Shown: one piece after another, positions 1-64,000 of the stretch | Position numbering within the stretch: the stretch's first letter is position 1 | How the letters are laid out: the number at the start of each line of letters is the position of its first letter | Assembly: GCA_945872365.1 (NCBI GenBank) | Contig: CAMBZJ010000005.1 | Span: 62,001 to 126,000, forward strand | Source: Klebsiella pneumoniae | GTDB taxonomy: Bacteria > Desulfobacterota > Binatia > UBA12015 | Direction of reading: 5' to 3' | DNA length: 64,000 bases | Notes under the pieces: generated by a model | The model's input: only the letters and a program-made list of their open reading frames with translations | The model's database searches: none | Told to the model about the DNA's origin: nothing | Made by a program: the position numbers and the translations under genes

Positions 1-1
1 G

Positions 2-1648
2 CGACGCCTCGACCTGGAGGACGCGGGCGCCTTCCGCCGGGCGGTGGACGAGACCGAGGCCGCCGTAATCGCGGGCGAAGCCGCGGCCCTGCACGGCGGC
101 GGCCCGGGCGAGCCCTGGGCAGTCACCGTCGAGCATGCCGGCCCGCTGCGCGCCTCGCCTCTCGATCGCTTCGTGCGACTCCACCCGTTCGAAGGACCGG
201 CGGGCCTGCGTGCCGCCCTTGCCCCCCTGCGTGGCGCGCTCGAGTGCATCGGCTTCGAAGCCGAAGCCGACGAGCGGCACTCCTGGGAGGAGGTCTGCCG
301 CGAAGCCGGTGCGTCGCGCCTCTGCCCGGTCGGTCGCATGCAGGATCCTCCGGCAACTTGGCACGCCTCGGGGCGGCGACCGCTCGACGACCTGCTCGCC
401 TGGACTGTCGCGGAAGTCGACGAAGGGCGCGCCGGCGTCGAGTCGGGGCCGGAGCGCCGCGAGGTCTTCCTGCGCCACGTCGCGCAGACCTCGGACGCAC
501 CGCGGGCGATCGAGGTCGCGAGCGCGGCCGGCTGCTGGATCCACGACACCGCCGGACGCGCCTGGCTCGACCTGCTCGCCGGCATCGGCGTCGCCTCGAT
601 CGGCCACGGTCGCGCCGAGGTGGCCCGCGCCGTCGCACGCCAGGCCGCCCGCTACACCCACGTGATGGTCTACGGCGAGGACGTGATCGAGCCCCAGGTC
701 GAACTCGCTCGCCGCCTCGCGCAGCACCTGCCGGCGGCGCTCGGCGTGATCTACTTCACGAACAGCGGGGCAGAGGGCATCGAAGGCGCCCTGAAACTCG
801 TGCGCAAGGCAACCGGCCGGGAGCGGGTGCTGTCGTTCGAGGGCGCCTTCCACGGCGACACGACCGGCGCACTCGCCCTCGGCGGCAACCCGGTCTACCG
901 CGAGCCGTTCCGCCCTCTCCTGCCGGGCCTCGCACAGATCCCCTGGAACGACCGGGCAGCGCTCGAACGGATCGACCGCGACGTAGCCGCGGTGTTCGCG
1001 GAACCGGTGCAGGCCGAGGCCGGCGTCCGGGTGCCCGATCCCGGCTTCCTGCCCGCGCTGCGCGAGCGCTGTCGCGAGGTGGGTGCGCTCCTCGTCCTCG
1101 ACGAGGTCGTAACCGGGCTCGGGCGCACCGGCCGCTGGTTCGGCTTCGAGCACTGGCCGGGCGCCGAGCCCGACGTGATCGTGCTCGCCAAGTCGCTCGG
1201 CGGAGGGCTTCCGCTCGGCGCCTTCGCCGCCTCGACCGAACTCATGTCGGTGCTCTCGCACGACCCGCCGCTCGGACACGTGACCACCTTCGGCGGCAAC
1301 CCCGTGTGCTGCGCGGCGGCCCTCGCGGCGCTCGACGTCGCCGAGCGCGAGGACCTTCCGGCACGCGCAGCAAGGGTCGGACGCGAGTTGCTCGCGGCAC
1401 TCGACACGCGGGTCGGGCGCGGCGGTCTCCGCGAAGTGCGCGGCCTGGGACTGCTGCTCGGCCTGGAGTTCGACTCCGCCTCCTCCACCGTGGACTTCGT
1501 CGAGCGCTGCCGCGAGCAGGGACTGCTGCTCGGCTGGACGCTGCACCGCGACCGGGTGGTGCGGATCGCCCCGCCGCTCGTCATCGACGAGAACGAGGTC
1601 GCGATCGCGCTCGGCGCGATCGACGCGGCACTCGGTGCGGACGCCTAG
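2..1648 (+). CDS. Acyl-CoA reductase (LuxC-like) C-terminus fused to class III aminotransferase, partial
   Basis: The reading frame is open to the left edge of the window, so the N-terminus is missing. The first ~140 visible residues look like the C-terminal end of the acyl-CoA reductase (LuxC) family, with a SRLCPVGRMQDPP segment followed by a TWHASG/LLAW tail. The remaining ~400 residues form a PLP-dependent class III aminotransferase of the ornithine/acetylornithine type. It has the NSGAEGIEGALKL substrate/cofactor loop, DEVVTGLGRTG, and the expected PLP lysine in AKSLGGG (codon at 1190-1192). Such a fusion would couple reduction of an acyl-CoA to an aldehyde with transamination to an amine; this activity is inferred. 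The stop codon shares CTAG with the convergent prfB stop. The aminotransferase call is firm. The LuxC call rests on a short stretch. Confidence 0.8.
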   Translation, partial: RRLDLEDAGAFRRAVDETEAAVIAGEAAALHGGGPGEPWAVTVEHAGPLRASPLDRFVRLHPFEGPAGLRAALAPLRGALECIGFEAEADERHSWEEVCREAGASRLCPVGRMQDPPATWHASGRRPLDDLLAWTVAEVDEGRAGVESGPERREVFLRHVAQTSDAPRAIEVASAAGCWIHDTAGRAWLDLLAGIGVASIGHGRAEVARAVARQAARYTHVMVYGEDVIEPQVELARRLAQHLPAALGVIYFTNSGAEGIEGALKLVRKATGRERVLSFEGAFHGDTTGALALGGNPVYREPFRPLLPGLAQIPWNDRAALERIDRDVAAVFAEPVQAEAGVRVPDPGFLPALRERCREVGALLVLDEVVTGLGRTGRWFGFEHWPGAEPDVIVLAKSLGGGLPLGAFAASTELMSVLSHDPPLGHVTTFGGNPVCCAAALAALDVAEREDLPARAARVGRELLAALDTRVGRGGLREVRGLGLLLGLEFDSASSTVDFVERCREQGLLLGWTLHRDRVVRIAPPLVIDENEVAIALGAIDAALGADA

Positions 1649-2782
1649 GCGCCGGGCGGCGCCGCCGCGGTCGCCGTGTCGCCCTCGCCGGCGCGGCGCA
1701 GCAGTTCCGCCTCGATGAACGGGTCGAGGTCGCCGTCGAGCACGCCGTCGGCGTTGCCGACCTCGAAGTTCGTGCGGTGGTCCTTCACCATACGGTAGGG
1801 GTGGAGCACGTAGGAGCGGATCTGGCTCCCGAAGTTGATCTCGCGCTTCAGGCCGGTGATCTGCTCCTTCTTCTCGCGCTGCTTCTCGAGTTCCAGCTCG
1901 TACAGGCGCGAGCGCAGGATCTTCATGGCGGTCGCGCGATTCTTGTGCTGCGAGCGCTCGTTCTGGCAGGCGACGACGATCCCGGTCGCGAGGTGGGTCA
2001 GACGAACCGCCGAGTCGGTCTTGTTGACGTGCTGGCCACCCGCACCGGACGACCGGTAGGTGTCCACCCGCAGGTCCTCGTCGCGGATGTCGATCTCGAT
2101 CTTCTCGTCGATCTCGGGACTCACCAGGATCGCCGCGAAGGAGGTCTGACGGCGCGCATTCGCATCGAAGGGCGAGATGCGCACCAGGCGGTGCACGCCG
2201 GCCTCGGCCTTGAGGTAGCCGTAGGCGTGTTCGCCCTCGACCGTGAAGGTCGCGCTCTTCAGGCCGGCGCCCTCGCCCGGGATCTGGTCGAGGAGTTCGG
2301 TCTTGAAGCCGCGCCGCTCCGCCCAGCGCAGCACCATGCGGAGCAGCATCTCGGCCCAGTCCTGCGCCTCGAGCCCGCCGGCGCCCGGGTGGATCGTGAC
2401 GATCGCGTTGGAGGCGTCGTGCTCGCCTCCGAGCATGCGCTCGAGTTCGAAGCGGGACGCATCGCCTTCGAGGGCGCCGAGCCGACTCTCGGCCTCGACG
2501 AGCGCCTCGACTTCGCCCTCGCCGGCCATGTCGAGGTAGAGTTCCACCTCCTCGACGCCATCGGTCAGCTTGCGCAGCCGTTCGAGTCGGCTCTGCAGGG
2601 CCGAGCGCTCCCGGAGCACCGCCTGGGCGCGCTCCGAGTTCTGCCAGAGGCTCTCGTCCGAACTCAGTTGGTCGAGTTCGGCCGAACGGCGCGTGAGTCC
2701 GGGGAGGTCAAAGATACCTCCCGAGCGCATCGACGCGCTCCTTGAGTTTGCTGAGCCGATCCCGTCCCTCGCCGAGGAGCAT
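1645..2782 (-). CDS. prfB: Peptide chain release factor 2, with programmed +1 frameshift
   Basis: RF2 recognises UGA and UAA and triggers peptidyl-tRNA hydrolysis on the ribosome. The gene lies in two frames. A short zero-frame reads 24 codons from the ATG at 2782, preceded by GGAAGG, and ends RYL-stop (TGA at 2710-2708). Decoding resumes one base on at 2709 with DLPG and runs to a TAG at 1645. The product would be about 378 residues, close to the family's usual length. The main part carries the catalytic GGQ (SSGAGGQHVNKT), the stop-codon recognition motif SPF (ISPFDANARR) and the typical basic C-terminus. It is the last gene of the alaS-phoH-ybeY-prfB run, 43 bases after ybeY. The frameshift is regulatory, not a mutation. 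Confidence 0.95.
2707..2725 (-). other. prfB autoregulatory +1 frameshift site
   Basis: Read on the minus strand the site is GGGAGG-TAT-CTT-TGA-C. It has an internal Shine-Dalgarno-like GGGAGG three bases before the slippery CTT codon, then an in-frame TGA followed by C. This is the same arrangement as the Escherichia coli prfB site, where low RF2 lets the ribosome slip from CTT to TTT in the +1 frame. Confidence 0.95.
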
Positions 2783-2825
2783 CCGTCTTCCTTCCGCCGG
2801 CACCGAGCGCCGAATAGCCTGCGGT

Positions 2826-3368
2826 CTAGCGTTTGCGGTCGGGCTTCGCCACGCGCCGCGCGGCGACGACCCGGCCCGGAGCGACGCGGGTGGGTGCTTC
2901 CGACGACCGCGCCGCGGGTGGCGCTCCGCACGCTTCGAGCACCTCGCGCTGCAGGCGGAACATCCGCCGTGCATCGGCCGGCGAGCGCTCGTGGTCGTGG
3001 CCGAGCAGGTGCAGGATCCCGTGCACGAGGAGCGTCCGGATCTCCTGGCGTGCGTCGCAACCGCGTGTCTCGGCCTGCCTCCGCGCCGTCGGCACCGAGA
3101 CGACGACATCACCGAGGAGTCCGGCCGGCGACGCCCCCTCGCCTTCCCCCTGGGCGAAGGCGAGGACGTCGGTCGTCCGGTCCTTGCCGCGCCAATCGCG
3201 GTTCAGCGCGCGCATCTCCGCGTCGTCCACCAGCGCCAGCGAGAGTTCGCAGGGCGCGCAGCCGAGCACCCGTAGCGCCGCGCGCGCGTCGCTGCGGGCC
3301 GGGGCGAGCCAGCGGCCGAGACCAGGTGCAGCCCGCCCGTCCACGACGACCCGGTCGGCTCGCTTCAA
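2826..3368 (-). CDS. ybeY: Endoribonuclease YbeY
   Basis: YbeY is a zinc-dependent single-strand endoribonuclease involved in 16S rRNA maturation and ribosome quality control. The diagnostic H-G-x-L-H-L-x-G-H-D-H zinc motif is intact (HGILHLLGHDH, around residues 114-124). The upstream RxLNxxWRxKDxxTDVLAF block that defines the family is also present. The chosen start is a TTG at 3368, whose bases overlap the phoH stop (TTGA). No in-frame ATG exists before the conserved core, so coupling to phoH is likely. The C-terminus carries an extra Arg-rich tail of ~45 residues. The phoH-ybeY order is the usual one in bacteria. Confidence 0.93.
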   Translation of the reverse strand: MKRADRVVVDGRAAPGLGRWLAPARSDARAALRVLGCAPCELSLALVDDAEMRALNRDWRGKDRTTDVLAFAQGEGEGASPAGLLGDVVVSVPTARRQAETRGCDARQEIRTLLVHGILHLLGHDHERSPADARRMFRLQREVLEACGAPPAARSSEAPTRVAPGRVVAARRVAKPDRKR

Positions 3369-4351
3369 GTCATGCGCTCGTAAGCGGTGATGATCGCCTG
3401 CACGAGGCGGTGGCGCACGACGTCGCGCTCGGTAAAGCGCACGAAGCTGATTCCGTCGATTCCGGTCAGGATCTCGCTCGCCTCGACCAGGCCGGAGGCC
3501 TTACCGGCGGGCAGGTCGGTCTGGGTGACGTCGCCGGTGATGACCGCCTTCGAGCCGAAGCCGAGCCGGGTGAGGAACATCTTCATCTGCTCCCGGGTCG
3601 TGTTCTGCGCCTCGTCGAGGATGACGAACGAGTCGTTCAGCGTACGACCGCGCATGAAGGCGAGCGGTGCCACCTCGATCGTGCCGCGCTCCATGTAGCG
3701 TCGCGCCCGATCGACGTCGACCATGTCGTTCAGCGCGTCGTAGAGCGGGCGCAGGTAGGGGTTCACCTTCTCGGCGAGGTCGCCGGGCAGGAAACCGAGC
3801 CGCTCGCCCGCCTCGACCGCCGGACGGGTGAGGACGATGCGCGAGAACTCGCCCTTGGTGAGCGCCGCGATCGCGACCGCCATCGCGAGGTAGGTCTTGC
3901 CGGTACCCGCGGGTCCGATGCCGAAGACGATGTCGTGGCGGCGCATCGATTCGATGTAGTGCTTCTGCGCGAGGGACTTCGGTGCGATCGTGCGCTTGTT
4001 CGCCGAGATCAGGACCGTGTCGAGGAAGATCTCCTTCAGGTTCGCGCCGTGATCCCCGGAGAGGATGCGCACCGCGTACTCGACGTCGGAGGGATAGAGC
4101 GGGTAGCCCGCCTCGACGAGTCCGTATAATTGGCGCAGGACGCGGGCCGCGAGTTCGGCTTGCAACTCGTCGCCGCGGACGTCGATGCCGCTGCCGTCGA
4201 CGGCGAGGCGCGCCCCGGTTCCGACCTCGATGATCTTCAGGTGCTCGTCGTGCTGCCCGAAGAGTCCGGTCATGAGCGACGGGTCGCCGAAGTCCACCCG
4301 GAGCGCCGGCGCGGCGCCCGCTCCCACCGCTGGAGAGCCCGGTGTCTCCAT
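3365..4351 (-). CDS. phoH: PhoH-family ATPase
   Basis: This 328-residue protein is a PhoH-like P-loop NTPase of the type encoded next to ybeY. After an N-terminal ~110-residue region with a KH-like substrate-binding fold come Walker A (GIGPAGTGKT, near residue 150) and Walker B (FVILDEAQNTT). Typical PhoH segments TRPAVEAGERLGFLPGDL and ITGDVTQTDLP are also present. The role is RNA-related, probably helicase-like, but poorly defined in the family. The ATG at 4351 overlaps the alaS stop by one base (TGATG), and the gene's own stop overlaps the ybeY start, so it sits in the middle of a coupled operon. Confidence 0.93.
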   Translation of the reverse strand: METPGSPAVGAGAAPALRVDFGDPSLMTGLFGQHDEHLKIIEVGTGARLAVDGSGIDVRGDELQAELAARVLRQLYGLVEAGYPLYPSDVEYAVRILSGDHGANLKEIFLDTVLISANKRTIAPKSLAQKHYIESMRRHDIVFGIGPAGTGKTYLAMAVAIAALTKGEFSRIVLTRPAVEAGERLGFLPGDLAEKVNPYLRPLYDALNDMVDVDRARRYMERGTIEVAPLAFMRGRTLNDSFVILDEAQNTTREQMKMFLTRLGFGSKAVITGDVTQTDLPAGKASGLVEASEILTGIDGISFVRFTERDVVRHRLVQAIITAYERMT

Positions 4352-6972
4352 CAGGAGATCAGCCCGTGGACCCTCTCGAGGGCCTCGGGCAGCCGGGAGG
4401 GATCGCGTCCGCCCGCCTGGGCAAAGTCCGGGCGGCCGCCACCGCTGCCGCCGACGATCGGAGCGATCTCCTTCACGATCGCGCCCGCGTTCACCCGGCC
4501 GACCAGATCCTTGGTGACCGCGGCGAGCAGCAGCACCTTGTCGCCCTCGCTGCCGCCGAGCACGACCACGCCCGACTTCATGCGCTCGCGCAGCTTGTCG
4601 GCGAGTTCGCGCAGGGCGTGCGCATCGACGCCCTCCACCCGTCGGGCGAGCACCTGAACGCCGTTGACGGTGCGCAGGCCCTCGAGCAGGTCCTTCGACG
4701 CGTCGGCGGCGAGCCTGGACTGGCTGTCGGCGAGGCGCTTCTCCAGGTCGCGCTGCGCTGCGAGTAGTTTCTCGAGCTTGGCGGCGATCTCGTCCTCGCC
4801 GCCACGCAGCATCGCGGCGATGCCGCGCCATTCGCGCTCGCGGCGGCGGATCGCCTCGATCGCACCCGGGCCGGTGAGCGCCTCGATGCGCCGGACACCC
4901 GCGCCCACCGCCGACTCGGCGCGCAGCTTGAACACGCCGATGTCGCCGGTACGCGCGACATGGGTGCCGCCGCACAACTCGACCGAGAAGTCGCCCATGC
5001 GCAGCACCCGCACCCGGTCGCCGTATTTGTCGCCGAAGAAGGCGAGCGCCCCCGCCTTGATCGCGTCGTCGAAGGCCATCTCGTCGGCCGTGACCGGGAC
5101 GTTCTCGCGAATGTGCGCGTTGACCTCGTCCTCGATCGCCGCGAGCCGCTCCTCGGGGAGACGGGCCTCGTGGGCGAAGTCGAAACGCAGGCGTTCCGAG
5201 GACACCATCGAACCCGCCTGGCGCACCTGGGCGCCCAACTGCCGGCGTAGGGCGGCGTGGAGGATGTGGGTGGCGGAATGGTTGAGCCGCGTCGCTGCGC
5301 GCAGCGCCTCGTCGATCTCGAGGACGGCCGGGCGGCCCCGCACCACCGCGCCGCGCACGACGCGCCCGTGGTGCACGACCAACCCTGGGCGGGGCCGTTG
5401 CGTGTCCTGCACCTCGACCAGCGTTCCGTCGGCGAGCGTGATCCGGCCACGGTCGCCGACCTGGCCGCCGGATTCGCCGTAGAAGGGTGTCTCGGCCGTG
5501 ACGATCTCGACCTGCTGCCCCTCGGTCGCGATCTCGCGCTCCTCGCCGCTGACCGCGAGGGCGAGGATCTCGGACTCAAGGGGTCCGGTCCGGTCGCCGG
5601 CGAAGCGCGACACGATTTCGCCGAACGTGCCCGCGGTCGCGGTCGCGAAGCGCGCCCCCTCGCGGGCCCGCTTGCGCTGCGCCCCCATCGACTGCTCGAA
5701 GCCGGCGTGGTCGACCGCAAGTCCCTGGTCGCGCAGGATGTCCTCGGTCAGGTCGATCGGAAAGCCGTAGGTGTCGTAGAGCTTGAAGGCGACCTCGCCG
5801 GGAAGCGTCGCGCCGCGCGCGGCGCGCAGGCGTTCGATCTCTTCGCCGAGCAGGCCGAGACCCTTCTCCAGCGTGTCTCCGAAGCGCTCCTCCTCGCCGG
5901 TGACGGCGGCCCGGATGCGCGCGCGGCCCTCGACCAGTTCCGGGTAGCCCGAGCCGAGGACGTCGCAGACCGCGTCGGTGACCGCACCGAGGAAAGGGTC
6001 CGCGAGGCCGAGCACCCGCCCCTGGCGCGCGGCGCGCCGCAACAGGCGGCGCAGCACGTAGCCGCGGCCCTCGTTCGAGGGCAGCAGTCCGTCGCCGATC
6101 ATGACCGCGACCGCGCGGCCGTGGTCGGCGATCACGCGGAGGGCGACATCCTGCTCCGACATGGTCGCACCGTAGCGTCGCCCCGAGGCGCGCTCGGCGA
6201 CGCCGATCATCGGCCGCAGCAGGTCGGTGTCGTAGGTGCCGTCGACGCCCTGGAGGATCGACGTCACGCGCTCGAGCCCCATGCCGGTGTCGACGTGGCG
6301 CGCGGGCAGTTCGGAAAGCCGGCCGTCATTCTCGCGATTGTTCTGGATGAAGACCAGGTTCCAGATCTCCATGTAGCGGGCACAGCCGGAGTTGACGCCG
6401 CAGGCGTGGCCGGGTGGCTTGTCGCAGGTGCCGGGTCCGCGGTCGACGTGAATCTCCGAGCACGGGCCGCACGGGCCGGTCTCGCCCATCTCCCAGAAGT
6501 TGTCCTTCGCGCCGAAGCGCAGCACGCGCGCGGCCGGCAGGTCGGTCACCTTCGGCCAGAGCGCCTCAGCCTCCGCGTCGGTCTCGAAGACCGTGGCGAA
6601 GATCCGTTCCTTGGGTAGTTTCCAGACGCCGGTGAGCAGCGTCCACGCCCACTCGATCGCCTCGGCCTTGTAGTAGTCGCCGAAGGACCAGTTGCCGAGC
6701 ATCTCGAAGAAGGTGTGGTGGTAGACGTCGCGCCCGACGTCATCGAGATCGTTGTGCTTGCCCGAGATGCGCAGGCACTTCTGGGCGTCCGCGATCCGCG
6801 GGGCGCGGGGCTTCTCTGCGCCCAGGAAGGCGTTCTTGAAGGGGACCATGCCCGCGTTGGTGAAGAGCAGCGACGGATCGCTCTCCGGAACGATGCGGTC
6901 GCTCGGCACGATCAGGTGGCCCCGCTCGCGGAAGAACTCGAGGAAACTGCCGCGGATCTCGGCTCCGGTCAT
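4351..6972 (-). CDS. alaS: Alanyl-tRNA synthetase
   Basis: This class II synthetase charges tRNA-Ala and is 873 residues from the ATG at 6972, normal for the family. The N-terminus matches other AlaRS (MTGAEIRGSFLEFF, then FTNAGMVPFK). The editing domain carries the zinc-binding HSATH and CGGTH motifs (roughly residues 564 and 665), and a C-Ala domain with coiled-coil-like sequence and a Gly-rich tail (GGSGGGRPDFAQAGG) follows. A start further upstream would add ten residues with no family support. It is the first gene of the alaS-phoH-ybeY-prfB block. No Shine-Dalgarno is seen; a TAGCGT hexamer ends eight bases before the ATG. Confidence 0.97.
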   Translation of the reverse strand: MTGAEIRGSFLEFFRERGHLIVPSDRIVPESDPSLLFTNAGMVPFKNAFLGAEKPRAPRIADAQKCLRISGKHNDLDDVGRDVYHHTFFEMLGNWSFGDYYKAEAIEWAWTLLTGVWKLPKERIFATVFETDAEAEALWPKVTDLPAARVLRFGAKDNFWEMGETGPCGPCSEIHVDRGPGTCDKPPGHACGVNSGCARYMEIWNLVFIQNNRENDGRLSELPARHVDTGMGLERVTSILQGVDGTYDTDLLRPMIGVAERASGRRYGATMSEQDVALRVIADHGRAVAVMIGDGLLPSNEGRGYVLRRLLRRAARQGRVLGLADPFLGAVTDAVCDVLGSGYPELVEGRARIRAAVTGEEERFGDTLEKGLGLLGEEIERLRAARGATLPGEVAFKLYDTYGFPIDLTEDILRDQGLAVDHAGFEQSMGAQRKRAREGARFATATAGTFGEIVSRFAGDRTGPLESEILALAVSGEEREIATEGQQVEIVTAETPFYGESGGQVGDRGRITLADGTLVEVQDTQRPRPGLVVHHGRVVRGAVVRGRPAVLEIDEALRAATRLNHSATHILHAALRRQLGAQVRQAGSMVSSERLRFDFAHEARLPEERLAAIEDEVNAHIRENVPVTADEMAFDDAIKAGALAFFGDKYGDRVRVLRMGDFSVELCGGTHVARTGDIGVFKLRAESAVGAGVRRIEALTGPGAIEAIRRREREWRGIAAMLRGGEDEIAAKLEKLLAAQRDLEKRLADSQSRLAADASKDLLEGLRTVNGVQVLARRVEGVDAHALRELADKLRERMKSGVVVLGGSEGDKVLLLAAVTKDLVGRVNAGAIVKEIAPIVGGSGGGRPDFAQAGGRDPSRLPEALERVHGLIS

Positions 6973-6980
6973 GGGCGCGA

Positions 6981-7012
6981 ACGCTAGCAGAGGGCCGGGC
7001 ACGATTCGACAA
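6981..7012 (-). promoter_or_regulatory. Candidate alaS promoter, possibly leaderless
   Basis: On the minus strand TTGTCG (7012-7007) is followed by TGCTAGCGT ending at 6981, eight bases before the alaS ATG. The spacing to TAGCGT is long (20 bases), or 17 bases if TGCTAG is the -10 box. There is no Shine-Dalgarno between it and the ATG, so transcription would start at or next to the start codon. Confidence 0.4.
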
Positions 7013-7194
7013 TCCCCGTCGCTCCGTTCCGCGCACCGACCCGGGTCGCGGGCGAACCCGACCGTGAACGACGGCGCCGCGGCCGACCCCGCGCGGCCGC
7101 TGGCGGTGCACCGGGGCGACGGCCGACCCGGTCGGGCAAGGCGTCGCCCCTCGCCGGCGAGCAGGCCAGGGGCGGCGTGGATGCGTACCGCGCC

Positions 7195-8256
7195 CTACTC
7201 GCGCAGGACGACGTCGAGCGCGAAACGCAGTCGCTTGAGGGCACGGCCGAGCGCGTTGTGGTGGATGTCGCGCCGCAGCGCGACCAGGAGCCTGCGTTCG
7301 AGCGCGTAGCGCAGGGGGATGCGTCGCTTGCCGGGTGCCGGCGCGCCGCGTGCCGCATCCATGGCGGCGAGGATCGAGTCGCGGGGATGGCCGAGCGTCG
7401 CCAGGTCGTCGGGGTCGAGTTCGTCCACCAGGCGGCGCACCAGCGCCTCGGTCGCGGGATCCGCCGTCACGTCCGCGGCCCAGCGGGCGACCGAGGAGGT
7501 GACCGGCCGTGCATGCCGGGCGACGCCGGTGGGATCGCCGAGTCCCTCGAAGCCCTCGCCGCTGCGGCCGTACTCGATCGCGCCGGCCTCGAACGGCAGC
7601 CCGATCGCCTCGCAGAGGGAGCGGAAGCCCGCTTCGGGATCGCGCACGAACTCCTCGTAGCGGACGTGGTGCAGCCGCACCGGGCGCTCGCGGAGAAAGG
7701 TCGCGAGCGCGGGTACGTAGCGCGCGAGGATCGGATTGTGGGCGAGCGCCACCTCGTAGTCGCCGTCGAAGAACGAGGTCACGTAGGACGTCAGCACTGC
7801 GATCGGGTGACGGGTGAGCACCACGTAGTGCGCGCGCGGATAGAGGCGCGCGACGAACGGCAGGACGAGCGCGTAGGCCGGCGTCTTGTCGAGGAAGTAC
7901 TTCTTGTCGGGCCGCGTCGCGAGCATCCGGCCGTAGAGCGCGTCGGTATAGGCGCGCAGCGCGTCGAGGTAATCCTGCTCCCCGCGCGGCAGGTCGGCGA
8001 CGAATCCGCGGATGGCCTGTTCCGCGTTGAACGGGTCGTAGGGGGCCTTGTCGACGCGGCCGTAGAAGCCGAGGTGGGCGAGCGGGGTGAGCAGGTGAGG
8101 CTCCGCGCGACCGAGAACCTCGCCGTGCGCGGCGAGGATTCGCGCGAGCAGGGTCGTCCCCGAGCGCGGCGCGCCGACGAGGAAGATCAGGCGCTCCTGC
8201 ACGTCGCCCATCGACGAGGCGCCCGGACCCGCCGCAGCTGCCTGCGAGGTCACCAC
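7195..8256 (-). CDS. Sulfotransferase family protein
   Basis: This is a PAPS-dependent sulfotransferase fold protein of about 350 residues. The 5'-phosphosulfate loop is clear (FLVGAPRSGTTLLARIL), as is the 3'-phosphate-binding strand-helix region (VVLTRHPIAVLTSY). The probable acceptor is a carbohydrate, lipid or peptide, but nothing in the sequence specifies which. Start choice: a GTG at 8256 lies seven bases after a TAGGTT hexamer, matching the leaderless pattern seen at several genes here. An ATG at 8211, just before the conserved core, is the alternative. The C-terminal ~60 residues are basic. It stands alone between alaS and the RRM gene. Confidence 0.85.
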   Translation of the reverse strand: MVTSQAAAAGPGASSMGDVQERLIFLVGAPRSGTTLLARILAAHGEVLGRAEPHLLTPLAHLGFYGRVDKAPYDPFNAEQAIRGFVADLPRGEQDYLDALRAYTDALYGRMLATRPDKKYFLDKTPAYALVLPFVARLYPRAHYVVLTRHPIAVLTSYVTSFFDGDYEVALAHNPILARYVPALATFLRERPVRLHHVRYEEFVRDPEAGFRSLCEAIGLPFEAGAIEYGRSGEGFEGLGDPTGVARHARPVTSSVARWAADVTADPATEALVRRLVDELDPDDLATLGHPRDSILAAMDAARGAPAPGKRRIPLRYALERRLLVALRRDIHHNALGRALKRLRFALDVVLRE

Positions 8257-8402
8257 CCCGTGCAACCTAGCGGTCGACGCCCGCCGCGCCAGAGGACGGG
8301 TGCCGGCGACCGCGCCGTCCGCCCACGCAACGCGCACCGGACGCCGCAACCCCGCGGCGCGCCGCGGTGCCTTGGCCCGCGACGCGCAGGCCGGTGGTGG
8401 GA

Positions 8403-8428
8403 CGGCCGGACCCCGCGGAGTCCGGCCG
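8403..8428 (-). terminator. GC-rich hairpin downstream of the RRM gene
   Basis: Inverted repeat with perfect 9-base arms (CGGCCGGAC at 8403-8411 and GTCCGGCCG at 8420-8428) and an 8-base loop. It starts just past the RRM gene stop. There is no clear U-tract, so it may act as a factor-assisted terminator or 3'-end stabiliser. Confidence 0.5.
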
Positions 8429-8436
8429 TTGACCCT

Positions 8437-8934
8437 TCAACTCCAGAGCGAGCGCTTGCGGCCGCGCAAGCCGCGCCGACTGCCCTTCACGCTGGGCTTG
8501 CGCCGCTCTCCGCTGGCACCCCCGCCGAGGTCGTCACGACGCTCGAAGGGCGGCGGCGGCGGAAACTCCTGCGGGGGCGCCCAGGGCCGTGGCGCGAACG
8601 CCGGCGCCTCCCCGGGCCGGGGGGCAAAGCCTCCCGGGCGGAAGCCGCCGCTCGGGGGACCACCACCACCAGCCGCGCGCGGCGGTGGCTTGTCGTCCGC
8701 GTCGTTCACGCGGAGACGACGACCGCCCATGTCGTATCCGTTGATCTTCTCGATCGCGTTGGCGCAAGCCTCGTCGCTCGCGAACTCGACGAAAGCGAAG
8801 CCGCGGGACTTCCCGGTCTCGCGATCGACACCGATGCGGGCCTTCACCACCGGACCCGCTTCCGAAAACAATTGCTTGAGTTCCTCCTCGGTGGCGGAAA
8901 AGCTCAGATTCCCGACGAACGCCGTCCTCGACAC
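8437..8934 (-). CDS. RRM RNA-binding protein with Pro/Gly/Arg-rich tail
   Basis: The first ~80 residues are a single RNA recognition motif with RNP2 (AFVGNLSF) and RNP1 (KSRGFAFVEF), as in the small bacterial and cyanobacterial Rbp proteins. The other ~85 residues are a low-complexity tail rich in Pro, Gly and Arg that ends in a basic RGLRGRKRS stretch, likely disordered. It probably binds RNA as a chaperone or a cold-response factor, which is inference from the family. The start is GTG at 8934, preceded at good spacing by AGGAAG, one of the better Shine-Dalgarno sites in the window. A hairpin follows the stop. Confidence 0.92.
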   Translation of the reverse strand: MSRTAFVGNLSFSATEEELKQLFSEAGPVVKARIGVDRETGKSRGFAFVEFASDEACANAIEKINGYDMGGRRLRVNDADDKPPPRAAGGGGPPSGGFRPGGFAPRPGEAPAFAPRPWAPPQEFPPPPPFERRDDLGGGASGERRKPSVKGSRRGLRGRKRSLWS

Positions 8935-9077
8935 AGAACTTCCTTTCCCCTTTCCTGTTGCGACTCCCCCGGTGAATCCGGGTTCGAAATGGCTCCGGCT
9001 TGCCCTATCACGGCAGGTCCGGCGCCGACAAGAAGAAAACGATCGGACCCCGCTGACGGCCGGAAACCCGGAAGCCG

Positions 9078-9106
9078 GCCCCAGGGCGCTCGGGCGCCCC
9101 CGGGGC
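9078..9106 (-). terminator. Strong compound hairpin after the flavoprotein gene
   Basis: Nested inverted repeat: outer arms GCCCC (9078-9082) and GGGGC (9102-9106), inner arms GGGCGC (9084-9089) and GCGCCC (9094-9099) around TCGG. A second short hairpin (GGCGGCCG/CGGCCGCC type) lies at about 9107-9120. The position is just downstream of the minus-strand flavoprotein gene. A U-tract is not adjacent. Confidence 0.45.
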
Positions 9107-9162
9107 GGCCGACGGCCGCCCGCCCGGACGAACCGGCCGAGCGGGGCAGGCCTGCCGCGGGC

Positions 9163-10740
9163 TCACTTCTCCTCGTGGTAGTCCTCCTCCGTGTTGACCG
9201 CCCAGATGTTGTCCTTGGAGGTCACGCCGTCGCGCAGGTTCTCCACGGCCGTCATCGCGGTCAGCATCGAGTGGTCCTGGTTGTTGTAGCGGTGCATGCC
9301 GTTGCGGCCGACCAGGAAGAGGTTCGGGAAGTCGTCGACGAAGTCGCGCACCACCTGGAAGTCGTCATAGCTGCCGAAATAGGCGGGATAGGTCTTGGGC
9401 ACCCGGATGACGACGCCGTCGAGCACGTCCCCGGGTTCGATCACGTCGATCTTGACGAGCTCGGCCGCGGCAAAGGCGCGGAAATCCTCGTCGGACATCC
9501 GCCAGAGGTCGTCGCCCTCGTTGCAGAAGTATTCGAGGCCGAGCCACACCGTATCCGGATCGCGCACGAGCCAGGGACTCCAGTTGTTGAAGATCTGCAG
9601 GCGTCCGATGCGCACGTCGCGCTCCTGGATGTAGATCCAGTTGTCGGGCACGAGTCCGCGCGGGGCGTCGGCCCGGTTGTCGCCCCTGATCTTCAGCTTG
9701 CGCAGCAGGAGGCCGCAGGTGATGAAGTCGCGGTAGACGAGGCCCTCAGAAACGCGCCGCACGTTCTCGGGAACATCCGCCATGCCGCGCACCAGGTCCT
9801 GGACCGGCATCGTCGAGAAGACCCAGTCGGCGTCGACCCGCTCGACCTCGCCGGTTTCGACGTCGCGGAAGTCGACGCCGACGACGCGCTTGCCCTCGGT
9901 GCGGATCGCGACCGCGTTGCGGCCCATGCGGATCTCGCCGCCCCGCCCGCGCACTAGCCGCGCGACCTCGCGCCACATCTGGCCGGGGCCGAACTTCGGA
10001 TAGAGGAAGCGCTCGATCAGGCTGGTCTCGGACTGCTTCTGCGAGATCGACTCGTCGCGCGAGAACCGGCTGCGGACCGCATGCGCGAGCGCTTTCGTGA
10101 TGGAGAGCCCCTTGATCCGCTGTGCACCCCACTCGGGCTTGATCTCGTCGCAGGGCACACCCCAGACCTTCTCGGTGTAGTCCTTGAAGAAGGTCCGGTA
10201 GAGTTCGGCCCCGAAGCGATTGATGAAGAAGTCTTCGAGCGAGCGCTCGTCCTTGCGCGGACGCAGACGGATCCACAGGTAGCTGAGCCCGATCTTGACG
10301 GTCTGCACCGGGCCGAGGTTCGCCAGCGTGTCCATGCTCAACGACACCGGGTAGGAGAAGAACTTGCGCATGAAGAAGATGCGCGAGATCCGCGGCCGGA
10401 CGAGCATGACGCGCTCGTCCTTGGCGGGATCGGCGGCGGGCCCCCCGGGGACCACCATGCGCGTCTTGTTCTGGTAGGTCACCTCGACACCGCCCTCGGC
10501 CCCGGCCTGCAGCGGCAGGATCGACTGCCACCAGTCCATCACCCGGTCCGAGCGGGAGAAGAAGCGGTGTCCGCCGATGTCGATGCGGTTGCCCTTGTAC
10601 TCGATCGTGCGACTGAGCCCGCCGACGTCGTCGCCCGCCTCGAAGACGATCGGGCGCACGTCGGTCTTGTCGAGCAATTCGTAGGCGGCGGTCAGCCCGG
10701 CCGGGCCGGCGCCGATGATGATGGCGGTCTTGTGCGACAT
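9163..10740 (-). CDS. FAD-dependent oxidoreductase, UDP-galactopyranose mutase/amine-oxidase-like
   Basis: 525 residues. The N-terminus has the Rossmann FAD-binding motif ([15 protein letters not shown]) and the second-strand acid ([15 protein letters not shown]). [13 protein letters not shown] segment of the kind found in UDP-galactopyranose mutase and protoporphyrinogen-oxidase-like enzymes follows. The C-terminal flavin-binding block contains [18 protein letters not shown]. The substrate is probably a nucleotide sugar or a lipid-linked sugar, given the GT9 glycosyltransferase immediately upstream in the same direction (38-base gap), but this is inference. A possible promoter, TTGAAA with GAACCT about 18 bases on, lies in that gap. 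Hairpins follow the stop. Confidence 0.82.
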
Positions 10741-10778
10741 GCGGTGCCCCGACAGGTTCGCGGTTAAGGGCCGCGGTT

Positions 10779-11861
10779 TCAACGAGCGGGGCCACAGGGA
10801 GCCAGGACCGACTCCACGGCGTCGAGAGCCGCCTCGACCGGGATTCCGTCCATGGTCGGCGGCCATCCGCCGACGGCTGTACCGCGCAGGACGACGTGCC
10901 CGGTGCCCCAGGGGCGGTAGACGGCAGGGTCCTTCGGGCCGAAGAGGGCGACGCAGCGCGTGCCGCAGGCCGCCGCGAGGTGCATCGGCCCGGTGTCGGC
11001 CGAGACGAAGACGGCGGCGCGGCGCAGGACCTCGGCCAGGTCGAGCAAGGACGTGGTTGCGGGCGCAACCCGGGCCGTCCCGCCGGAGGCGGCCACGACC
11101 TCGCGGGCGAGGCCTTCCTCGCCCGGCCCCCAGGTCACCAAGACCTTGGCGCCCCGGCGCGTGTACAATTCCCGGGCAAGTGCGCCGAAGCGCGAGGGCG
11201 CCCAGCGTTTGCCCGCCCCCCGCTCGCTCGTCCCCGGGTGCAGACAGACGTAGCCGCGCGGCGGCACGTGACCGGGTTCGAGCGTCGCCAGGGCGCGATC
11301 GGCGCGCCCGTGCGCCGTCGCGCTCTCGGGCAGGCGGTAGACGAGCGGACCCGACGCCGCGCCGAGCGGAGCGACCAGCGACGCGAACTTCTCCACCCGG
11401 TGCGGACGGTCGGCCGGCGGCACGACGAGTTCGTTGGCGAAGAGGTGGCTCGCCTCGCGACCGTGTCCGGCGGCGAAGCCGATCCGCCGCGGCGCGCCGC
11501 TCGCGAGCGCATGCATGGCACCCTTGAGATTCCCCTGGAAGTCGAGGGACGCGTCGAAACGACGCGCGCGCAGTTCCCGCCGGTAGGCGGCTACCTCGGA
11601 GGCGGCTTCGCGCCAGCGGCGCGGGTCGCCCCCGGCGAGCATCTCGCGCCAGCGCCGGCGCGGGAAGACGATCGCCTCGTCGAGCAGCGGATGGCCGCGG
11701 ACGAGGTCGGCCGCGCGATCCTCGACCACGAACGCGAGGTGCGCATCGGGCAGGGCCGCGCGCAGCAGTCCGACCGACGGCAGCACGTTGATGACGTCGC
11801 CGACCGCGGAGAGCCGGACGAGGAGAACGCGGCTCGGCAACGCGGCGGGGGCGTCTCGCAC
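10779..11861 (-). CDS. Glycosyltransferase family 9 (heptosyltransferase-like)
   Basis: About 360 residues of the ADP-heptose:LPS heptosyltransferase type. The N-terminus is [20 protein letters not shown], with the characteristic small-residue/Asp loop of GT9. The C-terminal half has the donor-site segments [15 protein letters not shown] and [19 protein letters not shown]. It likely transfers a heptose or related sugar to a lipopolysaccharide core at the inner face of the cytoplasmic membrane. The GTG at 11861 is chosen because it directly precedes the conserved core and has GGCGGAA upstream; the open frame extends further but without family similarity. It lies 38 bases after the preceding lipoprotein gene. 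Confidence 0.9.
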
Positions 11862-11899
11862 TCTCGAAATTTCCGCCGCCGCGGCCGGGCCTGCCGTCC

Positions 11900-13597
11900 T
11901 CAGCCGCCCGAGCCGTCCGCCATGAAGTACTGGCCGAGCAGGATGAACATCTCGTTCTCGGTACTCTCTCCGCCGGTGATCCTGCAGGCGTCGCAGTCGC
12001 CGTCGCCCGCGCCCGGCGAACTGTCGCAGGCGGCATCGTCGCTCGAACCTCCGCAGGCGGATCCGATCTTGCCGGCGACGCAAGCCGTGGGCCTGCAACG
12101 TCCAAGCGTCTGCTGCGCGCTCGTCGGGACCCGCGAGGCGCGGGTCACGAGTTCCACGTCCGGCGAGCCGTCCTCGGCGACGCCGTTGTTGTACAGGGAA
12201 CAGTAGTGCAGCGTGCGTTGCGCGGGGTCCGGCGAGTCGAACTCGAGTGGCGGATCGATCTGCAGGTCGACCGGGTCGTTGTAGATCGTGCTCTCGTAGA
12301 GCCGGCGGCCGTCGGGCAGGTCGATCGTGAAGCGCTTGCCGTGCTTGTGGGTGTGCGAACTCAGGTTGAACAGGCGGGCGCCCCGGGGCAACACGTGGTC
12401 GGCACAGACCGTCTGCGTCGTGAACGGAGGGGCATTGGCGGCGAAGATCCGCGAAGCGTCGAAGATCTGCGTCGTCTGCGCGCGCTGGTCCTTGGCGAAG
12501 TTGTAGTTCAGGCGCGCGTGCATGGTCTGGTCGGACTTCGTCAGGTTGAAGGCGTGCGAGTTCCAGAGCAGCACGCCCTTCATCGGGACCTGCGCGAAGA
12601 CACCGGGGTAGAAGGTCGTCATCGACTGCGCCTGCTGCGCGCCGCCGATCTGGAAGCGGTTGAAGCCGTTGCTAGGCGGCCCGTAGCCGATGCAGGCGAA
12701 CCCGTCGCGCGGGGTGCTCCCGCAAAGCCCGTCGCCACAGGCGTCCGGCACGCGCGGGTCGCAAGCCTCGGCGTCCTTCGCTCCACCCTTGCAGGTCCAG
12801 GCACCGAAGGATGGGTCGTCGAGTTGGTCGAGCGAAATGGGCGTGTAGTCGACGATCAGGTGATGGCTGTTCGTATCCTGGCGCAGTTCGGTCGACGAGA
12901 AGCGAAAGAACTCGCCGCTCGGATCGCGGAACTCCGCGGGCACCTGGTCGGTCACGTCGTAGACCGAGGCAAAGCAGACCTCGTGCTCGCTGCTCGCGGG
13001 CAGGCGCCACTCCGGCATGACGAGTTGCAGGCCCTCCCCCGCGGCCGGCGCCTCGAGCGGCTTGATCGCGATCGGCTCCGGTTCGGGCAGGCAGCCATCG
13101 AGGAGCGCCTGGGTTCCCTCCACGGTCCCCTCGCGCGGCGCGCCCGCGTAGATCCAAAGGCGGACAAGTTCGAGTTCGTCGGCGCCGAGCGCCGGCAGCC
13201 CGTTGGGCATGGGCGCCCCTTCGATCGCCACCGAAGGATCATTCCCGGCGAGCAGCTTGAGCCACAGGAAGCTGCGCTGCTTGTCGCCCGGGTAGACCCG
13301 CGGCAGGCGGCTCAACTGCGAGGGCGCCTCGAAGAGGTCGTCGTAGGAGGCCGACGCGGTCAGGTCGAGCCCGCCCTGCCGGGCACTGCCGTGACAGAGT
13401 TCCTGGGTGCAGCCGTGCTTCTCGAAGATCGTCTTCTGGATCCCGTCGTAGGTCGACGCGAAGCTCTGCCCGGCCTCGCAACTCGGCCCGACCGGCACCA
13501 CGGGGCCGCCGCCGCCGCCTCCTCCGCTCCCCCCGCAGGAGGCGAGCAGCGCTGCGCAGAGCGCGATGGAGGAGAGGCGTCGTCGGCTGGACTTCAT
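11900..13597 (-). CDS. Large Cys/His-rich lipoprotein, possible copper- or heme-binding
   Basis: 565 residues starting at the ATG at 13597. The N-terminus is a lipoprotein signal ([10 protein letters not shown], cleavage before Cys) followed by a Gly linker. Residues ~45-170 contain a CTQELCHG segment like the degenerate cytochrome-c-type domains that carry CHG and GGLDL motifs. The C-terminal ~350 residues hold repeated His clusters ([31 protein letters not shown]). These recall the two-domain copper type II ascorbate-dependent monooxygenase fold; the similarity is motif-level only. Many Cys in the tail suggest disulfides. A periplasmic or outer-membrane location is expected. The substrate is unknown. 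Confidence 0.7.
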
Positions 13598-13794
13598 GGT
13601 TGGCCTCGCTTGGTTTCGTTCGTGCGCGGGCCAGCGACCTGCATCGCGGCGCCGGCCTCCGGTTCCACACCTTGATCGCACACTCGGCCGCGCTTGTCAG
13701 CATGGGACCGACCGCCTCGTCGCACCCGCCCGGCCGACCCACCGAGGCGCCCGGCGAAATCAGACGCGCTGCGTCAGCACTGCGCGGCCCCCGG

Positions 13795-14310
13795 TCAGGC
13801 CATGTCGTCGTAACCGAGAAGGGCGCGGCCGAGCAGGACGATCACTCCGACGGTGATGAACGAGTCGGCGACGTTGAAGGCCGGCCAGAACCAGCCGTTC
13901 CAGTGCAGCGAGAGGAAATCGATCACCTCGCCCTGCACCAGCCGGTCGATCAGGTTGCCGACCGCGCCGCCGAGCACCGCCGCGCAGGCCAGCAGGACGA
14001 TCCGGCGCGAGGCCGGCGTCCGGCGCACGAAGCCCAGGATCGCGATCCCGGCGAGGACCGAGATCAACGTGAAGAACGGGATGCGGAACGCCGCCGAACG
14101 ACCGGCGAGCATGCTGAAGGCGGCGCCGGTGTTGCGCACGTAGGTGAGGTCGAAGAACCCGGGCAGGATCGGGCGCGTCTCGTGCAGGCGCATCGCCCCC
14201 GACACCGCGTGCTTGCTCCACTGGTCGAGCAACACGATCGCCGCGGCGACGCCGAGAACGAGCAGGTACTTGCCCGGAGCGTCGTCGCGGCTGTCGGTCG
14301 CGACGCTCAC
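13795..14310 (-). CDS. lspA: Lipoprotein signal peptidase (signal peptidase II)
   Basis: This inner-membrane aspartyl protease of 171 residues cleaves prolipoprotein signal peptides after lipidation. Four hydrophobic segments are visible. The catalytic aspartates lie in the two signature blocks GNLIDRLVQGEVIDF and FNVADSFI, and the conserved NTGAAFS is present. The start is the GTG at 14310, overlapping the ileS stop as GTGA, so translation is coupled to ileS; the open frame upstream of it is an ileS shadow. The ileS-lspA order is common in proteobacteria. Several lipoproteins in the window are its likely substrates. Confidence 0.96.
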   Translation of the reverse strand: MSVATDSRDDAPGKYLLVLGVAAAIVLLDQWSKHAVSGAMRLHETRPILPGFFDLTYVRNTGAAFSMLAGRSAAFRIPFFTLISVLAGIAILGFVRRTPASRRIVLLACAAVLGGAVGNLIDRLVQGEVIDFLSLHWNGWFWPAFNVADSFITVGVIVLLGRALLGYDDMA

Positions 14311-17129
14311 GACGCGGCCTCGAAACCGACGCGGACGAGGACGTCCGCGCAACGTGCGCAGGCCCCGGGATGGGTCGCCTGCGAGCCGACGTCGGGCAGC
14401 AGCATCCAGCAGCGCGCGCACTTCTCGCCCGCCGATCGCTCGATCGAGATGCCGAGCCCGCGGTGGAGCGCGCTCTCGTCGAGACCCCGGCCGTCGAGCG
14501 CCACCTGCGAGACGATGAACCAGTCCGGCAGCCAGGACGCGCGCTCGGCGAGGATTGCGGCGAGTTCGCCGGTCGACTCCAGCACGACGCGCGCTTCCAG
14601 GCTGTGCCCGATGCGACCCGCCTGGCGCTCGCCCTCGAGCGCCTTGGTCACCGCCGAGCGCACCGAGAGCAGCGTCTCGAAGCGCGCGGCGAGTGCGTCG
14701 TCGCGCCAGGCCGCGGGCGCGACCGGGAAGTCGGAGAGGAACACGCTCTCGGGGCGACCGGGCGGCGCGGGAAGGGCCGACCAGACGTCCTCGGCAAGGA
14801 ACGAGAGGATCGGTGCGAACAGTCCCGCGAGCGAGCGCGCGATCTCGTGCATGACCGTCTGCGTGCCGCGACGGGCCGCGTCGCCGGGAGCGCTGCAGTA
14901 GAGCCGGTCCTTGGTCACGTCGAGGTAAAGCGCGCTCAGGTCGACCGCGCAGTAGTTGTTGAACAGGTGGTAGACGGCGTGGAACTCGTAGGCCTCGTAG
15001 GCCGCGCGCGCTCGTTCGATGACCCGGGCGAGGCGGTCGAGGGCCCAGCGGTCGATCTCGACGAGGTCCGCGTAGGCGACCCGGTCGCGCTCCGGGTCGA
15101 AGCCGCCGAGATTCCCGAGCAGGAAGCGCGCCGTGTTGCGCAGTCGGCGATAGGCCTCGACCTGATGCCCGAGGATCTCCTTCGAGATGCGCACGTCGCC
15201 GCGGTAGTCCTCGGCCGCGACCCAGAGGCGCAGCACGTCGGCACCCATGTCTTTCAGGATCGAGTCCGGGGCGACGACGTTGCCGAGCGACTTCGACATC
15301 TTGCGACCCTGGCCGTCGAGGATGAAGCCGTGCGTGAGACAGGCGCGGTAGGGCGCATCGCCGCGCGTCGCGACCGCGGTGAGCAGCGAGGTGTGGAACC
15401 AGCCGCGGTGCTGGTCGGAGCCCTCGAGATAGAGGTCAGCGGGTGCGCGCAGCCCGGCGCGCCGCTCGAGCACCGCGGCGTGGCTCACGCCGGAGTCGAA
15501 CCAGACGTCGAGGATGTCGCGCTCCTTGCGGAACGACGTGCCGCCGCAGCCGCAGCGGAAGCCCGCCGGCAGCAGCTCGGCGACCGGCCGCGCGAACCAT
15601 GCGTCGGAACCCTCGCGCTCGACGATCGCCGCCACGTGGTCGGCGATCTCCGGCGTCAGATGGGCCTCGCCGCAGTCCTCGCAGAAGACGGCGACGATCG
15701 GCACGCCCCACAACCGCTGGCGCGAGATACACCAGTCGGGCCGGGTCGCGATCATGCCGCGGATGCGCTCGCGGCCCCAGGGCGGCACCCACTGCACGCG
15801 GTCGATCGCCTCGAGCGCGCGCTCCCGCAGGCCGGTGTCCTCCATCGATACGAACCACTGCTCGGTGCCGCGGAAGAGAAGCGGCTTCTTGCAACGCCAG
15901 CAGTGCGGGTAACTGTGGCGGATCGGCGCCTCGGCGACGAGCGCACCGGCGGCCTCGAGGATCTCGACGACGCGCCCGTCGGCGTCGAACACGCGCTGGC
16001 CCGCGAGTTCGGGCACCTCCCCGGTGAAGCGTCCGCGGCCGTCCACCGGCGAGTAGACGTCGAGCCCGTAGCGGAGCCCGACCAGGTAGTCGTCCTGCCC
16101 ATGGCCCGGGGCCGTGTGGACGACGCCGGTGCCGCTCTCGAGCGTCACATGGTCGCCGAGTACGACCGGTACATCGCGGTCGATCCAGGGGTGGCGGAAA
16201 GCCTTCCGCTCGAGCCGCTTCGGGTCGATCTGCAGGCGCGGCGCGCCGGGTTCCTCGCTCCGCCCGGTCGCGGCAAGGAACGCCTCGGCGAGTCCCTCGG
16301 CGACGACGACGGTCTCGCCGCCGTCGAGGCGCAGCCCCACGTAGGGCAATTCGGGGTGGAGCGAGAGCGCGAGATTCGCGGGCAGCGTCCAGGGCGTCGT
16401 CGTCCAGGCGACGAGGGACAGGCTTCCCGGCGGGGGAGCGCCGCCGACGAGTGCGTCGCCCAAGGCAGCCGCACCACCGGGCAGCGGAAAGCGGACGTAG
16501 ACGCTGCGCGACTTCTTGTCCTCGTACTCTACCTCGGCCTCCGCGAGCGCGGTCTCGCAGGAGGCGCACCAGTAGACCGGCTTCTTGCGCCGGTAGAGCG
16601 CGCCGGTGGCGGCGATCCGGCCGAGTTCGCGGATCTCCTGCGCCTCGTAGCCCGGCGCGAGCGTCAGGTAGGGGTCGGCCCAGTCGCCGAGCACGCCGAG
16701 CCGGCGCACCTCGTCGCGCTGGAGCCCGACGAACTTCCGCGCGAAGGCGTCGCAGCGACGACGCACCTCGACCGCGTCCATCGCGGCCTTCTTGTCGCGA
16801 CCGATCTCCTGCTCGACCTGAAGTTCGATCGGCAGCCCGTGACAGTCCCAACCCGGCACGTAGGGCGTGCGATGGCCGACCAGGTGCTTGTACTTGACGA
16901 CGATGTCCTTCAGCACCCGGTTCAGCACGTGGCCCAAGTGCATGTGCCCGTTGGCGTAGGGCGGGCCGTCGTGCAGGACGAAGATCGGCGCTTCCTCGCG
17001 CAACGCGAGCATGCGCGCATAGAGGCCGTCCTCGTCCCAGCGCGCGAGCATCTCCGGTTCCCGCTTCGCCGCGTTGGCCCGCATCGGGAAGTCGGTCGAC
17101 GGCAGGTTCAGCGTCGCGCGGTAATCCAT
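14307..17129 (-). CDS. ileS: Isoleucyl-tRNA synthetase
   Basis: This 940-residue class I synthetase charges tRNA-Ile and edits Val-tRNA-Ile. The nucleotide-binding HIGH equivalent is GPPYANGHMHLGH (around residues 55-67), KMSKS is intact (around residue 610), and the CP1 editing domain lies between. The C-terminus carries the four-Cys zinc finger (CARCWM...CARCADV) of the bacterial IleS type. The ATG at 17129 is preceded by no Shine-Dalgarno but by TTGAAA-N17-TAGCCG ending six bases before it. Its stop overlaps the lspA start. Confidence 0.98.
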   Translation of the reverse strand: MDYRATLNLPSTDFPMRANAAKREPEMLARWDEDGLYARMLALREEAPIFVLHDGPPYANGHMHLGHVLNRVLKDIVVKYKHLVGHRTPYVPGWDCHGLPIELQVEQEIGRDKKAAMDAVEVRRRCDAFARKFVGLQRDEVRRLGVLGDWADPYLTLAPGYEAQEIRELGRIAATGALYRRKKPVYWCASCETALAEAEVEYEDKKSRSVYVRFPLPGGAAALGDALVGGAPPPGSLSLVAWTTTPWTLPANLALSLHPELPYVGLRLDGGETVVVAEGLAEAFLAATGRSEEPGAPRLQIDPKRLERKAFRHPWIDRDVPVVLGDHVTLESGTGVVHTAPGHGQDDYLVGLRYGLDVYSPVDGRGRFTGEVPELAGQRVFDADGRVVEILEAAGALVAEAPIRHSYPHCWRCKKPLLFRGTEQWFVSMEDTGLRERALEAIDRVQWVPPWGRERIRGMIATRPDWCISRQRLWGVPIVAVFCEDCGEAHLTPEIADHVAAIVEREGSDAWFARPVAELLPAGFRCGCGGTSFRKERDILDVWFDSGVSHAAVLERRAGLRAPADLYLEGSDQHRGWFHTSLLTAVATRGDAPYRACLTHGFILDGQGRKMSKSLGNVVAPDSILKDMGADVLRLWVAAEDYRGDVRISKEILGHQVEAYRRLRNTARFLLGNLGGFDPERDRVAYADLVEIDRWALDRLARVIERARAAYEAYEFHAVYHLFNNYCAVDLSALYLDVTKDRLYCSAPGDAARRGTQTVMHEIARSLAGLFAPILSFLAEDVWSALPAPPGRPESVFLSDFPVAPAAWRDDALAARFETLLSVRSAVTKALEGERQAGRIGHSLEARVVLESTGELAAILAERASWLPDWFIVSQVALDGRGLDESALHRGLGISIERSAGEKCARCWMLLPDVGSQATHPGACARCADVLVRVGFEAAS

Positions 17130-17135
17130 CTTAGC

Positions 17136-17164
17136 CGGCTACCAACCGCGGCCGGGGCTTTCAA
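17136..17164 (-). promoter_or_regulatory. Candidate ileS promoter, probably leaderless
   Basis: On the minus strand TTGAAA (17164-17159), a 17-base spacer, then TAGCCG (17141-17136), six bases before the ileS ATG. This spacing places the transcription start at the start codon. Confidence 0.55.
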
Positions 17165-17574
17165 TTCGCGGCGGAATCGCGCCCCCGAACCGGCGCCTCG
17201 AGATCGACGACGACCGCGTTGGAGCGGGTATAGCCGCCGAAGAGCCGCGCGGCGCGCGCGAGCAGGTAGCGCTCGACGAAACGGTCGCGGATCGCGTCGG
17301 CGGCCGCGGAATCGTCCACCAGCCGCGCCCGACCCCGGCGGGTCTCACCGCCGACCTCGATCTCGACCGCCGCGTCGCGACGCAGGTTGCGGCACCACTG
17401 CGGTTCGTCGGCCCCCCCCGCGAGCAGCACCCGCGCGCCGTCGGGCACCCACCACAACGTCACCGTGCGCGGGCGACCGGTCCTGCGCCCGATCGTCGTC
17501 AGCCGGCAGTTCCAGCGCCGCGCGGCGCCGGGTGAGAAACCGAGACCACCACCGCCGTCCCGCTCAGAACCCAC
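17161..17574 (-). CDS. Ddn-like (deazaflavin/nitroreductase-family) protein
   Basis: 137 residues with the compact split-beta-barrel pattern of the Ddn/DUF385 family: LTTIGRRTGRPRTVTLWWVPDG near the start, WCRNLRRDAAVEIEVGG in the middle, then a hydrophobic C-terminal strand. Family members bind F420 or act in quinone/nitro reduction or lipid binding; cofactor use here is unknown. The GTG start at 17574 overlaps the end of the glutaredoxin-like gene by 11 bases, so both belong to the glycosyltransferase operon at its 3' end. It ends next to the ileS promoter. Confidence 0.7.
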   Translation of the reverse strand: MGSERDGGGGLGFSPGAARRWNCRLTTIGRRTGRPRTVTLWWVPDGARVLLAGGADEPQWCRNLRRDAAVEIEVGGETRRGRARLVDDSAAADAIRDRFVERYLLARAARLFGGYTRSNAVVVDLEAPVRGRDSAAN

Positions 17575-17782
17575 TGCCGCCTCCGGGCGCCACGTCGATG
17601 CGCCCGTCGCGCACGACCACCGGCACGATGCGCCGCCCGCCGGTCACCTTGAGGAACTCGGCGGTCGCCTGCGGTTCACGGCTCAGGTTCACCTCGATCA
17701 CCCGGTCCGGACCGGCGGCGAGCTCCGCGCGCAGGCGCTCGCAGTGCGTGCAGCCGTCGCGGGTGTAGAGCACGATCCTCAT
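17564..17782 (-). CDS. Glutaredoxin-like thioredoxin-fold protein
   Basis: 72 residues. The redox motif C-T-H-C follows the first strand (VLYTRDGCTHCERL), and the cis-Pro of the thioredoxin fold is at RRIVPVVV. The C-terminus ends in a flexible Gly-rich tail, so the last helix of canonical glutaredoxins is short or absent. It probably acts as a small thiol-disulfide exchanger in the cytoplasm. The ATG overlaps the previous gene's stop as ATGA. CTHC instead of CPYC is common among glutaredoxin-like proteins of this size. Confidence 0.8.
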   Translation of the reverse strand: MRIVLYTRDGCTHCERLRAELAAGPDRVIEVNLSREPQATAEFLKVTGGRRIVPVVVRDGRIDVAPGGGSGF

Positions 17783-18369
17783 GCGCCCGTCCGGCGCCGC
17801 TGCGCGTCGGCGAGAACTGATGCGCGCGAACGCGGGCCGCGCAGTCGACGCCGGGCGACGCGCAGTGCGAGCCGGGCGCTCGTCACCGGGGTAACGAACG
17901 CGGCCGACGCCACGCGGCGGAGCGCCCAGCCGACCAGGGCACCACCCCCGCGCCCGTCGCCGCCGAAGTGCTGCGCGATCGTCGCGACGCGGTGCACGTT
18001 CACCGGGAAGGAATCGAGGTTCTGGTTGAAGGCCATCATCGAGCGTGCGCGCAGGAGGAAGGCGAGCCGTCCGAGTTCGCCCATCGGCTCATCGCCGAGT
18101 TGTACGACGACCAGGTCGAAGCGCTTGGCTCGCAAGCGTCGCAGCAATTCCCAGCGGTGGCCCGGGCGGGCGACCTCGACCGCGAGTCCGGGGACGGCGA
18201 CGAGTCCGGTCGTGTCCTCGTCGAGGATCGCCTGGATCGAGGCGGCGGGGAACTCCGCCCGCAGGCTTGCCGCGATGTCGAGAACCTGGCGCGCGGACCC
18301 GGTCTGCACGAGCGCCACGTCGTGCACCCCGGCCCAGTCGACGTGGCGCAGGAAGGCGAGCGGGGTCAT
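17779..18369 (-). CDS. Small protein of unknown function in glycosyltransferase operon
   Basis: 196 residues from the ATG at 18369, which overlaps the stop of the large glycosyltransferase (ATGA). I do not recognise a named family. The first ~120 residues alternate strands and helices (VALVQTGSARQVLDIAASL, DLVVVQLGDEPMG), resembling one Rossmann-like half of a GT9/GT-B glycosyltransferase. A hydrophobic LGRLAFLLRARSMM stretch and an Arg-rich C-terminus follow. It could be an accessory or degenerate glycosyltransferase half. The overlap on both sides ties it to the cluster. Confidence 0.6.
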   Translation of the reverse strand: MTPLAFLRHVDWAGVHDVALVQTGSARQVLDIAASLRAEFPAASIQAILDEDTTGLVAVPGLAVEVARPGHRWELLRRLRAKRFDLVVVQLGDEPMGELGRLAFLLRARSMMAFNQNLDSFPVNVHRVATIAQHFGGDGRGGGALVGWALRRVASAAFVTPVTSARLALRVARRRLRGPRSRASVLADAQRRRTGA

Positions 18370-21300
18370 CGCGCCCCTCCCGCGCGCCGCCGGACCGGAT
18401 CCACGGGCCCCGGGAGCGTCGCCGACGCGGACGCCGACGGGTGTCCGTCGGCACCGCCGTCCTCGCCCGGAACCGACACCCCGGCCTCGGCATAGGCCTG
18501 AAACAGCCGCTCGCCGACCGCGCGCCAGTCGAAGCGCTGCTCGACGAAGACCCGCGCGCGCTGCGCCAGGCCTGCACGCGCCGGCGCGTCGCGCAGCAAC
18601 CCGATCACCTCGTCGGCGAAGTCCCGCGCCCGGTCGGCGATGCGGATCTCCCCGGCGCCGGCGCCGAGCCCTTCGGCGCCGATCGTCGTCGACACGACCG
18701 GGCTGCCGCTCGCCATCGCCTCGAGGATCTTGAGCCGCGTCCCCGAGCCGCGCAGGATCGGCGCGACGAAGACGGTCGCGCGCCGATAGTGCGGCGCGGT
18801 CGCCGGCACGAGCCCGGTCACTTCCATGCCGGGCGTGGTTACCGCCAGGTCGAGCAGTTCCGCAGGCGGATAGGCCCCGACCACGCGGAACACGACCTCG
18901 GGCACCGCCTCGCGCACCAGTGGGAGCACCTCGCGGGCGAACCACTCGACCGCCTCGACGTTCGGGTCGTGGCGGAAGAATCCGACGAAGAGCACCGTCG
19001 CCGGCTCCGACTCGCCCGGGGCGCGTAGCGGGAAGTCGGCGCACGAGACACCGTTGGGCACGACGGCGACGTGCGACGGGTCGACCCAGCGCGCGAGTTC
19101 CGCGCGATCGTCGTCGCTCATCGCGAGCACGAGGTCGGCCGCCTCGACGTGCCCCAGCTCGTAGTCGAGCATGCGGAGTTCGTCGCGGCGGAGTCGACGG
19201 CGGCGCAACCCCAAGCTCTCCGCCTGGTGCGCACGCAGAGCGGCGACGAATGCGACGTCGTGCTCGACCAGGACGCGCAGCAGCCCTGCGCAGGGCGGCG
19301 GCAGGTAGTGCGCCATGTGCGTGTACTCGACCTGGACCACATCGAAGGGCCGGCGATCGAGCTGGAACTCGACCTCGTCGAACATCGCCTGCGACCAGAA
19401 GCCCTCGGTCGCCTTGGGGAGGGGGCCCTTGCCGCGTCCGTGCAGGTCGCGCGGGACGAGAACTACCTCGCTGCACAGCGACCGCAGCCGCACCCGGCTC
19501 TCCGGCGCGGCCTCGGCCTCGGTGTCATAGTAGGTGACGAGCGTCACCTCGCAGCGGTCGCGCATCGCGCACAGCAGGTTCATCATGCGGGTGGCACCAC
19601 CGTGCACGTTGGGGACCGGGCTATAAGGGGAGACGAGCAGCACCCGGACCTTCGCCCCCGGCACGCGGGCGTCCGCCGCGTGGTAGCGGGCGCGGTAGGC
19701 GTGCCGGTGGCGCGAGAGCGCGAAGATCTCCTCGTCGGAGAGTGCTCGCGGCACGCGCGACTCGGCGAAGCGCGCGCGCATCGTCGGCGGGATCTGCTTC
19801 AGCAGGCCGATCCAGGTGAACAGCGCTGCGCGCCCGCCCTGGTCGTGCAGCACCCGGAAAGGCGTCACGGCGAGGCCGGCCAGGTGCCGGCGCAGGATCG
19901 AACGGGAGTCGACGTTCTTCCAGAGCAGTGCTGCGAGGTTCTTCACGAAGAAGCTGTGGATCCGCCCCTCGCTCCAGATGCGCCGCGTCGTACCGCGGTG
20001 CTTGTGGTGGACGAAGGAGCGCGGCGCCATGAGCGACGGCCAGCCGCGCTTCCAGGCGCGGTAGCCGAGATCGACGTCCTCGATGTAGACCGGTGAGAAC
20101 ACCGCCTCGTCGAAGCCGCCGAGTTCCATGAACTTGGCGCGGTCGTAGGCCGAGGCGCCGCCGCCGGCGAAGAACACCGGGTAGAGCGCGTCCGCGTCGA
20201 AGCGGTCGAGGTGGAACAGGCGCACGCTGCCCTGCTCGAGCCGCGCATGCACCTTGCCGGTCTCCCAGCGCTCCTTCTTCGGGTCGATGAAGTCGATCTG
20301 ACAGGAGATCCCGAAGGCACCCGGCTCCTCGACGAAGGCGTCGAGCAGCGGCTGCAAGAAGTCCGGCTCGACGACCATGTCGTTGTTGAGCAGCACAAGG
20401 ACTGGGTTGCGCGACTCGGCGACCCCGCGATTGGTCGCCCCGGCGAAGCCGTGGTTGCGGTCGAGGCGGACGACCCGCAGTTGCGGGTGACCCATCGCTT
20501 CGAGGACCGCGATCGTGTCGTCCTCGCTGCCGTTGTCGACGACGATCACCTCGTCGTCGGGACGGCCGTGGACGCGCAGCGCCTCGAAGAGCGGCGGCAG
20601 GCTCATCTGCAGGAGTTCCGCGCCATTCCAGGTCGGGATGACCACCGAGACCGGCGCGTCGGCCGGGATCGCGGACACCGGCGGTGCGTCGCCGAGGCCG
20701 CGCGGGCGACGGCTCGCACCGCCGATCCGCGCGAGCAGGTCGGTCGTCGCGATGGCGGCGGCGACCAGCAGCGCGAGCGGAAGCGAGAGAACGGCGAGGG
20801 TCGCGACGAAGGCCCGGGTCGCGAGCCAGCCGGCCGCCCGCGCAGCACGCCGCGCGGTCCGCACCGCGCGGCGCAGCAGAAGTCCCAGGATCGAGGTGTT
20901 GCGGATCTGCTCGACCGCCTCGCGGCGTGCCGACTCGACCTGCTCCTCGCGCGCCTTCTCCTCACGCTCGAGATCGCGGCGCAGGGACTCGTCCGCCTCC
21001 CGGCTTGCGACTTCTGCCCGCTCGACCTCGGTCCGAACCTGTCCGAGGACCTTCCACTCGTAAGAGCGCTGGATCTCCTCGCGCGCCCCGCGAACGACGC
21101 TCTCGATCACGCGCTCGTCGACGTGCGCGTCGAGGCGCTCGCGCACCATGCGCTCGACCCGCGCATCGACCTGCTCGTTCACCTGCAGGATCAGCCGCTC
21201 CAGGTCGGCGCTGCGCTGCTGCGAGCCCGCCGCCTGCACGGCGACGAGGGCCAATTCGGCACGCAGCCGCGCCACATCGACGACCACCCGGGCGGCCTCC

Positions 21301-23117
21301 GCGCTTTCGAGCGCGACAACCGGGAAGCCGGGGTCGAGCGCACCGGCCACCGGCACCGTAGTGTCGTGCAGGAAGAGGAACGACTCCTCCGGGACGGGCA
21401 CCTCGGACACGACACCGTCGAGCAGGTAGCGGGCGATGAAGGCGACGCCGCCCTGCGGCAGCTCCGGGGTCGGGCCGCACTTCCAGAGGCAGACGCGGCC
21501 CCCCGCGAAGGGGCTCGTCGGCCGAAGATGCTCCTCCCCCACCACCGGCGAAGCGACGAGCGAGAAGCGCAATTCCCACTCCCGCCCGCGCGAGTGCTCG
21601 ATCGGCCGGAACTCGAAGCGCTGCCAGCCGTCGCGCGGAAGCACCGGCGCGGGGACGATCACGCGTGCAGCGGCCGCACCGCCGCTGCCGGCCTCGCGCA
21701 ATTCGAGCACCAGGTTCGCGCCCTCGACCGGCGGTTCCGTCCAGACCAGGGCGTCGATCCGGCAGAGCCGGTCGAAGGAGGCGCGGAAGCGCCGCATCGG
21801 TGCATGGTCCCCGCCCAGCCGCGGCGAGACCGAGCGCGTGCCGTCGACGAATTCCTCGGCGAGGAGCGCCGACTCCTTGCCGGGCATCTCCTCGCGCCGC
21901 GCGTCGGCGGCGACCCACGCATGGCCTCCATGGTCGGCCGCGTGACGCGGCGCGCGACAGAAGCGCCACAGCGGCTCGACCGCGCGCTCCCACGAAAAAG
22001 ACGCGCGCGCGGCCTCGAGGCGTGCGGTGCGCGCCGCGGGATCGGGGTCGTCGAGCACCGCCTCGATCGCCGCCGCGACCGCCACCGGATCGTCGGGGGC
22101 GACGACGCGACCGAGCCGCTCGCGCTCGACGAGTGCCGCCAGGTCGTCGCCGGCGGTCACGACCATCGGGCGCAGCGCCCAGATGTAGTCGAGCGTGCGG
22201 GTGCGAAAGGCGAACTCGGACTCGACGCCGCGGCGGTGCAGGCTCACGCCGACGTCGCACTCGAGCAGCCAGCGCTGCCGCTCCTCGTAGGGTACCCAGT
22301 CGACGAACGACGCACCACGACCCTCGATGCCGAGTTCGCGCGCGAGCGCGATCGCATCGCGCGCGATCGCCATCTCGCCGATCTCCGGGTTGGGATGGCG
22401 GGTGCCCAGAAAGAGCGTCTTCACCTCGGGGCGCCGCGTGCGCAGCAAGGCAGTCGCGCGCACCAGCGTGAGCGGATCGACCCAGTTCCACATGCCACCC
22501 GCCCAGAGCACGACGCGATCGTCGACCCCGATGCCCGGCACGACGCCGCGGACGAGCGGTGCGCCCGCGACCGGCGGCGTCTCGGAGATCCCGAAGGGCA
22601 CGAGGTCGACGAGCGAGCGCAGCTCCGGGTCGCGCTCGTAGTTCGCGCGGTTCACCCGCCCGGCGGCGGCGAGCATGCCGAGCCAGAACGCGCGCTGCGA
22701 CTCGCTCGCGCACAGAAAGAAGTCGCCGTGCTCTAGGTGGTGCTGGAGCCAGCGCAACGCGAGCAGCGGGCGACCGCCGGCGCGCGCAAATCCGTCGCCG
22801 TACAGGTCGAGATTGGACAGCACAAAGGGATCGTAGAGGTCGACGATGCAGGGCTTCTTCGGCGCGGAGACGAGTTCCATGCGGCCCGGCAGCACGACCG
22901 CCGAGCATGCATCGACAAGCGTGCCGAGCGCGCCGCCACCCGCCAACGGCGCGAGGCGGAGTCCCGCGACCTCGCGCGGCAGCTCGCTGCCGTCGGGCGC
23001 GCCCAGCACGACGTCCTCGCCGCGGCGCGCCAGGGCCGCCGCCATCTCGAAGGCCCGCGCGGCCGAACCCGCCATGCGGGCGCCCAACCGGTCCCAGCTC
23101 ACCACGAGAATGCTCAC
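18366..23117 (-). CDS. Giant multi-domain glycosyltransferase (GT4-beta-coiled coil-TM-GT2-GT4)
   Basis: 1583 residues. In order: an N-terminal GT4-type GT-B module (~1-395); a beta-rich accessory domain (~440-590, containing LCRIDALVW) shared with the next two genes; a long Glu/Arg-rich coiled coil (~625-745); a hydrophobic membrane segment (~765-800); a GT2 GT-A module (~820-1110, VSVVIPTWNGAELL, VIVVDNGSEDDT, NNDM as the DXD-like motif); and a second GT4 module (~1150-1545, GSGTRLKILEAMASGSPVV with the EX7E-type motif). It probably adds several sugars to one glycan at the inner membrane. The GTG start overlaps the upstream stop (GTGA). Donors and acceptor cannot be read from the sequence. 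Confidence 0.88.
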   Translation of the reverse strand: MSILVVSWDRLGARMAGSAARAFEMAAALARRGEDVVLGAPDGSELPREVAGLRLAPLAGGGALGTLVDACSAVVLPGRMELVSAPKKPCIVDLYDPFVLSNLDLYGDGFARAGGRPLLALRWLQHHLEHGDFFLCASESQRAFWLGMLAAAGRVNRANYERDPELRSLVDLVPFGISETPPVAGAPLVRGVVPGIGVDDRVVLWAGGMWNWVDPLTLVRATALLRTRRPEVKTLFLGTRHPNPEIGEMAIARDAIALARELGIEGRGASFVDWVPYEERQRWLLECDVGVSLHRRGVESEFAFRTRTLDYIWALRPMVVTAGDDLAALVERERLGRVVAPDDPVAVAAAIEAVLDDPDPAARTARLEAARASFSWERAVEPLWRFCRAPRHAADHGGHAWVAADARREEMPGKESALLAEEFVDGTRSVSPRLGGDHAPMRRFRASFDRLCRIDALVWTEPPVEGANLVLELREAGSGGAAAARVIVPAPVLPRDGWQRFEFRPIEHSRGREWELRFSLVASPVVGEEHLRPTSPFAGGRVCLWKCGPTPELPQGGVAFIARYLLDGVVSEVPVPEESFLFLHDTTVPVAGALDPGFPVVALESAEAARVVVDVARLRAELALVAVQAAGSQQRSADLERLILQVNEQVDARVERMVRERLDAHVDERVIESVVRGAREEIQRSYEWKVLGQVRTEVERAEVASREADESLRRDLEREEKAREEQVESARREAVEQIRNTSILGLLLRRAVRTARRAARAAGWLATRAFVATLAVLSLPLALLVAAAIATTDLLARIGGASRRPRGLGDAPPVSAIPADAPVSVVIPTWNGAELLQMSLPPLFEALRVHGRPDDEVIVVDNGSEDDTIAVLEAMGHPQLRVVRLDRNHGFAGATNRGVAESRNPVLVLLNNDMVVEPDFLQPLLDAFVEEPGAFGISCQIDFIDPKKERWETGKVHARLEQGSVRLFHLDRFDADALYPVFFAGGGASAYDRAKFMELGGFDEAVFSPVYIEDVDLGYRAWKRGWPSLMAPRSFVHHKHRGTTRRIWSEGRIHSFFVKNLAALLWKNVDSRSILRRHLAGLAVTPFRVLHDQGGRAALFTWIGLLKQIPPTMRARFAESRVPRALSDEEIFALSRHRHAYRARYHAADARVPGAKVRVLLVSPYSPVPNVHGGATRMMNLLCAMRDRCEVTLVTYYDTEAEAAPESRVRLRSLCSEVVLVPRDLHGRGKGPLPKATEGFWSQAMFDEVEFQLDRRPFDVVQVEYTHMAHYLPPPCAGLLRVLVEHDVAFVAALRAHQAESLGLRRRRLRRDELRMLDYELGHVEAADLVLAMSDDDRAELARWVDPSHVAVVPNGVSCADFPLRAPGESEPATVLFVGFFRHDPNVEAVEWFAREVLPLVREAVPEVVFRVVGAYPPAELLDLAVTTPGMEVTGLVPATAPHYRRATVFVAPILRGSGTRLKILEAMASGSPVVSTTIGAEGLGAGAGEIRIADRARDFADEVIGLLRDAPARAGLAQRARVFVEQRFDWRAVGERLFQAYAEAGVSVPGEDGGADGHPSASASATLPGPVDPVRRRAGGAR

Positions 23118-26044
23118 GCGCCCTCCCCGAAACTCCGGAACGCGAGTGCGCGGCCCGCGACCACCTCGCCGCCGACGCGCAACTCCCCCGCGTGCGAGGG
23201 CCCGTGCCAGAGCAGCACCTCGTTGCCCGGCCCCGCCCCGGGCGCCTCGGCGCGCAGGCGCAACTTCGAGCCGGCGCCGCCCGACGACGGGCGATCGAAC
23301 TCGACCGAGACGTGCGTGCGATCGACGAGACGGCCCGCCTCCACCTCGCGCCGCCCCAATTCACGACCGCTCTCGTCGAAGACCGACAGTTCGAGCAGGT
23401 GGTCGTTGCGACGCCAGAAGGTCCCGACCAGGACGTCGACGCGGCACACGCCGGGGCCGTGCACCGGGATGTCCTGCTCCACCGCCCGAGCTGGCCCGAC
23501 GGTCGCGCCGGCGTCGGCGGAGAACTGCCAGGCGTCGTAGGGCGAGTCCGCCGGTTCGAGCGCGACGACAGAACCATCGCCCCCGTCGAGCTCGATCGGC
23601 GCCGGGAGTTCGGTCGAGCGCGCACGCGGGCCCCGCTCGACGATGTCGAGAAGACCGTCCACCAGGGGATCCGACTGCACGTGCGGACCATAACGGAAAA
23701 CGACGTCACGCCGCGCGCGGCGCGCCATCCCGCGCCGGCGCTCCGGGTCGCCGGCCAGGTCGAGCAGGGCCGCCTCCCAGGCGGCCGCGTCGGCCGCGAG
23801 CAGGCCGGTCTCGCCGTCCCGGATCGCCGTGCGGAAGGCGAGCGTCGGGCTCGCCACGACCGCTACCCCGGCGAGCGCGGCTTCGAGGAATTTGACCTCG
23901 CTCTTCGCCTCGTTGAACCGGTTGGGCCGCTCGAGCGGCACCACGCAGACGTCGAGCCCGGCCAGGTGGCGCGGGAACTCGCTCCAGGGCAGCAGCGGCA
24001 GGCGCTCGATGCGCTCGCGCGACTCCGCGAGTTGCGCCGGTAGGGTCGCCGGCCCGGCGACGACGAGGCGCGCGTCGGGCAGGCGGTGCAACACGCCCTG
24101 CAGGGGGGCGGCAATCGACGCGAGGTCGCGATCGTGGGTGTCGGTGCCGGTGAGAAACCCGATGCGCAACCCCTCGGCGCCGCGCCGCGCGGGGTCGTCG
24201 TCGCGCACGACGCGAGCGTGCCGGGCCGCGTCGAGTCGTTCGAGCAGCGCGCGCCCGAGCCCGTTGCGCACCAGCAGTCCGGGTACGCCGAGCGAGCGGG
24301 CAGTGTCGACGAGTTCCTCCGTCGACCCCAGGAAGGCGTCGCTCGCCGCGAGGCTTCGACCGTAGGCGTCGAGTGTCCAGCGGAACCCGCGGGCGATCTC
24401 CTCGCGCGGGTCCGAGAGGGCCGCCGCATCGCAGTCCGCCTCCGAGAAGACCAGGTCGTCGGCAGAGAACACCACCGGCACGCCGCGGCGCCGGGCGTTG
24501 GCGACGACCGCGGCCACGGTCGCAGCGAAGGGCGCGCGGGCGAGCACGATGCAGTCGGCGACCTCGGCCGCGGCGCGGGCGCGGGCGTCGGAGTGGTGGA
24601 GCACCTCGGAACGGACGCCGCGCAGCGCCAATCGTTCCACCAGGTGCCAGACGCGGTAGCGGAGGGGGGCGCCGTCGACCCCGGCCAGGAAGAGGACCGA
24701 GCGCAACCGCGCGCGGGGCAGGCTCCGCGGGGGCGCCGTCGACGCGGAGGCGCTGGCCGGAGCGGGGACCGGGGCCGAACCGGCCGAACCACCCGAGGCG
24801 ATCGGGCCGACGGCCGGGCGGACGGGCGCCGGCCGGGCGCGCTCCGCCTCGCGCAGCACCTCGCGGTAGAGCGCCTCGGCGGCGCGCGCCTGGCCCGCAG
24901 GCGTGACCAGTGCCGGGGGCGGCGACGCGGCGAGACGATCGAGCAAGCCGCGGTCGCCGGCGAGACGATCGAGCGCCGCGGCGAGGCCGGTGACGCTTCC
25001 GGTGTCGAAGACGAGCCCGTTCACGCCGTCCCGTAAGACCTCCTCCGGGCCGCCGCAGTCGCTCGTCACCACCGGGATGCCACGGACGAGCGCCTCCCGC
25101 GTCACGAGCGAGCAGGACTCCCGCATGAGCGAAGGCACGACGACCACGTCGGCCTCCGCCAGCGCGTCGTCGAGGCCGCCGGGGGAAAAGCCGGGCAGGA
25201 ACTCGACCCGGGCGGGGCCGCGCCACGGCGAAGGCTCGGCTGCGTCGACCGCGTACAGCCGCAGCAGGACGTCCGCACTGCGCAGGCGTGCAGCCGCTTC
25301 GCGCAGGACTTCGAGTCCCTTTTCGCGGTTGCCCGCACCGCCGACGAAGACCACGTGCAGCGCGTCGCGATGCACGCGGGCCGCGCGCCGCGCGGCGAAG
25401 CCGGGCGCGGGCGGCTCGATGCCGTTCTCCTGGACCTGCACCAAGTCGGCGGCGAGGCCGTTCGCGATCAGGCTGTCGCGCAGGAAGGCGGTCGGGGTGA
25501 GCACGCGGGCGACCTGGCGCAGGGCGCGGGCGAGTGCTGCCCGGCGGTCGGCAAAGCCGACCTCCGCGTGCCCGAAGCAGCGCTCCGGATCGGGGATCGG
25601 CGAGCATGGGCCGCCGCCCGGGGCGAGGCGGAAGAGACAGGGGCAAAGCCACCACCAGTCGTGCATCGTCCACACCACCGGGATCGACGCGGCGGCCGCG
25701 GCGTCGATCACCCCGACGCCGAGCGCCTGCAAGCCGTGGAGGTGCACGATGTCCGGGCGGCGCTCGGCGAGGAAGCGGGCGAAGGACGCTTGTGCCGGCG
25801 GGTCGTCCCATCCCTCGCGCGACCACGGGTGGAAGGCACCGCCCAAGTTCACCCGCCAGGTCGCGATCCCGTCGACCGGGTCGGTGCGGATCGCGCCGAT
25901 CGGCTCGGCCGCCGTGGTGCGTCCGGCGAAGACGTCGAGCACGTGGCCGCGGTCGGCGAGCGCGCGCGAGAGACGTCGGCAGACGAGCGTCGCGCCACCC
26001 TGAAAGTCCGGCGCGTAGAGGGCGATCGCCTGCGCGATCCTCAC
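23114..26044 (-). CDS. Tandem GT4 glycosyltransferase with C-terminal accessory beta domain
   Basis: 976 residues. Residues 1-400 are a complete GT4 module (DFQGGATLVCRRLSRAL, DIVHLHGLQALG, RESCSLVTREALVRGIPVV). A Pro/Ala/Ser linker (~400-440) leads to a second GT-B module (~444-830, VLFLAGVDGAPLRYRVWHLV, NRFNEAKSEVKFLEAALAGV) that is paralogous to the module in the upstream neighbour. The last ~120 residues form the beta-rich accessory domain (VCRVDVLVGTFWRRND). Two active modules in one chain suggest transfer of two sugars, or one active plus one regulatory half. The GTG start overlaps the previous stop as GTGA. It is cytoplasmic or peripheral; no membrane segment is seen. Confidence 0.87.
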   Translation of the reverse strand: MRIAQAIALYAPDFQGGATLVCRRLSRALADRGHVLDVFAGRTTAAEPIGAIRTDPVDGIATWRVNLGGAFHPWSREGWDDPPAQASFARFLAERRPDIVHLHGLQALGVGVIDAAAAASIPVVWTMHDWWWLCPCLFRLAPGGGPCSPIPDPERCFGHAEVGFADRRAALARALRQVARVLTPTAFLRDSLIANGLAADLVQVQENGIEPPAPGFAARRAARVHRDALHVVFVGGAGNREKGLEVLREAAARLRSADVLLRLYAVDAAEPSPWRGPARVEFLPGFSPGGLDDALAEADVVVVPSLMRESCSLVTREALVRGIPVVTSDCGGPEEVLRDGVNGLVFDTGSVTGLAAALDRLAGDRGLLDRLAASPPPALVTPAGQARAAEALYREVLREAERARPAPVRPAVGPIASGGSAGSAPVPAPASASASTAPPRSLPRARLRSVLFLAGVDGAPLRYRVWHLVERLALRGVRSEVLHHSDARARAAAEVADCIVLARAPFAATVAAVVANARRRGVPVVFSADDLVFSEADCDAAALSDPREEIARGFRWTLDAYGRSLAASDAFLGSTEELVDTARSLGVPGLLVRNGLGRALLERLDAARHARVVRDDDPARRGAEGLRIGFLTGTDTHDRDLASIAAPLQGVLHRLPDARLVVAGPATLPAQLAESRERIERLPLLPWSEFPRHLAGLDVCVVPLERPNRFNEAKSEVKFLEAALAGVAVVASPTLAFRTAIRDGETGLLAADAAAWEAALLDLAGDPERRRGMARRARRDVVFRYGPHVQSDPLVDGLLDIVERGPRARSTELPAPIELDGGDGSVVALEPADSPYDAWQFSADAGATVGPARAVEQDIPVHGPGVCRVDVLVGTFWRRNDHLLELSVFDESGRELGRREVEAGRLVDRTHVSVEFDRPSSGGAGSKLRLRAEAPGAGPGNEVLLWHGPSHAGELRVGGEVVAGRALAFRSFGEGA

Positions 26045-27714
26045 GCGACCCGCCCCGGGGAGGGCCGACCCGCGACTTCCGCGACAGCGAAAGCGTCACG
26101 ACCGAGTGCAGCCGGCCAGGCCGCGAAGGCCCGCAGGACGAGACGACCATCGAGCGGTGCACCGTCGAGCCGGGCGGGCTCCTCGCCCGGCTCGAGGTCG
26201 CCGAGTCCGAAACTCACCGCGTCGCGCGGTGGGCCGCGCAGCGCCAGCACGAGCGTGAACCGGGCCCCGGCCGAATCCGGCTGCTCCGGCACGTCGAGCG
26301 CGAACCAGGCGCGATCGGGAAGCTCGTCGACCGCCACCCGCGCGCGCGCGATCGGCGCGCCGGATCCACGCCGGAGTGCGACCTCGAGCTCGCCTCCCGA
26401 GTGCAGGCCGTAGGTGACCGTGTGCACGTCGACGCGACAGAGTCCGTCGAGCCGCGCGACGAAGTGCTGCTCGATCGCGTGGCCGCCGCAGAGCGGCGGC
26501 GACTCGCGCAGCGCCGCGACGGCCTGCAGCGCCCCGGGATGCGCGTCCGCCTCGAGCGCGGTGCGCGCCGCCGGTACACACCACGGCGAGTCGCCGGTGC
26601 GCGTGGGCGGCGCCGTCGCTCCGCGCGCGAGGTCGCGCCGCAGGTCCTCGAGCAGGACCGCGAGTTCCCGGGCGCGCGGGGCCGGGGCGAAACGCACCTC
26701 CACATCCGCCCGGGCGGCTTCGCCCAGGCGCCGTCGCACCGGCCGATCCGCGACGATCTCGCGCAGGGCGCGTTGCCAGCCGTCGCCGTCCGCGGCGAGC
26801 ATCCCGTTGTCGCGGTGGCGGATCGCCGCCCGCATGGCGCGCGAGGGCGTCGCCACCGTCGGCACACCGGCGACCGCGGCGTCGAGGTACTTGATCGCGC
26901 CCTTCGCGGCGGCGAAGCGCCGGTCGATCTCGAGCGGCGCGATCGCGGCGTCGCAGGCGGCGATCCACACGGGCAGGTCGGTCCAGGGAACGAGCGGACG
27001 CCGCGCCACCCGCAGGCCGTACGCCCGCAGGGCGGCGCCGGGATCGACCGGCCCGAGCAGGAGCAGGCGCGCTCCGGGGAACTCGGCGAGCACCCCGGCG
27101 AGCGCTCCGGCCGCGAGCGCGAAATCCCGGTCGTGGCTCGGCGTGCCGCTGAAATAGCCCAGCACCACCGCGTCGTCGGCCGCGTCCGGGAAGCACTCGC
27201 GCCGCAGCCCACACGCGGCATCGGCTCGCGCCGCGGCCGCATCGCCGAGCGCGAGTTCGGCGCGGCTCACCGAGTTGGGGTGCAGGACGGCCGGCAGCCC
27301 GGCCGCGCGCGCCTCGTCGAGCAGCGCCGCGGTCGGGACGATGACTCGATCGCAGCGCTCGAGGGTCGCCCGGTAGCGGCGCAGGCCTTCGAACCAGAGC
27401 GCGCGCTCGGCCTCGGGGCGCGACGTCCACTCCGGGAAGAGCGTCGGATCGTCGACGAAGACCAGGTCGTCGATCGCGCCCACCACCGCGACGCCCGCCG
27501 CACGCGCCTCGTCGATCGCGAGTGCGACCGCCGAGGTCTCCGGCACGCGGTAGAGAAAGATCAGGTCGTGGCGGGCGGCCTCGGCGCGGAGGCGCGGGTC
27601 GGTGAAGGAAACGACCGTCGCTTCTCCTCCGACCAGGCGGAGTTGCTCGGCGCGATGCAGGACCTCGTACCGGTGGCAGAAGCCGTCGATGCCGCTCGCG
27701 AAGAGGACCCGCAT
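26041..27714 (-). CDS. GT4-like glycosyltransferase with accessory beta domain
   Basis: 557 residues. The first ~370 form a GT-B glycosyltransferase (VLFASGIDGFCHRYEVLHRA at the N-terminus, FSGTPSHDRDFALAAGAL, AAAKGAIKYLDAAVAGVP in the donor half). The N-terminal half is somewhat divergent from classical GT4, and the same variant recurs as the second module of the downstream 976-residue protein. Residues ~412-545 are the accessory beta domain (LCRVDVHTVTYG). The ATG at 27714 has no Shine-Dalgarno; TAGGCG ends eight bases upstream. It is the first gene of the run of six overlapping genes down to the Ddn-like protein. Confidence 0.85.
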   Translation of the reverse strand: MRVLFASGIDGFCHRYEVLHRAEQLRLVGGEATVVSFTDPRLRAEAARHDLIFLYRVPETSAVALAIDEARAAGVAVVGAIDDLVFVDDPTLFPEWTSRPEAERALWFEGLRRYRATLERCDRVIVPTAALLDEARAAGLPAVLHPNSVSRAELALGDAAAARADAACGLRRECFPDAADDAVVLGYFSGTPSHDRDFALAAGALAGVLAEFPGARLLLLGPVDPGAALRAYGLRVARRPLVPWTDLPVWIAACDAAIAPLEIDRRFAAAKGAIKYLDAAVAGVPTVATPSRAMRAAIRHRDNGMLAADGDGWQRALREIVADRPVRRRLGEAARADVEVRFAPAPRARELAVLLEDLRRDLARGATAPPTRTGDSPWCVPAARTALEADAHPGALQAVAALRESPPLCGGHAIEQHFVARLDGLCRVDVHTVTYGLHSGGELEVALRRGSGAPIARARVAVDELPDRAWFALDVPEQPDSAGARFTLVLALRGPPRDAVSFGLGDLEPGEEPARLDGAPLDGRLVLRAFAAWPAALGRDAFAVAEVAGRPSPGRVA

Positions 27715-27722
27715 CGACTGAT

Positions 27723-27751
27723 CGCCTAGCAGGAGCCGACGGCGTCGGAAA
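27723..27751 (-). promoter_or_regulatory. Candidate promoter of the glycosyltransferase operon
   Basis: On the minus strand a weak TTTCCG (27751-27746), a 17-base spacer, then TAGGCG (27728-27723), eight bases before the ATG. The same TAGGCG box occurs before the PadR gene at 55693. No Shine-Dalgarno is seen, so the transcript may be leaderless. Confidence 0.4.
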
Positions 27752-27765
27752 CGCCGCGCGACGCC

Positions 27766-29142
27766 TCAGGAATCGGTGCCGGCTCCCGGCCGGGACGGCA
27801 GTTCCGCTTCCGCGTTTGCGTGCACCGGCCGGACGCGCTGGCCGAACCAGCGCATCGCAAGGTCGAGCGGACCCGCGGCGCCGGGTCGGCAATCGGGATG
27901 CGCCTCGCCGGGATCCTGCAGCAGGTCGAAGGCACAGGCGATCGAGGTGTCGCCGTCCTCGAGGGCGACGACCTTCGCGTGAAGGCCGTCGTAACCGGCG
28001 CGCATGCGCCGGCCATCGCGACCGACGTCCTCGACCCACACCGGGTGGAGTTCGTCGAGGTTGCGGGACTGGACGGCGGTCGGCACCGCGATGCCGACCG
28101 CTCCGAGCACGGTCGCGAACACGCCGAGCGTCGAGACGCGCCGCTCTACCCACTCGCCCGCGCGCCGTCCCCCGGGGGTCTTTACCAGGAGGGGCACCCG
28201 CACCTCCGGCTCGTAGGGCGGACGGCCGTGGCCGTTCAAGCCGTGCTCGCCGAGCATCTCGCCATGGTCGCCGACCACCACGACGAGGGAGCGGTCCCAG
28301 CGGCCCGCGGCGCGCAGTGCGGCGACGAGTCGTCCGAGCGCCCGATCGGCCGCGGCGACGCGCGTGTCGTGGAGCGCGGAGCCGCGTGCGTTCGCCTCGC
28401 GCGTCGGGTGCTGCGACGGCCCGCCCGCGGGCAGGTCGGAGGCACCGGTCGCGGGCGGTGCGAAGCGCGACGCGAGATCAGCGGGCGGGTCGGACGCATC
28501 TCCCCCGTCGGCGAGGCTCGCAAATACGAAGGAGTGCTCAGAGTGGCGCGCGAGCCAGTCCGCGACCCGCTCGGCGAGCACCTCGCCCTGCACCAGGTCG
28601 GGGGCAGCATCGAAGTGCGAGAAGCCGCGGGCGAAGCCCAGGCCCGGCCGCAACTCGTCCCCGTTGCCGACGAAGGCCGCCGTGCGGAAGCCGTCGCGGG
28701 CGAGGAGCTCCGCCATCGTGGTCGCGTCGTCGGCGATCGCCCGCGCCCGCCCGACCTCGCCGGCCCCGGCGCGCTCCGCGCCGTGGAAAGACGGCCAGAG
28801 GCCGGTCGAGAGTGAGGCGACGGCGGGCACGCACCAGGTGGCCGGGCTCACGGCGCGTGCGTAGGTGATCGACTCCCGGGCGAGCGCCTCGATCTCCGGC
28901 GAACTCGGCTCGGGGTACCCGAACAGCGAAAGGTGGTCGGCGCGCACCCCGTCGAGGGCGACCAGCACCACGTCGTAGGGGGGCGGGGCCGCAGCGACAG
29001 GCCGCCGCTGGCAGGCGGAGGCGGACACGGCCAGCAGGAGAAGAGCCACGAGACCCGGCGGGCCGCAGCGTTGCGGCGCCCGGCGCTGCACTCGCGTCCC
29101 GGCGGACTGGGGGAGGGAGGACGTCGGAAAAACGGGAAACAT
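27766..29142 (-). CDS. Sulfatase-like/alkaline-phosphatase-superfamily lipoprotein
   Basis: 458 residues. The N-terminus has a lipobox (LLLLAVSASAC), so an envelope lipoprotein is expected. The alkaline-phosphatase superfamily core is clear: VLVALDGVRADHLSLFGYP with the first metal-binding Asp, PAVASLSTGLWPSFHG, and VVGDHGEMLGEHG with the metal-binding Asp-His. The formylglycine motif C-x-P-x-R of true sulfatases reads C-V-P-A-V, so the arginine is missing. The activity could therefore be phosphodiesterase or phosphoglycerol-transferase-like rather than sulfatase. It stands just upstream of the glycosyltransferase operon (51-base gap), which suggests glycan modification. Confidence 0.82.
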   Translation of the reverse strand: MFPVFPTSSLPQSAGTRVQRRAPQRCGPPGLVALLLLAVSASACQRRPVAAAPPPYDVVLVALDGVRADHLSLFGYPEPSSPEIEALARESITYARAVSPATWCVPAVASLSTGLWPSFHGAERAGAGEVGRARAIADDATTMAELLARDGFRTAAFVGNGDELRPGLGFARGFSHFDAAPDLVQGEVLAERVADWLARHSEHSFVFASLADGGDASDPPADLASRFAPPATGASDLPAGGPSQHPTREANARGSALHDTRVAAADRALGRLVAALRAAGRWDRSLVVVVGDHGEMLGEHGLNGHGRPPYEPEVRVPLLVKTPGGRRAGEWVERRVSTLGVFATVLGAVGIAVPTAVQSRNLDELHPVWVEDVGRDGRRMRAGYDGLHAKVVALEDGDTSIACAFDLLQDPGEAHPDCRPGAAGPLDLAMRWFGQRVRPVHANAEAELPSRPGAGTDS

Positions 29143-29288
29143 GCGGGGGCGATCCGGACTCGCGGGCCGGACCTATCGGATACCGACGCCGGATTCGATC
29201 CCTTCCGTCGCGGCGGTTGCGAATCCGAAGCGCCGGACTCCTGCCGGCCCGGCCTTGCACCCCGCGGGCGCGTGGCGGAGGATCGGCC

Positions 29289-29702
29289 GTGGCCTTCGAG
29301 AACCCGGGCGACACGGTGATCCGCGACCTCCTCTCGGAACCACGGACGTTCGCCGTCGTCGGCTGCTCGCCGGATCCGGGGCGCGACAGCCACGAGATCG
29401 CGCGCCTGCTGCTCGAACGCGGGCACCGCGTGGTCCCGGTGCGGCCCGGCGGCGGCGAGATCCTCGGGCAGCGCTGCTGGCCCGACCTGCGCTCGATCCC
29501 CGGTCCGGTCGACGTCGTCGACGTCTTTCGGCGGCCGGAGCACGTCGCGGCGATCGCCCTGGACTCGATCGCGATCGGCGCGCGCGTCCTCTGGCTACAG
29601 TTGGGCGTCGTCGACGCGCAGGCGGCCGTGCGGGCTCGCGACGCGGGACTGATCGTCGTCATGGACCGCTGCCCGGCCATCGAGTACCGACGACTTTTCT
29701 GA
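29289..29702 (+). CDS. CoA-binding (YccU-type) protein
   Basis: 137 residues of the CoA_binding/YccU Rossmann family. It has FAVVGCSPDPGRDSHEIARLLLERGHRVVPV at the nucleotide loop, then GPVDVVDVFRRPEHV and LGVVDAQAAVRARDAGLIVVMDRCPAIE. These small proteins bind CoA but have no established physiological role. The GTG at 29289 is selected because GGAGG lies seven bases before it and the conserved region starts a few residues later. It is divergent from the sulfatase gene, 146 bases away, and followed after 14 bases by a Nudix hydrolase. Confidence 0.88.
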   Translation: MAFENPGDTVIRDLLSEPRTFAVVGCSPDPGRDSHEIARLLLERGHRVVPVRPGGGEILGQRCWPDLRSIPGPVDVVDVFRRPEHVAAIALDSIAIGARVLWLQLGVVDAQAAVRARDAGLIVVMDRCPAIEYRRLF

Positions 29703-29716
29703 GCGGGAGGCGACCC

Positions 29717-30331
29717 TTGGCGAAGCGCGGCGGCATACGTCCCTGGCAGCGGCTCGAATCGGAGACCGTCTACACCTGCCGGGTGTTCTCGCTGCGGCGC
29801 GACCGCAGTCGCTCGCCGCGCACCGGCCGCGACCACGACTTCTTCGTGCTCGACGCCGGCGATTGGGTGAACATCGTGCCGATCACGCCGGACGACCGCG
29901 TCGTCCTCGTCCGCCAGTACCGCCACGGGGTCGGCGACTTCACGCTCGAGATCCCGGGCGGCATGGTCGACCCCGAGGACGAGTCGCCGCTCCACGCCGC
30001 GCGCCGGGAGATGCTGGAGGAGACCGGCTACGACTGCGCCGACGTGGTGCCGCTCGGCCACATTCACCCGAATCCGGCGATCCAGGGGAACCGCTGCCAC
30101 AGCTTCCTCGCCCGCGGCGCGACGAGAGTCTCGCAACCGAACTTCGACGGTACCGAGGAGGCCGAGGTCGAACTCGTGCACGTCGACGACCTGCCGCGAC
30201 TCGTCGCCGAGGGTGTGATCTCGCACGCGCTCGTCGTCGTCGCCTTCTACTGGCACGACCTGCTGCGGCGCGGCCCGGGTGCGGACGGAGGGGAGCGCGG
30301 CCCGGCCGGCGGCGGGCCGCAGCAGGCGTGA
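29717..30331 (+). CDS. Nudix hydrolase (ADP-ribose pyrophosphatase-like)
   Basis: 204 residues. The start is TTG at 29717 with GGGAGG six bases upstream; no nearby ATG fits. The Nudix box spans residues 81-105 (GGMVDPEDESPLHAARRE then MLEETGY), one residue longer than the standard box, with the REXXEE glutamates intact. A VVLVRQYRHGVGDFTLEIPGG strand before the box is typical of ADP-ribose/ADP-sugar pyrophosphatases (NudF-type). The probable reaction is hydrolysis of ADP-ribose or a similar nucleoside diphosphate derivative. Its stop overlaps (GTGA) the start of a SnoaL-like stub. Confidence 0.9.
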   Translation: MAKRGGIRPWQRLESETVYTCRVFSLRRDRSRSPRTGRDHDFFVLDAGDWVNIVPITPDDRVVLVRQYRHGVGDFTLEIPGGMVDPEDESPLHAARREMLEETGYDCADVVPLGHIHPNPAIQGNRCHSFLARGATRVSQPNFDGTEEAEVELVHVDDLPRLVAEGVISHALVVVAFYWHDLLRRGPGADGGERGPAGGGPQQA

Positions 30332-30506
30332 CCGACACCGAGCGCCGGGCACTCGCCCGTCTCGTCGAGGATCGCGAGGTAAGCGTCGTCGTGCTGCGCT
30401 ATGTGCGCGCCGTCGACCGCCGCAACCTCGACCTCGTCCGCGCCTGCTACGAGTCCGGCGTCGAGCCCGCTTGTGCCCGCGTGCGCCACGGGGCTAGGAC
30501 TCGGCC
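30328..30506 (+). pseudogene. SnoaL-like (NTF2 fold) gene remnant, N-terminus only
   Basis: A GTG at 30328 overlaps the Nudix stop. It opens a frame whose first ~42 residues match the N-terminus of SnoaL-like proteins (LVEDREVSVVVLRYVRAVDRR, then LDLVRACYESG). Intact members are ~130-170 residues and continue with a beta-rich cone. Here the similarity stops and the frame runs on as an out-of-frame shadow of glcD. It therefore looks like a gene truncated by deletion at the glcD junction. Its 3' part also carries the candidate glcD promoter. A short translated leader peptide is possible. Confidence 0.6.
30471..30500 (+). promoter_or_regulatory. Candidate glcD promoter, probably leaderless
   Basis: TTGTGC (30471-30476), 18-base spacer, TAGGAC (30495-30500), then six bases to the glcD ATG. 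There is no Shine-Dalgarno. It lies inside the SnoaL-like remnant. Confidence 0.45.
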
Positions 30507-31934
30507 ATGTCGCTCGATCGCCTCGCGGTCCGCCTGCGTTCGATCGTCGGTGAGGACGGCGTCGCCGACGATGCCGGCACGCTCCTCGCCTACGAGTGCG
30601 ACGGCTACACGCTGGAACGCGCCGCCCCCGAGTTGGTCGTCCTCCCGCGGACACCGGCCGAGACCGCCGCCGTGCTGCGCGTGCTCGCCGAGCAGAAGAT
30701 CCCGTTCGTGCCGCGCGGCGCCGGCACGGGCCTCGCCGGGGGCACGCTGCCGGTGGGCGCCCCGGTCATGGTCTGCACGAGTCGGCTGCGCGCCATCGAG
30801 TCGATCGACCTGCGCAACCGGCGACTGGTCGCGCAGGCCGGCGTCGTGAACCTGTGGATCAGCCGCGCGGTGCAGGACGCCGGGCTCTTCTACGCGCCCG
30901 ACCCGTCGAGCCAGGGCGCCTGCACGCTGGGCGGCAACGTCGCCGAGAACTCGGGCGGGCCGCACACGCTCAAGTACGGGGTCACCGTGAACCACGTGCT
31001 TGGCGTCGAACTCGTCCTGCCCTCGGGCGAGATCGTCGCGCTCGGCGGGGCCGCCGAGGACCGGCCGGGACTCGACCTGGTCGGGCTCGTCGTCGGCTCC
31101 GAAGGCACGCTTGGCGTGACGACCCGCGCGACACTGCGACTCACCCGCTCGCCCGAAGCCTGTCGCACGCTGCTCGCGGTCTTCGACTCCGTGGACGCAG
31201 CGAGCGAGGCGGTCTCAGGCATCATCTCTGCGGGCATCGTGCCGGCCGCGCTCGAGATGATGGACCGCCTCATCCTGCAGGCGGTCGAGGCGGCCTTCCA
31301 CGCCGGACTGCCGGTCGACGCCGGGGCGGTGCTCATCATCGAGATCGACGGGCCCGCCGCGGGCCTCGAACCGCAGGCCGACTCCGCCGCCGCGGTCTGC
31401 CGGCGCCACGGCGCGCGCGAGGTCCGCGTCGCCCGCGACGAGGCCGAGCGCGCGCTGCTGTGGAAGGCGCGCAAGCGCGCCTTCGGCGCGGTCGGGAGGC
31501 TCGCGCCGAACTACTGCACGCAGGACGGGGTCGTACCGCGCAGCCGACTGCCGGAGATCGTGCGCGAGATCGCCGCGGTCGCCGAGCGCCACCACCTGCG
31601 CATCGGTAACGTCTTCCACGCCGGCGACGGCAACATTCACCCGGTCGTGCTCTTCGACGAGCGCGATGCCGAGGAAGTCCGGCACGTGATCGAGGCCGGT
31701 CACGAGATCCTCGCCGCCTGCGTCGCACTCGGTGGCAGCTTGAGCGGCGAACATGGCATCGGCGTCGAGAAGATGTCGCAGATGCCATTGCTGTTCTCGC
31801 CGGACGACCTGCGCGCGATGACCCGCCTGCGTGCGGTCTTCGATCCCGAGGAGCGGGCGAACCCGCACAAGCTCTTCCCCGACGCGAAGGTCTGCGTCGA
31901 GGTGCGCACGCCACGTCGCCGGGCGGCGCTGTGA
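30507..31934 (+). CDS. glcD: Glycolate oxidase subunit GlcD (FAD-linked)
   Basis: 475 residues of the FAD-binding type 4/FAD-linked oxidase C family. The FAD-binding part has PFVPRGAGTGLAGG and the PSSQGACTLGGNVAENSGG block followed by KYGVT. The C-terminal domain includes GNVFHAGDGNIHP and SGEHGIGVEK with the catalytic-site histidines. With GlcE and GlcF it would oxidise glycolate (or D-lactate-like 2-hydroxyacids) to glyoxylate and feed electrons to the respiratory chain at the membrane. Its stop overlaps the glcE start as GTGA. Confidence 0.93.
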   Translation: MSLDRLAVRLRSIVGEDGVADDAGTLLAYECDGYTLERAAPELVVLPRTPAETAAVLRVLAEQKIPFVPRGAGTGLAGGTLPVGAPVMVCTSRLRAIESIDLRNRRLVAQAGVVNLWISRAVQDAGLFYAPDPSSQGACTLGGNVAENSGGPHTLKYGVTVNHVLGVELVLPSGEIVALGGAAEDRPGLDLVGLVVGSEGTLGVTTRATLRLTRSPEACRTLLAVFDSVDAASEAVSGIISAGIVPAALEMMDRLILQAVEAAFHAGLPVDAGAVLIIEIDGPAAGLEPQADSAAAVCRRHGAREVRVARDEAERALLWKARKRAFGAVGRLAPNYCTQDGVVPRSRLPEIVREIAAVAERHHLRIGNVFHAGDGNIHPVVLFDERDAEEVRHVIEAGHEILAACVALGGSLSGEHGIGVEKMSQMPLLFSPDDLRAMTRLRAVFDPEERANPHKLFPDAKVCVEVRTPRRRAAL

Positions 31935-33211
31935 TCGGCGCCGGCCCGACGGCTGCGCTCGCGACGGCGCTCGGCGCGAACACTCTGTCTCCGGCCGGGG
32001 CGGAGGATCACGTCGACGGCATCCGGGCGGAGCTCGTCGTCCGCCCGCGAAGCCCGGAGGCCGTGCGACAGGCGGTCGAGGTCGCCGCCGCACACGGCCT
32101 CCTGCTGGTCGCGAGCGGGCGCGGCCGCCATCTCGACATGGGCGCACCTCCGGCGCGTTGCGACCTGCTGCTGCGACTCGATCTGCTGGACCGCGTCCTC
32201 GAGCACCGGGCCGAGGACCTGACGGTCACCGTCGAAGCCGGCTGCACGCTCGCCGACCTCGACCGACGGCTCGCGGCCGCCGGACAGTGGCTGCCGATCG
32301 ACCCGCCTTCCCCGGGCGAAACGACCGTCGGCGGCGCGATCGCGGCCCATCTCGCGGGGCCGCTGCGCGCCTCCCAGGGGACGGTCCGCGACCTGCTGCT
32401 CGGGATCGAAACGGTCTCGGGCGAGGGCCGGATCGTGCGCGGCGGCGGCAAGGTCGTGAAAAACGTCGCCGGCTACGACCTGCCGCGCCTGCACGTCGGT
32501 GCGCTCGGGTCGCTCGGCGTGATCCTCTCGGCCACGCTCAAGACCCGGCCGCGGCCGCCGGTCGAGCGCGCGATCGAGACGTGGTGCACCACGCCGCGCG
32601 CGGCCTGCGATCTCGCGCTCGACATCCGCGACGCAGCCGAGCCGTTCTGGCTCGAACTCGTGTCCGGGGACGGCGGACCTGCGACCGCGGTCCTCGCAGC
32701 CTGGGCCGGCATCGCCGAGGAGGCCGGCGACGGCGTGGCGCGCGGCCTGCGGGCGGTCGCGAGGGCCGGTCGCGACGGACGCGAAGTGCCCGACGCGGCC
32801 GGCCGACGTGCCGAGCTCGCCGGGTTCGCGTTGCAACCGGCGGCGGCGATCCTTCGCGTGTCCACCTTGCCCGACCGCACCGGCGCGGCACTCGAGGCGA
32901 TCGCCGCGGCCGCGCACGCGGCCGGTGCAGGCGTCTTGCTGGCGGCGCACGCGGCGAGCGGCATCGCGCGTGCGGCGGTCTTCGACGAGGGCTGCGTGCC
33001 GACCATCCTATGCGCGCTGCGGCGGCGCGACGACGACCCGGACGCCTCGCACATCGTCGAGCGCGCGACGCCCGCGGCCAAGCGCCGGCTCACCGGCGAA
33101 GCCGATCCCTGGGGTGACCCCGGCGCTGCCGCAGCGCTCGCGCGCGGCGTGAAGCACGCTCTCGACCCGGCGGGCATACTCGCGACCGGACGCCTCGCGG
33201 GCGGTCTCTGA
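31931..33211 (+). CDS. glcE: Glycolate oxidase subunit GlcE (FAD-binding)
   Basis: 426 residues, GTG start at 31931 overlapping the glcD stop. The FAD-binding type 4 fold is visible: VRPRSPEAVRQAVEVAAAHG, LTVTVEAGCTLADLDRRLAAAGQWLP, and GGGKVVKNVAGYDLPRLHVGALGSLG, the usual GlcE signature. The C-terminal half is more divergent than GlcD, as in other GlcE proteins. It forms the glycolate dehydrogenase complex with the flanking genes. Confidence 0.92.
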   Translation: MIGAGPTAALATALGANTLSPAGAEDHVDGIRAELVVRPRSPEAVRQAVEVAAAHGLLLVASGRGRHLDMGAPPARCDLLLRLDLLDRVLEHRAEDLTVTVEAGCTLADLDRRLAAAGQWLPIDPPSPGETTVGGAIAAHLAGPLRASQGTVRDLLLGIETVSGEGRIVRGGGKVVKNVAGYDLPRLHVGALGSLGVILSATLKTRPRPPVERAIETWCTTPRAACDLALDIRDAAEPFWLELVSGDGGPATAVLAAWAGIAEEAGDGVARGLRAVARAGRDGREVPDAAGRRAELAGFALQPAAAILRVSTLPDRTGAALEAIAAAAHAAGAGVLLAAHAASGIARAAVFDEGCVPTILCALRRRDDDPDASHIVERATPAAKRRLTGEADPWGDPGAAAALARGVKHALDPAGILATGRLAGGL

Positions 33212-33238
33212 GTTGCGCGGGATGCGGCGCGAGGCAGC

Positions 33239-34558
33239 ATGAACATGGACGGAAAACCGATTCCGACAGAACCTCGCGGTGCATCTCCGGCCCCCGGTGC
33301 TGCGGCCGCCCCGGCCCGCGGCAGGCGCTTCGTCGACATCGATCACCTGCTCGCCTGCGTCCATTGCGGCCTCTGCCTGGACGCCTGCCCGACCTACGTC
33401 GAGACGGGAAACGAGGCGGAGTCGCCGCGTGGCCGCATCCTGCTGCTGCGCGCCCTCGAGGAAGGGCGCCTCGAACCGACGCCGCCGGTCGTGCGCCATC
33501 TCGATACCTGCCTGGGCTGTCTCGCCTGCGAGACCGCCTGCCCCTCGGGCGTACCCTACGGATCGATCGTCGGCGCGGCCCGCCCGTGGCTGGAGGACCG
33601 CCGGGGGCCGGGCGCACGCGCGGCTCGGCGGACCCTCGGCGCGCTGCTCACCCATCCCTTCGCGCGCCGGCTCGCCTTCGCCCCGCTACGCGCCGTCGGC
33701 GGATCGCGTGCGCTGGCGCGCCTGGCGCACCGCCTGCGCCGGACCCGGCTCGGGAACTGGGCCGCGTTTGCGGCCGCGGTGCCGCCGGCGCGCGCGGCCG
33801 CGCCACTGCCCTCGATCGTCGAGCCGCGCGGACCGGTGCGCGCCACCGCCGTCTTCCTGCCGGGCTGCGTCGCGGAGACGCTGTTTTCCGCAACTGCGCG
33901 TGCGACCGTCGAGTTGCTCGCACTCGCCGGAGTCCGCGTCCGGGTGGCGCACGGATCGGGCTGCTGCGGCGCGCTCCCATTCCACCTCGGCGACGCGGAC
34001 GCGGCACGCGACCGGCTGCGCGACATGCTGCGCGACGTGCCCTTCGAGGACGCCGACTGGATCGTGCCGAGCGCCGCAGGATGCGGTGCTCACCTGCGCG
34101 AGGCCGGCCACCTGCTCGAGGAGGACCCACGCGCGACCCGCCTCGCCGGGCGCATCCTCGACCCGCTCGTGCTGCTGGCACGGACGGGGCTGCCCGCACC
34201 GCGCCGCCGCATCGGCGAGACGGTCGCCGTGCACGACCCCTGCCACCTCGCTCACGGCCAGGGCGTGCGCGACGAGCCGCGGGCCCTCCTGCGCGCGATC
34301 TGCGAACGACCGCTCGTCGCGCTCGCCGAGTCCGAGCTCTGCTGCGGCAGCGCCGGCACCTACAACCTGACCGAGCCGGCGATGGCGCAGCGGCTCGCGG
34401 AGCGCAAGCTCGACAACGTCGCCGCGAGCGGGGCGGCGATCGTCGCGGCTGCGAATCCGGGCTGCCTGCTGCAGATGCGCGCAGGTGCGATCGCCCGCGG
34501 TCTCGACGTCCGGATCGAGCACCCGATCGACCTGCTCGCCCGGGCGCACCTCGGCTGA
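33239..34558 (+). CDS. glcF: Glycolate oxidase iron-sulfur subunit GlcF
   Basis: 439 residues. Two 4Fe-4S ferredoxin motifs are intact: C40-x2-C43-x2-C46-x3-C50 and C91-x2-C94-x2-C97-x3-C101. The C-terminal part has the two CCG-domain signatures (SGCCGALPFH and ELCCGSAGTYN) with DPCHLAHGQ between them, as in GlcF and heterodisulfide-reductase-like subunits. It passes electrons from the GlcD/GlcE flavin to the quinone pool. The ATG at 33239 is 27 bases after glcE. An MNMDG double start leaves the exact first Met uncertain by two residues. Confidence 0.93.
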   Translation: MNMDGKPIPTEPRGASPAPGAAAAPARGRRFVDIDHLLACVHCGLCLDACPTYVETGNEAESPRGRILLLRALEEGRLEPTPPVVRHLDTCLGCLACETACPSGVPYGSIVGAARPWLEDRRGPGARAARRTLGALLTHPFARRLAFAPLRAVGGSRALARLAHRLRRTRLGNWAAFAAAVPPARAAAPLPSIVEPRGPVRATAVFLPGCVAETLFSATARATVELLALAGVRVRVAHGSGCCGALPFHLGDADAARDRLRDMLRDVPFEDADWIVPSAAGCGAHLREAGHLLEEDPRATRLAGRILDPLVLLARTGLPAPRRRIGETVAVHDPCHLAHGQGVRDEPRALLRAICERPLVALAESELCCGSAGTYNLTEPAMAQRLAERKLDNVAASGAAIVAAANPGCLLQMRAGAIARGLDVRIEHPIDLLARAHLG

Positions 34559-34570
34559 ACCGGGCACGCC

Positions 34571-34586
34571 CCGCCCGGCCGGGCGG
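34571..34586 (+). terminator. Perfect palindrome after glcF
   Basis: CCGCCCGG immediately followed by its complement CCGGGCGG, 12 bases past the glcF stop. It is a possible hairpin or terminator with no U-tract, and sequence this GC-rich produces such palindromes by chance. Confidence 0.3.
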
Positions 34587-34673
34587 CCCGACCGCTTGCC
34601 ACGCCCGGCGGGAGAGGCTTTCGTGCGCCAACTTCCACCGGTCGGCGCCCGGCGCCGGCGAGGAGCACACCCC

Positions 34674-36122
34674 ATGTCCCAGGAAATCGCCGCGCTCGAC
34701 GCGACCGCCCAGGCCGAACTCGTCCGACGTCGCGAGGTCGCGCCGCACGAACTGGTGGAGGGCGCAATCGAGCGCCTCGAACGGCTCGACCCGAAGATCA
34801 ACGCGGTGGTCCACCGCGCCCTCGACGAGGCGCGCGAGCGGGTGCGTCGGCCCGAAATGCCCGACGGCCCTTTCCGCGGCGTGCCGTTCCTCCTGAAGGA
34901 CCTCGGCGGGGCTCAGGCCGGGCAGCCCTACGGCGTCGGCATGCGCGCACTGCGCGAGGCGGGCTTCCGCGAGACGTCGGATGCATGGATCACCGCGCGC
35001 TTCGCGCGCGCCGGCCTAGTCGCGCTCGGGCGCACGAACACGCCCGAGCTCGGGCTGCTGCCCACGACGGAGCCGGAGGCCTGCGGACCAACACGCAACC
35101 CGTGGAGCCTCGCGCACAGCGCCGGGGGGTCGAGCGGCGGATCCGCCGCGGCGGTCGCCGCGGGCATCGTGCCGTTGGCCCACGCGAGCGACGGCGGCGG
35201 CTCGATCCGCATCCCGGCGTCGGCCTGCGGGCTGGTCGGACTCAAGACGACGCGCGGACGCTGTTCGTTCGGACCGGCGTTGGGCGAGCGCTGGAGCAGC
35301 TTCTCGGTCGAGTTCGCGGTGACGCGCTCGGTGCGTGACGCGGCGGCGCTGCTCGACGAGGTCGCCGGACCGCAGACCGGCGACCCCTACTTCGCGCCGC
35401 CGCCGGCCCGGCCGTGGCGCGAGACGACCTCGCAGGGCACGCCGCGCTTGCGCGTCGGGCTGATGCGCCGCGCCCCGGCGAACCGCGGTCTCGACCTCCA
35501 CCCCGAGTGCCTCGCCGCCGCCGACCGCGCGGCGGCCCTGCTGCGCGATCTCGGACACGAGGTCGTCGAGGCGCACCCCGAGGCACTCGACGACCCCTCG
35601 GCCGTGATGACGTTCGTGGGCGTCGTCGGCGCCAACGTCGCACAGGCCCTCGAAGGCTGGGGGCGCAGGCTGGGACGGCCGCTCGTCGAAGGCGACGTCG
35701 AACCGCTCACCTGGCAGATCGCGGCGCGCGCACGGGAGATGACGGCGGTGCAGTTGCTCGACTGCATCGACGAGGTCCACGCTTACGGACGTCGGCTCGC
35801 CGCCTGGTGGGCCGACGGTTTCGACCTGCTGCTCACCCCGACGACCGCGCAGCCCACGCCGGAGATCGGCTGGATGACGTCGACGACCGAAGAGCCGCTG
35901 CGCGCCTACGTCCGGGCCGCCGCCTACGGGGCCTTCACCTCGCCGTTCAACCTCTCGGGCCAGCCCGCGATCTCGCTGCCGCTCCACGGGACCGGCGGCG
36001 GACTGCCGGTCGGCGCGCAACTCGTCGGGGCCTACGGCCGCGAGGACCTGCTGCTCGCCGTCGCCGCGCGCCTAGAGGAGGCGGCGCCGTGGGCGGGCCG
36101 GCGCCCGGCGGTCTTCGGTTGA
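34674..36122 (+). CDS. Amidase (amidase-signature family)
   Basis: 482 residues with the Ser-cisSer-Lys triad placed as expected: K75 (LLKDLGG), S153 in [12 protein letters not shown] and S177 in [12 protein letters not shown]. The 24-residue gap between the two serines matches fatty acid amide hydrolase and malonamidase. It hydrolyses an amide, probably a carboxamide or an acyl amide, in the cytoplasm; it is not a GatA by context since gatC and gatB are absent. The ATG at 34674 is preceded by GAGGAG at good spacing. A TTGCCA box ~80 bases upstream could belong to its promoter. Confidence 0.92.
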
Positions 36123-36202
36123 GACCGCGGCTCTCGATGCCTGACGCGTCCGCGTCGTCGCGATCATAAGAGGGGCCATCGACTGCGGCCGCAACGCCTG
36201 AG

Positions 36203-36231
36203 CCCGGCCCGGTCCCCGGCGACGGGCCGGG
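36203..36231 (+). terminator. Hairpin downstream of the amidase gene
   Basis: Perfect 9-base arms CCCGGCCCG (36203-36211) and CGGGCCGGG (36223-36231) around an 11-base loop, 80 bases past the amidase stop and before the FUN14 promoter. No U-tract. Confidence 0.4.
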
Positions 36232-36291
36232 TCGCGCGGGTCGGCCGGGTCGGGCGGCCGCACCGGCGGAACCGCAGCCCGGCGGCCGCCT

Positions 36292-36320
36292 TTGCAAGCC
36301 CGGGCAGGCGGTCGTAACCT
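36292..36320 (+). promoter_or_regulatory. Candidate promoter of the FUN14 gene, leaderless
   Basis: TTGCAA (36292-36297), exactly 17 bases, TAACCT (36315-36320), then eight bases to the ATG. It is one of the best -35/-10 pairs in the window and leaves no room for a Shine-Dalgarno. Confidence 0.6.
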
Positions 36321-36328
36321 GACGCGCG

Positions 36329-36652
36329 ATGTTCCCGCAGGAACTGCTGTCCGGCCCGCTCGGCACGCTCGGATTCGGCGGCCTGCTCGGCGCTTCGGTG
36401 GGCTACGCGGCGAAGAAGGTCTCCCGGCTTCTTCTCCTCTTTGTCGGACTCGGCGTCCTGCTCGTGCAACTGCTCGCCTGGTACGGCTGGGTCGAGGTGC
36501 ACTGGTCGGCGATCGAGTCGGCAGCGCGCGCGCACTGGCAGGGCCCCGACGGCACGACGCTGCTCGACCGTATCTGGCGAATCGTCACTGCGAACCTTCC
36601 CTTCGGCGGCGGCTTCGCGGCGGGCTTCGTGCTCGGCTTCCGCCTCGGCTGA
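36329..36652 (+). CDS. FUN14-family membrane protein
   Basis: 107 residues. It begins with the FUN14-type Gly-rich segment (GTLGFGGLLGASVGYAAKKV), followed by a membrane helix (RLLLLFVGLGVLLVQLLAWYG), a WVEVHWSAIE turn and a C-terminal Gly-rich helix (PFGGGFAAGFVLGFRLG). FUN14 proteins are widespread small membrane proteins; in eukaryotes FUNDC1 is a mitophagy receptor, but bacterial members have no defined role. It stands alone between the amidase and acnA. Confidence 0.85.
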   Translation: MFPQELLSGPLGTLGFGGLLGASVGYAAKKVSRLLLLFVGLGVLLVQLLAWYGWVEVHWSAIESAARAHWQGPDGTTLLDRIWRIVTANLPFGGGFAAGFVLGFRLG

Positions 36653-36678
36653 ACCCTCGGCGCGCGGGCCGCGGCGAA

Positions 36679-36707
36679 TTGCGACACCGGGGGGGCCGGG
36701 TTAGATC
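36679..36707 (+). promoter_or_regulatory. Candidate acnA promoter, leaderless
   Basis: TTGCGA (36679-36684), 17-base GC spacer, TAGATC (36702-36707), or TTAGAT with a 16-base spacer. The ATG follows after six bases without a Shine-Dalgarno. Confidence 0.55.
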
Positions 36708-36713
36708 GCCGTC

Positions 36714-39437
<2,724 letters not shown>

Positions 39438-39517
39438 GCGGGGGCCGCGACGCGTTTCCGCCGCGCTCGACCGGGCCCGCCACGCGCCCCGGATGCCGCG
39501 GGCGGGGCCGGGAAAGC

Positions 39518-40750
39518 CTAGGCGGGCCCCGCATCCGCGGACGCATCGTCGCGCGCGGCGCCGTCGCTCGCCTCGCAGACCAGGATTGCGGGCGTCCCGC
39601 CGGTCTCGCGGCGGAAGGCGGAGGCGATGCGGTGACGGAAGCCGTCGACCGCGGCGTGCTCGACGAGATTCACCGTGCATCCGCCGAAGCCGCCGCCGGT
39701 CATGCGGGCGCCGTGAACGCCGGGCAGATCGGTCGCGGCCGCGACCAGCAGGTCGAGTTCCGGGCAACTCACCTCGAAGTCGTCGCGTAGGCTCGCGTGC
39801 GAGCGCGCCATGAGGTCGGCGACGCGGTCGAGGTCGAGCGCTTCGAGGGCGACGACGCACTCGAGGACGCGGCGATTCTCGTCGACGACATGGCAGCAGC
39901 GCCGCCAGGCGACCGGGTCGAGGCGATCGCGCGCCGCGGCGAGTTCCCCGGGGCTGACGTCGCGCAGGGAGGCCGGGCCAGGGCGATCGCGTGCGAGCGC
40001 CGCCACGCCCTGCTCGCACTCCCGGCGACGCCGATTGTACTCGCCGTCCGCGAGGCGATGGCGCACGCCGCTGTCGACCACGACGAGGCTCAGCCCCGGG
40101 GGCAGGCGCACGGCGCGGTGGCCCAGCGAGCGGCAATCGAGAAGCAGGGCGCAGCCGCGTTCGCAGAGCAGCGAGGCCATCGGGTCCATGACGCCGCTGC
40201 GCGTACCGACGAAGCGGTTCTCGGCGTCCCGGCAAAGCAGGGCGAGTTCGACCGGATCGAGGGCTGCGCCGGCGAGCGCCAGGAGTGCCCGGCCGACGGC
40301 GACGAGCAGTGCTGCCGAGGAACTCAACCCGGCGCCGATCGGGACCTCGCTCGCGACCCGCAGGTTCGCCCCGCGCAGCGGCAGTCCGGCGGCGAGCAGC
40401 GCACGCGCGATACCCTGCGGATGGTCGCTCCAGTCGCCGCGCGGCGCCGGGTCGACCTCGTCGAGATCCAGTGCGACCGTCTCGACGAGGTCCTCGGATT
40501 GCACGACGAGCTTGCGGTCGCTGCGGGGCACGGCCGCGACCCAGGTGGCGCGGTCGAGCGCCACCGGGAGGACGAAACCCTCGTTGTAGTCGGTGTGCTC
40601 GCCGATCAGATTCACCCGGCCCGGGGCACGCACCGCGAGCGCCCCCGGCCCGGCGCGGTCGAGCAGGCGCCGCGCCAGGGGCGGAAGTCGAACATCCACG
40701 CGCGGAGACTCGTCCCCTGCCGACCGCGGGTCAAGCAAGCTCTTCTCCAT
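39518..40750 (-). CDS. galK: Galactokinase (GHMP kinase)
   Basis: 410 residues. The galactokinase signature is intact (GRVNLIGEHTDYNEGFVLP), as is the GHMP ATP-binding loop (PIGAGLSSSAALLVA) and the C-terminal ARMTGGGFGGCTVNLV motif. It phosphorylates alpha-D-galactose to galactose-1-phosphate; no galT or galE is in the window. The ATG at 40750 has no good Shine-Dalgarno, and an in-frame GTG downstream is possible, but the first conserved residues (~46 on) do not decide. It is divergent from the BtuF-like gene (48-base gap) and convergent with acnA. Confidence 0.92.
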   Translation of the reverse strand: MEKSLLDPRSAGDESPRVDVRLPPLARRLLDRAGPGALAVRAPGRVNLIGEHTDYNEGFVLPVALDRATWVAAVPRSDRKLVVQSEDLVETVALDLDEVDPAPRGDWSDHPQGIARALLAAGLPLRGANLRVASEVPIGAGLSSSAALLVAVGRALLALAGAALDPVELALLCRDAENRFVGTRSGVMDPMASLLCERGCALLLDCRSLGHRAVRLPPGLSLVVVDSGVRHRLADGEYNRRRRECEQGVAALARDRPGPASLRDVSPGELAAARDRLDPVAWRRCCHVVDENRRVLECVVALEALDLDRVADLMARSHASLRDDFEVSCPELDLLVAAATDLPGVHGARMTGGGFGGCTVNLVEHAAVDGFRHRIASAFRRETGGTPAILVCEASDGAARDDASADAGPA

Positions 40751-40760
40751 GCGGGAGGGG

Positions 40761-40789
40761 TGGACGAGGCGCGCCCGCGGGGCTATCGC
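40761..40789 (+). promoter_or_regulatory. Candidate promoter of BtuF-like gene
   Basis: TGGACG (40761-40766), 17-base spacer, TATCGC (40784-40789), nine bases before the ATG at 40799. The intergenic region with galK is only 48 bases, so opposing promoters must overlap. Confidence 0.4.
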
Positions 40790-40798
40790 GGGGCCGTC

Positions 40799-41656
40799 AT
40801 GTCGATGTCCCTCGCGAAAGCGACCGACGCCTCGGGAGTCTCGGTGCGGGTGCCACGCGAGCCGCGGGCCGTCGTGTCGCTCGTGCCGAGCGTCACCGAA
40901 ACGCTCTGTGCACTCGGTCTCGGCGATCGCCTGGTCGGCGTGACCGACTGGTGCATCCACCCGGCCAACGCGCTGGCCCGGCTGCCGCGGGTGCGGGGCA
41001 CCAAGAACCCCGACCTCGACGCGATCGCAGCACTCCGCCCCGACCTCGTCCTGGCAAACCTGGAAGAGAACCGCGCCGCCGACGTGAGCCGCCTGCGCGA
41101 GCGCGGCATCCGGGTCTGGGTGGACTTCCCGCGCGGGGTCGCGGAGGCCGTGGCGCAGATCCGCTGGCTCGCCGATCTCGGCGCCACGCCCGACGCGACC
41201 GCGGCAATCCTCGACCCGATCGACCGCGCTCGCGAAGCCGCCGAGGCCGAAAGCGCGCGCGCCGACCGGCCGCTGCGCGGCTTCGTCGCGGTCTGGAAGG
41301 ATCCCTGGATGACCGCTTCGGCGGACACCTACGTCCACGACCTGCTGGCGCAAGCGGGCATCGCGAACCTTTTTGGCGAGGCCGCCGGGCGCTACCCGCG
41401 CCTGGAACTCGGGGACCTCGCGGCGCGCGATCCGGAGGTCGTGCTGCTCCCCGACGAGCCCTACCGGTTCGGCGAGGCGGACGTGCGGACCCTGCGCGAA
41501 GGGCCGCTCGCCGCGACCACCGCCGCCCGGGCCGGGGGGATCCGGACGATCGACGGCACCCTGCCCTTCTGGCATGGCCCCCGGTTGGCCCGGGCACTCG
41601 AAGCGCTGACGGGGCTGGCCCGCGAGGTGCGCACCGCGACCGGTCGCCCGGCCTAG
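40799..41656 (+). CDS. BtuF/FecB-like helical-backbone binding protein without signal peptide
   Basis: 285 residues of the periplasmic-binding-protein-like class III fold: VVSLVPSVTETLCALGLGDRLVGVT at the N-terminus, PRVRGTKNPDLDAIAALRPDLVLA, then VHDLLAQAGIANLF and LPFWHGPRLARAL. Relatives bind cobalamin or iron chelates for ABC importers. No signal peptide or lipobox is visible at either possible ATG (40799 or 40805), and no transporter genes are adjacent. It may therefore act in the cytoplasm as a cobalamin-binding or related protein. The divergent galK is functionally unrelated as far as can be seen. Confidence 0.82.
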   Translation: MSMSLAKATDASGVSVRVPREPRAVVSLVPSVTETLCALGLGDRLVGVTDWCIHPANALARLPRVRGTKNPDLDAIAALRPDLVLANLEENRAADVSRLRERGIRVWVDFPRGVAEAVAQIRWLADLGATPDATAAILDPIDRAREAAEAESARADRPLRGFVAVWKDPWMTASADTYVHDLLAQAGIANLFGEAAGRYPRLELGDLAARDPEVVLLPDEPYRFGEADVRTLREGPLAATTAARAGGIRTIDGTLPFWHGPRLARALEALTGLAREVRTATGRPA

Positions 41657-41686
41657 CTACGGCCGCCGCCGGCTGCATTTTCTCGA

Positions 41687-41714
41687 TTGTCGGGGCTCGG
41701 GAGCCCGTGATAGT
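41687..41714 (+). promoter_or_regulatory. Candidate promoter of the beta-helix protein gene
   Basis: TTGTCG (41687-41692), 16-base spacer, GATAGT (41709-41714). The leader to the ATG at 41781 is about 60 bases and contains GGCGGAGAAG as a Shine-Dalgarno. Confidence 0.45.
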
Positions 41715-41780
41715 CTCGCAGGGCTGCGACCGGTGCTCCCGAGCGGAGCCCCTCGGACGCGCGGCGGAGAAGTGCAAACC

Positions 41781-43496
41781 ATGAAAATTCGAAGGCTTCG
41801 GTCGATCCCGGCGTTACTGGTGCTGGCGGCCCTCATTCCAGCCAACCCGGCGGCCGCGTCCGAGGCAGGCGACCAAGGTGCCTGCGTGAAGCGTATCAGC
41901 GAGGCCATCCAGGGCTTCACCGCCACCTATGTCGCCGCGGTCGGTCGCTGCAAGGGGGGCAACCTCTCGCTCGCGACGAAGATCGACTGCGCAGACGACC
42001 GCGACACCGTGGATCAGGTCAAGGCCGCGGCCGACAAGCTGGTCACCCAGTTCAACAAGTGCACCACGAGCGCGTTCGTGCAGGTCTGTGCGCTCTCGAA
42101 AGTCGTCCCGCTCGATCTTTACGCAGCCCTGACCACGGGCGACACTTCGCTCATGACCACGCTCGCGAATCTGGTGAATGGGCTGTGGGTCAAGCCCACC
42201 CCGGGCCACCCGCGACCCGTCCTCCCAATCTCCAAGGACGCCGAGTCCTGCGTTCGCTCGATCAACACCCAGTTCTCCCGCATCACGAGCCAGATCCAGC
42301 AGTGCGTCTCAAAATGCGAGGTCTCTCTGACGAAGAGCGGCGGCGAAGTCTGCATCGCGCCCGACACCGGCGACGTGATGAAGGAGAAGACCCTCGACTG
42401 CGTCGTCCGGGCACGCCAGCGCCTCTCCGAGACCCTAGCCGCCCGCTGCACGCCGACGGCGCTCGAAGAGGTCGGGTGGCCGCTCGGCACCGCGACGGTC
42501 GACGACCTGCTCGCGGCATTCCAACCCTACCTCGACAAGGTGACGGAACAACTCGACGTGCAGGTCTACAACTCCTCCTGCCGCTACCGCATCGCGATCA
42601 ACCCCGTCCCGACGACCGCGATCGTCGAGCTGAACCCGAGCGGCACCCTGAAGGAGATCCGCTGCGGCGACGAACTCGACGCGGCCTTCTTCGGCGACGA
42701 CGACGACCTCGAGTTGCAGAGCGACCTGAACTGCCAGGACGCCGGCAAGGTGAACGGGATCGTGATCAGCGCCTCGAACGTTTCGGTGAACCTCGGCAAG
42801 AGCTTCCGCGTGAGCGGCCCCGCCAAGGTGGCCGATCGCACGGGCACCGGCATCCTGCTGAAGAGCGGAGCAAGGGGCGTGTCGGTCGAGCGCGGCCTCG
42901 TGCAGCGCTTCCTGACGGGCGTCGCAGACCAGGGAGCGGGCACCGGCAACACATTCGAGCAATTGAGCGTCCGCTCCAACCAAGGCGACGGCTTTCGGCT
43001 GAGCGCCAACGGCTTCAGCATCAACAACGTCTCGGTGAAGAGCAACGGTGGCTACGGCATCCGGCTCCTCGGCAACGGCGGAGAAATCCTGGGCTCGAGC
43101 ATCGAGTTGAGCGGTCTCGACGGACTCCGCATCGACGGCGCCGACACTCGGGTGGACGGGATCCAGAGCGGAGCCCTCAAGGAAAGCGGCAATTCAGGCT
43201 ACGGCTTCGTCGTGAACGGTAGCGGCACGTCCGTCTACCAGTGCACGGCCGAAGCCAACGCCGGCGGCGGCTTCCTCGTGAACAACGCCACGATCAAGTT
43301 CAAGGCCAATTCCGCGACCTCGAACCTCGGGACCGGCTTCCGGTTCACACTGGGCGGTTCCGGGCTCGATACGAATCGGTCTGAAATGAATGGCGGGGTC
43401 GCGTTCGACATCGCCCCCGGCAACCTCGACGAGACCGGCAACCGGGCGAACGGCTCCACGATCGTCTTCGGGCCCGAAGGCGGCACGTTCAACTGA
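41781..43496 (+). CDS. Secreted Cys-rich protein with right-handed beta-helix domain
   Basis: 571 residues. A clear signal peptide (IPALLVLAALIPANPAAASEA) predicts export. The N-terminal ~300 residues contain 14 cysteines spread at regular distances in helical-looking sequence (GRCKGG, NKCTTS, QQCVSKCEV) with no named family that I recognise. From ~310 onward the sequence is Asn/Gly/Ser-rich with short strands repeating every ~22-25 residues (NVSVNLGKSFRVSG, NNVSVKSNGGYGIRLLGNGG, YGFVVNGSG), a parallel beta-helix pattern such as in pectate-lyase-like and surface proteins. No catalytic motif is obvious. The role may be glycan binding or surface display. Confidence 0.72.
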   Translation: MKIRRLRSIPALLVLAALIPANPAAASEAGDQGACVKRISEAIQGFTATYVAAVGRCKGGNLSLATKIDCADDRDTVDQVKAAADKLVTQFNKCTTSAFVQVCALSKVVPLDLYAALTTGDTSLMTTLANLVNGLWVKPTPGHPRPVLPISKDAESCVRSINTQFSRITSQIQQCVSKCEVSLTKSGGEVCIAPDTGDVMKEKTLDCVVRARQRLSETLAARCTPTALEEVGWPLGTATVDDLLAAFQPYLDKVTEQLDVQVYNSSCRYRIAINPVPTTAIVELNPSGTLKEIRCGDELDAAFFGDDDDLELQSDLNCQDAGKVNGIVISASNVSVNLGKSFRVSGPAKVADRTGTGILLKSGARGVSVERGLVQRFLTGVADQGAGTGNTFEQLSVRSNQGDGFRLSANGFSINNVSVKSNGGYGIRLLGNGGEILGSSIELSGLDGLRIDGADTRVDGIQSGALKESGNSGYGFVVNGSGTSVYQCTAEANAGGGFLVNNATIKFKANSATSNLGTGFRFTLGGSGLDTNRSEMNGGVAFDIAPGNLDETGNRANGSTIVFGPEGGTFN

Positions 43497-43541
43497 ACCC
43501 GGCGAAGAACGCGAGTAGAGTCTCCTAGCGACCGGCCTGTC

Positions 43542-45188
43542 TCAGGTCGGCCCCCGGTCGTCGCTGCGCCGGAATTCCGGGGCGGGCTGCCCGTCTATCG
43601 CCCCGCTGTCAACCGAAGCGGACCGCACGGCGGTGCGCGGGCTCGTCGCTACTTCCGCCGGTCCCTCGACCTCCACCGGTCCCTCGCCGCGCCGACGCAG
43701 CAGGGCCAGTTGCGAGAGGAACTCGCGCAGCATGCGGCGACCAGACGGGAAGGTGGCCCAGAGGCCGAGGTAGACCAGTCCGTAGAGCAGCGCGTGCAGC
43801 ACCAGGTTCAGCGTGAGCGGCCGGACGGCGGGGAGACCCAACCGGACGAGGCCGTGGAGAATCAGGCCGGCCGCGATCGACAGTACGCCGGGGAGGATCA
43901 TCTGCTCGACGACGTCGCGGGGCCGCACCGGCGCCGTGCGACAGCAATAGACGATCCCCGGATACCAGCTGAGACAGGACACGATGCTGTGGGCCAGCGC
44001 GACGCCGAGGGCGCCCCAGCGCACGCCGATCGCGTAGCCGAGCAGCATCGCCGGGAATACCATCGCGACCCAGCGCAGGTGGCGGTCGGAGCGGCCCGTC
44101 GAGGTGTAGATCCAGCCGGCGACGAAGCCGGTGCGGCCGATGAACGCGGCCGGGGCGAGCGCCCGGTACAGCGGCACCATGCCGGCCCAGCGCGCCCCCA
44201 GGATCGCGATGATCGCGGCCTTCGCGTCGACGAACAGGAAGACGACGAGCGGCATGCTGAAGGCGAAGACGAGGCGCGTCCAGGCGCGGTAGAAGTCCCG
44301 GTAGCGCTGCGAATCTCCCTGGAGGCGACTCAAGGCCGGCACCGCGACGGAGCCGAGCGGGCCGGTCAGCAACTGGAACGGCAGGGTGAGCAGGCGGAAC
44401 GCGCGATCGTAGAGTCCGGCAGGCCCGACTCCGGTGAAGCGCCCGACGAACACGGTATCGAGGTTGTTCGTCAGGTGGGTGACGATGCGCACCGCGCTCA
44501 CGTTGAGGCCGAAGCGCACCATTCGACCGATGCCGGCCGCACGCGAGGGCCGACCGGGGCGCCAGCCGCAGAGTATCCACAGAAGCAGCGTGCCGACGAC
44601 CGCCCCCGCGATCTCCTGGCCGACGAGCGCCCAGTAGCCGCCGCCCCGCCAGGCAATCGTCACGGCGGTGGCGAAGGCGGCGAGCATCGAGGCGGCGTCG
44701 ATCGCCGAGAGCAGGGGAAACTCCATGCGTCGGCTCAAGATCGCCATATGCTGCATGCCGAGTCCGTCGATGAACGGCACGGCGGCCAGGGCCAGCACGA
44801 CGGTCACCACGCGCGGATCGCCGTAGAACCAGCCCAGCAACGGGGCGAGTCCGGCGATCAGCAGGCTCACCACCGCCGACAGACCGGCGCTGGCCCAGAA
44901 GAGCGTGCTCACCTGGCGATGGTCGATCGCCGCCTGCTGCACGGTCGCCGAGGCGAAGCCCGCGTCCTTGATGAGGCCGAAGACCCCGATGCTGGCGAAG
45001 GCTACCGCGAGAAGCCCGAAGTCTCGGGCGTCGAGCAACCGGGCGAGGACCATGGTCGAGGCGACGCTGAGGAGGAACCGTACGACCTGCGTCGCGACCG
45101 AGACGGCGCTGCCGCGGGCCGAATGACGCGCCAAGTCGGCCTCGACGTGATCGGCGTTGAGATAGTCGGCTGGGGAACCTTCGGACAT
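43542..45188 (-). CDS. Wzx/WzxC-type polysaccharide flippase (MOP superfamily)
   Basis: 548 residues with about 12 hydrophobic segments and the Polysacc_synt family opening (ARGSAVSVATQVVRFLLSVAST, then LLDARDFGLLAVAFA). NLDTVFVGRFTGVGPAGLYDRAFRLL is the typical WzxC/teichuronic-type motif. It probably flips lipid-linked oligosaccharide across the inner membrane, and could serve the glycan made by the glycosyltransferase cluster at 17-28 kb. That link is inference, because the two are 16 kb apart. The cytoplasmic tail of ~60 residues is Glu/Ala/Pro-rich. The ATG is at 45188. It is convergent with the beta-helix gene. Confidence 0.88.
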   Translation of the reverse strand: MSEGSPADYLNADHVEADLARHSARGSAVSVATQVVRFLLSVASTMVLARLLDARDFGLLAVAFASIGVFGLIKDAGFASATVQQAAIDHRQVSTLFWASAGLSAVVSLLIAGLAPLLGWFYGDPRVVTVVLALAAVPFIDGLGMQHMAILSRRMEFPLLSAIDAASMLAAFATAVTIAWRGGGYWALVGQEIAGAVVGTLLLWILCGWRPGRPSRAAGIGRMVRFGLNVSAVRIVTHLTNNLDTVFVGRFTGVGPAGLYDRAFRLLTLPFQLLTGPLGSVAVPALSRLQGDSQRYRDFYRAWTRLVFAFSMPLVVFLFVDAKAAIIAILGARWAGMVPLYRALAPAAFIGRTGFVAGWIYTSTGRSDRHLRWVAMVFPAMLLGYAIGVRWGALGVALAHSIVSCLSWYPGIVYCCRTAPVRPRDVVEQMILPGVLSIAAGLILHGLVRLGLPAVRPLTLNLVLHALLYGLVYLGLWATFPSGRRMLREFLSQLALLRRRGEGPVEVEGPAEVATSPRTAVRSASVDSGAIDGQPAPEFRRSDDRGPT

Positions 45189-45314
45189 GGCGGGGTGCGG
45201 CCCCGGGCACCCGTGCGCCCGTCGGCTGGCGACTCCGCTACCACGCGACGACCGGACACGCCTCGGACGACCACGACGGACTAGTCGCTCACCTCGCGAG
45301 GGTGCTCCCCGCCA

Positions 45315-45343
45315 TTGCTTCCCTCACCGGGCCGGCCTAACCT
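45315..45343 (+). promoter_or_regulatory. Candidate promoter of the beta-barrel protein gene
   Basis: TTGCTT (45315-45320), exactly 17 bases, TAACCT (45338-45343), the same -10 box as the FUN14 gene. The leader is ~40 bases with GGAGGGGAAG just before the ATG, so this gene is not leaderless. Confidence 0.6.
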
Positions 45344-45391
45344 CGGGGCCGACGCGGGCGCCCCGCCGGGCCGTCCGGGAGGGGAAGCGAC

Positions 45392-46354
45392 ATGGGAATC
45401 ACCCGAATCCTTCGGCCTTCGGCCGTCCTGCATGGCGCGGCACTCGTCGCGGCACTCGCCTGCTCGCTCGCCTCGGCCGGCGAGGCCCTGGCGCAATCGC
45501 CCGGCATGGCGCCGCCGCCGGGCCTTGCCGCGGGTTCGGCCGCGGCGGGCGGGGCGGTCGAGCGGAGCGCACCGGCAACCCGCGACGAAGGGGAGCCCGA
45601 CTTCCTCAGGCACATCCGCGAGGACCGCTGGCAGTTCACCGTGGCGCCCTATATCTGGCTCTCGACGGTCCAAGGGCGGACCAGCATCGGCGACCTGAGT
45701 GCGAATCTCGACGTCGGCTACGACAAGCTCTTCGATCTCCTCGGCCAGGGCGACCTATTCGCCGCCATGGGCTACTTCCAGGTCCAGAAGGGACCGCTCG
45801 GCGCATTCGTGGACTTCACCGGCTCGACCGTTCGGACCGAGGAGAAGTTCCGCGACGTCGGCCGCAATCCGATCAAGATTCGCAGCGACACGCTCACGCT
45901 CTACTTCGCTCTCTACTGGCAGTTGCTGGACCTCGGACCGCCGCAGGGTCCCGGCCATGTGACGGCGAACCTCGACGCGGGTTTCCGCTGGAACCAGGTC
46001 TACTCGAAGCTCTCGACCTACCTCGACAGGCCGGATCGCGGGGTATCGAGGGACACGCAGCAGAACTGGATCGACCCGGTCGTCGGCACCTCGTTCAACG
46101 TCGGGCTCACCGATCGAGTCTCAGCCTACTTCCGTGGGGACATCGGCGGCTTCGGCGCGGGTTCGCAACTCGCTTGGGAGCTCGTCGGCGTCTTCGACAT
46201 CTACCTCGGCATGCTCGGCAGTGCGAGAACCGACCTACTGCTCGGCTACAAGGTCTACGACTTCGACTTCGAGACCTCCTCGAAGAACGCTCGAACCGTG
46301 CAGTTGCAGCAGACCCTGAGCGGGCCGATCGTCGGGATCGCGTGGAAGTTCTGA
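45392..46354 (+). CDS. Exported outer-membrane beta-barrel-like protein
   Basis: 320 residues. A signal peptide (AALVAALACSLASAGEALAQ) is followed by a Pro/Ala-rich linker. From ~75 onward come amphipathic strands with alternating aromatic residues (WQFTVAPYIWLSTVQG, LTLYFALYWQLLDLG, GTSFNVGLTDRVSAYFRGD) and a C-terminal strand ending in WKF, as expected for outer-membrane barrel insertion. Family unknown to me. The RlpA-like gene overlaps its end by 13 bases, suggesting co-expression. Confidence 0.78.
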   Translation: MGITRILRPSAVLHGAALVAALACSLASAGEALAQSPGMAPPPGLAAGSAAAGGAVERSAPATRDEGEPDFLRHIREDRWQFTVAPYIWLSTVQGRTSIGDLSANLDVGYDKLFDLLGQGDLFAAMGYFQVQKGPLGAFVDFTGSTVRTEEKFRDVGRNPIKIRSDTLTLYFALYWQLLDLGPPQGPGHVTANLDAGFRWNQVYSKLSTYLDRPDRGVSRDTQQNWIDPVVGTSFNVGLTDRVSAYFRGDIGGFGAGSQLAWELVGVFDIYLGMLGSARTDLLLGYKVYDFDFETSSKNARTVQLQQTLSGPIVGIAWKF

Positions 46355-46809
46355 TCGTTCCGCGGCGCGCGAGGAGAGGGGCCACCGCGCGACGAACCGC
46401 CCCGAGAGCATCGCGTGTTCCTCTCGTCGTCGCCGCGATCGCCGTCCTCATCGCCGTCGCCCCGGCGCATCGCGCCGCGGCTGAGTCGGGACAGGCCTCC
46501 GCCTATGCCGCGCGCTTCGATGGCCGCAGAACCGCGAGCGGCGAGCGCTACGATCCCGCCCGCCTCACCGCAGCGCACCGCACGCTTGCGTTCGGCACGA
46601 GGGTACGCGTGACGAATCTCGCCAACGGGCGCAGCGTACCGGTCCGCGTGAACGACCGCGGAAAACTCGCCCGGGGGCGGATCATCGACCTGAGCCCGGC
46701 CGCCGCACGCGCGATCGGCATGGATCCGCGCGGCGTGGCACGGGTGACGGTCGAACCGGCCTCCCGGCGGGAGGCGACGGCAGCCGTCGCGGCCGGAGCC
46801 GAGCCCTAG
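46342..46809 (+). CDS. RlpA-like double-psi beta-barrel protein
   Basis: 155 residues. A hydrophobic signal/anchor (VPLVVAAIAVLIAVAPAHRA) precedes a DPBB domain with the RlpA hallmarks QASAYAARFDGRRTASGERYD, FGTRVRVTNLANGRSVPVRVNDRG and RIIDLSPAAARAIGM. RlpA proteins are septal lytic transglycosylases acting on glycan strands without stem peptides; there is no SPOR domain here, so septal targeting is uncertain. The only in-frame start before the signal sequence is the GTG at 46342, inside the end of the barrel gene. Convergent with the next gene. Confidence 0.85.
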   Translation: MEVLIVPRRARRGATARRTAPRASRVPLVVAAIAVLIAVAPAHRAAAESGQASAYAARFDGRRTASGERYDPARLTAAHRTLAFGTRVRVTNLANGRSVPVRVNDRGKLARGRIIDLSPAAARAIGMDPRGVARVTVEPASRREATAAVAAGAEP

Positions 46810-46843
46810 CACGAGTCCGCAGCGCACCGGGGCGCCGCGACGC

Positions 46844-47419
46844 TCAGTGCTCGAGCGGCTTCGCCCCGCACTCCGCGAGGCGCTTCTCGAGCAGGTCGCG
46901 CACGATCGGACGGCCGACGAAGGGGATCAGGTCGCCGGCCAGGATGAGCCGCCCGCTCTGCCGCTCGCGCTCGCAGACCAGGGGGCGCAACTCGTGTGGC
47001 AGGGCCTTTTCGCGCTCGAGCTGATCGACGCTCACCCAGGTGTGGCGGATCGGCTGGTAGCGCTCCGCCGCATCGAAGCGCGTGCGCCGGTAGTCGAGGA
47101 CGTCGCGCACCAGGACGTCGTCCATGTGCGGGCGCAGTTCTTCGAGTTTGATCTCCTTGCGAGAGGGGAATTTCTCGTCGAGGAAGCTGCGGATGTGCGC
47201 CTCCGACCAGCCCGCCTCGCGCAGGTCCGCCGCCGCGATGGTGGTTCGGGCGAAGCCTGCGTAGGGCTTCCACGCCGCCTCCGCACGTCGCGTGGCCGCA
47301 ACCGACGCGGCCTGCACCGCCTGGCGTTCCTCGATCGAGCGCCAGAAGGCCGTGACTCCGGCCGCCACCGCGGCGGCGAAAGTCGAGAGGAAGAAAAACG
47401 AGATCAGGTAGTCCGCCAT
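46844..47419 (-). CDS. Hypothetical membrane-anchored protein
   Basis: 191 residues. An N-terminal membrane helix (DYLISFFFLSTFAAAVAAGVTAFW) is followed by a charged soluble region rich in Arg, Glu and Ala with helical character (WSEAHIRSFLDEKFPSRKEI, YQPIRHTWVSVDQLEREKAL). I do not recognise the family. The ATG at 47419 has GGAG upstream, and a TAGGCA box about 40 bases further up may be its promoter. The strong terminator at 47501-47534 isolates it from the upstream ompA-like gene. Confidence 0.65.
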   Translation of the reverse strand: MADYLISFFFLSTFAAAVAAGVTAFWRSIEERQAVQAASVAATRRAEAAWKPYAGFARTTIAAADLREAGWSEAHIRSFLDEKFPSRKEIKLEELRPHMDDVLVRDVLDYRRTRFDAAERYQPIRHTWVSVDQLEREKALPHELRPLVCERERQSGRLILAGDLIPFVGRPIVRDLLEKRLAECGAKPLEH

Positions 47420-47500
47420 GTCATCTCCAGGGATTCCGCGAGACTCCGCAATCCCGGCTGCCTAGCACAGTCGTGCGGCGGGGCCGAGGCGGCAAACGAA

Positions 47501-47534
47501 GAGGGGCACCGCCGGACGACCGGCGGTGCCCCTC
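47501..47534 (-). terminator. Intrinsic terminator of the DUF937-OmpA gene
   Basis: Perfect 15-base arms (47501-47515 and 47520-47534, beginning GAGGGGCACC) with a four-base ACGA loop. Read on the minus strand it is followed by TTCGTTTG. It is the strongest stem-loop I found in the window, 55 bases past the stop of the minus-strand OmpA gene. Confidence 0.85.
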
Positions 47535-47589
47535 GGGTGGAGCGGGGACGCCCCGACGGCGGCCGGAAAGGCCGCCGCCGGGCGCCGGA

Positions 47590-48861
47590 TCACTTCGCCG
47601 TGACGACGAGTTCGGTGCGGCGGTTCTTCGCCTTGCCGTCCTCGCTGTCGTTCGAGGCGATCGGCTTCTCCTGGCCCCAGCCGCCGGTGGCGATGCGTGC
47701 CGCGTCGATGCCGGACGCGACCATGCGCGACTTCACGGCGTCTGCGCGCTGCTGCGAGAGCGTCTTGTTCGCACCGGCGTCACCGGTGCTGTCGGTGTGG
47801 CCGTCGAGCCGGAACTGGGCCGACGGGTACGCCTTCATGATCGCCACCAGATCACCCAGCGTGTTGACCGAATCGGGCGTCAGGTTCGTCGACGCCGAGT
47901 CGAAGTTCAGGTCGTCGAACACGAAGGTGCGCGGCACGACGGTATCGCCCGCGTTCGCGAGGTACTTCGCGAGGTTGAAGCGGAAGCCGCCCGGCTTGAC
48001 CTTGATCGCCGCGCCACCCGGCAGGGCGATGCTGGCGAGTATGTCGTTGGCGACCGGGGCCGCCGCGACCGGGGCCGCCGGTACAGCTGCTGCGGGAGCC
48101 GCCGTGCGGACGGGAGCCGCCGGGGCCACCTTGGCGGGCTCCGGTCGACGCTCGGCCTCGCCGCAGCCGCGCGACGCGAACAAGCTGCCGAGGCCGAGCA
48201 GGCCGAGCAGCGGGATCAGCCAGCGCAGGGGCGAAGCCGGCTTCGGCGCGACGGGTGCACGCGCGGGCTCGACGCGCGTGGTGCGCACCGGGTCGCGCTC
48301 AGGCTGCTGAGGGGCCACGCTGCCGAGGATGCTCGCCAGACCGGCGGGCGCGAGACGGGTGATCGCGTCCTTCTGCCCGAGCAGCAGGCTCGCGAGGCTC
48401 GCCGCGTTCAGGCCGCGGCTCTTCTGCTCCTTGCCGAGGACCGAGAGAACGAGCGGAGCCGCGAGGCTCAGCAGGCTCGTCGCGGAACTGCCGCCGAGGC
48501 CCGTGGCCTTGGCGATCTGCTCGGCGACCGTCGGGGTCTTGTTGCCGAAGATCTTGGAGACCAGTTCGGCACCCGTGCCGAGCAGCGAGGTCGTGGACTG
48601 GCCACCGCCGAGCAGCGAGGGCAGGCTCGACAGCAGGCTGCCGCCGAGATTGCCGGACATGTAGCCGCTCAGAAGGTTCAGCAGGGTGGATGCACCGCTT
48701 GCCGTCGAACCCATGTTCATCAGGCCCGAGAGCACGGCCGGGATCGCACTGCTGAGCCCCTTCTCCGCGACCGCCGGGCTCTCGCCGACGATCGAGCCAA
48801 TCTTCCCCATGAGGTCGGGCGTCAGGTACTCCCCGATCGTCCCAAGCAGGTCATTCGCCAT
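47590..48861 (-). CDS. DUF937 domain-membrane helix-OmpA domain protein
   Basis: 423 residues. The N-terminal ~150 are a DUF937-like all-helical, Gly/Ser/Leu-rich domain (GLSSAIPAVLSGLMNMG, LPSLLGGGQSTTSLLG). A Pro-rich stretch leads to a single membrane helix (~212-232, PLRWLIPLLGLLGLGSLFA), an Ala/Pro linker, and an OmpA peptidoglycan-binding domain (~310-420, FDSASTNLTPDSVNTL, LDGHTDSTGDAGANKTLSQQ, NRRTEL). With the helix between them, DUF937 would lie in the cytoplasm and OmpA in the periplasm bound to peptidoglycan. The ATG at 48861 has GGGGGA upstream. A strong terminator follows. Confidence 0.88.
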   Translation of the reverse strand: MANDLLGTIGEYLTPDLMGKIGSIVGESPAVAEKGLSSAIPAVLSGLMNMGSTASGASTLLNLLSGYMSGNLGGSLLSSLPSLLGGGQSTTSLLGTGAELVSKIFGNKTPTVAEQIAKATGLGGSSATSLLSLAAPLVLSVLGKEQKSRGLNAASLASLLLGQKDAITRLAPAGLASILGSVAPQQPERDPVRTTRVEPARAPVAPKPASPLRWLIPLLGLLGLGSLFASRGCGEAERRPEPAKVAPAAPVRTAAPAAAVPAAPVAAAPVANDILASIALPGGAAIKVKPGGFRFNLAKYLANAGDTVVPRTFVFDDLNFDSASTNLTPDSVNTLGDLVAIMKAYPSAQFRLDGHTDSTGDAGANKTLSQQRADAVKSRMVASGIDAARIATGGWGQEKPIASNDSEDGKAKNRRTELVVTAK

Positions 48862-49257
48862 TTTCTTCCCCCTATTCGCGTTCGATCCAGGTCTGCGGGG
48901 CAGGCGCCAACCGAGGCACTCTCACCCCCCGAACAGCCGGGGAGCATCCCGCCCTGAATCATCCGAAACGAGACTCTCGGTTGCTTTCACGTCCCGGGTA
49001 GACCCGGGAGCGCGACCCCAAGGTCTGCCATGAGCAACCGGGGTCTGCAAGCGAAACCGTAGCGGCGCCGGCGGCGACCTGTCCCCGGAATCGTGGCAAA
49101 ACAAGCCCTGCGGCCCGCCTGCGGGCTCGTCCTGACCCGATTCCATATCCGAAGGAACGCAGGCCGATGGTGGGCGGCACGAACCGCAGCTGCCCCGGCA
49201 TCGGGCCGGCCAGGCCCACGCTTCCACGGGTTCGCCGTCGGCTCCGGGACCGGACCG
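48862..49257. other. Intergenic region without a gene
   Basis: About 400 bases between the ompA-like start and the thiolase stop. No frame looks coding. It holds two small hairpins: TCCCGGGT/ACCCGGGA at 48992-49009, and a GCCCGC/GCGGGC one nested in AGCCC/GGGCT at about 49107-49131. The latter may end the thiolase transcript. The right part upstream of 48861 must hold the ompA promoter, which I could not locate with confidence. Confidence 0.5.
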
Positions 49258-50427
49258 TCAGACCTCGGTCGAAAGGACCGCCGTCGCCGAGGCGGCGAGG
49301 ATGCCTCCGGTACCGTGACAGACGGCGGTCTTCGCCCCCGGCACCTGGCGCGCACCGCATTGCCCGCGCAACTGGCGGACCGCCTCGACCAGCAGGAACA
49401 TCCCGTACATGCCGGTGTGGGTGTAGGAGAGGCCGCCACCGTTGGTGTTCATCGGCAGGGCACCGCCCGGGGCCGTGCGGCCGTCGGCGACGAAGCCGCC
49501 GCCCTCCCCCGGCTTGCAGAAGCCGAGCGCCTCGAGGGCGAGGATCGGCACGATGGTGAAGGCGTCATAGAGCATCGCGAGGTCCACATCCGCAGGCCGC
49601 GCACCCGACATCTCCCAGGCGCGCTCGCCGGCCAGGATGGCCGCGTCCCAGGCGTGGAAGCGGGGCATCTGCGAGATGATCGAGTGGCAGGTCGCCTCGC
49701 CGGTGCCGAGCACGAAGACCGGCTTGCTGCGCAGGTCCTTCGCGCGCGCGGTCGAGGTGACCACGAGTGCGCCGCCGCCGTCGGTGACCAGGCAGCAGTC
49801 GAGCAGGTTCATCGGCCAGGCGATCGGCTTCGAGGCGAGCACGTCGGCGACCGTGATCGGGTCGCGCATCATCGCGCGCGGGTTGAGCGACGCCCACTTG
49901 CGCGTCGCGACCGCCACTTCCGCGATCTGCTCCCGGGTCGTGCCGAACTCGTGCATGTGGCGGGTCGCCGCGAGGGCGTAGCGCGTCGCGGGACCGCCGA
50001 TGCCGTAGGGCATCTCGTACTGGCCGGGCGGCGTGTCGGGCGCGAAGCGGTCGCCGCCGCCCATGCCGACCCGGGACGCCCCGCTCTCGCCGTGGGTGAT
50101 GAGCACGACCTCGGCGACCCCGGCCTCGATGACGCCGAGAGCATGCTGCAGGTGGGCGATGAACGAGCAGCCTCCCATCTGGGTGTTGTCGAGGTAGCGC
50201 GGCCGGATGCCGAGGTATTCCGGCACGTCGTTGGCCGTCTGGCGCCCGGTCGAGAGCACCGCGTCGACGTCCTTCACCGAGAGCCCGGCGTCGGCGAGCG
50301 CGTTGCGCGCCGCCTCGGCGTGCAGCATGAGCGCCGACTTGTCCGGCAGCTTGCCGACCTCGTCGGATTCCGCCGCACCGACGATCGCGATACGCCCGCG
50401 CTGGGCGTGAAGTCGTTCCCTGGCCAT
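49258..50427 (-). CDS. Thiolase-like protein (SCP2-thiolase/Ltp-type)
   Basis: 389 residues of the thiolase superfamily, lipid-transfer-protein type. It has RGRIAIVGAAESDEVGKLP at the N-terminus and DNTQMGGCSFIAHLQHAL where classical thiolases hold the acyl-accepting Cys. In the C-terminal half NGGGLSYTHTGMYGM replaces the usual GHP motif. Loss of GHP with Tyr nearby recalls Ltp2-type aldolases that pair with a DUF35 partner, exactly the gene found 51 bases upstream. The likely role is carbon-carbon bond cleavage of an acyl-CoA side chain, or condensation; the substrate is unknown. AGGAAGG precedes the ATG. Confidence 0.88.
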   Translation of the reverse strand: MARERLHAQRGRIAIVGAAESDEVGKLPDKSALMLHAEAARNALADAGLSVKDVDAVLSTGRQTANDVPEYLGIRPRYLDNTQMGGCSFIAHLQHALGVIEAGVAEVVLITHGESGASRVGMGGGDRFAPDTPPGQYEMPYGIGGPATRYALAATRHMHEFGTTREQIAEVAVATRKWASLNPRAMMRDPITVADVLASKPIAWPMNLLDCCLVTDGGGALVVTSTARAKDLRSKPVFVLGTGEATCHSIISQMPRFHAWDAAILAGERAWEMSGARPADVDLAMLYDAFTIVPILALEALGFCKPGEGGGFVADGRTAPGGALPMNTNGGGLSYTHTGMYGMFLLVEAVRQLRGQCGARQVPGAKTAVCHGTGGILAASATAVLSTEV

Positions 50428-50478
50428 GGTCGTCCTTCCTGTCTTCCTGCGGGATCGGGGCGGCGCTCGAGGCCGGGC

Positions 50479-50892
50479 TCAGGCCGGCCGGAAGCGCGGC
50501 AGCGTCACCTCGGAGGTCACGTCCGCCCATTCGACGACCACCGGCATCTCGCAGCGCACCTGCTCGGGGTCGGCCTGGATGCCGACCAGATTCGTCATGA
50601 GCCGCGGCCCTTCCTCGAGTTCGACCACCGCGAGGACATAGGGCGTCGGCAGCGGCGTCACCTTCAGGCCCCGGTACACGATCGAGAAGGTGTGCAGTCG
50701 GCCGCGGCCGCTCGCCGTGAACCAGTCGAGGTCGCCCGAAAGGCACTCCGGGCAGACGTTGCGCGGGTAGAAGAAAGCCGTCGAGCAGGCTCGACAGCGC
50801 TGGATGCGCAACTCGTGGCGCCGCGCAGCCTCCCAGAACGGCTTCGAGTCGGGCGTCGGCTGGGGCAGCGGGGCCTTGTAGTCGTCGGGCAT
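50479..50892 (-). CDS. DUF35 OB-fold/zinc-ribbon acyl-CoA-associated protein
   Basis: 137 residues: an N-terminal helical hook (KPFWEAARRHELRIQRC), a rubredoxin-like zinc ribbon (C-x2-C ... C-x2-C, in QRCRACSTAFFYPRNVCPEC), and a C-terminal OB fold (LHTFSIVYRG, YVLAVVELEEGPRLMTNLVG). DUF35 proteins pair with SCP2-type thiolases and steroid side-chain aldolases, and the thiolase follows directly. The ATG at 50892 has AGGAG upstream. The open frame upstream of it shows no family similarity. Confidence 0.92.
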   Translation of the reverse strand: MPDDYKAPLPQPTPDSKPFWEAARRHELRIQRCRACSTAFFYPRNVCPECLSGDLDWFTASGRGRLHTFSIVYRGLKVTPLPTPYVLAVVELEEGPRLMTNLVGIQADPEQVRCEMPVVVEWADVTSEVTLPRFRPA

Positions 50893-51036
50893 GGACGTGC
50901 GCTCCTGGTCCGGAATCCGCCCTTCGATACCCTCGCGGCGCGGCGCGCCGCAAACGCCGCGCGGCCCGGTGCGGTTTAGCCCGTCCACCGGGGCGCGGGT
51001 TCCCCCCGGCACCGGAATCGGCTACGACGGAGGGCC

Positions 51037-51819
51037 ATGGATTGGATCTTCGACATCCCGACCTGGGAGTTCGCGGCGCTGACCTCGTCCGCGTTCATCC
51101 TCTTCAGCTGGTTCGGAGCGATCTTCCTGCGACCGATCCTGCGCCCGCTGCTCGGCGGCCGCGCGGGGCTGAACGACATCGTCGGCTACATACTCTCCCT
51201 GTTCGGAGTCTTCTACGGCCTGCTCCTCGGCCTGCTCGCGGTCGCCGCCTACCAGGGCTACGGAACGACTCAGGGCATCGTCGCCAAGGAGGCGTCCGCG
51301 CTGGCGGCGCTCAAGGAGGACATCGCCGCCTATCCCGAGCCGGAACGCCAGAACCTCATCTGGATTCTGCGCGACCACACCCGCTACCTGGTGAAGGAGG
51401 CCTGGCCCCAGCAGCGCAGGGGACTCATCCCCCGGGGCGGCGACGTCCGCATGACGGCCTTCCAGGAGAACCTGTTGCGCTTCCAGCCGAGCACGACCGG
51501 CGAGGAACTCATGCACGCCGAGACGCTGCGGCAGTTCAACGTCTACTACGAGGCGCGCCGGATGCGCCTGCAGGCGATCGGCACGAGCATTCCCTCGACG
51601 ATGTGGTACGTGGTGCTCTTCGGCGCGGTGATCAACCTGGTCCTGATCTGGCTCTTCGACATGAGCCTGCTTTCCCACCTCTTCCTCGGCGGGATCCTCG
51701 CGGCGTTCGTGGGTGCCATGGTCTTCCTGATCGCCGACATGGACAACCCGTTCCGGGGCGCGGTCAGCATCTCCGCGGCCCCCTTCGAGCCGATCCTCGC
51801 CGAGTTGATGGAGGATTGA
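51037..51819 (+). CDS. DUF4239/bestrophin-like membrane protein
   Basis: 260 residues with two hydrophobic pairs: residues ~14-75 (FILFSWFGAIFLRPIL, YILSLFGVFYGLLLGLLAVAAY) and ~190-240 (WYVVLFGAVINLVLIWLF, HLFLGGILAAFVGAMVFLIA). A soluble central part includes KEASALAALKED, and a short NPFRGAVSIS motif follows the last helix. This is the DUF4239 layout, related to bestrophin-like channels; function unknown. The next gene begins two bases after its stop and encodes an amide/urea-type binding lipoprotein, so the two probably act together. Confidence 0.82.
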   Translation: MDWIFDIPTWEFAALTSSAFILFSWFGAIFLRPILRPLLGGRAGLNDIVGYILSLFGVFYGLLLGLLAVAAYQGYGTTQGIVAKEASALAALKEDIAAYPEPERQNLIWILRDHTRYLVKEAWPQQRRGLIPRGGDVRMTAFQENLLRFQPSTTGEELMHAETLRQFNVYYEARRMRLQAIGTSIPSTMWYVVLFGAVINLVLIWLFDMSLLSHLFLGGILAAFVGAMVFLIADMDNPFRGAVSISAAPFEPILAELMED

Positions 51820-51821
51820 CC

Positions 51822-53162
51822 ATGGTCCGCTGGCTCCGACAGGAGGCGACGCCGGGCGCCCGCCGTTCCGGGGCGGCCGCCCTGTGCATCGCGATGGCGG
51901 TCGTGGTCGGGACCGCTGGCTGCGACGCACTCTCCCTTCCGCATCCCTTCGCCAAGACGCCGCAGGTCTCGCCGATCAAGGTCGGACTTCTGCACTCGCA
52001 AACCGGAACGATGGCGATGAGCGAGACCCCGCTGCGCGACGCGGAGCAACTGGCGCTCCTGGAGATCGAGGCCAAGGGCGGCATCGACGGCCACCCCGTC
52101 GAGGCCGTGATCGAGGACGGGCGCTCGCGCGCCGACGTCTTCCCGCGCCGCGCCCGCCAATTATTCGAGAAGGACGGCGTGGTGGCGCTCTTCGGCGGCT
52201 GGACGTCCGACAGCCGCAAGGCGATGGAACCCGTGATCGCCGCGGCCAAGGGACTGCTCTTCTACCCGGTGCAGTACGAGGGCAACGAGTGCTCGCCCGA
52301 CATCGTCTACACCGGACCGACGCCAAACCAGCAGATCCTGCCGGCCCTCGACTGGTTCCTCTCGCCCGCGGGCGGCAGCAAGCGGCGCATCTACCTCCTC
52401 GGGTCGGACTACGTCTACCCCCGCACCGCGAACTTCATCGCGCGAAAGTATCTCGCCGCGAAGGGCGTGGAGGTCGTGGGCGAGAACTACGTGCCCCTCG
52501 GACACAAGGACTTCCGCCCGGTCGTCGAGACGCTGCGTGCCGCCTCGCCCGATCTGGTCCTGAGCACGATCAACGGCGGCTCGAACATCGACTTCTACAA
52601 CGAACTCGCCCGCCAAGGCGTGCGGGCGGCGGAGACCCCGGTCGTCGCGACGAGCGTCGGCGAGAACGAATTGCGTGCTCTCCTGCCGTCGACGGTCGAG
52701 GGCCACTACGCGGCAGCCAGCTACTTCCAGTCGATCGATACCCCGGCGAACCACGAGTTCGTCGACGACTTCCAGCATGAGTTCGGCTTCGACCGGGTGA
52801 CCGACGACCCGATGGAGGCGGCCTACGTCCAAGTGAAGTTGTGGGAGATCGGCGTCCGGAAGGCCGGAACCGCCGCCCCGGCGGCCGTCCTCGCGGCTCT
52901 CGCCGCGGGCACCGAGTTCGACGGACCGGGCGGCCGCACCAAGGTCGATCCCAAGACGCACCATCTCTTCAAGACCTTCCGGCTCGGGCGCATCGGTTCC
53001 GACCGCCAGTTCGCCGTGGTTTTCGAGTCCCCGGAGTGGATCGCTCCGGATCCCTACCCGGCCTTCGCCTTCCCCGGCTGGCGCTGCGACTGGACGCAGG
53101 GCGCCCCGGTCGCCGGGCCGGCGGTCGACATGGGTGCTCCCGCCCGCGCGGCCACCCATTGA
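51822..53162 (+). CDS. UrtA/AmiC-type substrate-binding lipoprotein
   Basis: 446 residues. A lipobox (CIAMAVVVGTAGC) anchors it in the envelope. The mature part is the branched-chain amino acid/urea/short-chain-amide binding fold: IKVGLLHSQTGTMAMSETPLRDA, ALFGGWTSDSRKAMEPV, FYPVQYEGNECSPDIVYTG, STINGGSNIDFYNELARQGV. The GTMAMSETP and QYEGNECSP segments are characteristic of UrtA and FmdD/AmiC. No permease or ATPase genes are nearby, so it is an orphan binding protein or a sensor component coupled to the DUF4239 protein. The apaG promoter overlaps its stop. Confidence 0.9.
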   Translation: MVRWLRQEATPGARRSGAAALCIAMAVVVGTAGCDALSLPHPFAKTPQVSPIKVGLLHSQTGTMAMSETPLRDAEQLALLEIEAKGGIDGHPVEAVIEDGRSRADVFPRRARQLFEKDGVVALFGGWTSDSRKAMEPVIAAAKGLLFYPVQYEGNECSPDIVYTGPTPNQQILPALDWFLSPAGGSKRRIYLLGSDYVYPRTANFIARKYLAAKGVEVVGENYVPLGHKDFRPVVETLRAASPDLVLSTINGGSNIDFYNELARQGVRAAETPVVATSVGENELRALLPSTVEGHYAAASYFQSIDTPANHEFVDDFQHEFGFDRVTDDPMEAAYVQVKLWEIGVRKAGTAAPAAVLAALAAGTEFDGPGGRTKVDPKTHHLFKTFRLGRIGSDRQFAVVFESPEWIAPDPYPAFAFPGWRCDWTQGAPVAGPAVDMGAPARAATH

Positions 53163-53187
53163 CCCGCGGGCCGGGCTTTCTTACCGA
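53159..53187 (+). promoter_or_regulatory. Candidate apaG promoter, leaderless
   Basis: TTGACC (53159-53164, spanning the upstream stop codon), 17-base spacer, TACCGA (53182-53187), eight bases to the ATG. No Shine-Dalgarno. Confidence 0.5.
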
Positions 53188-53195
53188 TTGACCCG

Positions 53196-53579
53196 ATGTT
53201 CACGGCGATCACAGAGGGAGTCCGCGTCACCGTCGAGTCGCGTTTTCTCCAAGAGCACTCGGCGGCGGACGAGGATCGCTACGCATTTGCCTATTTCATC
53301 ACGATCGCCAACGAGGGGTCGACCCGGGTGCAGTTGAAGCGCCGGCACTGGATCATCACCGACGGCAACGGCAAGGTCGAGGAGGTGGAGGGACCGGGCG
53401 TCGTCGGGGAGCAGCCAGTCCTGGCTCCGGGCGAGTCGCACCGCTACACGAGTGGCTCCGTGCTTGCGACCCCTGTGGGCACGATGGAAGGCACCTACGA
53501 GATGCACGAAGCCGACGGGCGCATCTTCCAGGCCGAGATCCCGCGCTTCAGCCTGCAGATGCCGGGCGTGATGCAGTAG
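53196..53579 (+). CDS. apaG: ApaG protein
   Basis: 127 residues, the usual length. The family's immunoglobulin-like fold is recognised from VRVTVESRFLQEHS, FAYFITIANEG, QLKRRHWIITDGNGK and VVGEQPVLAPGESHRYTSG, followed by MEGTYEM. ApaG is a stand-alone Co/Mg-related protein of unclear biochemical role; in some bacteria it is linked to apaH and ksgA, which are absent here. It is monocistronic and convergent with the PadR gene. Confidence 0.95.
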   Translation: MFTAITEGVRVTVESRFLQEHSAADEDRYAFAYFITIANEGSTRVQLKRRHWIITDGNGKVEEVEGPGVVGEQPVLAPGESHRYTSGSVLATPVGTMEGTYEMHEADGRIFQAEIPRFSLQMPGVMQ

Positions 53580-53604
53580 GCGGACCGGCCAAGCACCGCG
53601 CGCG

Positions 53605-54138
53605 TCATCGCGACGGGTTCGCGGAGAGGGCGCGCAGGCACTCGTCGACCGTGGCGAGGTCGGCGCGGGAGCGAAGCAGTCGCCACCGCGCCGCGAGTTC
53701 CGAAACGCCCGGCGTCGGCTCCGGTTCGCGGTTCGTCTCGGGGTCGCCGGCGAGTCGCAGCAGCCCGACGAGCCGCTTGCGCTCCGCCTCGACCCAGCCG
53801 CGCACGTCGAGACCGCGTTCGCGTCCGACGAGGATGCGCAGGAAGAACTCCTCGGAGAGCGGCTCGCCGCGCACGGCTCCGCCCTGCAACCAGGCTTCGA
53901 GTGCTGCGACACCGAGCGGGCTCGGCACGTAGACGCGTCGGGCGGGACGCCGCCCCTCTCGCCGCTCGTCGCCGACCACCACCCAGCCATTCGCTTCGAG
54001 AGCCCGGAGCACCTGATAGACGCGACCGTGATTGAAGTCGAAGAGATCACCGAAGCGATCCTCGAGCGCGCGGTTCGCGGCGTAGCCGTGCGTCGGGCGA
54101 CTCGCGAGCAGGGCCATGACGGCGAAGTGGATCGACAT
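53605..54138 (-). CDS. PadR-family transcriptional regulator (first)
   Basis: 177 residues. The N-terminal winged helix matches PadR: AVMALLASRPTHGYAANRALEDRFG, NHGRVYQVLRALEANGWV, RRVYVPSPLGVAALEAWL. A C-terminal helical dimerisation domain (LRILVGRERGLDVRGWVEAERKRL) follows, as in the Vir-like class. It is 20 bases downstream of the ABC ATPase gene and on the same strand, so it is likely co-transcribed with the ATPase and the other PadR. It probably represses the cassette or a distant permease gene; this is inferred. Confidence 0.85.
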   Translation of the reverse strand: MSIHFAVMALLASRPTHGYAANRALEDRFGDLFDFNHGRVYQVLRALEANGWVVVGDERREGRRPARRVYVPSPLGVAALEAWLQGGAVRGEPLSEEFFLRILVGRERGLDVRGWVEAERKRLVGLLRLAGDPETNREPEPTPGVSELAARWRLLRSRADLATVDECLRALSANPSR

Positions 54139-54158
54139 CGGCTTGCTCCGAGCCCGTG

Positions 54159-54989
54159 TCAGCCGGTCGCCGGACGCAGCGACCGCACCACCGCTCGCCT
54201 CGGCTCGGCCATGACGTCGTGCACCACGCGGCCGTCGCACAGCACGACGGTGCGCTGACCGCGCGTCGCCACGGCCGCGGCGTGCGTAGCGAGGACGACG
54301 GTGAGTTCCCGCTCGGCGGCGAGCGCGGCCAGGAGATCGAGGATCTCGGTCGCGGACCGAGAGTCGAGACGACCGGTGGGTTCGTCGGCCAGCAGGAGCG
54401 ACGGCCCGGCGACCAGCGCCCGGGCGATCGCCACGCGCTGACGCTCGCCACCGGAGAGCGCGGCGGGTTCGCGCTGCCGGACTCGTCGCGCGATGCCGAC
54501 CCGTTCGAGCACGTGCTCGGCCATCAGGCGGGCCTCGGTCGAGCCGATACCGAGAAAGCCCAGCGGCAAGGCGACGTTCTCGCGGACGTCGATCCCGGGG
54601 AGCAGGGCGCACGACTGGAAGACCTGTCCGACGCGCCGCAAGCGATGGTCGCAGCACTCGGCTTCGGTGAGATCGCCGAGTTCCCGGCCGAAGAGGCGCA
54701 CGCTGCCTGCGGTCGCCGCGTCCACGCCCGCGACCAGGCGCAGCAGCGTGCTCTTGCCGCTGCCGCTCGGACCGAGGACCGAGACGAACTGCCCACGCGG
54801 CACGGCGAGCGAGATCCGGTCGAGGGCCCGCACGATGCACGGCGCGCGGCCGTAGTCACGGGTCGCATCCTCGAGTCGGATCGCGAGGCATGCGCCCGCG
54901 GCTGACGCAGCGGCCACGGCGCTGGCGACCACCGCATCCTCGGCGCCCGTCGCGTTGCGCCGGGCGAGCCACGGGCGCGACGCGATCAC
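54159..54989 (-). CDS. ABC transporter ATP-binding protein (LolD/MacB type)
   Basis: 276 residues. It has Walker A (LGPSGSGKSTLL), the signature LSGGERQR, Walker B (LLLADEPT) and the H-loop (VVLATHAAAV). The sequence belongs to the LolD/MacB/FtsE-like class that works with MacB-type permeases, yet no permease gene is next to it. The GTG at 54989 overlaps the upstream PadR stop as GTGA. The N-terminal ~35 residues before LAIRLEDATRDYG are extra and Ala-rich. It lies between two PadR regulator genes. Confidence 0.9.
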   Translation of the reverse strand: MIASRPWLARRNATGAEDAVVASAVAAASAAGACLAIRLEDATRDYGRAPCIVRALDRISLAVPRGQFVSVLGPSGSGKSTLLRLVAGVDAATAGSVRLFGRELGDLTEAECCDHRLRRVGQVFQSCALLPGIDVRENVALPLGFLGIGSTEARLMAEHVLERVGIARRVRQREPAALSGGERQRVAIARALVAGPSLLLADEPTGRLDSRSATEILDLLAALAAERELTVVLATHAAAVATRGQRTVVLCDGRVVHDVMAEPRRAVVRSLRPATG

Positions 54990-55693
54990 GGCTGCGACCG
55001 GCGCGCGCGCGCCCGGCTGGGCGCAGCCGGCGTCGCCGCGGCGGGCGCGCGCTTGGGCGGCGCCGGCGAGGTCGGGTGCGCCACGGACGACTCGACCGCC
55101 GGCGCCGGGCCGGGTTCGGCGGCGGCCGGGGCCGGCGAACCCGACTCGCGAGCATCTCTCGCCGCGCACCACGCATCGTAGAGCGCCGCCGTGTCCGCGA
55201 CGAATTCGAGGTCGACGGCCACGTACTTGATGCGCCGCGCGACCAGGAGCGAGCGGGCGGGGAACTCGTCGGTCGCCGCCAGGCTCGCCTCGGTGACGCG
55301 CTCGCGCTCGAGCATCTTCCCGGCGATCCAGAGTTGCTCCTGCCACTCGGAGAGAGCGGCCCGGACGCGCGCGCGTTCGGCTCGGGCGAGGAAGACCGCG
55401 CGGGAGCCGAGTTCGTCGTCGGCGCCCGCCTCCAGGTCGCCGAGCCGGGAGCAGATCCACCGATCGAAGACGCTGCGGCCCGCGTCGAGGATCGCGTACG
55501 GTGTTCGCCGATCGTCGACCCTGCGCCCGTCGGCGACCCGCAGCAGCCGATCGTCGACCAGACGCTGAAGTTCGCGGTAGAAGCTTCCCGAATTGATCTC
55601 GACGCCGGAGCGCGAGATGTACTCCCTCCTGATCGCGTAGCCGTGCTTCGGCTGGCCGTCGCGCAAGAGCCCCAACACCAGGTAGCGGAACAT
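54986..55693 (-). CDS. PadR-family transcriptional regulator (second)
   Basis: 235 residues. The winged-helix part is plain (YLVLGLLRDGQPKHGYAIRREY, SGSFYRELQRLVDDRLL, YAILDAGRSVFDRWI), then a helical C-terminal domain. The last ~60 residues are an Ala/Pro-rich tail that ends in Arg/Ser (RARARRSQP), unusual for PadR proteins. No Shine-Dalgarno is seen; TAGGCG ends six bases before the ATG. The stop overlaps the ATPase start, so this gene leads the cassette. Confidence 0.85.
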   Translation of the reverse strand: MFRYLVLGLLRDGQPKHGYAIRREYISRSGVEINSGSFYRELQRLVDDRLLRVADGRRVDDRRTPYAILDAGRSVFDRWICSRLGDLEAGADDELGSRAVFLARAERARVRAALSEWQEQLWIAGKMLERERVTEASLAATDEFPARSLLVARRIKYVAVDLEFVADTAALYDAWCAARDARESGSPAPAAAEPGPAPAVESSVAHPTSPAPPKRAPAAATPAAPSRARARRSQP

Positions 55694-55699
55694 GGGGGG

Positions 55700-55740
55700 C
55701 GCCTATCAGGTCTGCGCGAAGCTGGTCAAATCTTTTTTTT
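55700..55740 (-). promoter_or_regulatory. Candidate promoter with A-tract upstream of PadR cassette
   Basis: On the minus strand eight A residues (55740-55733), then TTGACC (55729-55724), an 18-base spacer, TAGGCG (55705-55700), six bases to the ATG. The A-tract could act as an UP element. The spacing suggests a leaderless transcript. Confidence 0.5.
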
Positions 55741-55759
55741 GTTCTGCACGACGCGCCGC

Positions 55760-55780
55760 GATGCATGGCTGCACTGCATC
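55760..55780. repeat. Inverted repeat, possible PadR operator
   Basis: Arms GATGCA (55760-55765) and TGCATC (55775-55780) with a nine-base spacer, about 31 bases upstream of the -35 box of the PadR cassette. PadR sites are usually ATGTA-type inverted repeats with an eight-base spacer, so this is similar but not identical. Confidence 0.35.
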
Positions 55781-55995
55781 CATGGAACGCATCGAGAGGC
55801 TGCATGTCTTGCGCGCGGCGCTGGCCCGCATGCGCGCACGGATGCGCTCCGTTGCGCAGACTAGCCCGCGAATAGTCGTCGCCGACTGACGCCGGGCACG
55901 CGATCCGTGATCGATGGGCGCCTCGACCGACCGCCGGGCCCGACCGCATGTCGCGGCCGGAGCGCTCCGGCGCCGCGGGCCGAGGAGGAGACGTC

Positions 55996-56253
55996 ATGAA
56001 GCTCAGAAATCACCTGAACCGGGTCCTGCACGACCGCGGTCTCGCCGAGGGCGAGGTGGCCCTGGTGGCGAGGCTCGACCAAGGCCACCTGAACCGGATC
56101 AAGAACGGCCGGGTGAAGCCCACGCTGGTCACGGCGCTGCGCATCTCGCAGGCGCTCGGCATCCCGGTCCAGCAACTCTTCTGGCTCGAAGCGACGGCCG
56201 AGCCGAGCGCCGGCGGCCCGGCCGAACGGCGCACCGGCACGACGCAGGCCTGA
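55996..56253 (+). CDS. XRE-family helix-turn-helix protein
   Basis: 85 residues consisting almost entirely of a Cro/C1-type HTH: KLRNHLNRVLHDRGLAEGEVA, ARLDQGHLNRIKNGRVKPTLVTALRISQALG, then IPVQQLF, as in small XRE regulators. A strong Shine-Dalgarno (GAGGAGGAG) lies five bases before the ATG at 55996, which fixes the start. The tail after residue 68 is Pro/Gly/Thr-rich. It may autoregulate or control neighbours; no partner toxin gene is visible. Confidence 0.88.
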   Translation: MKLRNHLNRVLHDRGLAEGEVALVARLDQGHLNRIKNGRVKPTLVTALRISQALGIPVQQLFWLEATAEPSAGGPAERRTGTTQA

Positions 56254-56446
56254 TGCGCACGCGCCGGCGCGAGCAAGGCCACGAGCGCCCCCCTCGTCTC
56301 CGGGTGCCCGAGCCTTCTCGGCGCCGGCGGAGCGTGCTAGCCCGGAACATGCCCGACTTCCGACCGTCGCGACGCCGCGCACGGTTCCCCGGCACCCGCC
56401 TCGCGCGGGTTGTTCTGGACCTCCCGAGGCACGATCGGGGCGCCGC

Positions 56447-57628
56447 ATGAGGGCGGACCCTTGGTCGCTCATGCTGTTCGGCGGGCTCGCCGCACTCGCC
56501 GTCGCGGCGCTCTTGCTCCGCACGGCGGCCACGGCACGCTCCGCCGCATGGCGGCGCGCCGGACTCGCCTGTGCCGGCGCCGGGGTCACCGTGGCCGGCC
56601 TGCTGCTCTTCGCGGCCCTGCGCGGCGACCGCGGACCGACGGTCTTCTTCACGACCGACGGCAGCGCGCGGCGCATCCACCCCTGGGTGGTCGACCCCGA
56701 CCTGGGCGCGATCTACGCCCCCGGCTTGCGGGTGCGCGCGGTCAAGCGGGTCGACGGCGCGCCCGTCTACGACGCGACCTACACGATCGACCGCTTCGGC
56801 AACCGCGTGGCGCCCGAGAATCCCGATCGCCCGGCCGTGGTGTTCTTCGGCTGCTCCTACACCTTCGGCGACGGCATCGACGACCAGCAGAGCCTGCCGT
56901 GGCAGTTTGCCGAAGCGAGCGGCCATCGGTTCGACGTCGTGAACGCCGGCCACTCCGGGCACGGCGCACACCAGATGTTGCGCATGCTCGAGACCGACCA
57001 TCTTGCAGCGCGGCTGCCGCGCGGCGTCGCGCGGGCCTTCTACTCGGCGATGGACCACCATCCCGCCCGGGCCGCTGGCCTCGCGGCATGGGATCTCGAG
57101 GGACCACGTTACGAACTCGAGGGCGACGGCGTCGCCTGGCGCGGACCCTTTCTCGGTCACGGGCCGGCCCTGCTCGTGAAGGGAGCCCAATCGCTTTTCG
57201 GCAGCCGCTGGCTGCCGCCCTGGCGGGATCGGCCGGTCGATCCGCCGGTCGACGAGGAGCGCTGGGTGCGCATCTTGTCTCGCGCGGCGACGTTGGCCCG
57301 CGAGCGCTGGGGTGCGCCGCTCACGACGATCATGTGGGACGCGAACTCCGCCGGCGGCGAACGCATGGCCGCGTTGCTGAGCGAACGCGGACTCGACGTG
57401 TTGCCGGTCTCCTCGATCCTGCCGACCGGCAAGGGGCCGGCCGACCTGATTCCCGACGATTGGCACCCCACCCCGGCGACCAACGCGCACATCGCGCGCG
57501 CCCTCGCCGCACGCTTCTTCGCCGCCACGGACGAAGTCCGCGGCGGCAGCGCGAAAACCGGCGCCCCCGAGACGGCGCCGGGCGCGGACGGTGGCGCGCC
57601 GGGCGCCGGCGCCGGCAAGCCGGACTGA
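56447..57628 (+). CDS. Membrane-anchored SGNH/GDSL-type hydrolase
   Basis: 393 residues. Two N-terminal hydrophobic segments (LMLFGGLAALAVAALLL and AGAGVTVAGLLLFAAL) anchor the protein. The SGNH core starts with FFGCSYTFGDGID (block I Ser near residue 134), continues with VVNAGHSGHGAHQMLR (the Gly/Asn blocks), and ends with PDDWHPTPATNAHIA carrying the catalytic Asp-His pair (around 337). This fold occurs in glycan O-acetyltransferases or deacetylases and esterases (AlgX/PatB-like), so a periplasmic glycan-modifying role is plausible. No partner MBOAT gene is near. The C-terminal ~30 residues are Ala/Gly-rich. Confidence 0.8.
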   Translation: MRADPWSLMLFGGLAALAVAALLLRTAATARSAAWRRAGLACAGAGVTVAGLLLFAALRGDRGPTVFFTTDGSARRIHPWVVDPDLGAIYAPGLRVRAVKRVDGAPVYDATYTIDRFGNRVAPENPDRPAVVFFGCSYTFGDGIDDQQSLPWQFAEASGHRFDVVNAGHSGHGAHQMLRMLETDHLAARLPRGVARAFYSAMDHHPARAAGLAAWDLEGPRYELEGDGVAWRGPFLGHGPALLVKGAQSLFGSRWLPPWRDRPVDPPVDEERWVRILSRAATLARERWGAPLTTIMWDANSAGGERMAALLSERGLDVLPVSSILPTGKGPADLIPDDWHPTPATNAHIARALAARFFAATDEVRGGSAKTGAPETAPGADGGAPGAGAGKPD

Positions 57629-57647
57629 CCGCAGCTTCGCCCCCGGA

Positions 57648-58616
57648 CTACTCGACCGGCGAGAGCGGGGCGCCCCGTCCGTCGACCTGGAACAGGTGCT
57701 CCGCCATGCCGTGGCCGGAGCGACCGTCCATCTCGAAACGCGCAAGCGATTCGCAGATGAGCGTCTGGCGGCGGTTGCGCGCGCTGCGCATCGGTGCGGA
57801 CGCGAGAACATCGACCTTTACCAGGTGCACGCCACCCTCGGCATCCTCGAGTTCGAGACGTGCCGACTGCGGCAGCATCGTCGCAGGGTCGAGGGCCGTC
57901 GAGACGCGCACCGCGCGCAGCGTCTCCAGGCGACCGTCGCGCAGGATCCACCCGCGTTGCAGCTCGACGCCGTCCTCGCCCTCGATGCGCACCGCGCTCA
58001 CCGCGAGGTCCGGGCCGACGATGAACGAGAAGCGGCGTGCGAGACGTGCCGCCTGCCAGTCGCGCAGACCCCAACTCCTCTCGCGAACGCCGACGCCGTG
58101 CACCCGGTACTCGTCGCCCGACACCCAGACCGAACCGCTCCACGTGCCCGGCTGCTCGAAACCCTCGCGCGGCGACGGCACCCCGGCGCCGGTCTCCGCG
58201 AAGCCGATCGCCGCATGGCTCGCCTCGAAGTCCAGGTCGACGATGAGCCGCTCGACGCGGGAGCGGTGCCAGGCCTCGCGGTCGCCCGCCTCGGCCGCCG
58301 ACGCGAGCGAGTGGGCCGGCCCGTCGTGCAGGACGTGCCAGCGGCGCAACGGCTCCACGATCTCGAGACGCGCGTCGCCGACCTCGAGACGCTCGGTGTT
58401 CCCCGACTGGGCCTTGACGTGGCGCGTGGCGACGAAGCCCCCGTCGGGAATCCAGAAGTGCAGGCCCGCGTCCATCATGCCCTCGTTGGGCCGCACGGCG
58501 ACGCGCAGCGAGCCGGCGAGCGACGACGACGCGTCGTAGAGCCAGAACGAGCACGACTCGCTCCACTGCAGCTCGGGCCCGGGAGCATGCGGCGCCTCGT
58601 CCGCGGGCGCCGTCAC
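57648..58616 (-). CDS. CrtC-like lipocalin-fold protein (DUF7064/7065-type)
   Basis: 322 residues of the beta-rich family related to hydroxyneurosporene synthase (CrtC) and tyrosinase/lipocalin-like hydratases. Recognisable parts are WSESCSFWLYDASSSLAGSL, AGLHFWIPDGG, and VHGVGVRERSWGLRDW, the strongest signature. DUF7064 members are found beside steroid and hydrocarbon degradation genes. The GTG start at 58616 overlaps the YciI stop (GTGA), so it is the last gene of that operon. The substrate is unknown. Confidence 0.7.
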   Translation of the reverse strand: MTAPADEAPHAPGPELQWSESCSFWLYDASSSLAGSLRVAVRPNEGMMDAGLHFWIPDGGFVATRHVKAQSGNTERLEVGDARLEIVEPLRRWHVLHDGPAHSLASAAEAGDREAWHRSRVERLIVDLDFEASHAAIGFAETGAGVPSPREGFEQPGTWSGSVWVSGDEYRVHGVGVRERSWGLRDWQAARLARRFSFIVGPDLAVSAVRIEGEDGVELQRGWILRDGRLETLRAVRVSTALDPATMLPQSARLELEDAEGGVHLVKVDVLASAPMRSARNRRQTLICESLARFEMDGRSGHGMAEHLFQVDGRGAPLSPVE

Positions 58617-58909
58617 TTCGCTTCCGGGAAGACGCGCGCGAAGGGCCGCACTTCGTAGCGGTCGAAGACTCCCTCCACGACGTAGGGATCGCGGGCGGCG
58701 AGTTCGCGGGCGGCGTCGAGGTCGGCCGCCTCGAAGACGACCAGGCTACCGCGCGGCGTCTTGCCGTCGTCGGCGTAAAGCGGGCCGGCGACGAGGATGC
58801 GGCCGGCGGCATCGAGCGGCCGCAGGTGCTCGAGGTGGCGGGGCCGAACGGCGGGCCGGCGCTCGACGCCGTGGGGTCCGTCGAATCCGAGGATGACGTA
58901 GAGCGGCAT
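58613..58909 (-). CDS. YciI-like protein
   Basis: 98 residues of the YciI/YCII ferredoxin-like fold: YVILGFDGPHGVERRPAVRPRHLEHL with the conserved His, ILVAGPLYADDG, and PYVVEGVFDRYEVRPF. Family members include chlorohydroquinone dehydrochlorinase-like enzymes, but most have no known role. The start is the ATG at 58909, four bases after the Gfo/Idh-type gene ends, and the stop overlaps the CrtC-like gene. It is an operon member. Confidence 0.88.
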   Translation of the reverse strand: MPLYVILGFDGPHGVERRPAVRPRHLEHLRPLDAAGRILVAGPLYADDGKTPRGSLVVFEAADLDAARELAARDPYVVEGVFDRYEVRPFARVFPEAK

Positions 58910-58912
58910 GAT

Positions 58913-59941
58913 TCACTCCGTTCGGACGGCGACGCGCCGCCCCGATTCCGCCGAGCGATAGCATGCATCGGCCATGGCCACCGCCGCGGCCCCGTCGCGG
59001 GCGGTGATCGGCGAGGCGAGGCGGCCCTCGGCGACGGCGGGGAAGAGCCGCAGCAGGGCGAGCACCGTCGGAACGTCGGGCGACGCAGGCAGGATCTCGC
59101 GAGCGCGACCGCGCACCAAGGCGACGTCGCCGTGGACGTGGTCGGCGACGACCTGGGCGTTGGTTCCGACCACGCGGATGCCCCCGCTGCGACCGTCGGT
59201 GGCCCGGGAGCCGGCGACCGAGGCGAGGATCGCGGGGCCGCCACCACTGCGGCCGAGCCGGATCGCGGCGGAAAAGCTGTCCTCGGTGCGCCGGGTGACG
59301 ACGCGCTCGACGAAGCAGGCGCAGTCGATCGCCTCACTACCGGTAAGGAAGCGCAACAGGTCGAACGAGTGGACGCCGGTATGCAGCAGGTTGCCGCCAC
59401 CCGCGATCGCCGGGTCGTCGAGCCAGTCGAGATGGCTCGGCTCGAAGCTCTGCTGCAGCAGGATCTGGCCGATGGCACCGATGCGCGGCAGCAGTTCGCG
59501 CACGCGGTCGACCACGCCGTTGAGGCGCAGCGTCTGGCCGACGAGGCAGGGCAAGCCGGCCGCCTCGATCCGGTCGCGCAGGCGAAAGGCCAGGTCGGCG
59601 TTCGTCGCAAGCGGCTTCTCGATGAGCAGGGGCTTGCGCTCGCGCACGCAGGCCTCGACGACCGCGGGGTTCATCGAGGGCGGTGCGACCGCGACGACCG
59701 CCCGGACGCCCGGGTCCGCGACGAGGTCGTCGACGTCGGCGTGGAAGCGGGCTCCGGTCTCCGCGGCGAGCGCCCGGCCCGCGTCCGCGTCGCGCCGGCA
59801 GAGCGCCGCGACGCGCAGGCCCGGGACGTCGTGCAGCGCGTGCGCCAGATAGCGCGCCCCGTGCTTGCCCGCGCCGACGAGGCCGATCGGCAACGGGACC
59901 GCGACCTGCCCCCCCGCGCGTGGCGACCCGGTTCCGATCAC
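58913..59941 (-). CDS. Gfo/Idh/MocA-family oxidoreductase
   Basis: 342 residues. The Rossmann NAD(P) site is GLVGAGKHGARYLAHAL, and the family's EKP motif is intact (LLIEKPLATN). The C-terminal dimerisation domain has GGGNLLHTGVHSFDLLRFL with the catalytic-region His/Asp. It probably oxidises a sugar or cyclic alcohol; the substrate is not evident. The GTG start overlaps the end of the truncated enoyl-CoA hydratase gene (GTGA). The operon continues to YciI and the CrtC-like protein. Confidence 0.9.
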   Translation of the reverse strand: MIGTGSPRAGGQVAVPLPIGLVGAGKHGARYLAHALHDVPGLRVAALCRRDADAGRALAAETGARFHADVDDLVADPGVRAVVAVAPPSMNPAVVEACVRERKPLLIEKPLATNADLAFRLRDRIEAAGLPCLVGQTLRLNGVVDRVRELLPRIGAIGQILLQQSFEPSHLDWLDDPAIAGGGNLLHTGVHSFDLLRFLTGSEAIDCACFVERVVTRRTEDSFSAAIRLGRSGGGPAILASVAGSRATDGRSGGIRVVGTNAQVVADHVHGDVALVRGRAREILPASPDVPTVLALLRLFPAVAEGRLASPITARDGAAAVAMADACYRSAESGRRVAVRTE

Positions 59942-60219
59942 CGCGCTCGGCGCACGACGACGCCCGGGACGATCCCGTCGCCCGGCGAGCCGAGCGTGCC
60001 ATCGGTGGGTCGGCCCTCGCCGCGCGCGGCGATCAGCCCCGCCGAGAAAAAACGGCCGCTCCCGGTCACCACGAGCGCACGCACCGACTCGTCCTCGTCC
60101 GCAGCGACGGCCTCGGCATGGAGCGCCTCGAAGAAGGCGCCGTTGATCGCGTTCGCCGGAGGACGCTCGATCCGCAGCAGGCGGACGCCCCCGGGGTGCT
60201 CGGATCGATGGATCTGCAT
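59938..60219 (-). pseudogene. Truncated enoyl-CoA hydratase/isomerase (N-terminal fragment)
   Basis: 93 residues. The first ~62 match the N-terminus of crotonase-family proteins (VRLLRIERPPANAINGAFFEAL, VRALVVTGSGRFFSAGL with the oxyanion-hole strand). The family is ~260 residues, and the CoA-binding GG-loop (roughly AxAGGG), catalytic residues and C-terminal helices are absent. It is replaced by an unrelated Gly/Pro-rich tail. The stop overlaps the Gfo/Idh GTG start. It looks like a decayed gene whose ribosome traffic may still start the operon, since TAGCGG lies seven bases before its ATG. Confidence 0.65.
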
Positions 60220-60309
60220 GACGCTCCCGCTAGCACTCCGGCCGGGGCGCTGCCCCTTCGGCGCGTGCCGGGGTTGCCCGGCGGCGCTGCCGCAGCCAAG
60301 CTCGAAACC

Positions 60310-60888
60310 ATGCATCGACGGACCGTCCTCGACCTGCTCGACGCCTATTTGCAGCGTCACCCCGGCGACGCCACCGTGGTGGCGCGGACCCGCAGCCTCG
60401 TCCACGGCCGGTCTGACTGCTTTGAACGCACCTGCCTTCCGGGCCACGTCACCGGCTCCGCCTGGGTGGTTTCGGCCGACTTCGAGCAGGTGCTGCTCAC
60501 CCATCACCGCAAGCTCGGGCGGTGGCTCCAACTGGGCGGCCATGCCGACGGCGATCCCGACCCGCTGCGGGTCGCCCTGCGCGAGGCGCGCGAAGAGTCC
60601 GGACTCGAGCGATTGCACCCGGCTCCCCCGGGCTCCGTCGGGATCCTCGACCTCGACGTCCACGCGATCCCGGCGCTTGGCGCGGAGCCCGCCCACGACC
60701 ACCACGATCTGCGCTTTCTCTTCGTCGCCGAAGCGGGCCAGGATCTCCGGATCAGCGACGAGTCGAACGATCTGCGCTGGGTGCCGTTTTCCGCCCTGCG
60801 GGACTTCGCCGACGAGGAGAGCCTGCTCCGGATGGCGGACCGGGCCCGGGCCGTCCTGGCCATCCTCAACCCCCGCCCGCGGCCCTGA
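60310..60888 (+). CDS. Nudix hydrolase
   Basis: 192 residues. The Nudix box is GGHADGDPDPLRVALRE followed by AREESGL; the first Glu of the canonical GX5E is replaced by Pro, but REXXEE is intact. The N-terminal ~45 residues (LDLLDAYLQRH, SDCFERTCLPGHVTGSAWVV) are typical of the bacterial NUDIX subfamily with GHADGD motifs. The substrate is unknown, likely a nucleotide derivative. The ATG at 60310 lacks a Shine-Dalgarno. It is divergent from the enoyl-CoA hydratase remnant. Confidence 0.88.
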   Translation: MHRRTVLDLLDAYLQRHPGDATVVARTRSLVHGRSDCFERTCLPGHVTGSAWVVSADFEQVLLTHHRKLGRWLQLGGHADGDPDPLRVALREAREESGLERLHPAPPGSVGILDLDVHAIPALGAEPAHDHHDLRFLFVAEAGQDLRISDESNDLRWVPFSALRDFADEESLLRMADRARAVLAILNPRPRP

Positions 60889-60949
60889 ACGCGGCCGGCG
60901 ACCGGTCGGACCGGGGAACATCCCCCGTCCGCGTGGCAAGCCGACGGTC

Positions 60950-60977
60950 TTGACCGGTATCCGCTCGATGCTAATCC
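60950..60977 (+). promoter_or_regulatory. Candidate promoter of tetR-RND operon
   Basis: TTGACC (60950-60955), 16-base spacer, TAATCC (60972-60977), with the TetR palindrome starting at its last base. Transcription would then start inside the operator, as expected for autorepression. The -10 match is weak. Confidence 0.4.
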
Positions 60978-60998
60978 GGAACTGACCGGTCAGTTCCG
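60977..60998. promoter_or_regulatory. Perfect 22-base palindromic operator for TetR
   Basis: Self-complementary over 22 bases with CGGAACTGACC as the left arm. The ACTGACC/GGTCAGT core is of the kind bound by many TetR repressors of RND efflux operons. It ends 27 bases before the tetR ATG. Confidence 0.85.
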
Positions 60999-61025
60999 TT
61001 TTGGGGCGCGCCGGGGTGAATTGCG

Positions 61026-61667
61026 ATGCCCGGACGCCAGAAGAGCGACGACAAGCGCGAGGCCATCCTCGCGGCCGCCTCGGTCGAGTTCGGGGAGCGC
61101 GACTTCCACCAGGTCCTCATGGACGACGTCTCGGCCCGGGCCGGCGTCGGCAAGGGGACGCTCTACCGCTACTTCCCGACGAAGGAGGAACTCTTCATCG
61201 CCACCGTGTTCCGAGGCATCGACGAGTTCCACGAGCAGTTCCTCCGGGTCTTCGCCGAGGAGGCCCCGATCGAGAAGATCCTCACCGACGCGGTGACGCG
61301 GGTGCTCGACTACTTCGCGGGGCGCGGCCAGGTACTGGCCCTCGTACAGCGCTACGAGCACCGGCTGCCGCAGGCCGACGCCGAGAGCTGGCAACAACGA
61401 CGCGACGAGACGCGCCACGCGATCGCCGCCGTCCTCGAGCGCGAGGGCAAGCGCGGGCGCTTGCGCTGTGGCGATTCCCGCCTCGGCGCCGAATTACTGC
61501 TCGGCATGGTCCGCGCGGCGATCGGCGGGTCGCTGCCGCAGCGTGCGCCGGCGGACGTCGCCCGTGATCTCGTCGGCGTGTTCCTCGACGGCGTGCGCGG
61601 TGCGCGCTCCTCGCAGCGTCGCCCGGCGCTGCACGCCGTGGGCGCCTTGCGCGGGGGGCGGCCGTGA
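61026..61667 (+). CDS. TetR/AcrR-family transcriptional repressor
   Basis: 213 residues. The N-terminal HTH is standard (KREAILAAASVEFGERDFHQV, MDDVSARAGVGKGTLYRYFPTKEELF), and the C-terminal ligand domain is helical (RVLDYFAGRGQVLALVQRYEHRL). A perfect palindromic operator lies just upstream. The stop overlaps the GTG of the next gene (GTGA), so it is in one operon with the RND fusion protein and pump. It probably represses efflux until an inducer binds. Confidence 0.93.
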   Translation: MPGRQKSDDKREAILAAASVEFGERDFHQVLMDDVSARAGVGKGTLYRYFPTKEELFIATVFRGIDEFHEQFLRVFAEEAPIEKILTDAVTRVLDYFAGRGQVLALVQRYEHRLPQADAESWQQRRDETRHAIAAVLEREGKRGRLRCGDSRLGAELLLGMVRAAIGGSLPQRAPADVARDLVGVFLDGVRGARSSQRRPALHAVGALRGGRP

Positions 61668-62851
61668 TACGTGCCGCGTTGACCACGCTGCTGCTCGCGA
61701 CACTCGTCGGCTGTGCCGGGCGCCACGACGAGGCTCCCGGGAAGGAGGCGGCGGCCAAGCCGACGCCGACGCCCGCGCCGGTCGCCGTGACCGCCAACGT
61801 CGTCGAGAAGAAGCGCGTCGAGCGCACGATCGACTTCGTCGGCACCCTGAACGCCTACGCCGAGGCCGAGGTCTCCGCCGAGATCGAGGGACGAATGACG
61901 GCAATCAACGCCGACCTCGGCGACCAGGTCGCCCGCGGGCAGACCCTCGCCGCTTTGGATTCGGCCGAGATCTCCGCCAAGCTGCGGGAAGCCGAGGCGA
62001 GCCTCGCGCGGCGCACGAACGACGCCAGGCGCGCCGACCAGCTGCGCGGCCGCGGCGTCATGTCGCAGCAGGAATTCGACGCGATCTCGAGCGACCTCGG
62101 CGTGGCGCGGGCGCGACGCGACGTGCTCGCGATCCAGGTCGACCACACCCGCATCAGGGCGCCCTTCGACGGGCGCATCGCCAAGCGCAAGGCAGAGGTC
62201 GGCGACTACGTCCGCACCGGCACCCCGCTCTTCGTCCTGGTCGCCGATGACCCGCTGCGCCTGCGCGGCGAGGTCCCGGAGCGCTACGCCTCCGACATCG
62301 CCGTCGGACAGGAGGTCCGAGCCACGGTCGAGGCCTTCCCCGGCGAGATCCTGCGCGGGAAACTCACCCGAATCAGCCCCGCCTCGAACACGACCAGTCG
62401 CGCGCTCACCGTCGAGGCGCTCGTCCCGAACCCGGGAGGTCGGCTCAAGACCGGGTTCTTCGCAAAGGCGGACATCCTCACGCGCAACGACACCGAGGCA
62501 CTCGTCATCCCGGTCGAGGCGTTGGTCAACTTTGCCGGCGTGACGCGCGTCTTCGTCATCGGCGAGGACGGCACCGTGCGCGGCCAGCAGGTCACTCCCG
62601 GCCTGCGGCGCGGCACCGGGGTCGAAATCACCTCAGGGCTCTCGGCCGGCGACCGGGTGGCGACAAGCGGTCTCGGCCGCCTGTCCGACGGCGTGAGCGT
62701 CGTGGTCCGCGCCGACGTGCCCGGCGGTTCCGACCCCGGTGCCGGCGTCGGAACCGATGCGGGAGCGCCGGCTCCCGCGGCCGGCTCCGAGCGTGCCGCC
62801 GAGCCCGAGGCGGGGCGCGGCGGGACGAACGTGAAAGGGCGTCCCTCATGA
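61664..62851 (+). CDS. RND efflux membrane fusion protein (periplasmic adaptor)
   Basis: 395 residues. A lipobox (LLLATLVGC) anchors it in the inner membrane, followed by an Ala/Pro linker. The adaptor has the HlyD/AcrA layout: a barrel-sandwich part (SAEIEGRMTAINADLGDQVARGQTLAALDS), an alpha-hairpin (SLARRTNDARRADQLRGRG), a second lipoyl half (IRAPFDGRIAKRKAEVGDYVRTGTPLF), and a beta-barrel with ALVIPVEALVNFAGVTRVFV. The last ~75 residues are Gly/Ala/Pro-rich. It bridges the pump encoded next to an outer-membrane channel; the tolC gene is not in the window. Confidence 0.92.
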   Translation: MIRAALTTLLLATLVGCAGRHDEAPGKEAAAKPTPTPAPVAVTANVVEKKRVERTIDFVGTLNAYAEAEVSAEIEGRMTAINADLGDQVARGQTLAALDSAEISAKLREAEASLARRTNDARRADQLRGRGVMSQQEFDAISSDLGVARARRDVLAIQVDHTRIRAPFDGRIAKRKAEVGDYVRTGTPLFVLVADDPLRLRGEVPERYASDIAVGQEVRATVEAFPGEILRGKLTRISPASNTTSRALTVEALVPNPGGRLKTGFFAKADILTRNDTEALVIPVEALVNFAGVTRVFVIGEDGTVRGQQVTPGLRRGTGVEITSGLSAGDRVATSGLGRLSDGVSVVVRADVPGGSDPGAGVGTDAGAPAPAAGSERAAEPEAGRGGTNVKGRPS

Positions 62852-64000
62852 AACTCGCCGAGGTCTGCATCCGCCGGCCGGTGTTCGCGACGATGCTGGT
62901 CATGCTCTTCGTCGTCCTCGGGACGCTGTCCTACCGGACCCTCGGCGTCGACCTGTTCCCCAACGTCGACTTCCCGATCACGACCATCACCGCGACGCTC
63001 AAGGGAGCGTCGGTGGAGGAGGTCGAGACCCGTGTCACCAAGCTGCTCGAGGAGGCCGTCAACCAGATCGAGGGCATCGACGAACTGAGTTCGACCACGA
63101 AGGAGGGCTTCTCACGGGTCCTCGTCCAGTTCGCGCTGGAACGCGACAACGCCCAGGCCGCGCAGGACGTGCGCGACAAGGTCGCGACGATCCTGACGAA
63201 GCTTCCGCAGGGCATGGACCCGCCGGTCGTCGCGAAGTTCGATCTCGACGCTTCCCCGGTCATGCGCATCGCGGTCTCGGGCCTCCGCGACCCGCGCGAA
63301 CTCACCGAGATCGCCCGCAAGAAGATCAAGGAGGACATCGAGACGATCGGCGGCGTCGGCTCGGTCACGATCATCGGCAGCCGCGAGCGCGCCGTGCAGA
63401 TCTACGTCGACACCGACAAGCTCGACGCCTACAACCTCTCGATCGCCCAGGTGCGGCGCGCCCTGCAGGGCCAGAACATCGAGGTTCCGGGCGGACGCAT
63501 CGACCAGGGCTCGCGCGAACTCGTGCTGCGCACCATGGGCCGCATCGAGCGCGTCGAAGATTTTCCCGAACTCATCGTGGGACGCCTCGGCGACCGCGCA
63601 GTGACCCTGAGCGACATCGCCACGGTGGAGAACGGCACGGTCGAGCCGCGCTCTTTCTCGAGCCTGGACGACCAGACGGCGGTCACGCTCGAGGTCCGCA
63701 AGCAGTCGGGCTCCAACACGGTCGAGGTCATCGACCGGGTGAGGCAACGGCTCGGAGATCTCCGGCCGGTGATCCCCGCCGACATCCGCTACGAAGTGGT
63801 GAAGGACCAGAGCCGGTTCATCCGGAAGTCCATCGACGAAGCGACGTTCCACCTGATCCTCGGCGCACTGCTCGTCGCACTCTCGACCATGCTCTTCATG
63901 GGCGACATCCGCTCGACCCTCATCGCGGCCGTCGCGATCCCCACCTCGATCATCTCGACCTTCACCGCGATCAAGCTGCTCGGCTTCACGGTGAACAACC
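62848..64000 (+). CDS. RND efflux pump inner-membrane transporter, partial
   Basis: 384 codons to the window edge, so the 3' ~60 percent is missing. The N-terminus is the RND/AcrB-type start (KLAEVCIRRPVFATMLVMLFVVLG, then VDLFPNVDFPITTITATLKGAS), and the first porter subdomains follow (EEAVNQIEGIDELSSTTKEG, VGSVTIIGSRERAVQIYVD). Membrane segments TM2 and TM3 begin near LILGALLVALSTMLFMGD and IAAVAIPTSIISTFTAIKLLG. The ATG overlaps the fusion protein stop (ATGA). The sequence is closest in style to the MdtB/CzcA-like hydrophobe efflux group. Confidence 0.95.
   Translation, partial: MKLAEVCIRRPVFATMLVMLFVVLGTLSYRTLGVDLFPNVDFPITTITATLKGASVEEVETRVTKLLEEAVNQIEGIDELSSTTKEGFSRVLVQFALERDNAQAAQDVRDKVATILTKLPQGMDPPVVAKFDLDASPVMRIAVSGLRDPRELTEIARKKIKEDIETIGGVGSVTIIGSRERAVQIYVDTDKLDAYNLSIAQVRRALQGQNIEVPGGRIDQGSRELVLRTMGRIERVEDFPELIVGRLGDRAVTLSDIATVENGTVEPRSFSSLDDQTAVTLEVRKQSGSNTVEVIDRVRQRLGDLRPVIPADIRYEVVKDQSRFIRKSIDEATFHLILGALLVALSTMLFMGDIRSTLIAAVAIPTSIISTFTAIKLLGFTVNN

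Follow-up and report, generated by a model that had tools for sequence, protein, structure and literature searches.

A homologous beta domain shared by three adjacent glycosyltransferases, with a possible role in acceptor-glycan binding

Three consecutive, overlapping genes in a 64,000-nucleotide stretch of DNA (the window) encode glycosyltransferases that each carry a beta-rich segment outside the catalytic modules, which raises the question of whether these segments represent one domain and what such a domain would contribute to the enzymes. The first-pass annotation had proposed that the three proteins share this segment and may form one assembly line for a surface glycan. The reading that we favour, with a probability of roughly 55%, is that the segment is an accessory domain binding the acceptor glycan, and that the three glycosyltransferases, together with a small fourth protein, build one envelope glycan; we infer both the carbohydrate or acceptor binding and the common pathway.

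Genes 1, 2 and 3 encode proteins of 557, 976 and 1583 amino acids, respectively, on the minus strand and at the positions at which they had first been annotated, with a 4-base overlap between each neighbouring pair (genes 1/2 and genes 2/3). The three genes are indeed adjacent, though the set needs correcting by a coupled fourth gene, whose ATG overlaps the stop of gene 3 by 4 bases in the window and whose homologues (~196–220 aa) lie downstream of gene 3 in nine relatives. In the protein of gene 4, an FNxxLDxFPxxxxR stretch is conserved and the C-terminal part is hydrophobic. Large opposite-strand ORFs (e.g. 20211–22736) were set aside as high-GC artefacts, since the usual GC3 bias is seen in the frames chosen instead. 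The features of the cluster are the following:

26041..27714, minus strand: gene 1 (557 aa), GT4 with a C-terminal beta domain (ORF, Pfam)
26635..27714, minus strand: gene 1 GT4 module, residues ~1–360 (Pfam PF13692/PF00534)
26116..26505, minus strand: gene 1 beta domain, residues ~404–533, LCRVD at 425–429 (profile; AlphaFold pLDDT 89)
23114..26044, minus strand: gene 2 (976 aa), GT4, GT4 and beta domain (ORF, Pfam)
24920..26044, minus strand: gene 2 first GT4 module, residues ~1–375 (Pfam PF13439/PF13692/PF00534)
23630..24703, minus strand: gene 2 second GT4 module, residues ~448–805 (Pfam)
23126..23506, minus strand: gene 2 beta domain, residues ~847–973, VCRVD at ~869 (profile)
18366..23117, minus strand: gene 3 (1583 aa), GT4, beta domain, helical/coiled region, membrane segment, GT2 and GT4
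21918..23117, minus strand: gene 3 N-terminal GT4 module, residues ~1–400, 'DLYDPF' type (Pfam)
21426..21833, minus strand: gene 3 beta domain, residues ~429–564, LCRID at 451–455 (profile; AlphaFold model)
20814..21356, minus strand: gene 3 charged helical stretch, putative coiled coil, residues 588–768
20733..20813, minus strand: gene 3 hydrophobic membrane segment, residues ~769–795 (sequence, orthologues)
19980..20654, minus strand: gene 3 GT2 module, residues ~822–1046 (Pfam PF00535/PF13641)
18483..19622, minus strand: gene 3 C-terminal GT4 module, residues ~1166–1545 (Pfam PF13692/PF13439; NCBIfam TIGR03087 below cut-off)
17779..18369, minus strand: gene 4 (196 aa), small conserved protein with no Pfam match (ORF, relatives)

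The GT4 assignment follows from Pfam matches to Glycos_transf_1 / Glyco_trans_1_4 above the curated cut-off in all three proteins, and the GT2 assignment from Glycos_transf_2, which exceeded its curated cut-off only in gene 3 (residues 824–998, E 6e-24). The beta segments of all three proteins matched nothing above Pfam cut-off, and a GT4 module directly precedes the beta domain in each protein. Gene 1 is a paralogue of the second half of gene 2, beta domain included (35% identity over 541 columns, E 3e-40). The N-terminal GT4 of gene 3 belongs to a different subfamily from the beta-linked GT4s of genes 1 and 2; that subfamily also includes a stand-alone GT4-beta protein of 567–598 aa in candidate division CSSED10-310.

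The cluster is flanked by housekeeping genes (ileS, lspA, alaS) and a sulfatase-like gene, for which reason a pathway assignment through neighbouring genes was given up; no sugar-nucleotide, exporter or polymerase gene directly adjoins the cluster in the window. The gene of the sulfatase/phosphodiesterase family lies just upstream of gene 1 (27766–29142, minus strand), and in some relatives (L107, L112, L114) homologues of it lie close to the cluster. A polysaccharide flippase-type protein (Polysacc_synt_3, E 1e-73) is encoded 16 kb from the cluster (43542–45188, minus strand).

By sequence comparison, the beta domains of genes 1, 2 and 3 are homologous and measure ~130 residues each, which refines the 120–150 residues first given for a shared segment that proved to be real. 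Searching its own genome, the gene 1 segment recovered the domains of genes 2 and 3 at E 5e-5 and 1e-4, respectively, and no fourth copy at E values up to 10. A profile of 25 members outside the window's class scored the three domains at 38.0, 28.3 and 28.2 bits (1e-10 to 1e-7), against a best score of 0.8 bits among 2000 shuffled proteins, and another profile, drawn from Chloroflexota and CSSED10-310, matched them at 5e-24, 1e-15 and 5e-12; both profiles are independent in sequence, though not in discovery, because their members were gathered by iterative search starting from the window. The sharing of the segment by the three overlapping neighbours is therefore borne out by the own-genome search and by the class-excluding profile set against shuffled proteins, and the motif positions first noted (423, 865 and 450) were off by a few residues only.

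That motif, LCR[VI]D, had been described as the core of the domain. It does lie on a core beta-strand, the second of the fold, but its C and R are not family-wide: among 98 aligned domains only the hydrophobic positions of the string were widely kept (L 84%, V/I 85%), while the polar positions were less so (C 35%, R 46%, D 51%). Better conserved than the motif were a Q-x-F ahead of it (Q 78%, F 78%), an F-x-P-[IL]-x-x-S-x-G-[RK] loop (P 78%, S 75%, G 73%), a V-x-L-W strand (W 70%) and a terminal G-x-L-x-F. Since C and R vary freely across the family, LCR[VI]D was rejected as a catalytic or metal-binding core. Judging from conservation, the S-x-G-[RK] loop and the Trp would be the candidate binding-site residues, should a site exist.

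The AlphaFold2 model of the gene 1 domain, based on 31 sequences (mean pLDDT 89.3, pTM 0.81), was all-beta, with eight main strands and a short helix between the fourth and fifth. The gene 3 domain was modelled with the same strand order (pLDDT 77, pTM 0.63, low in a loop), the two models not being fully independent because the alignment is largely common to both; it ended in the helix that begins the coiled region, of which 35 residues were modelled as helical. The gene 2 domain aligns in sequence through the same elements as the two modelled domains. Structural neighbours were sought also with Foldseek and in a viral library. The top solved neighbours of both models were phage Douge gp20, a phi812 baseplate protein, a PBCV-1 capsid protein and the Bxb1 tail tip (Z 9.5–11.9), followed in one or both lists by polyvinyl-alcohol esterase, the Cwp84 lectin-like domain, the CBM BT0996-C, CBM15, CBM6, CBM36, phloem lectin and PHR domains (Z ~6.5–8.9). 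The CBMs (Z ~7–8.3; up to ~8.8 with the lectins) rank below the phage tail domains (Z 10–12), and Z values near 8 may reflect only the common beta-sandwich arrangement, as the beta-sandwich neighbours include non-lectins (capsid, PHR and GOLD domains). From these models we confidently predict that the domain is a beta-sandwich, probably of the lectin/CBM/viral jelly-roll kind; the jelly-roll-like fold anticipated for the segments holds for the two modelled domains (genes 1 and 3), with viral jelly-roll or tail domains and CBMs as neighbours. The phage-like neighbours do not indicate a phage origin of the domain, because the plasmids and phages searched (tblastn), PHROGs and a scan of viral contigs all gave no match to it.

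None of the CBM families having Pfam models matched above cut-off (CBM_6 was touched by 1 out of 31 members, at E 0.086), and no PDB chain was matched by profile. Kynurenine formamidase, a marginal single-sequence PDB match (E 0.0012), was absent from the profile searches and was discarded. The family nearest to the domain in Pfam was DUF6212 (PF19717), a 395-position family without assigned function: 3 out of the 31 members matched it (best E 1.7e-8), and its profile positions ~101–234 align to the beta domain. The window domains, however, scored 15.9 and 18.9 bits with partial coverage, below the gathering cut-off of 26.4, and DUF6212 had no match in the window's own genome or in 14 control genomes. 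At the level of sequence, the beta domain is thus related in part to DUF6212 without being a member, and it is a family without Pfam description save for this partial overlap. The initial impression that no described function could be named for the segment agrees with this, as Pfam offers only that partial, function-less overlap. Accessory CBM-like domains on glycosyltransferases are, as a kind, already known.

Every one of the 14 genomes searched in the window's family carried the domain, most often in two to five copies, as did the members sampled from a second family in the window's class. Adjacent orthologues in the order gene 1, gene 2, gene 3 were seen, besides the window, in four relatives (G395, G397, G402, G405); elsewhere, gene 3 was found beside gene 1 or gene 2, or alone, with the others on different contigs. 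In a tree of 95 domains, the gene 1-type and gene 3-type clades each span both families (100/99 each), so at least these two types diverged before the family split and were kept individually. In the first family, the gene 2-type domains make up a separate clade (100/98), and those of the second family lie beside it in a weakly supported arrangement; the grouping of gene 1-type with gene 2-type domains was also weak (91/44). A gene set kept across two families gives indirect support to the idea of one assembly line. The named relatives, which come from a scan with the full-length gene 3 alignment and are relatives of gene 3 and not of the domain, were 'Deltaproteobacteria' MAGs, including Polyangiaceae bacterium UTPRO1, which GTDB places in Binatia (Desulfobacterota_B).

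Alternatively, the domain could be a structural spacer of no distinct function that spread as a GT4-beta unit was duplicated; the paralogy of gene 1 with the C-terminal half of gene 2, domain included, might suggest as much. We consider this improbable, given that gene 3, with a GT4 of another subfamily, still retains the domain, that the gene 1-, 2- and 3-type domains occupy separate clades kept within and across families, and that the domain is attached to unrelated enzymes in distant phyla.

More widely, the domain was patchily distributed in the window's phylum (18 out of 395 sampled genomes) and was found in 46 out of 201 Chloroflexota genomes and 5 out of 8 CSSED10-310 genomes. In the 58 full-length carriers, Pfam models were matched as follows: GT4-type in 11, DUF6541 in 7, PMT_2 in 6, GT2 in 5, DUF2142 in 2 and Wzy_C in 2. 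GT87, membrane GT-C-like enzymes and O-antigen-ligase-type proteins were also among the carrier types, and further carriers were TM-beta-TM proteins of 240–290 aa, with transmembrane segments assigned from a simple hydropathy count. For some carriers a part in glycan assembly is not obvious, namely the small TM-beta-TM proteins and an SH3-domain protein (L234). Because carriers span GT4/GT2 proteins, membrane enzymes, TM-beta-TM proteins and the SH3 protein, the domain is apparently associated with glycan assembly on both sides of the membrane, and not exclusively with GT4/GT2. The expected broad association with glycosyltransferases was found in kind (GT4, GT2, PMT_2/GT87, DUF2142, Wzy_C-type and DUF6541-type), the TM-beta-TM and SH3 proteins being exceptions. 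In Chloroflexota, the loci L228, L230, L231, L242 and L243 encode polytopic membrane proteins with the beta domain between TM1 and TM2, or stand-alone TM-beta-TM proteins, and the polytopic protein of L228 matches DUF6541.

Carriers also occur side by side elsewhere. In particular, locus L028 (G237:C104, ~6189–18298) has four consecutive carriers, an independent parallel to the window cluster: two are GT2-GT4 proteins of ~1250 aa, and the others measure 828 aa (a radical SAM/methyltransferase protein) and 631 aa. Adjacent pairs were found in G602:C35 and G510:C5. These runs, the presence of the domain on all three members of one conserved gene set, and phage tail and capsid domains as the best structural neighbours would suit a docking or oligomerisation module that joins the three glycosyltransferases here, and polytopic polymerases elsewhere, with no need for contact with sugar. 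We regard such a role, the main rival reading, as rather unlikely, for most carrier genomes outside the window's class have a single copy, so that homotypic docking would not be general, and CBM-like folds are frequent lower in the structural lists.

Acceptor binding is the best supported reading because the domain adjoins catalytic glycosyltransferase modules, recurs on unrelated glycan enzymes and has a lectin-like predicted fold; the TM-beta-TM layouts, the fusions to polytopic proteins and the presence of CBM-type ABC exporters (Wzt_C) in the genome are consistent with it. Among the roles first suggested for the segment, a glycan-binding module is our best guess. A nucleotide-sugar role is unlikely because the domain recurs on unrelated glycan-building enzymes on both membrane faces. 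Placed directly after GT4, the putatively lectin/CBM-like beta-sandwich would hold a lipid-linked glycan acceptor, raise the local substrate concentration and keep the chain with the enzymes, and genes 1–3 with the small gene 4 would constitute a cytoplasmic, membrane-associated glycosyltransferase set making one envelope glycan. More speculatively, the N-terminal GT4-beta part of gene 3 might cap or modify chains at a distance determined by the putative coiled coil, and its membrane-proximal GT2-GT4 part might extend them, as in Klebsiella WbbB and O7 ORF6.

In gene 3, 181 residues, many of them charged helix formers, separate the beta domain from the membrane segment, whereas nine orthologues have 94–129 aa there; the longer stretch possibly indicates that a length-setting spacer has changed. 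The membrane segment, conserved in the orthologues, consists of one hydrophobic run that has a proline at its centre in most copies. Its insertion is probably re-entrant or hairpin-like and not crossing, because both halves of the protein need nucleotide sugars. The beta domain had itself been suggested as a long-chain ruler, which is not plausible; a better candidate is the adjoining helical, probably coiled-coil stretch of gene 3.

With respect to export, Wzt_C gave two matches on contig C28 of the window's own genome, unlinked to the cluster; the same contig has an ABC ATPase beside a Wzm-like permease, and therefore a second glycan pathway is present. The permease and ATPase (L267:14712–16675, G000 contig C28) lie near glycosyltransferases and a WecB-like epimerase. 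Wzt_C exporters were found in 18 out of 21 genomes searched, and Wzy_C proteins were also found in the own genome.

A more specific form of the acceptor-binding reading, compatible with it, would make gene 3 a terminator-ruler-polymerase like O12 WbbB or O7 ORF6, in which GT4-beta caps, the coiled coil sets length, GT2-GT4 polymerises and a Wzm/Wzt exporter with a CBM recognises the cap. The part order is the same (catalytic module, CBM-like domain, helical stretch, membrane segment and two C-terminal glycosyltransferases), coil length differs among orthologues (94–181 aa), and Wzt_C exporters occur in the own genome as in most of those searched. The exporter, however, is on another contig, only the window's copy has a long coil, which may therefore be a mere spacer, and Wzy_C proteins are present too. 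We therefore hold this form to be possible but doubtful.

It is tentatively conceivable, and no likelier than that, that the domain founds a widespread family of acceptor-glycan-binding modules used on both membrane faces, with cytoplasmic GT4/GT2 carriers and with a TM-flanked domain on the extracytoplasmic faces of GT-C, ligase and polymerase proteins, and that the window holds a previously undescribed assembly line with a coiled-coil ruler. The holding and measuring of growing chains by bacterial glycosyltransferases is known for few enteric and mycobacterial systems. A family without Pfam model on unrelated glycan-assembly enzymes gives an annotation handle for many uncultured lineages and offers a direct way to test how general accessory acceptor-binding domains are, and the set retained by these uncultured bacteria suggests that they have an envelope glycan in common.

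Among known systems, the WsaF family (WsaF_N/WsaF_C) resembles one carrier, the Chloroflexota protein L238, in which the beta domain follows a WsaF-like GT4; the GT4 modules of the window, in contrast, match generic GT4 models only. O7 ORF6 and O12 WbbB are terminator/polymerase proteins of the ABC-transporter-dependent O-polysaccharides of Klebsiella pneumoniae (PMC11231755). Their N-terminal enzyme is a methyltransferase-kinase or Kdo transferase, whereas that of gene 3 is a GT4, and the gene 3 cluster is without adjacent Wzm/Wzt. The order of parts is alike, with an N-terminal enzyme, a CBM (in O7), a coiled coil (putative in gene 3) and C-terminal glycosyltransferases, and the AlphaFold model of O7 ORF6 has an additional, unexplored CBM in its N-terminal part, before the C-terminal glycosyltransferase modules (PMC11231755). 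The mycobacterial arabinosyltransferase EmbC serves as the experimental precedent for acceptor binding. It differs in that it is of the GT-C type and acts on the outer face, whereas the window proteins are GT-B/GT-A and presumably cytoplasmic. This glycan-polymerising transferase likewise has an accessory beta-sandwich, located C-terminally (PMC3044687), a layout similar to that of the PMT_2/GT87-type carriers of the beta domain, and substituting conserved Trp residues in this C-terminal CBM of EmbC lowers both acceptor binding and activity (PMC3044687).
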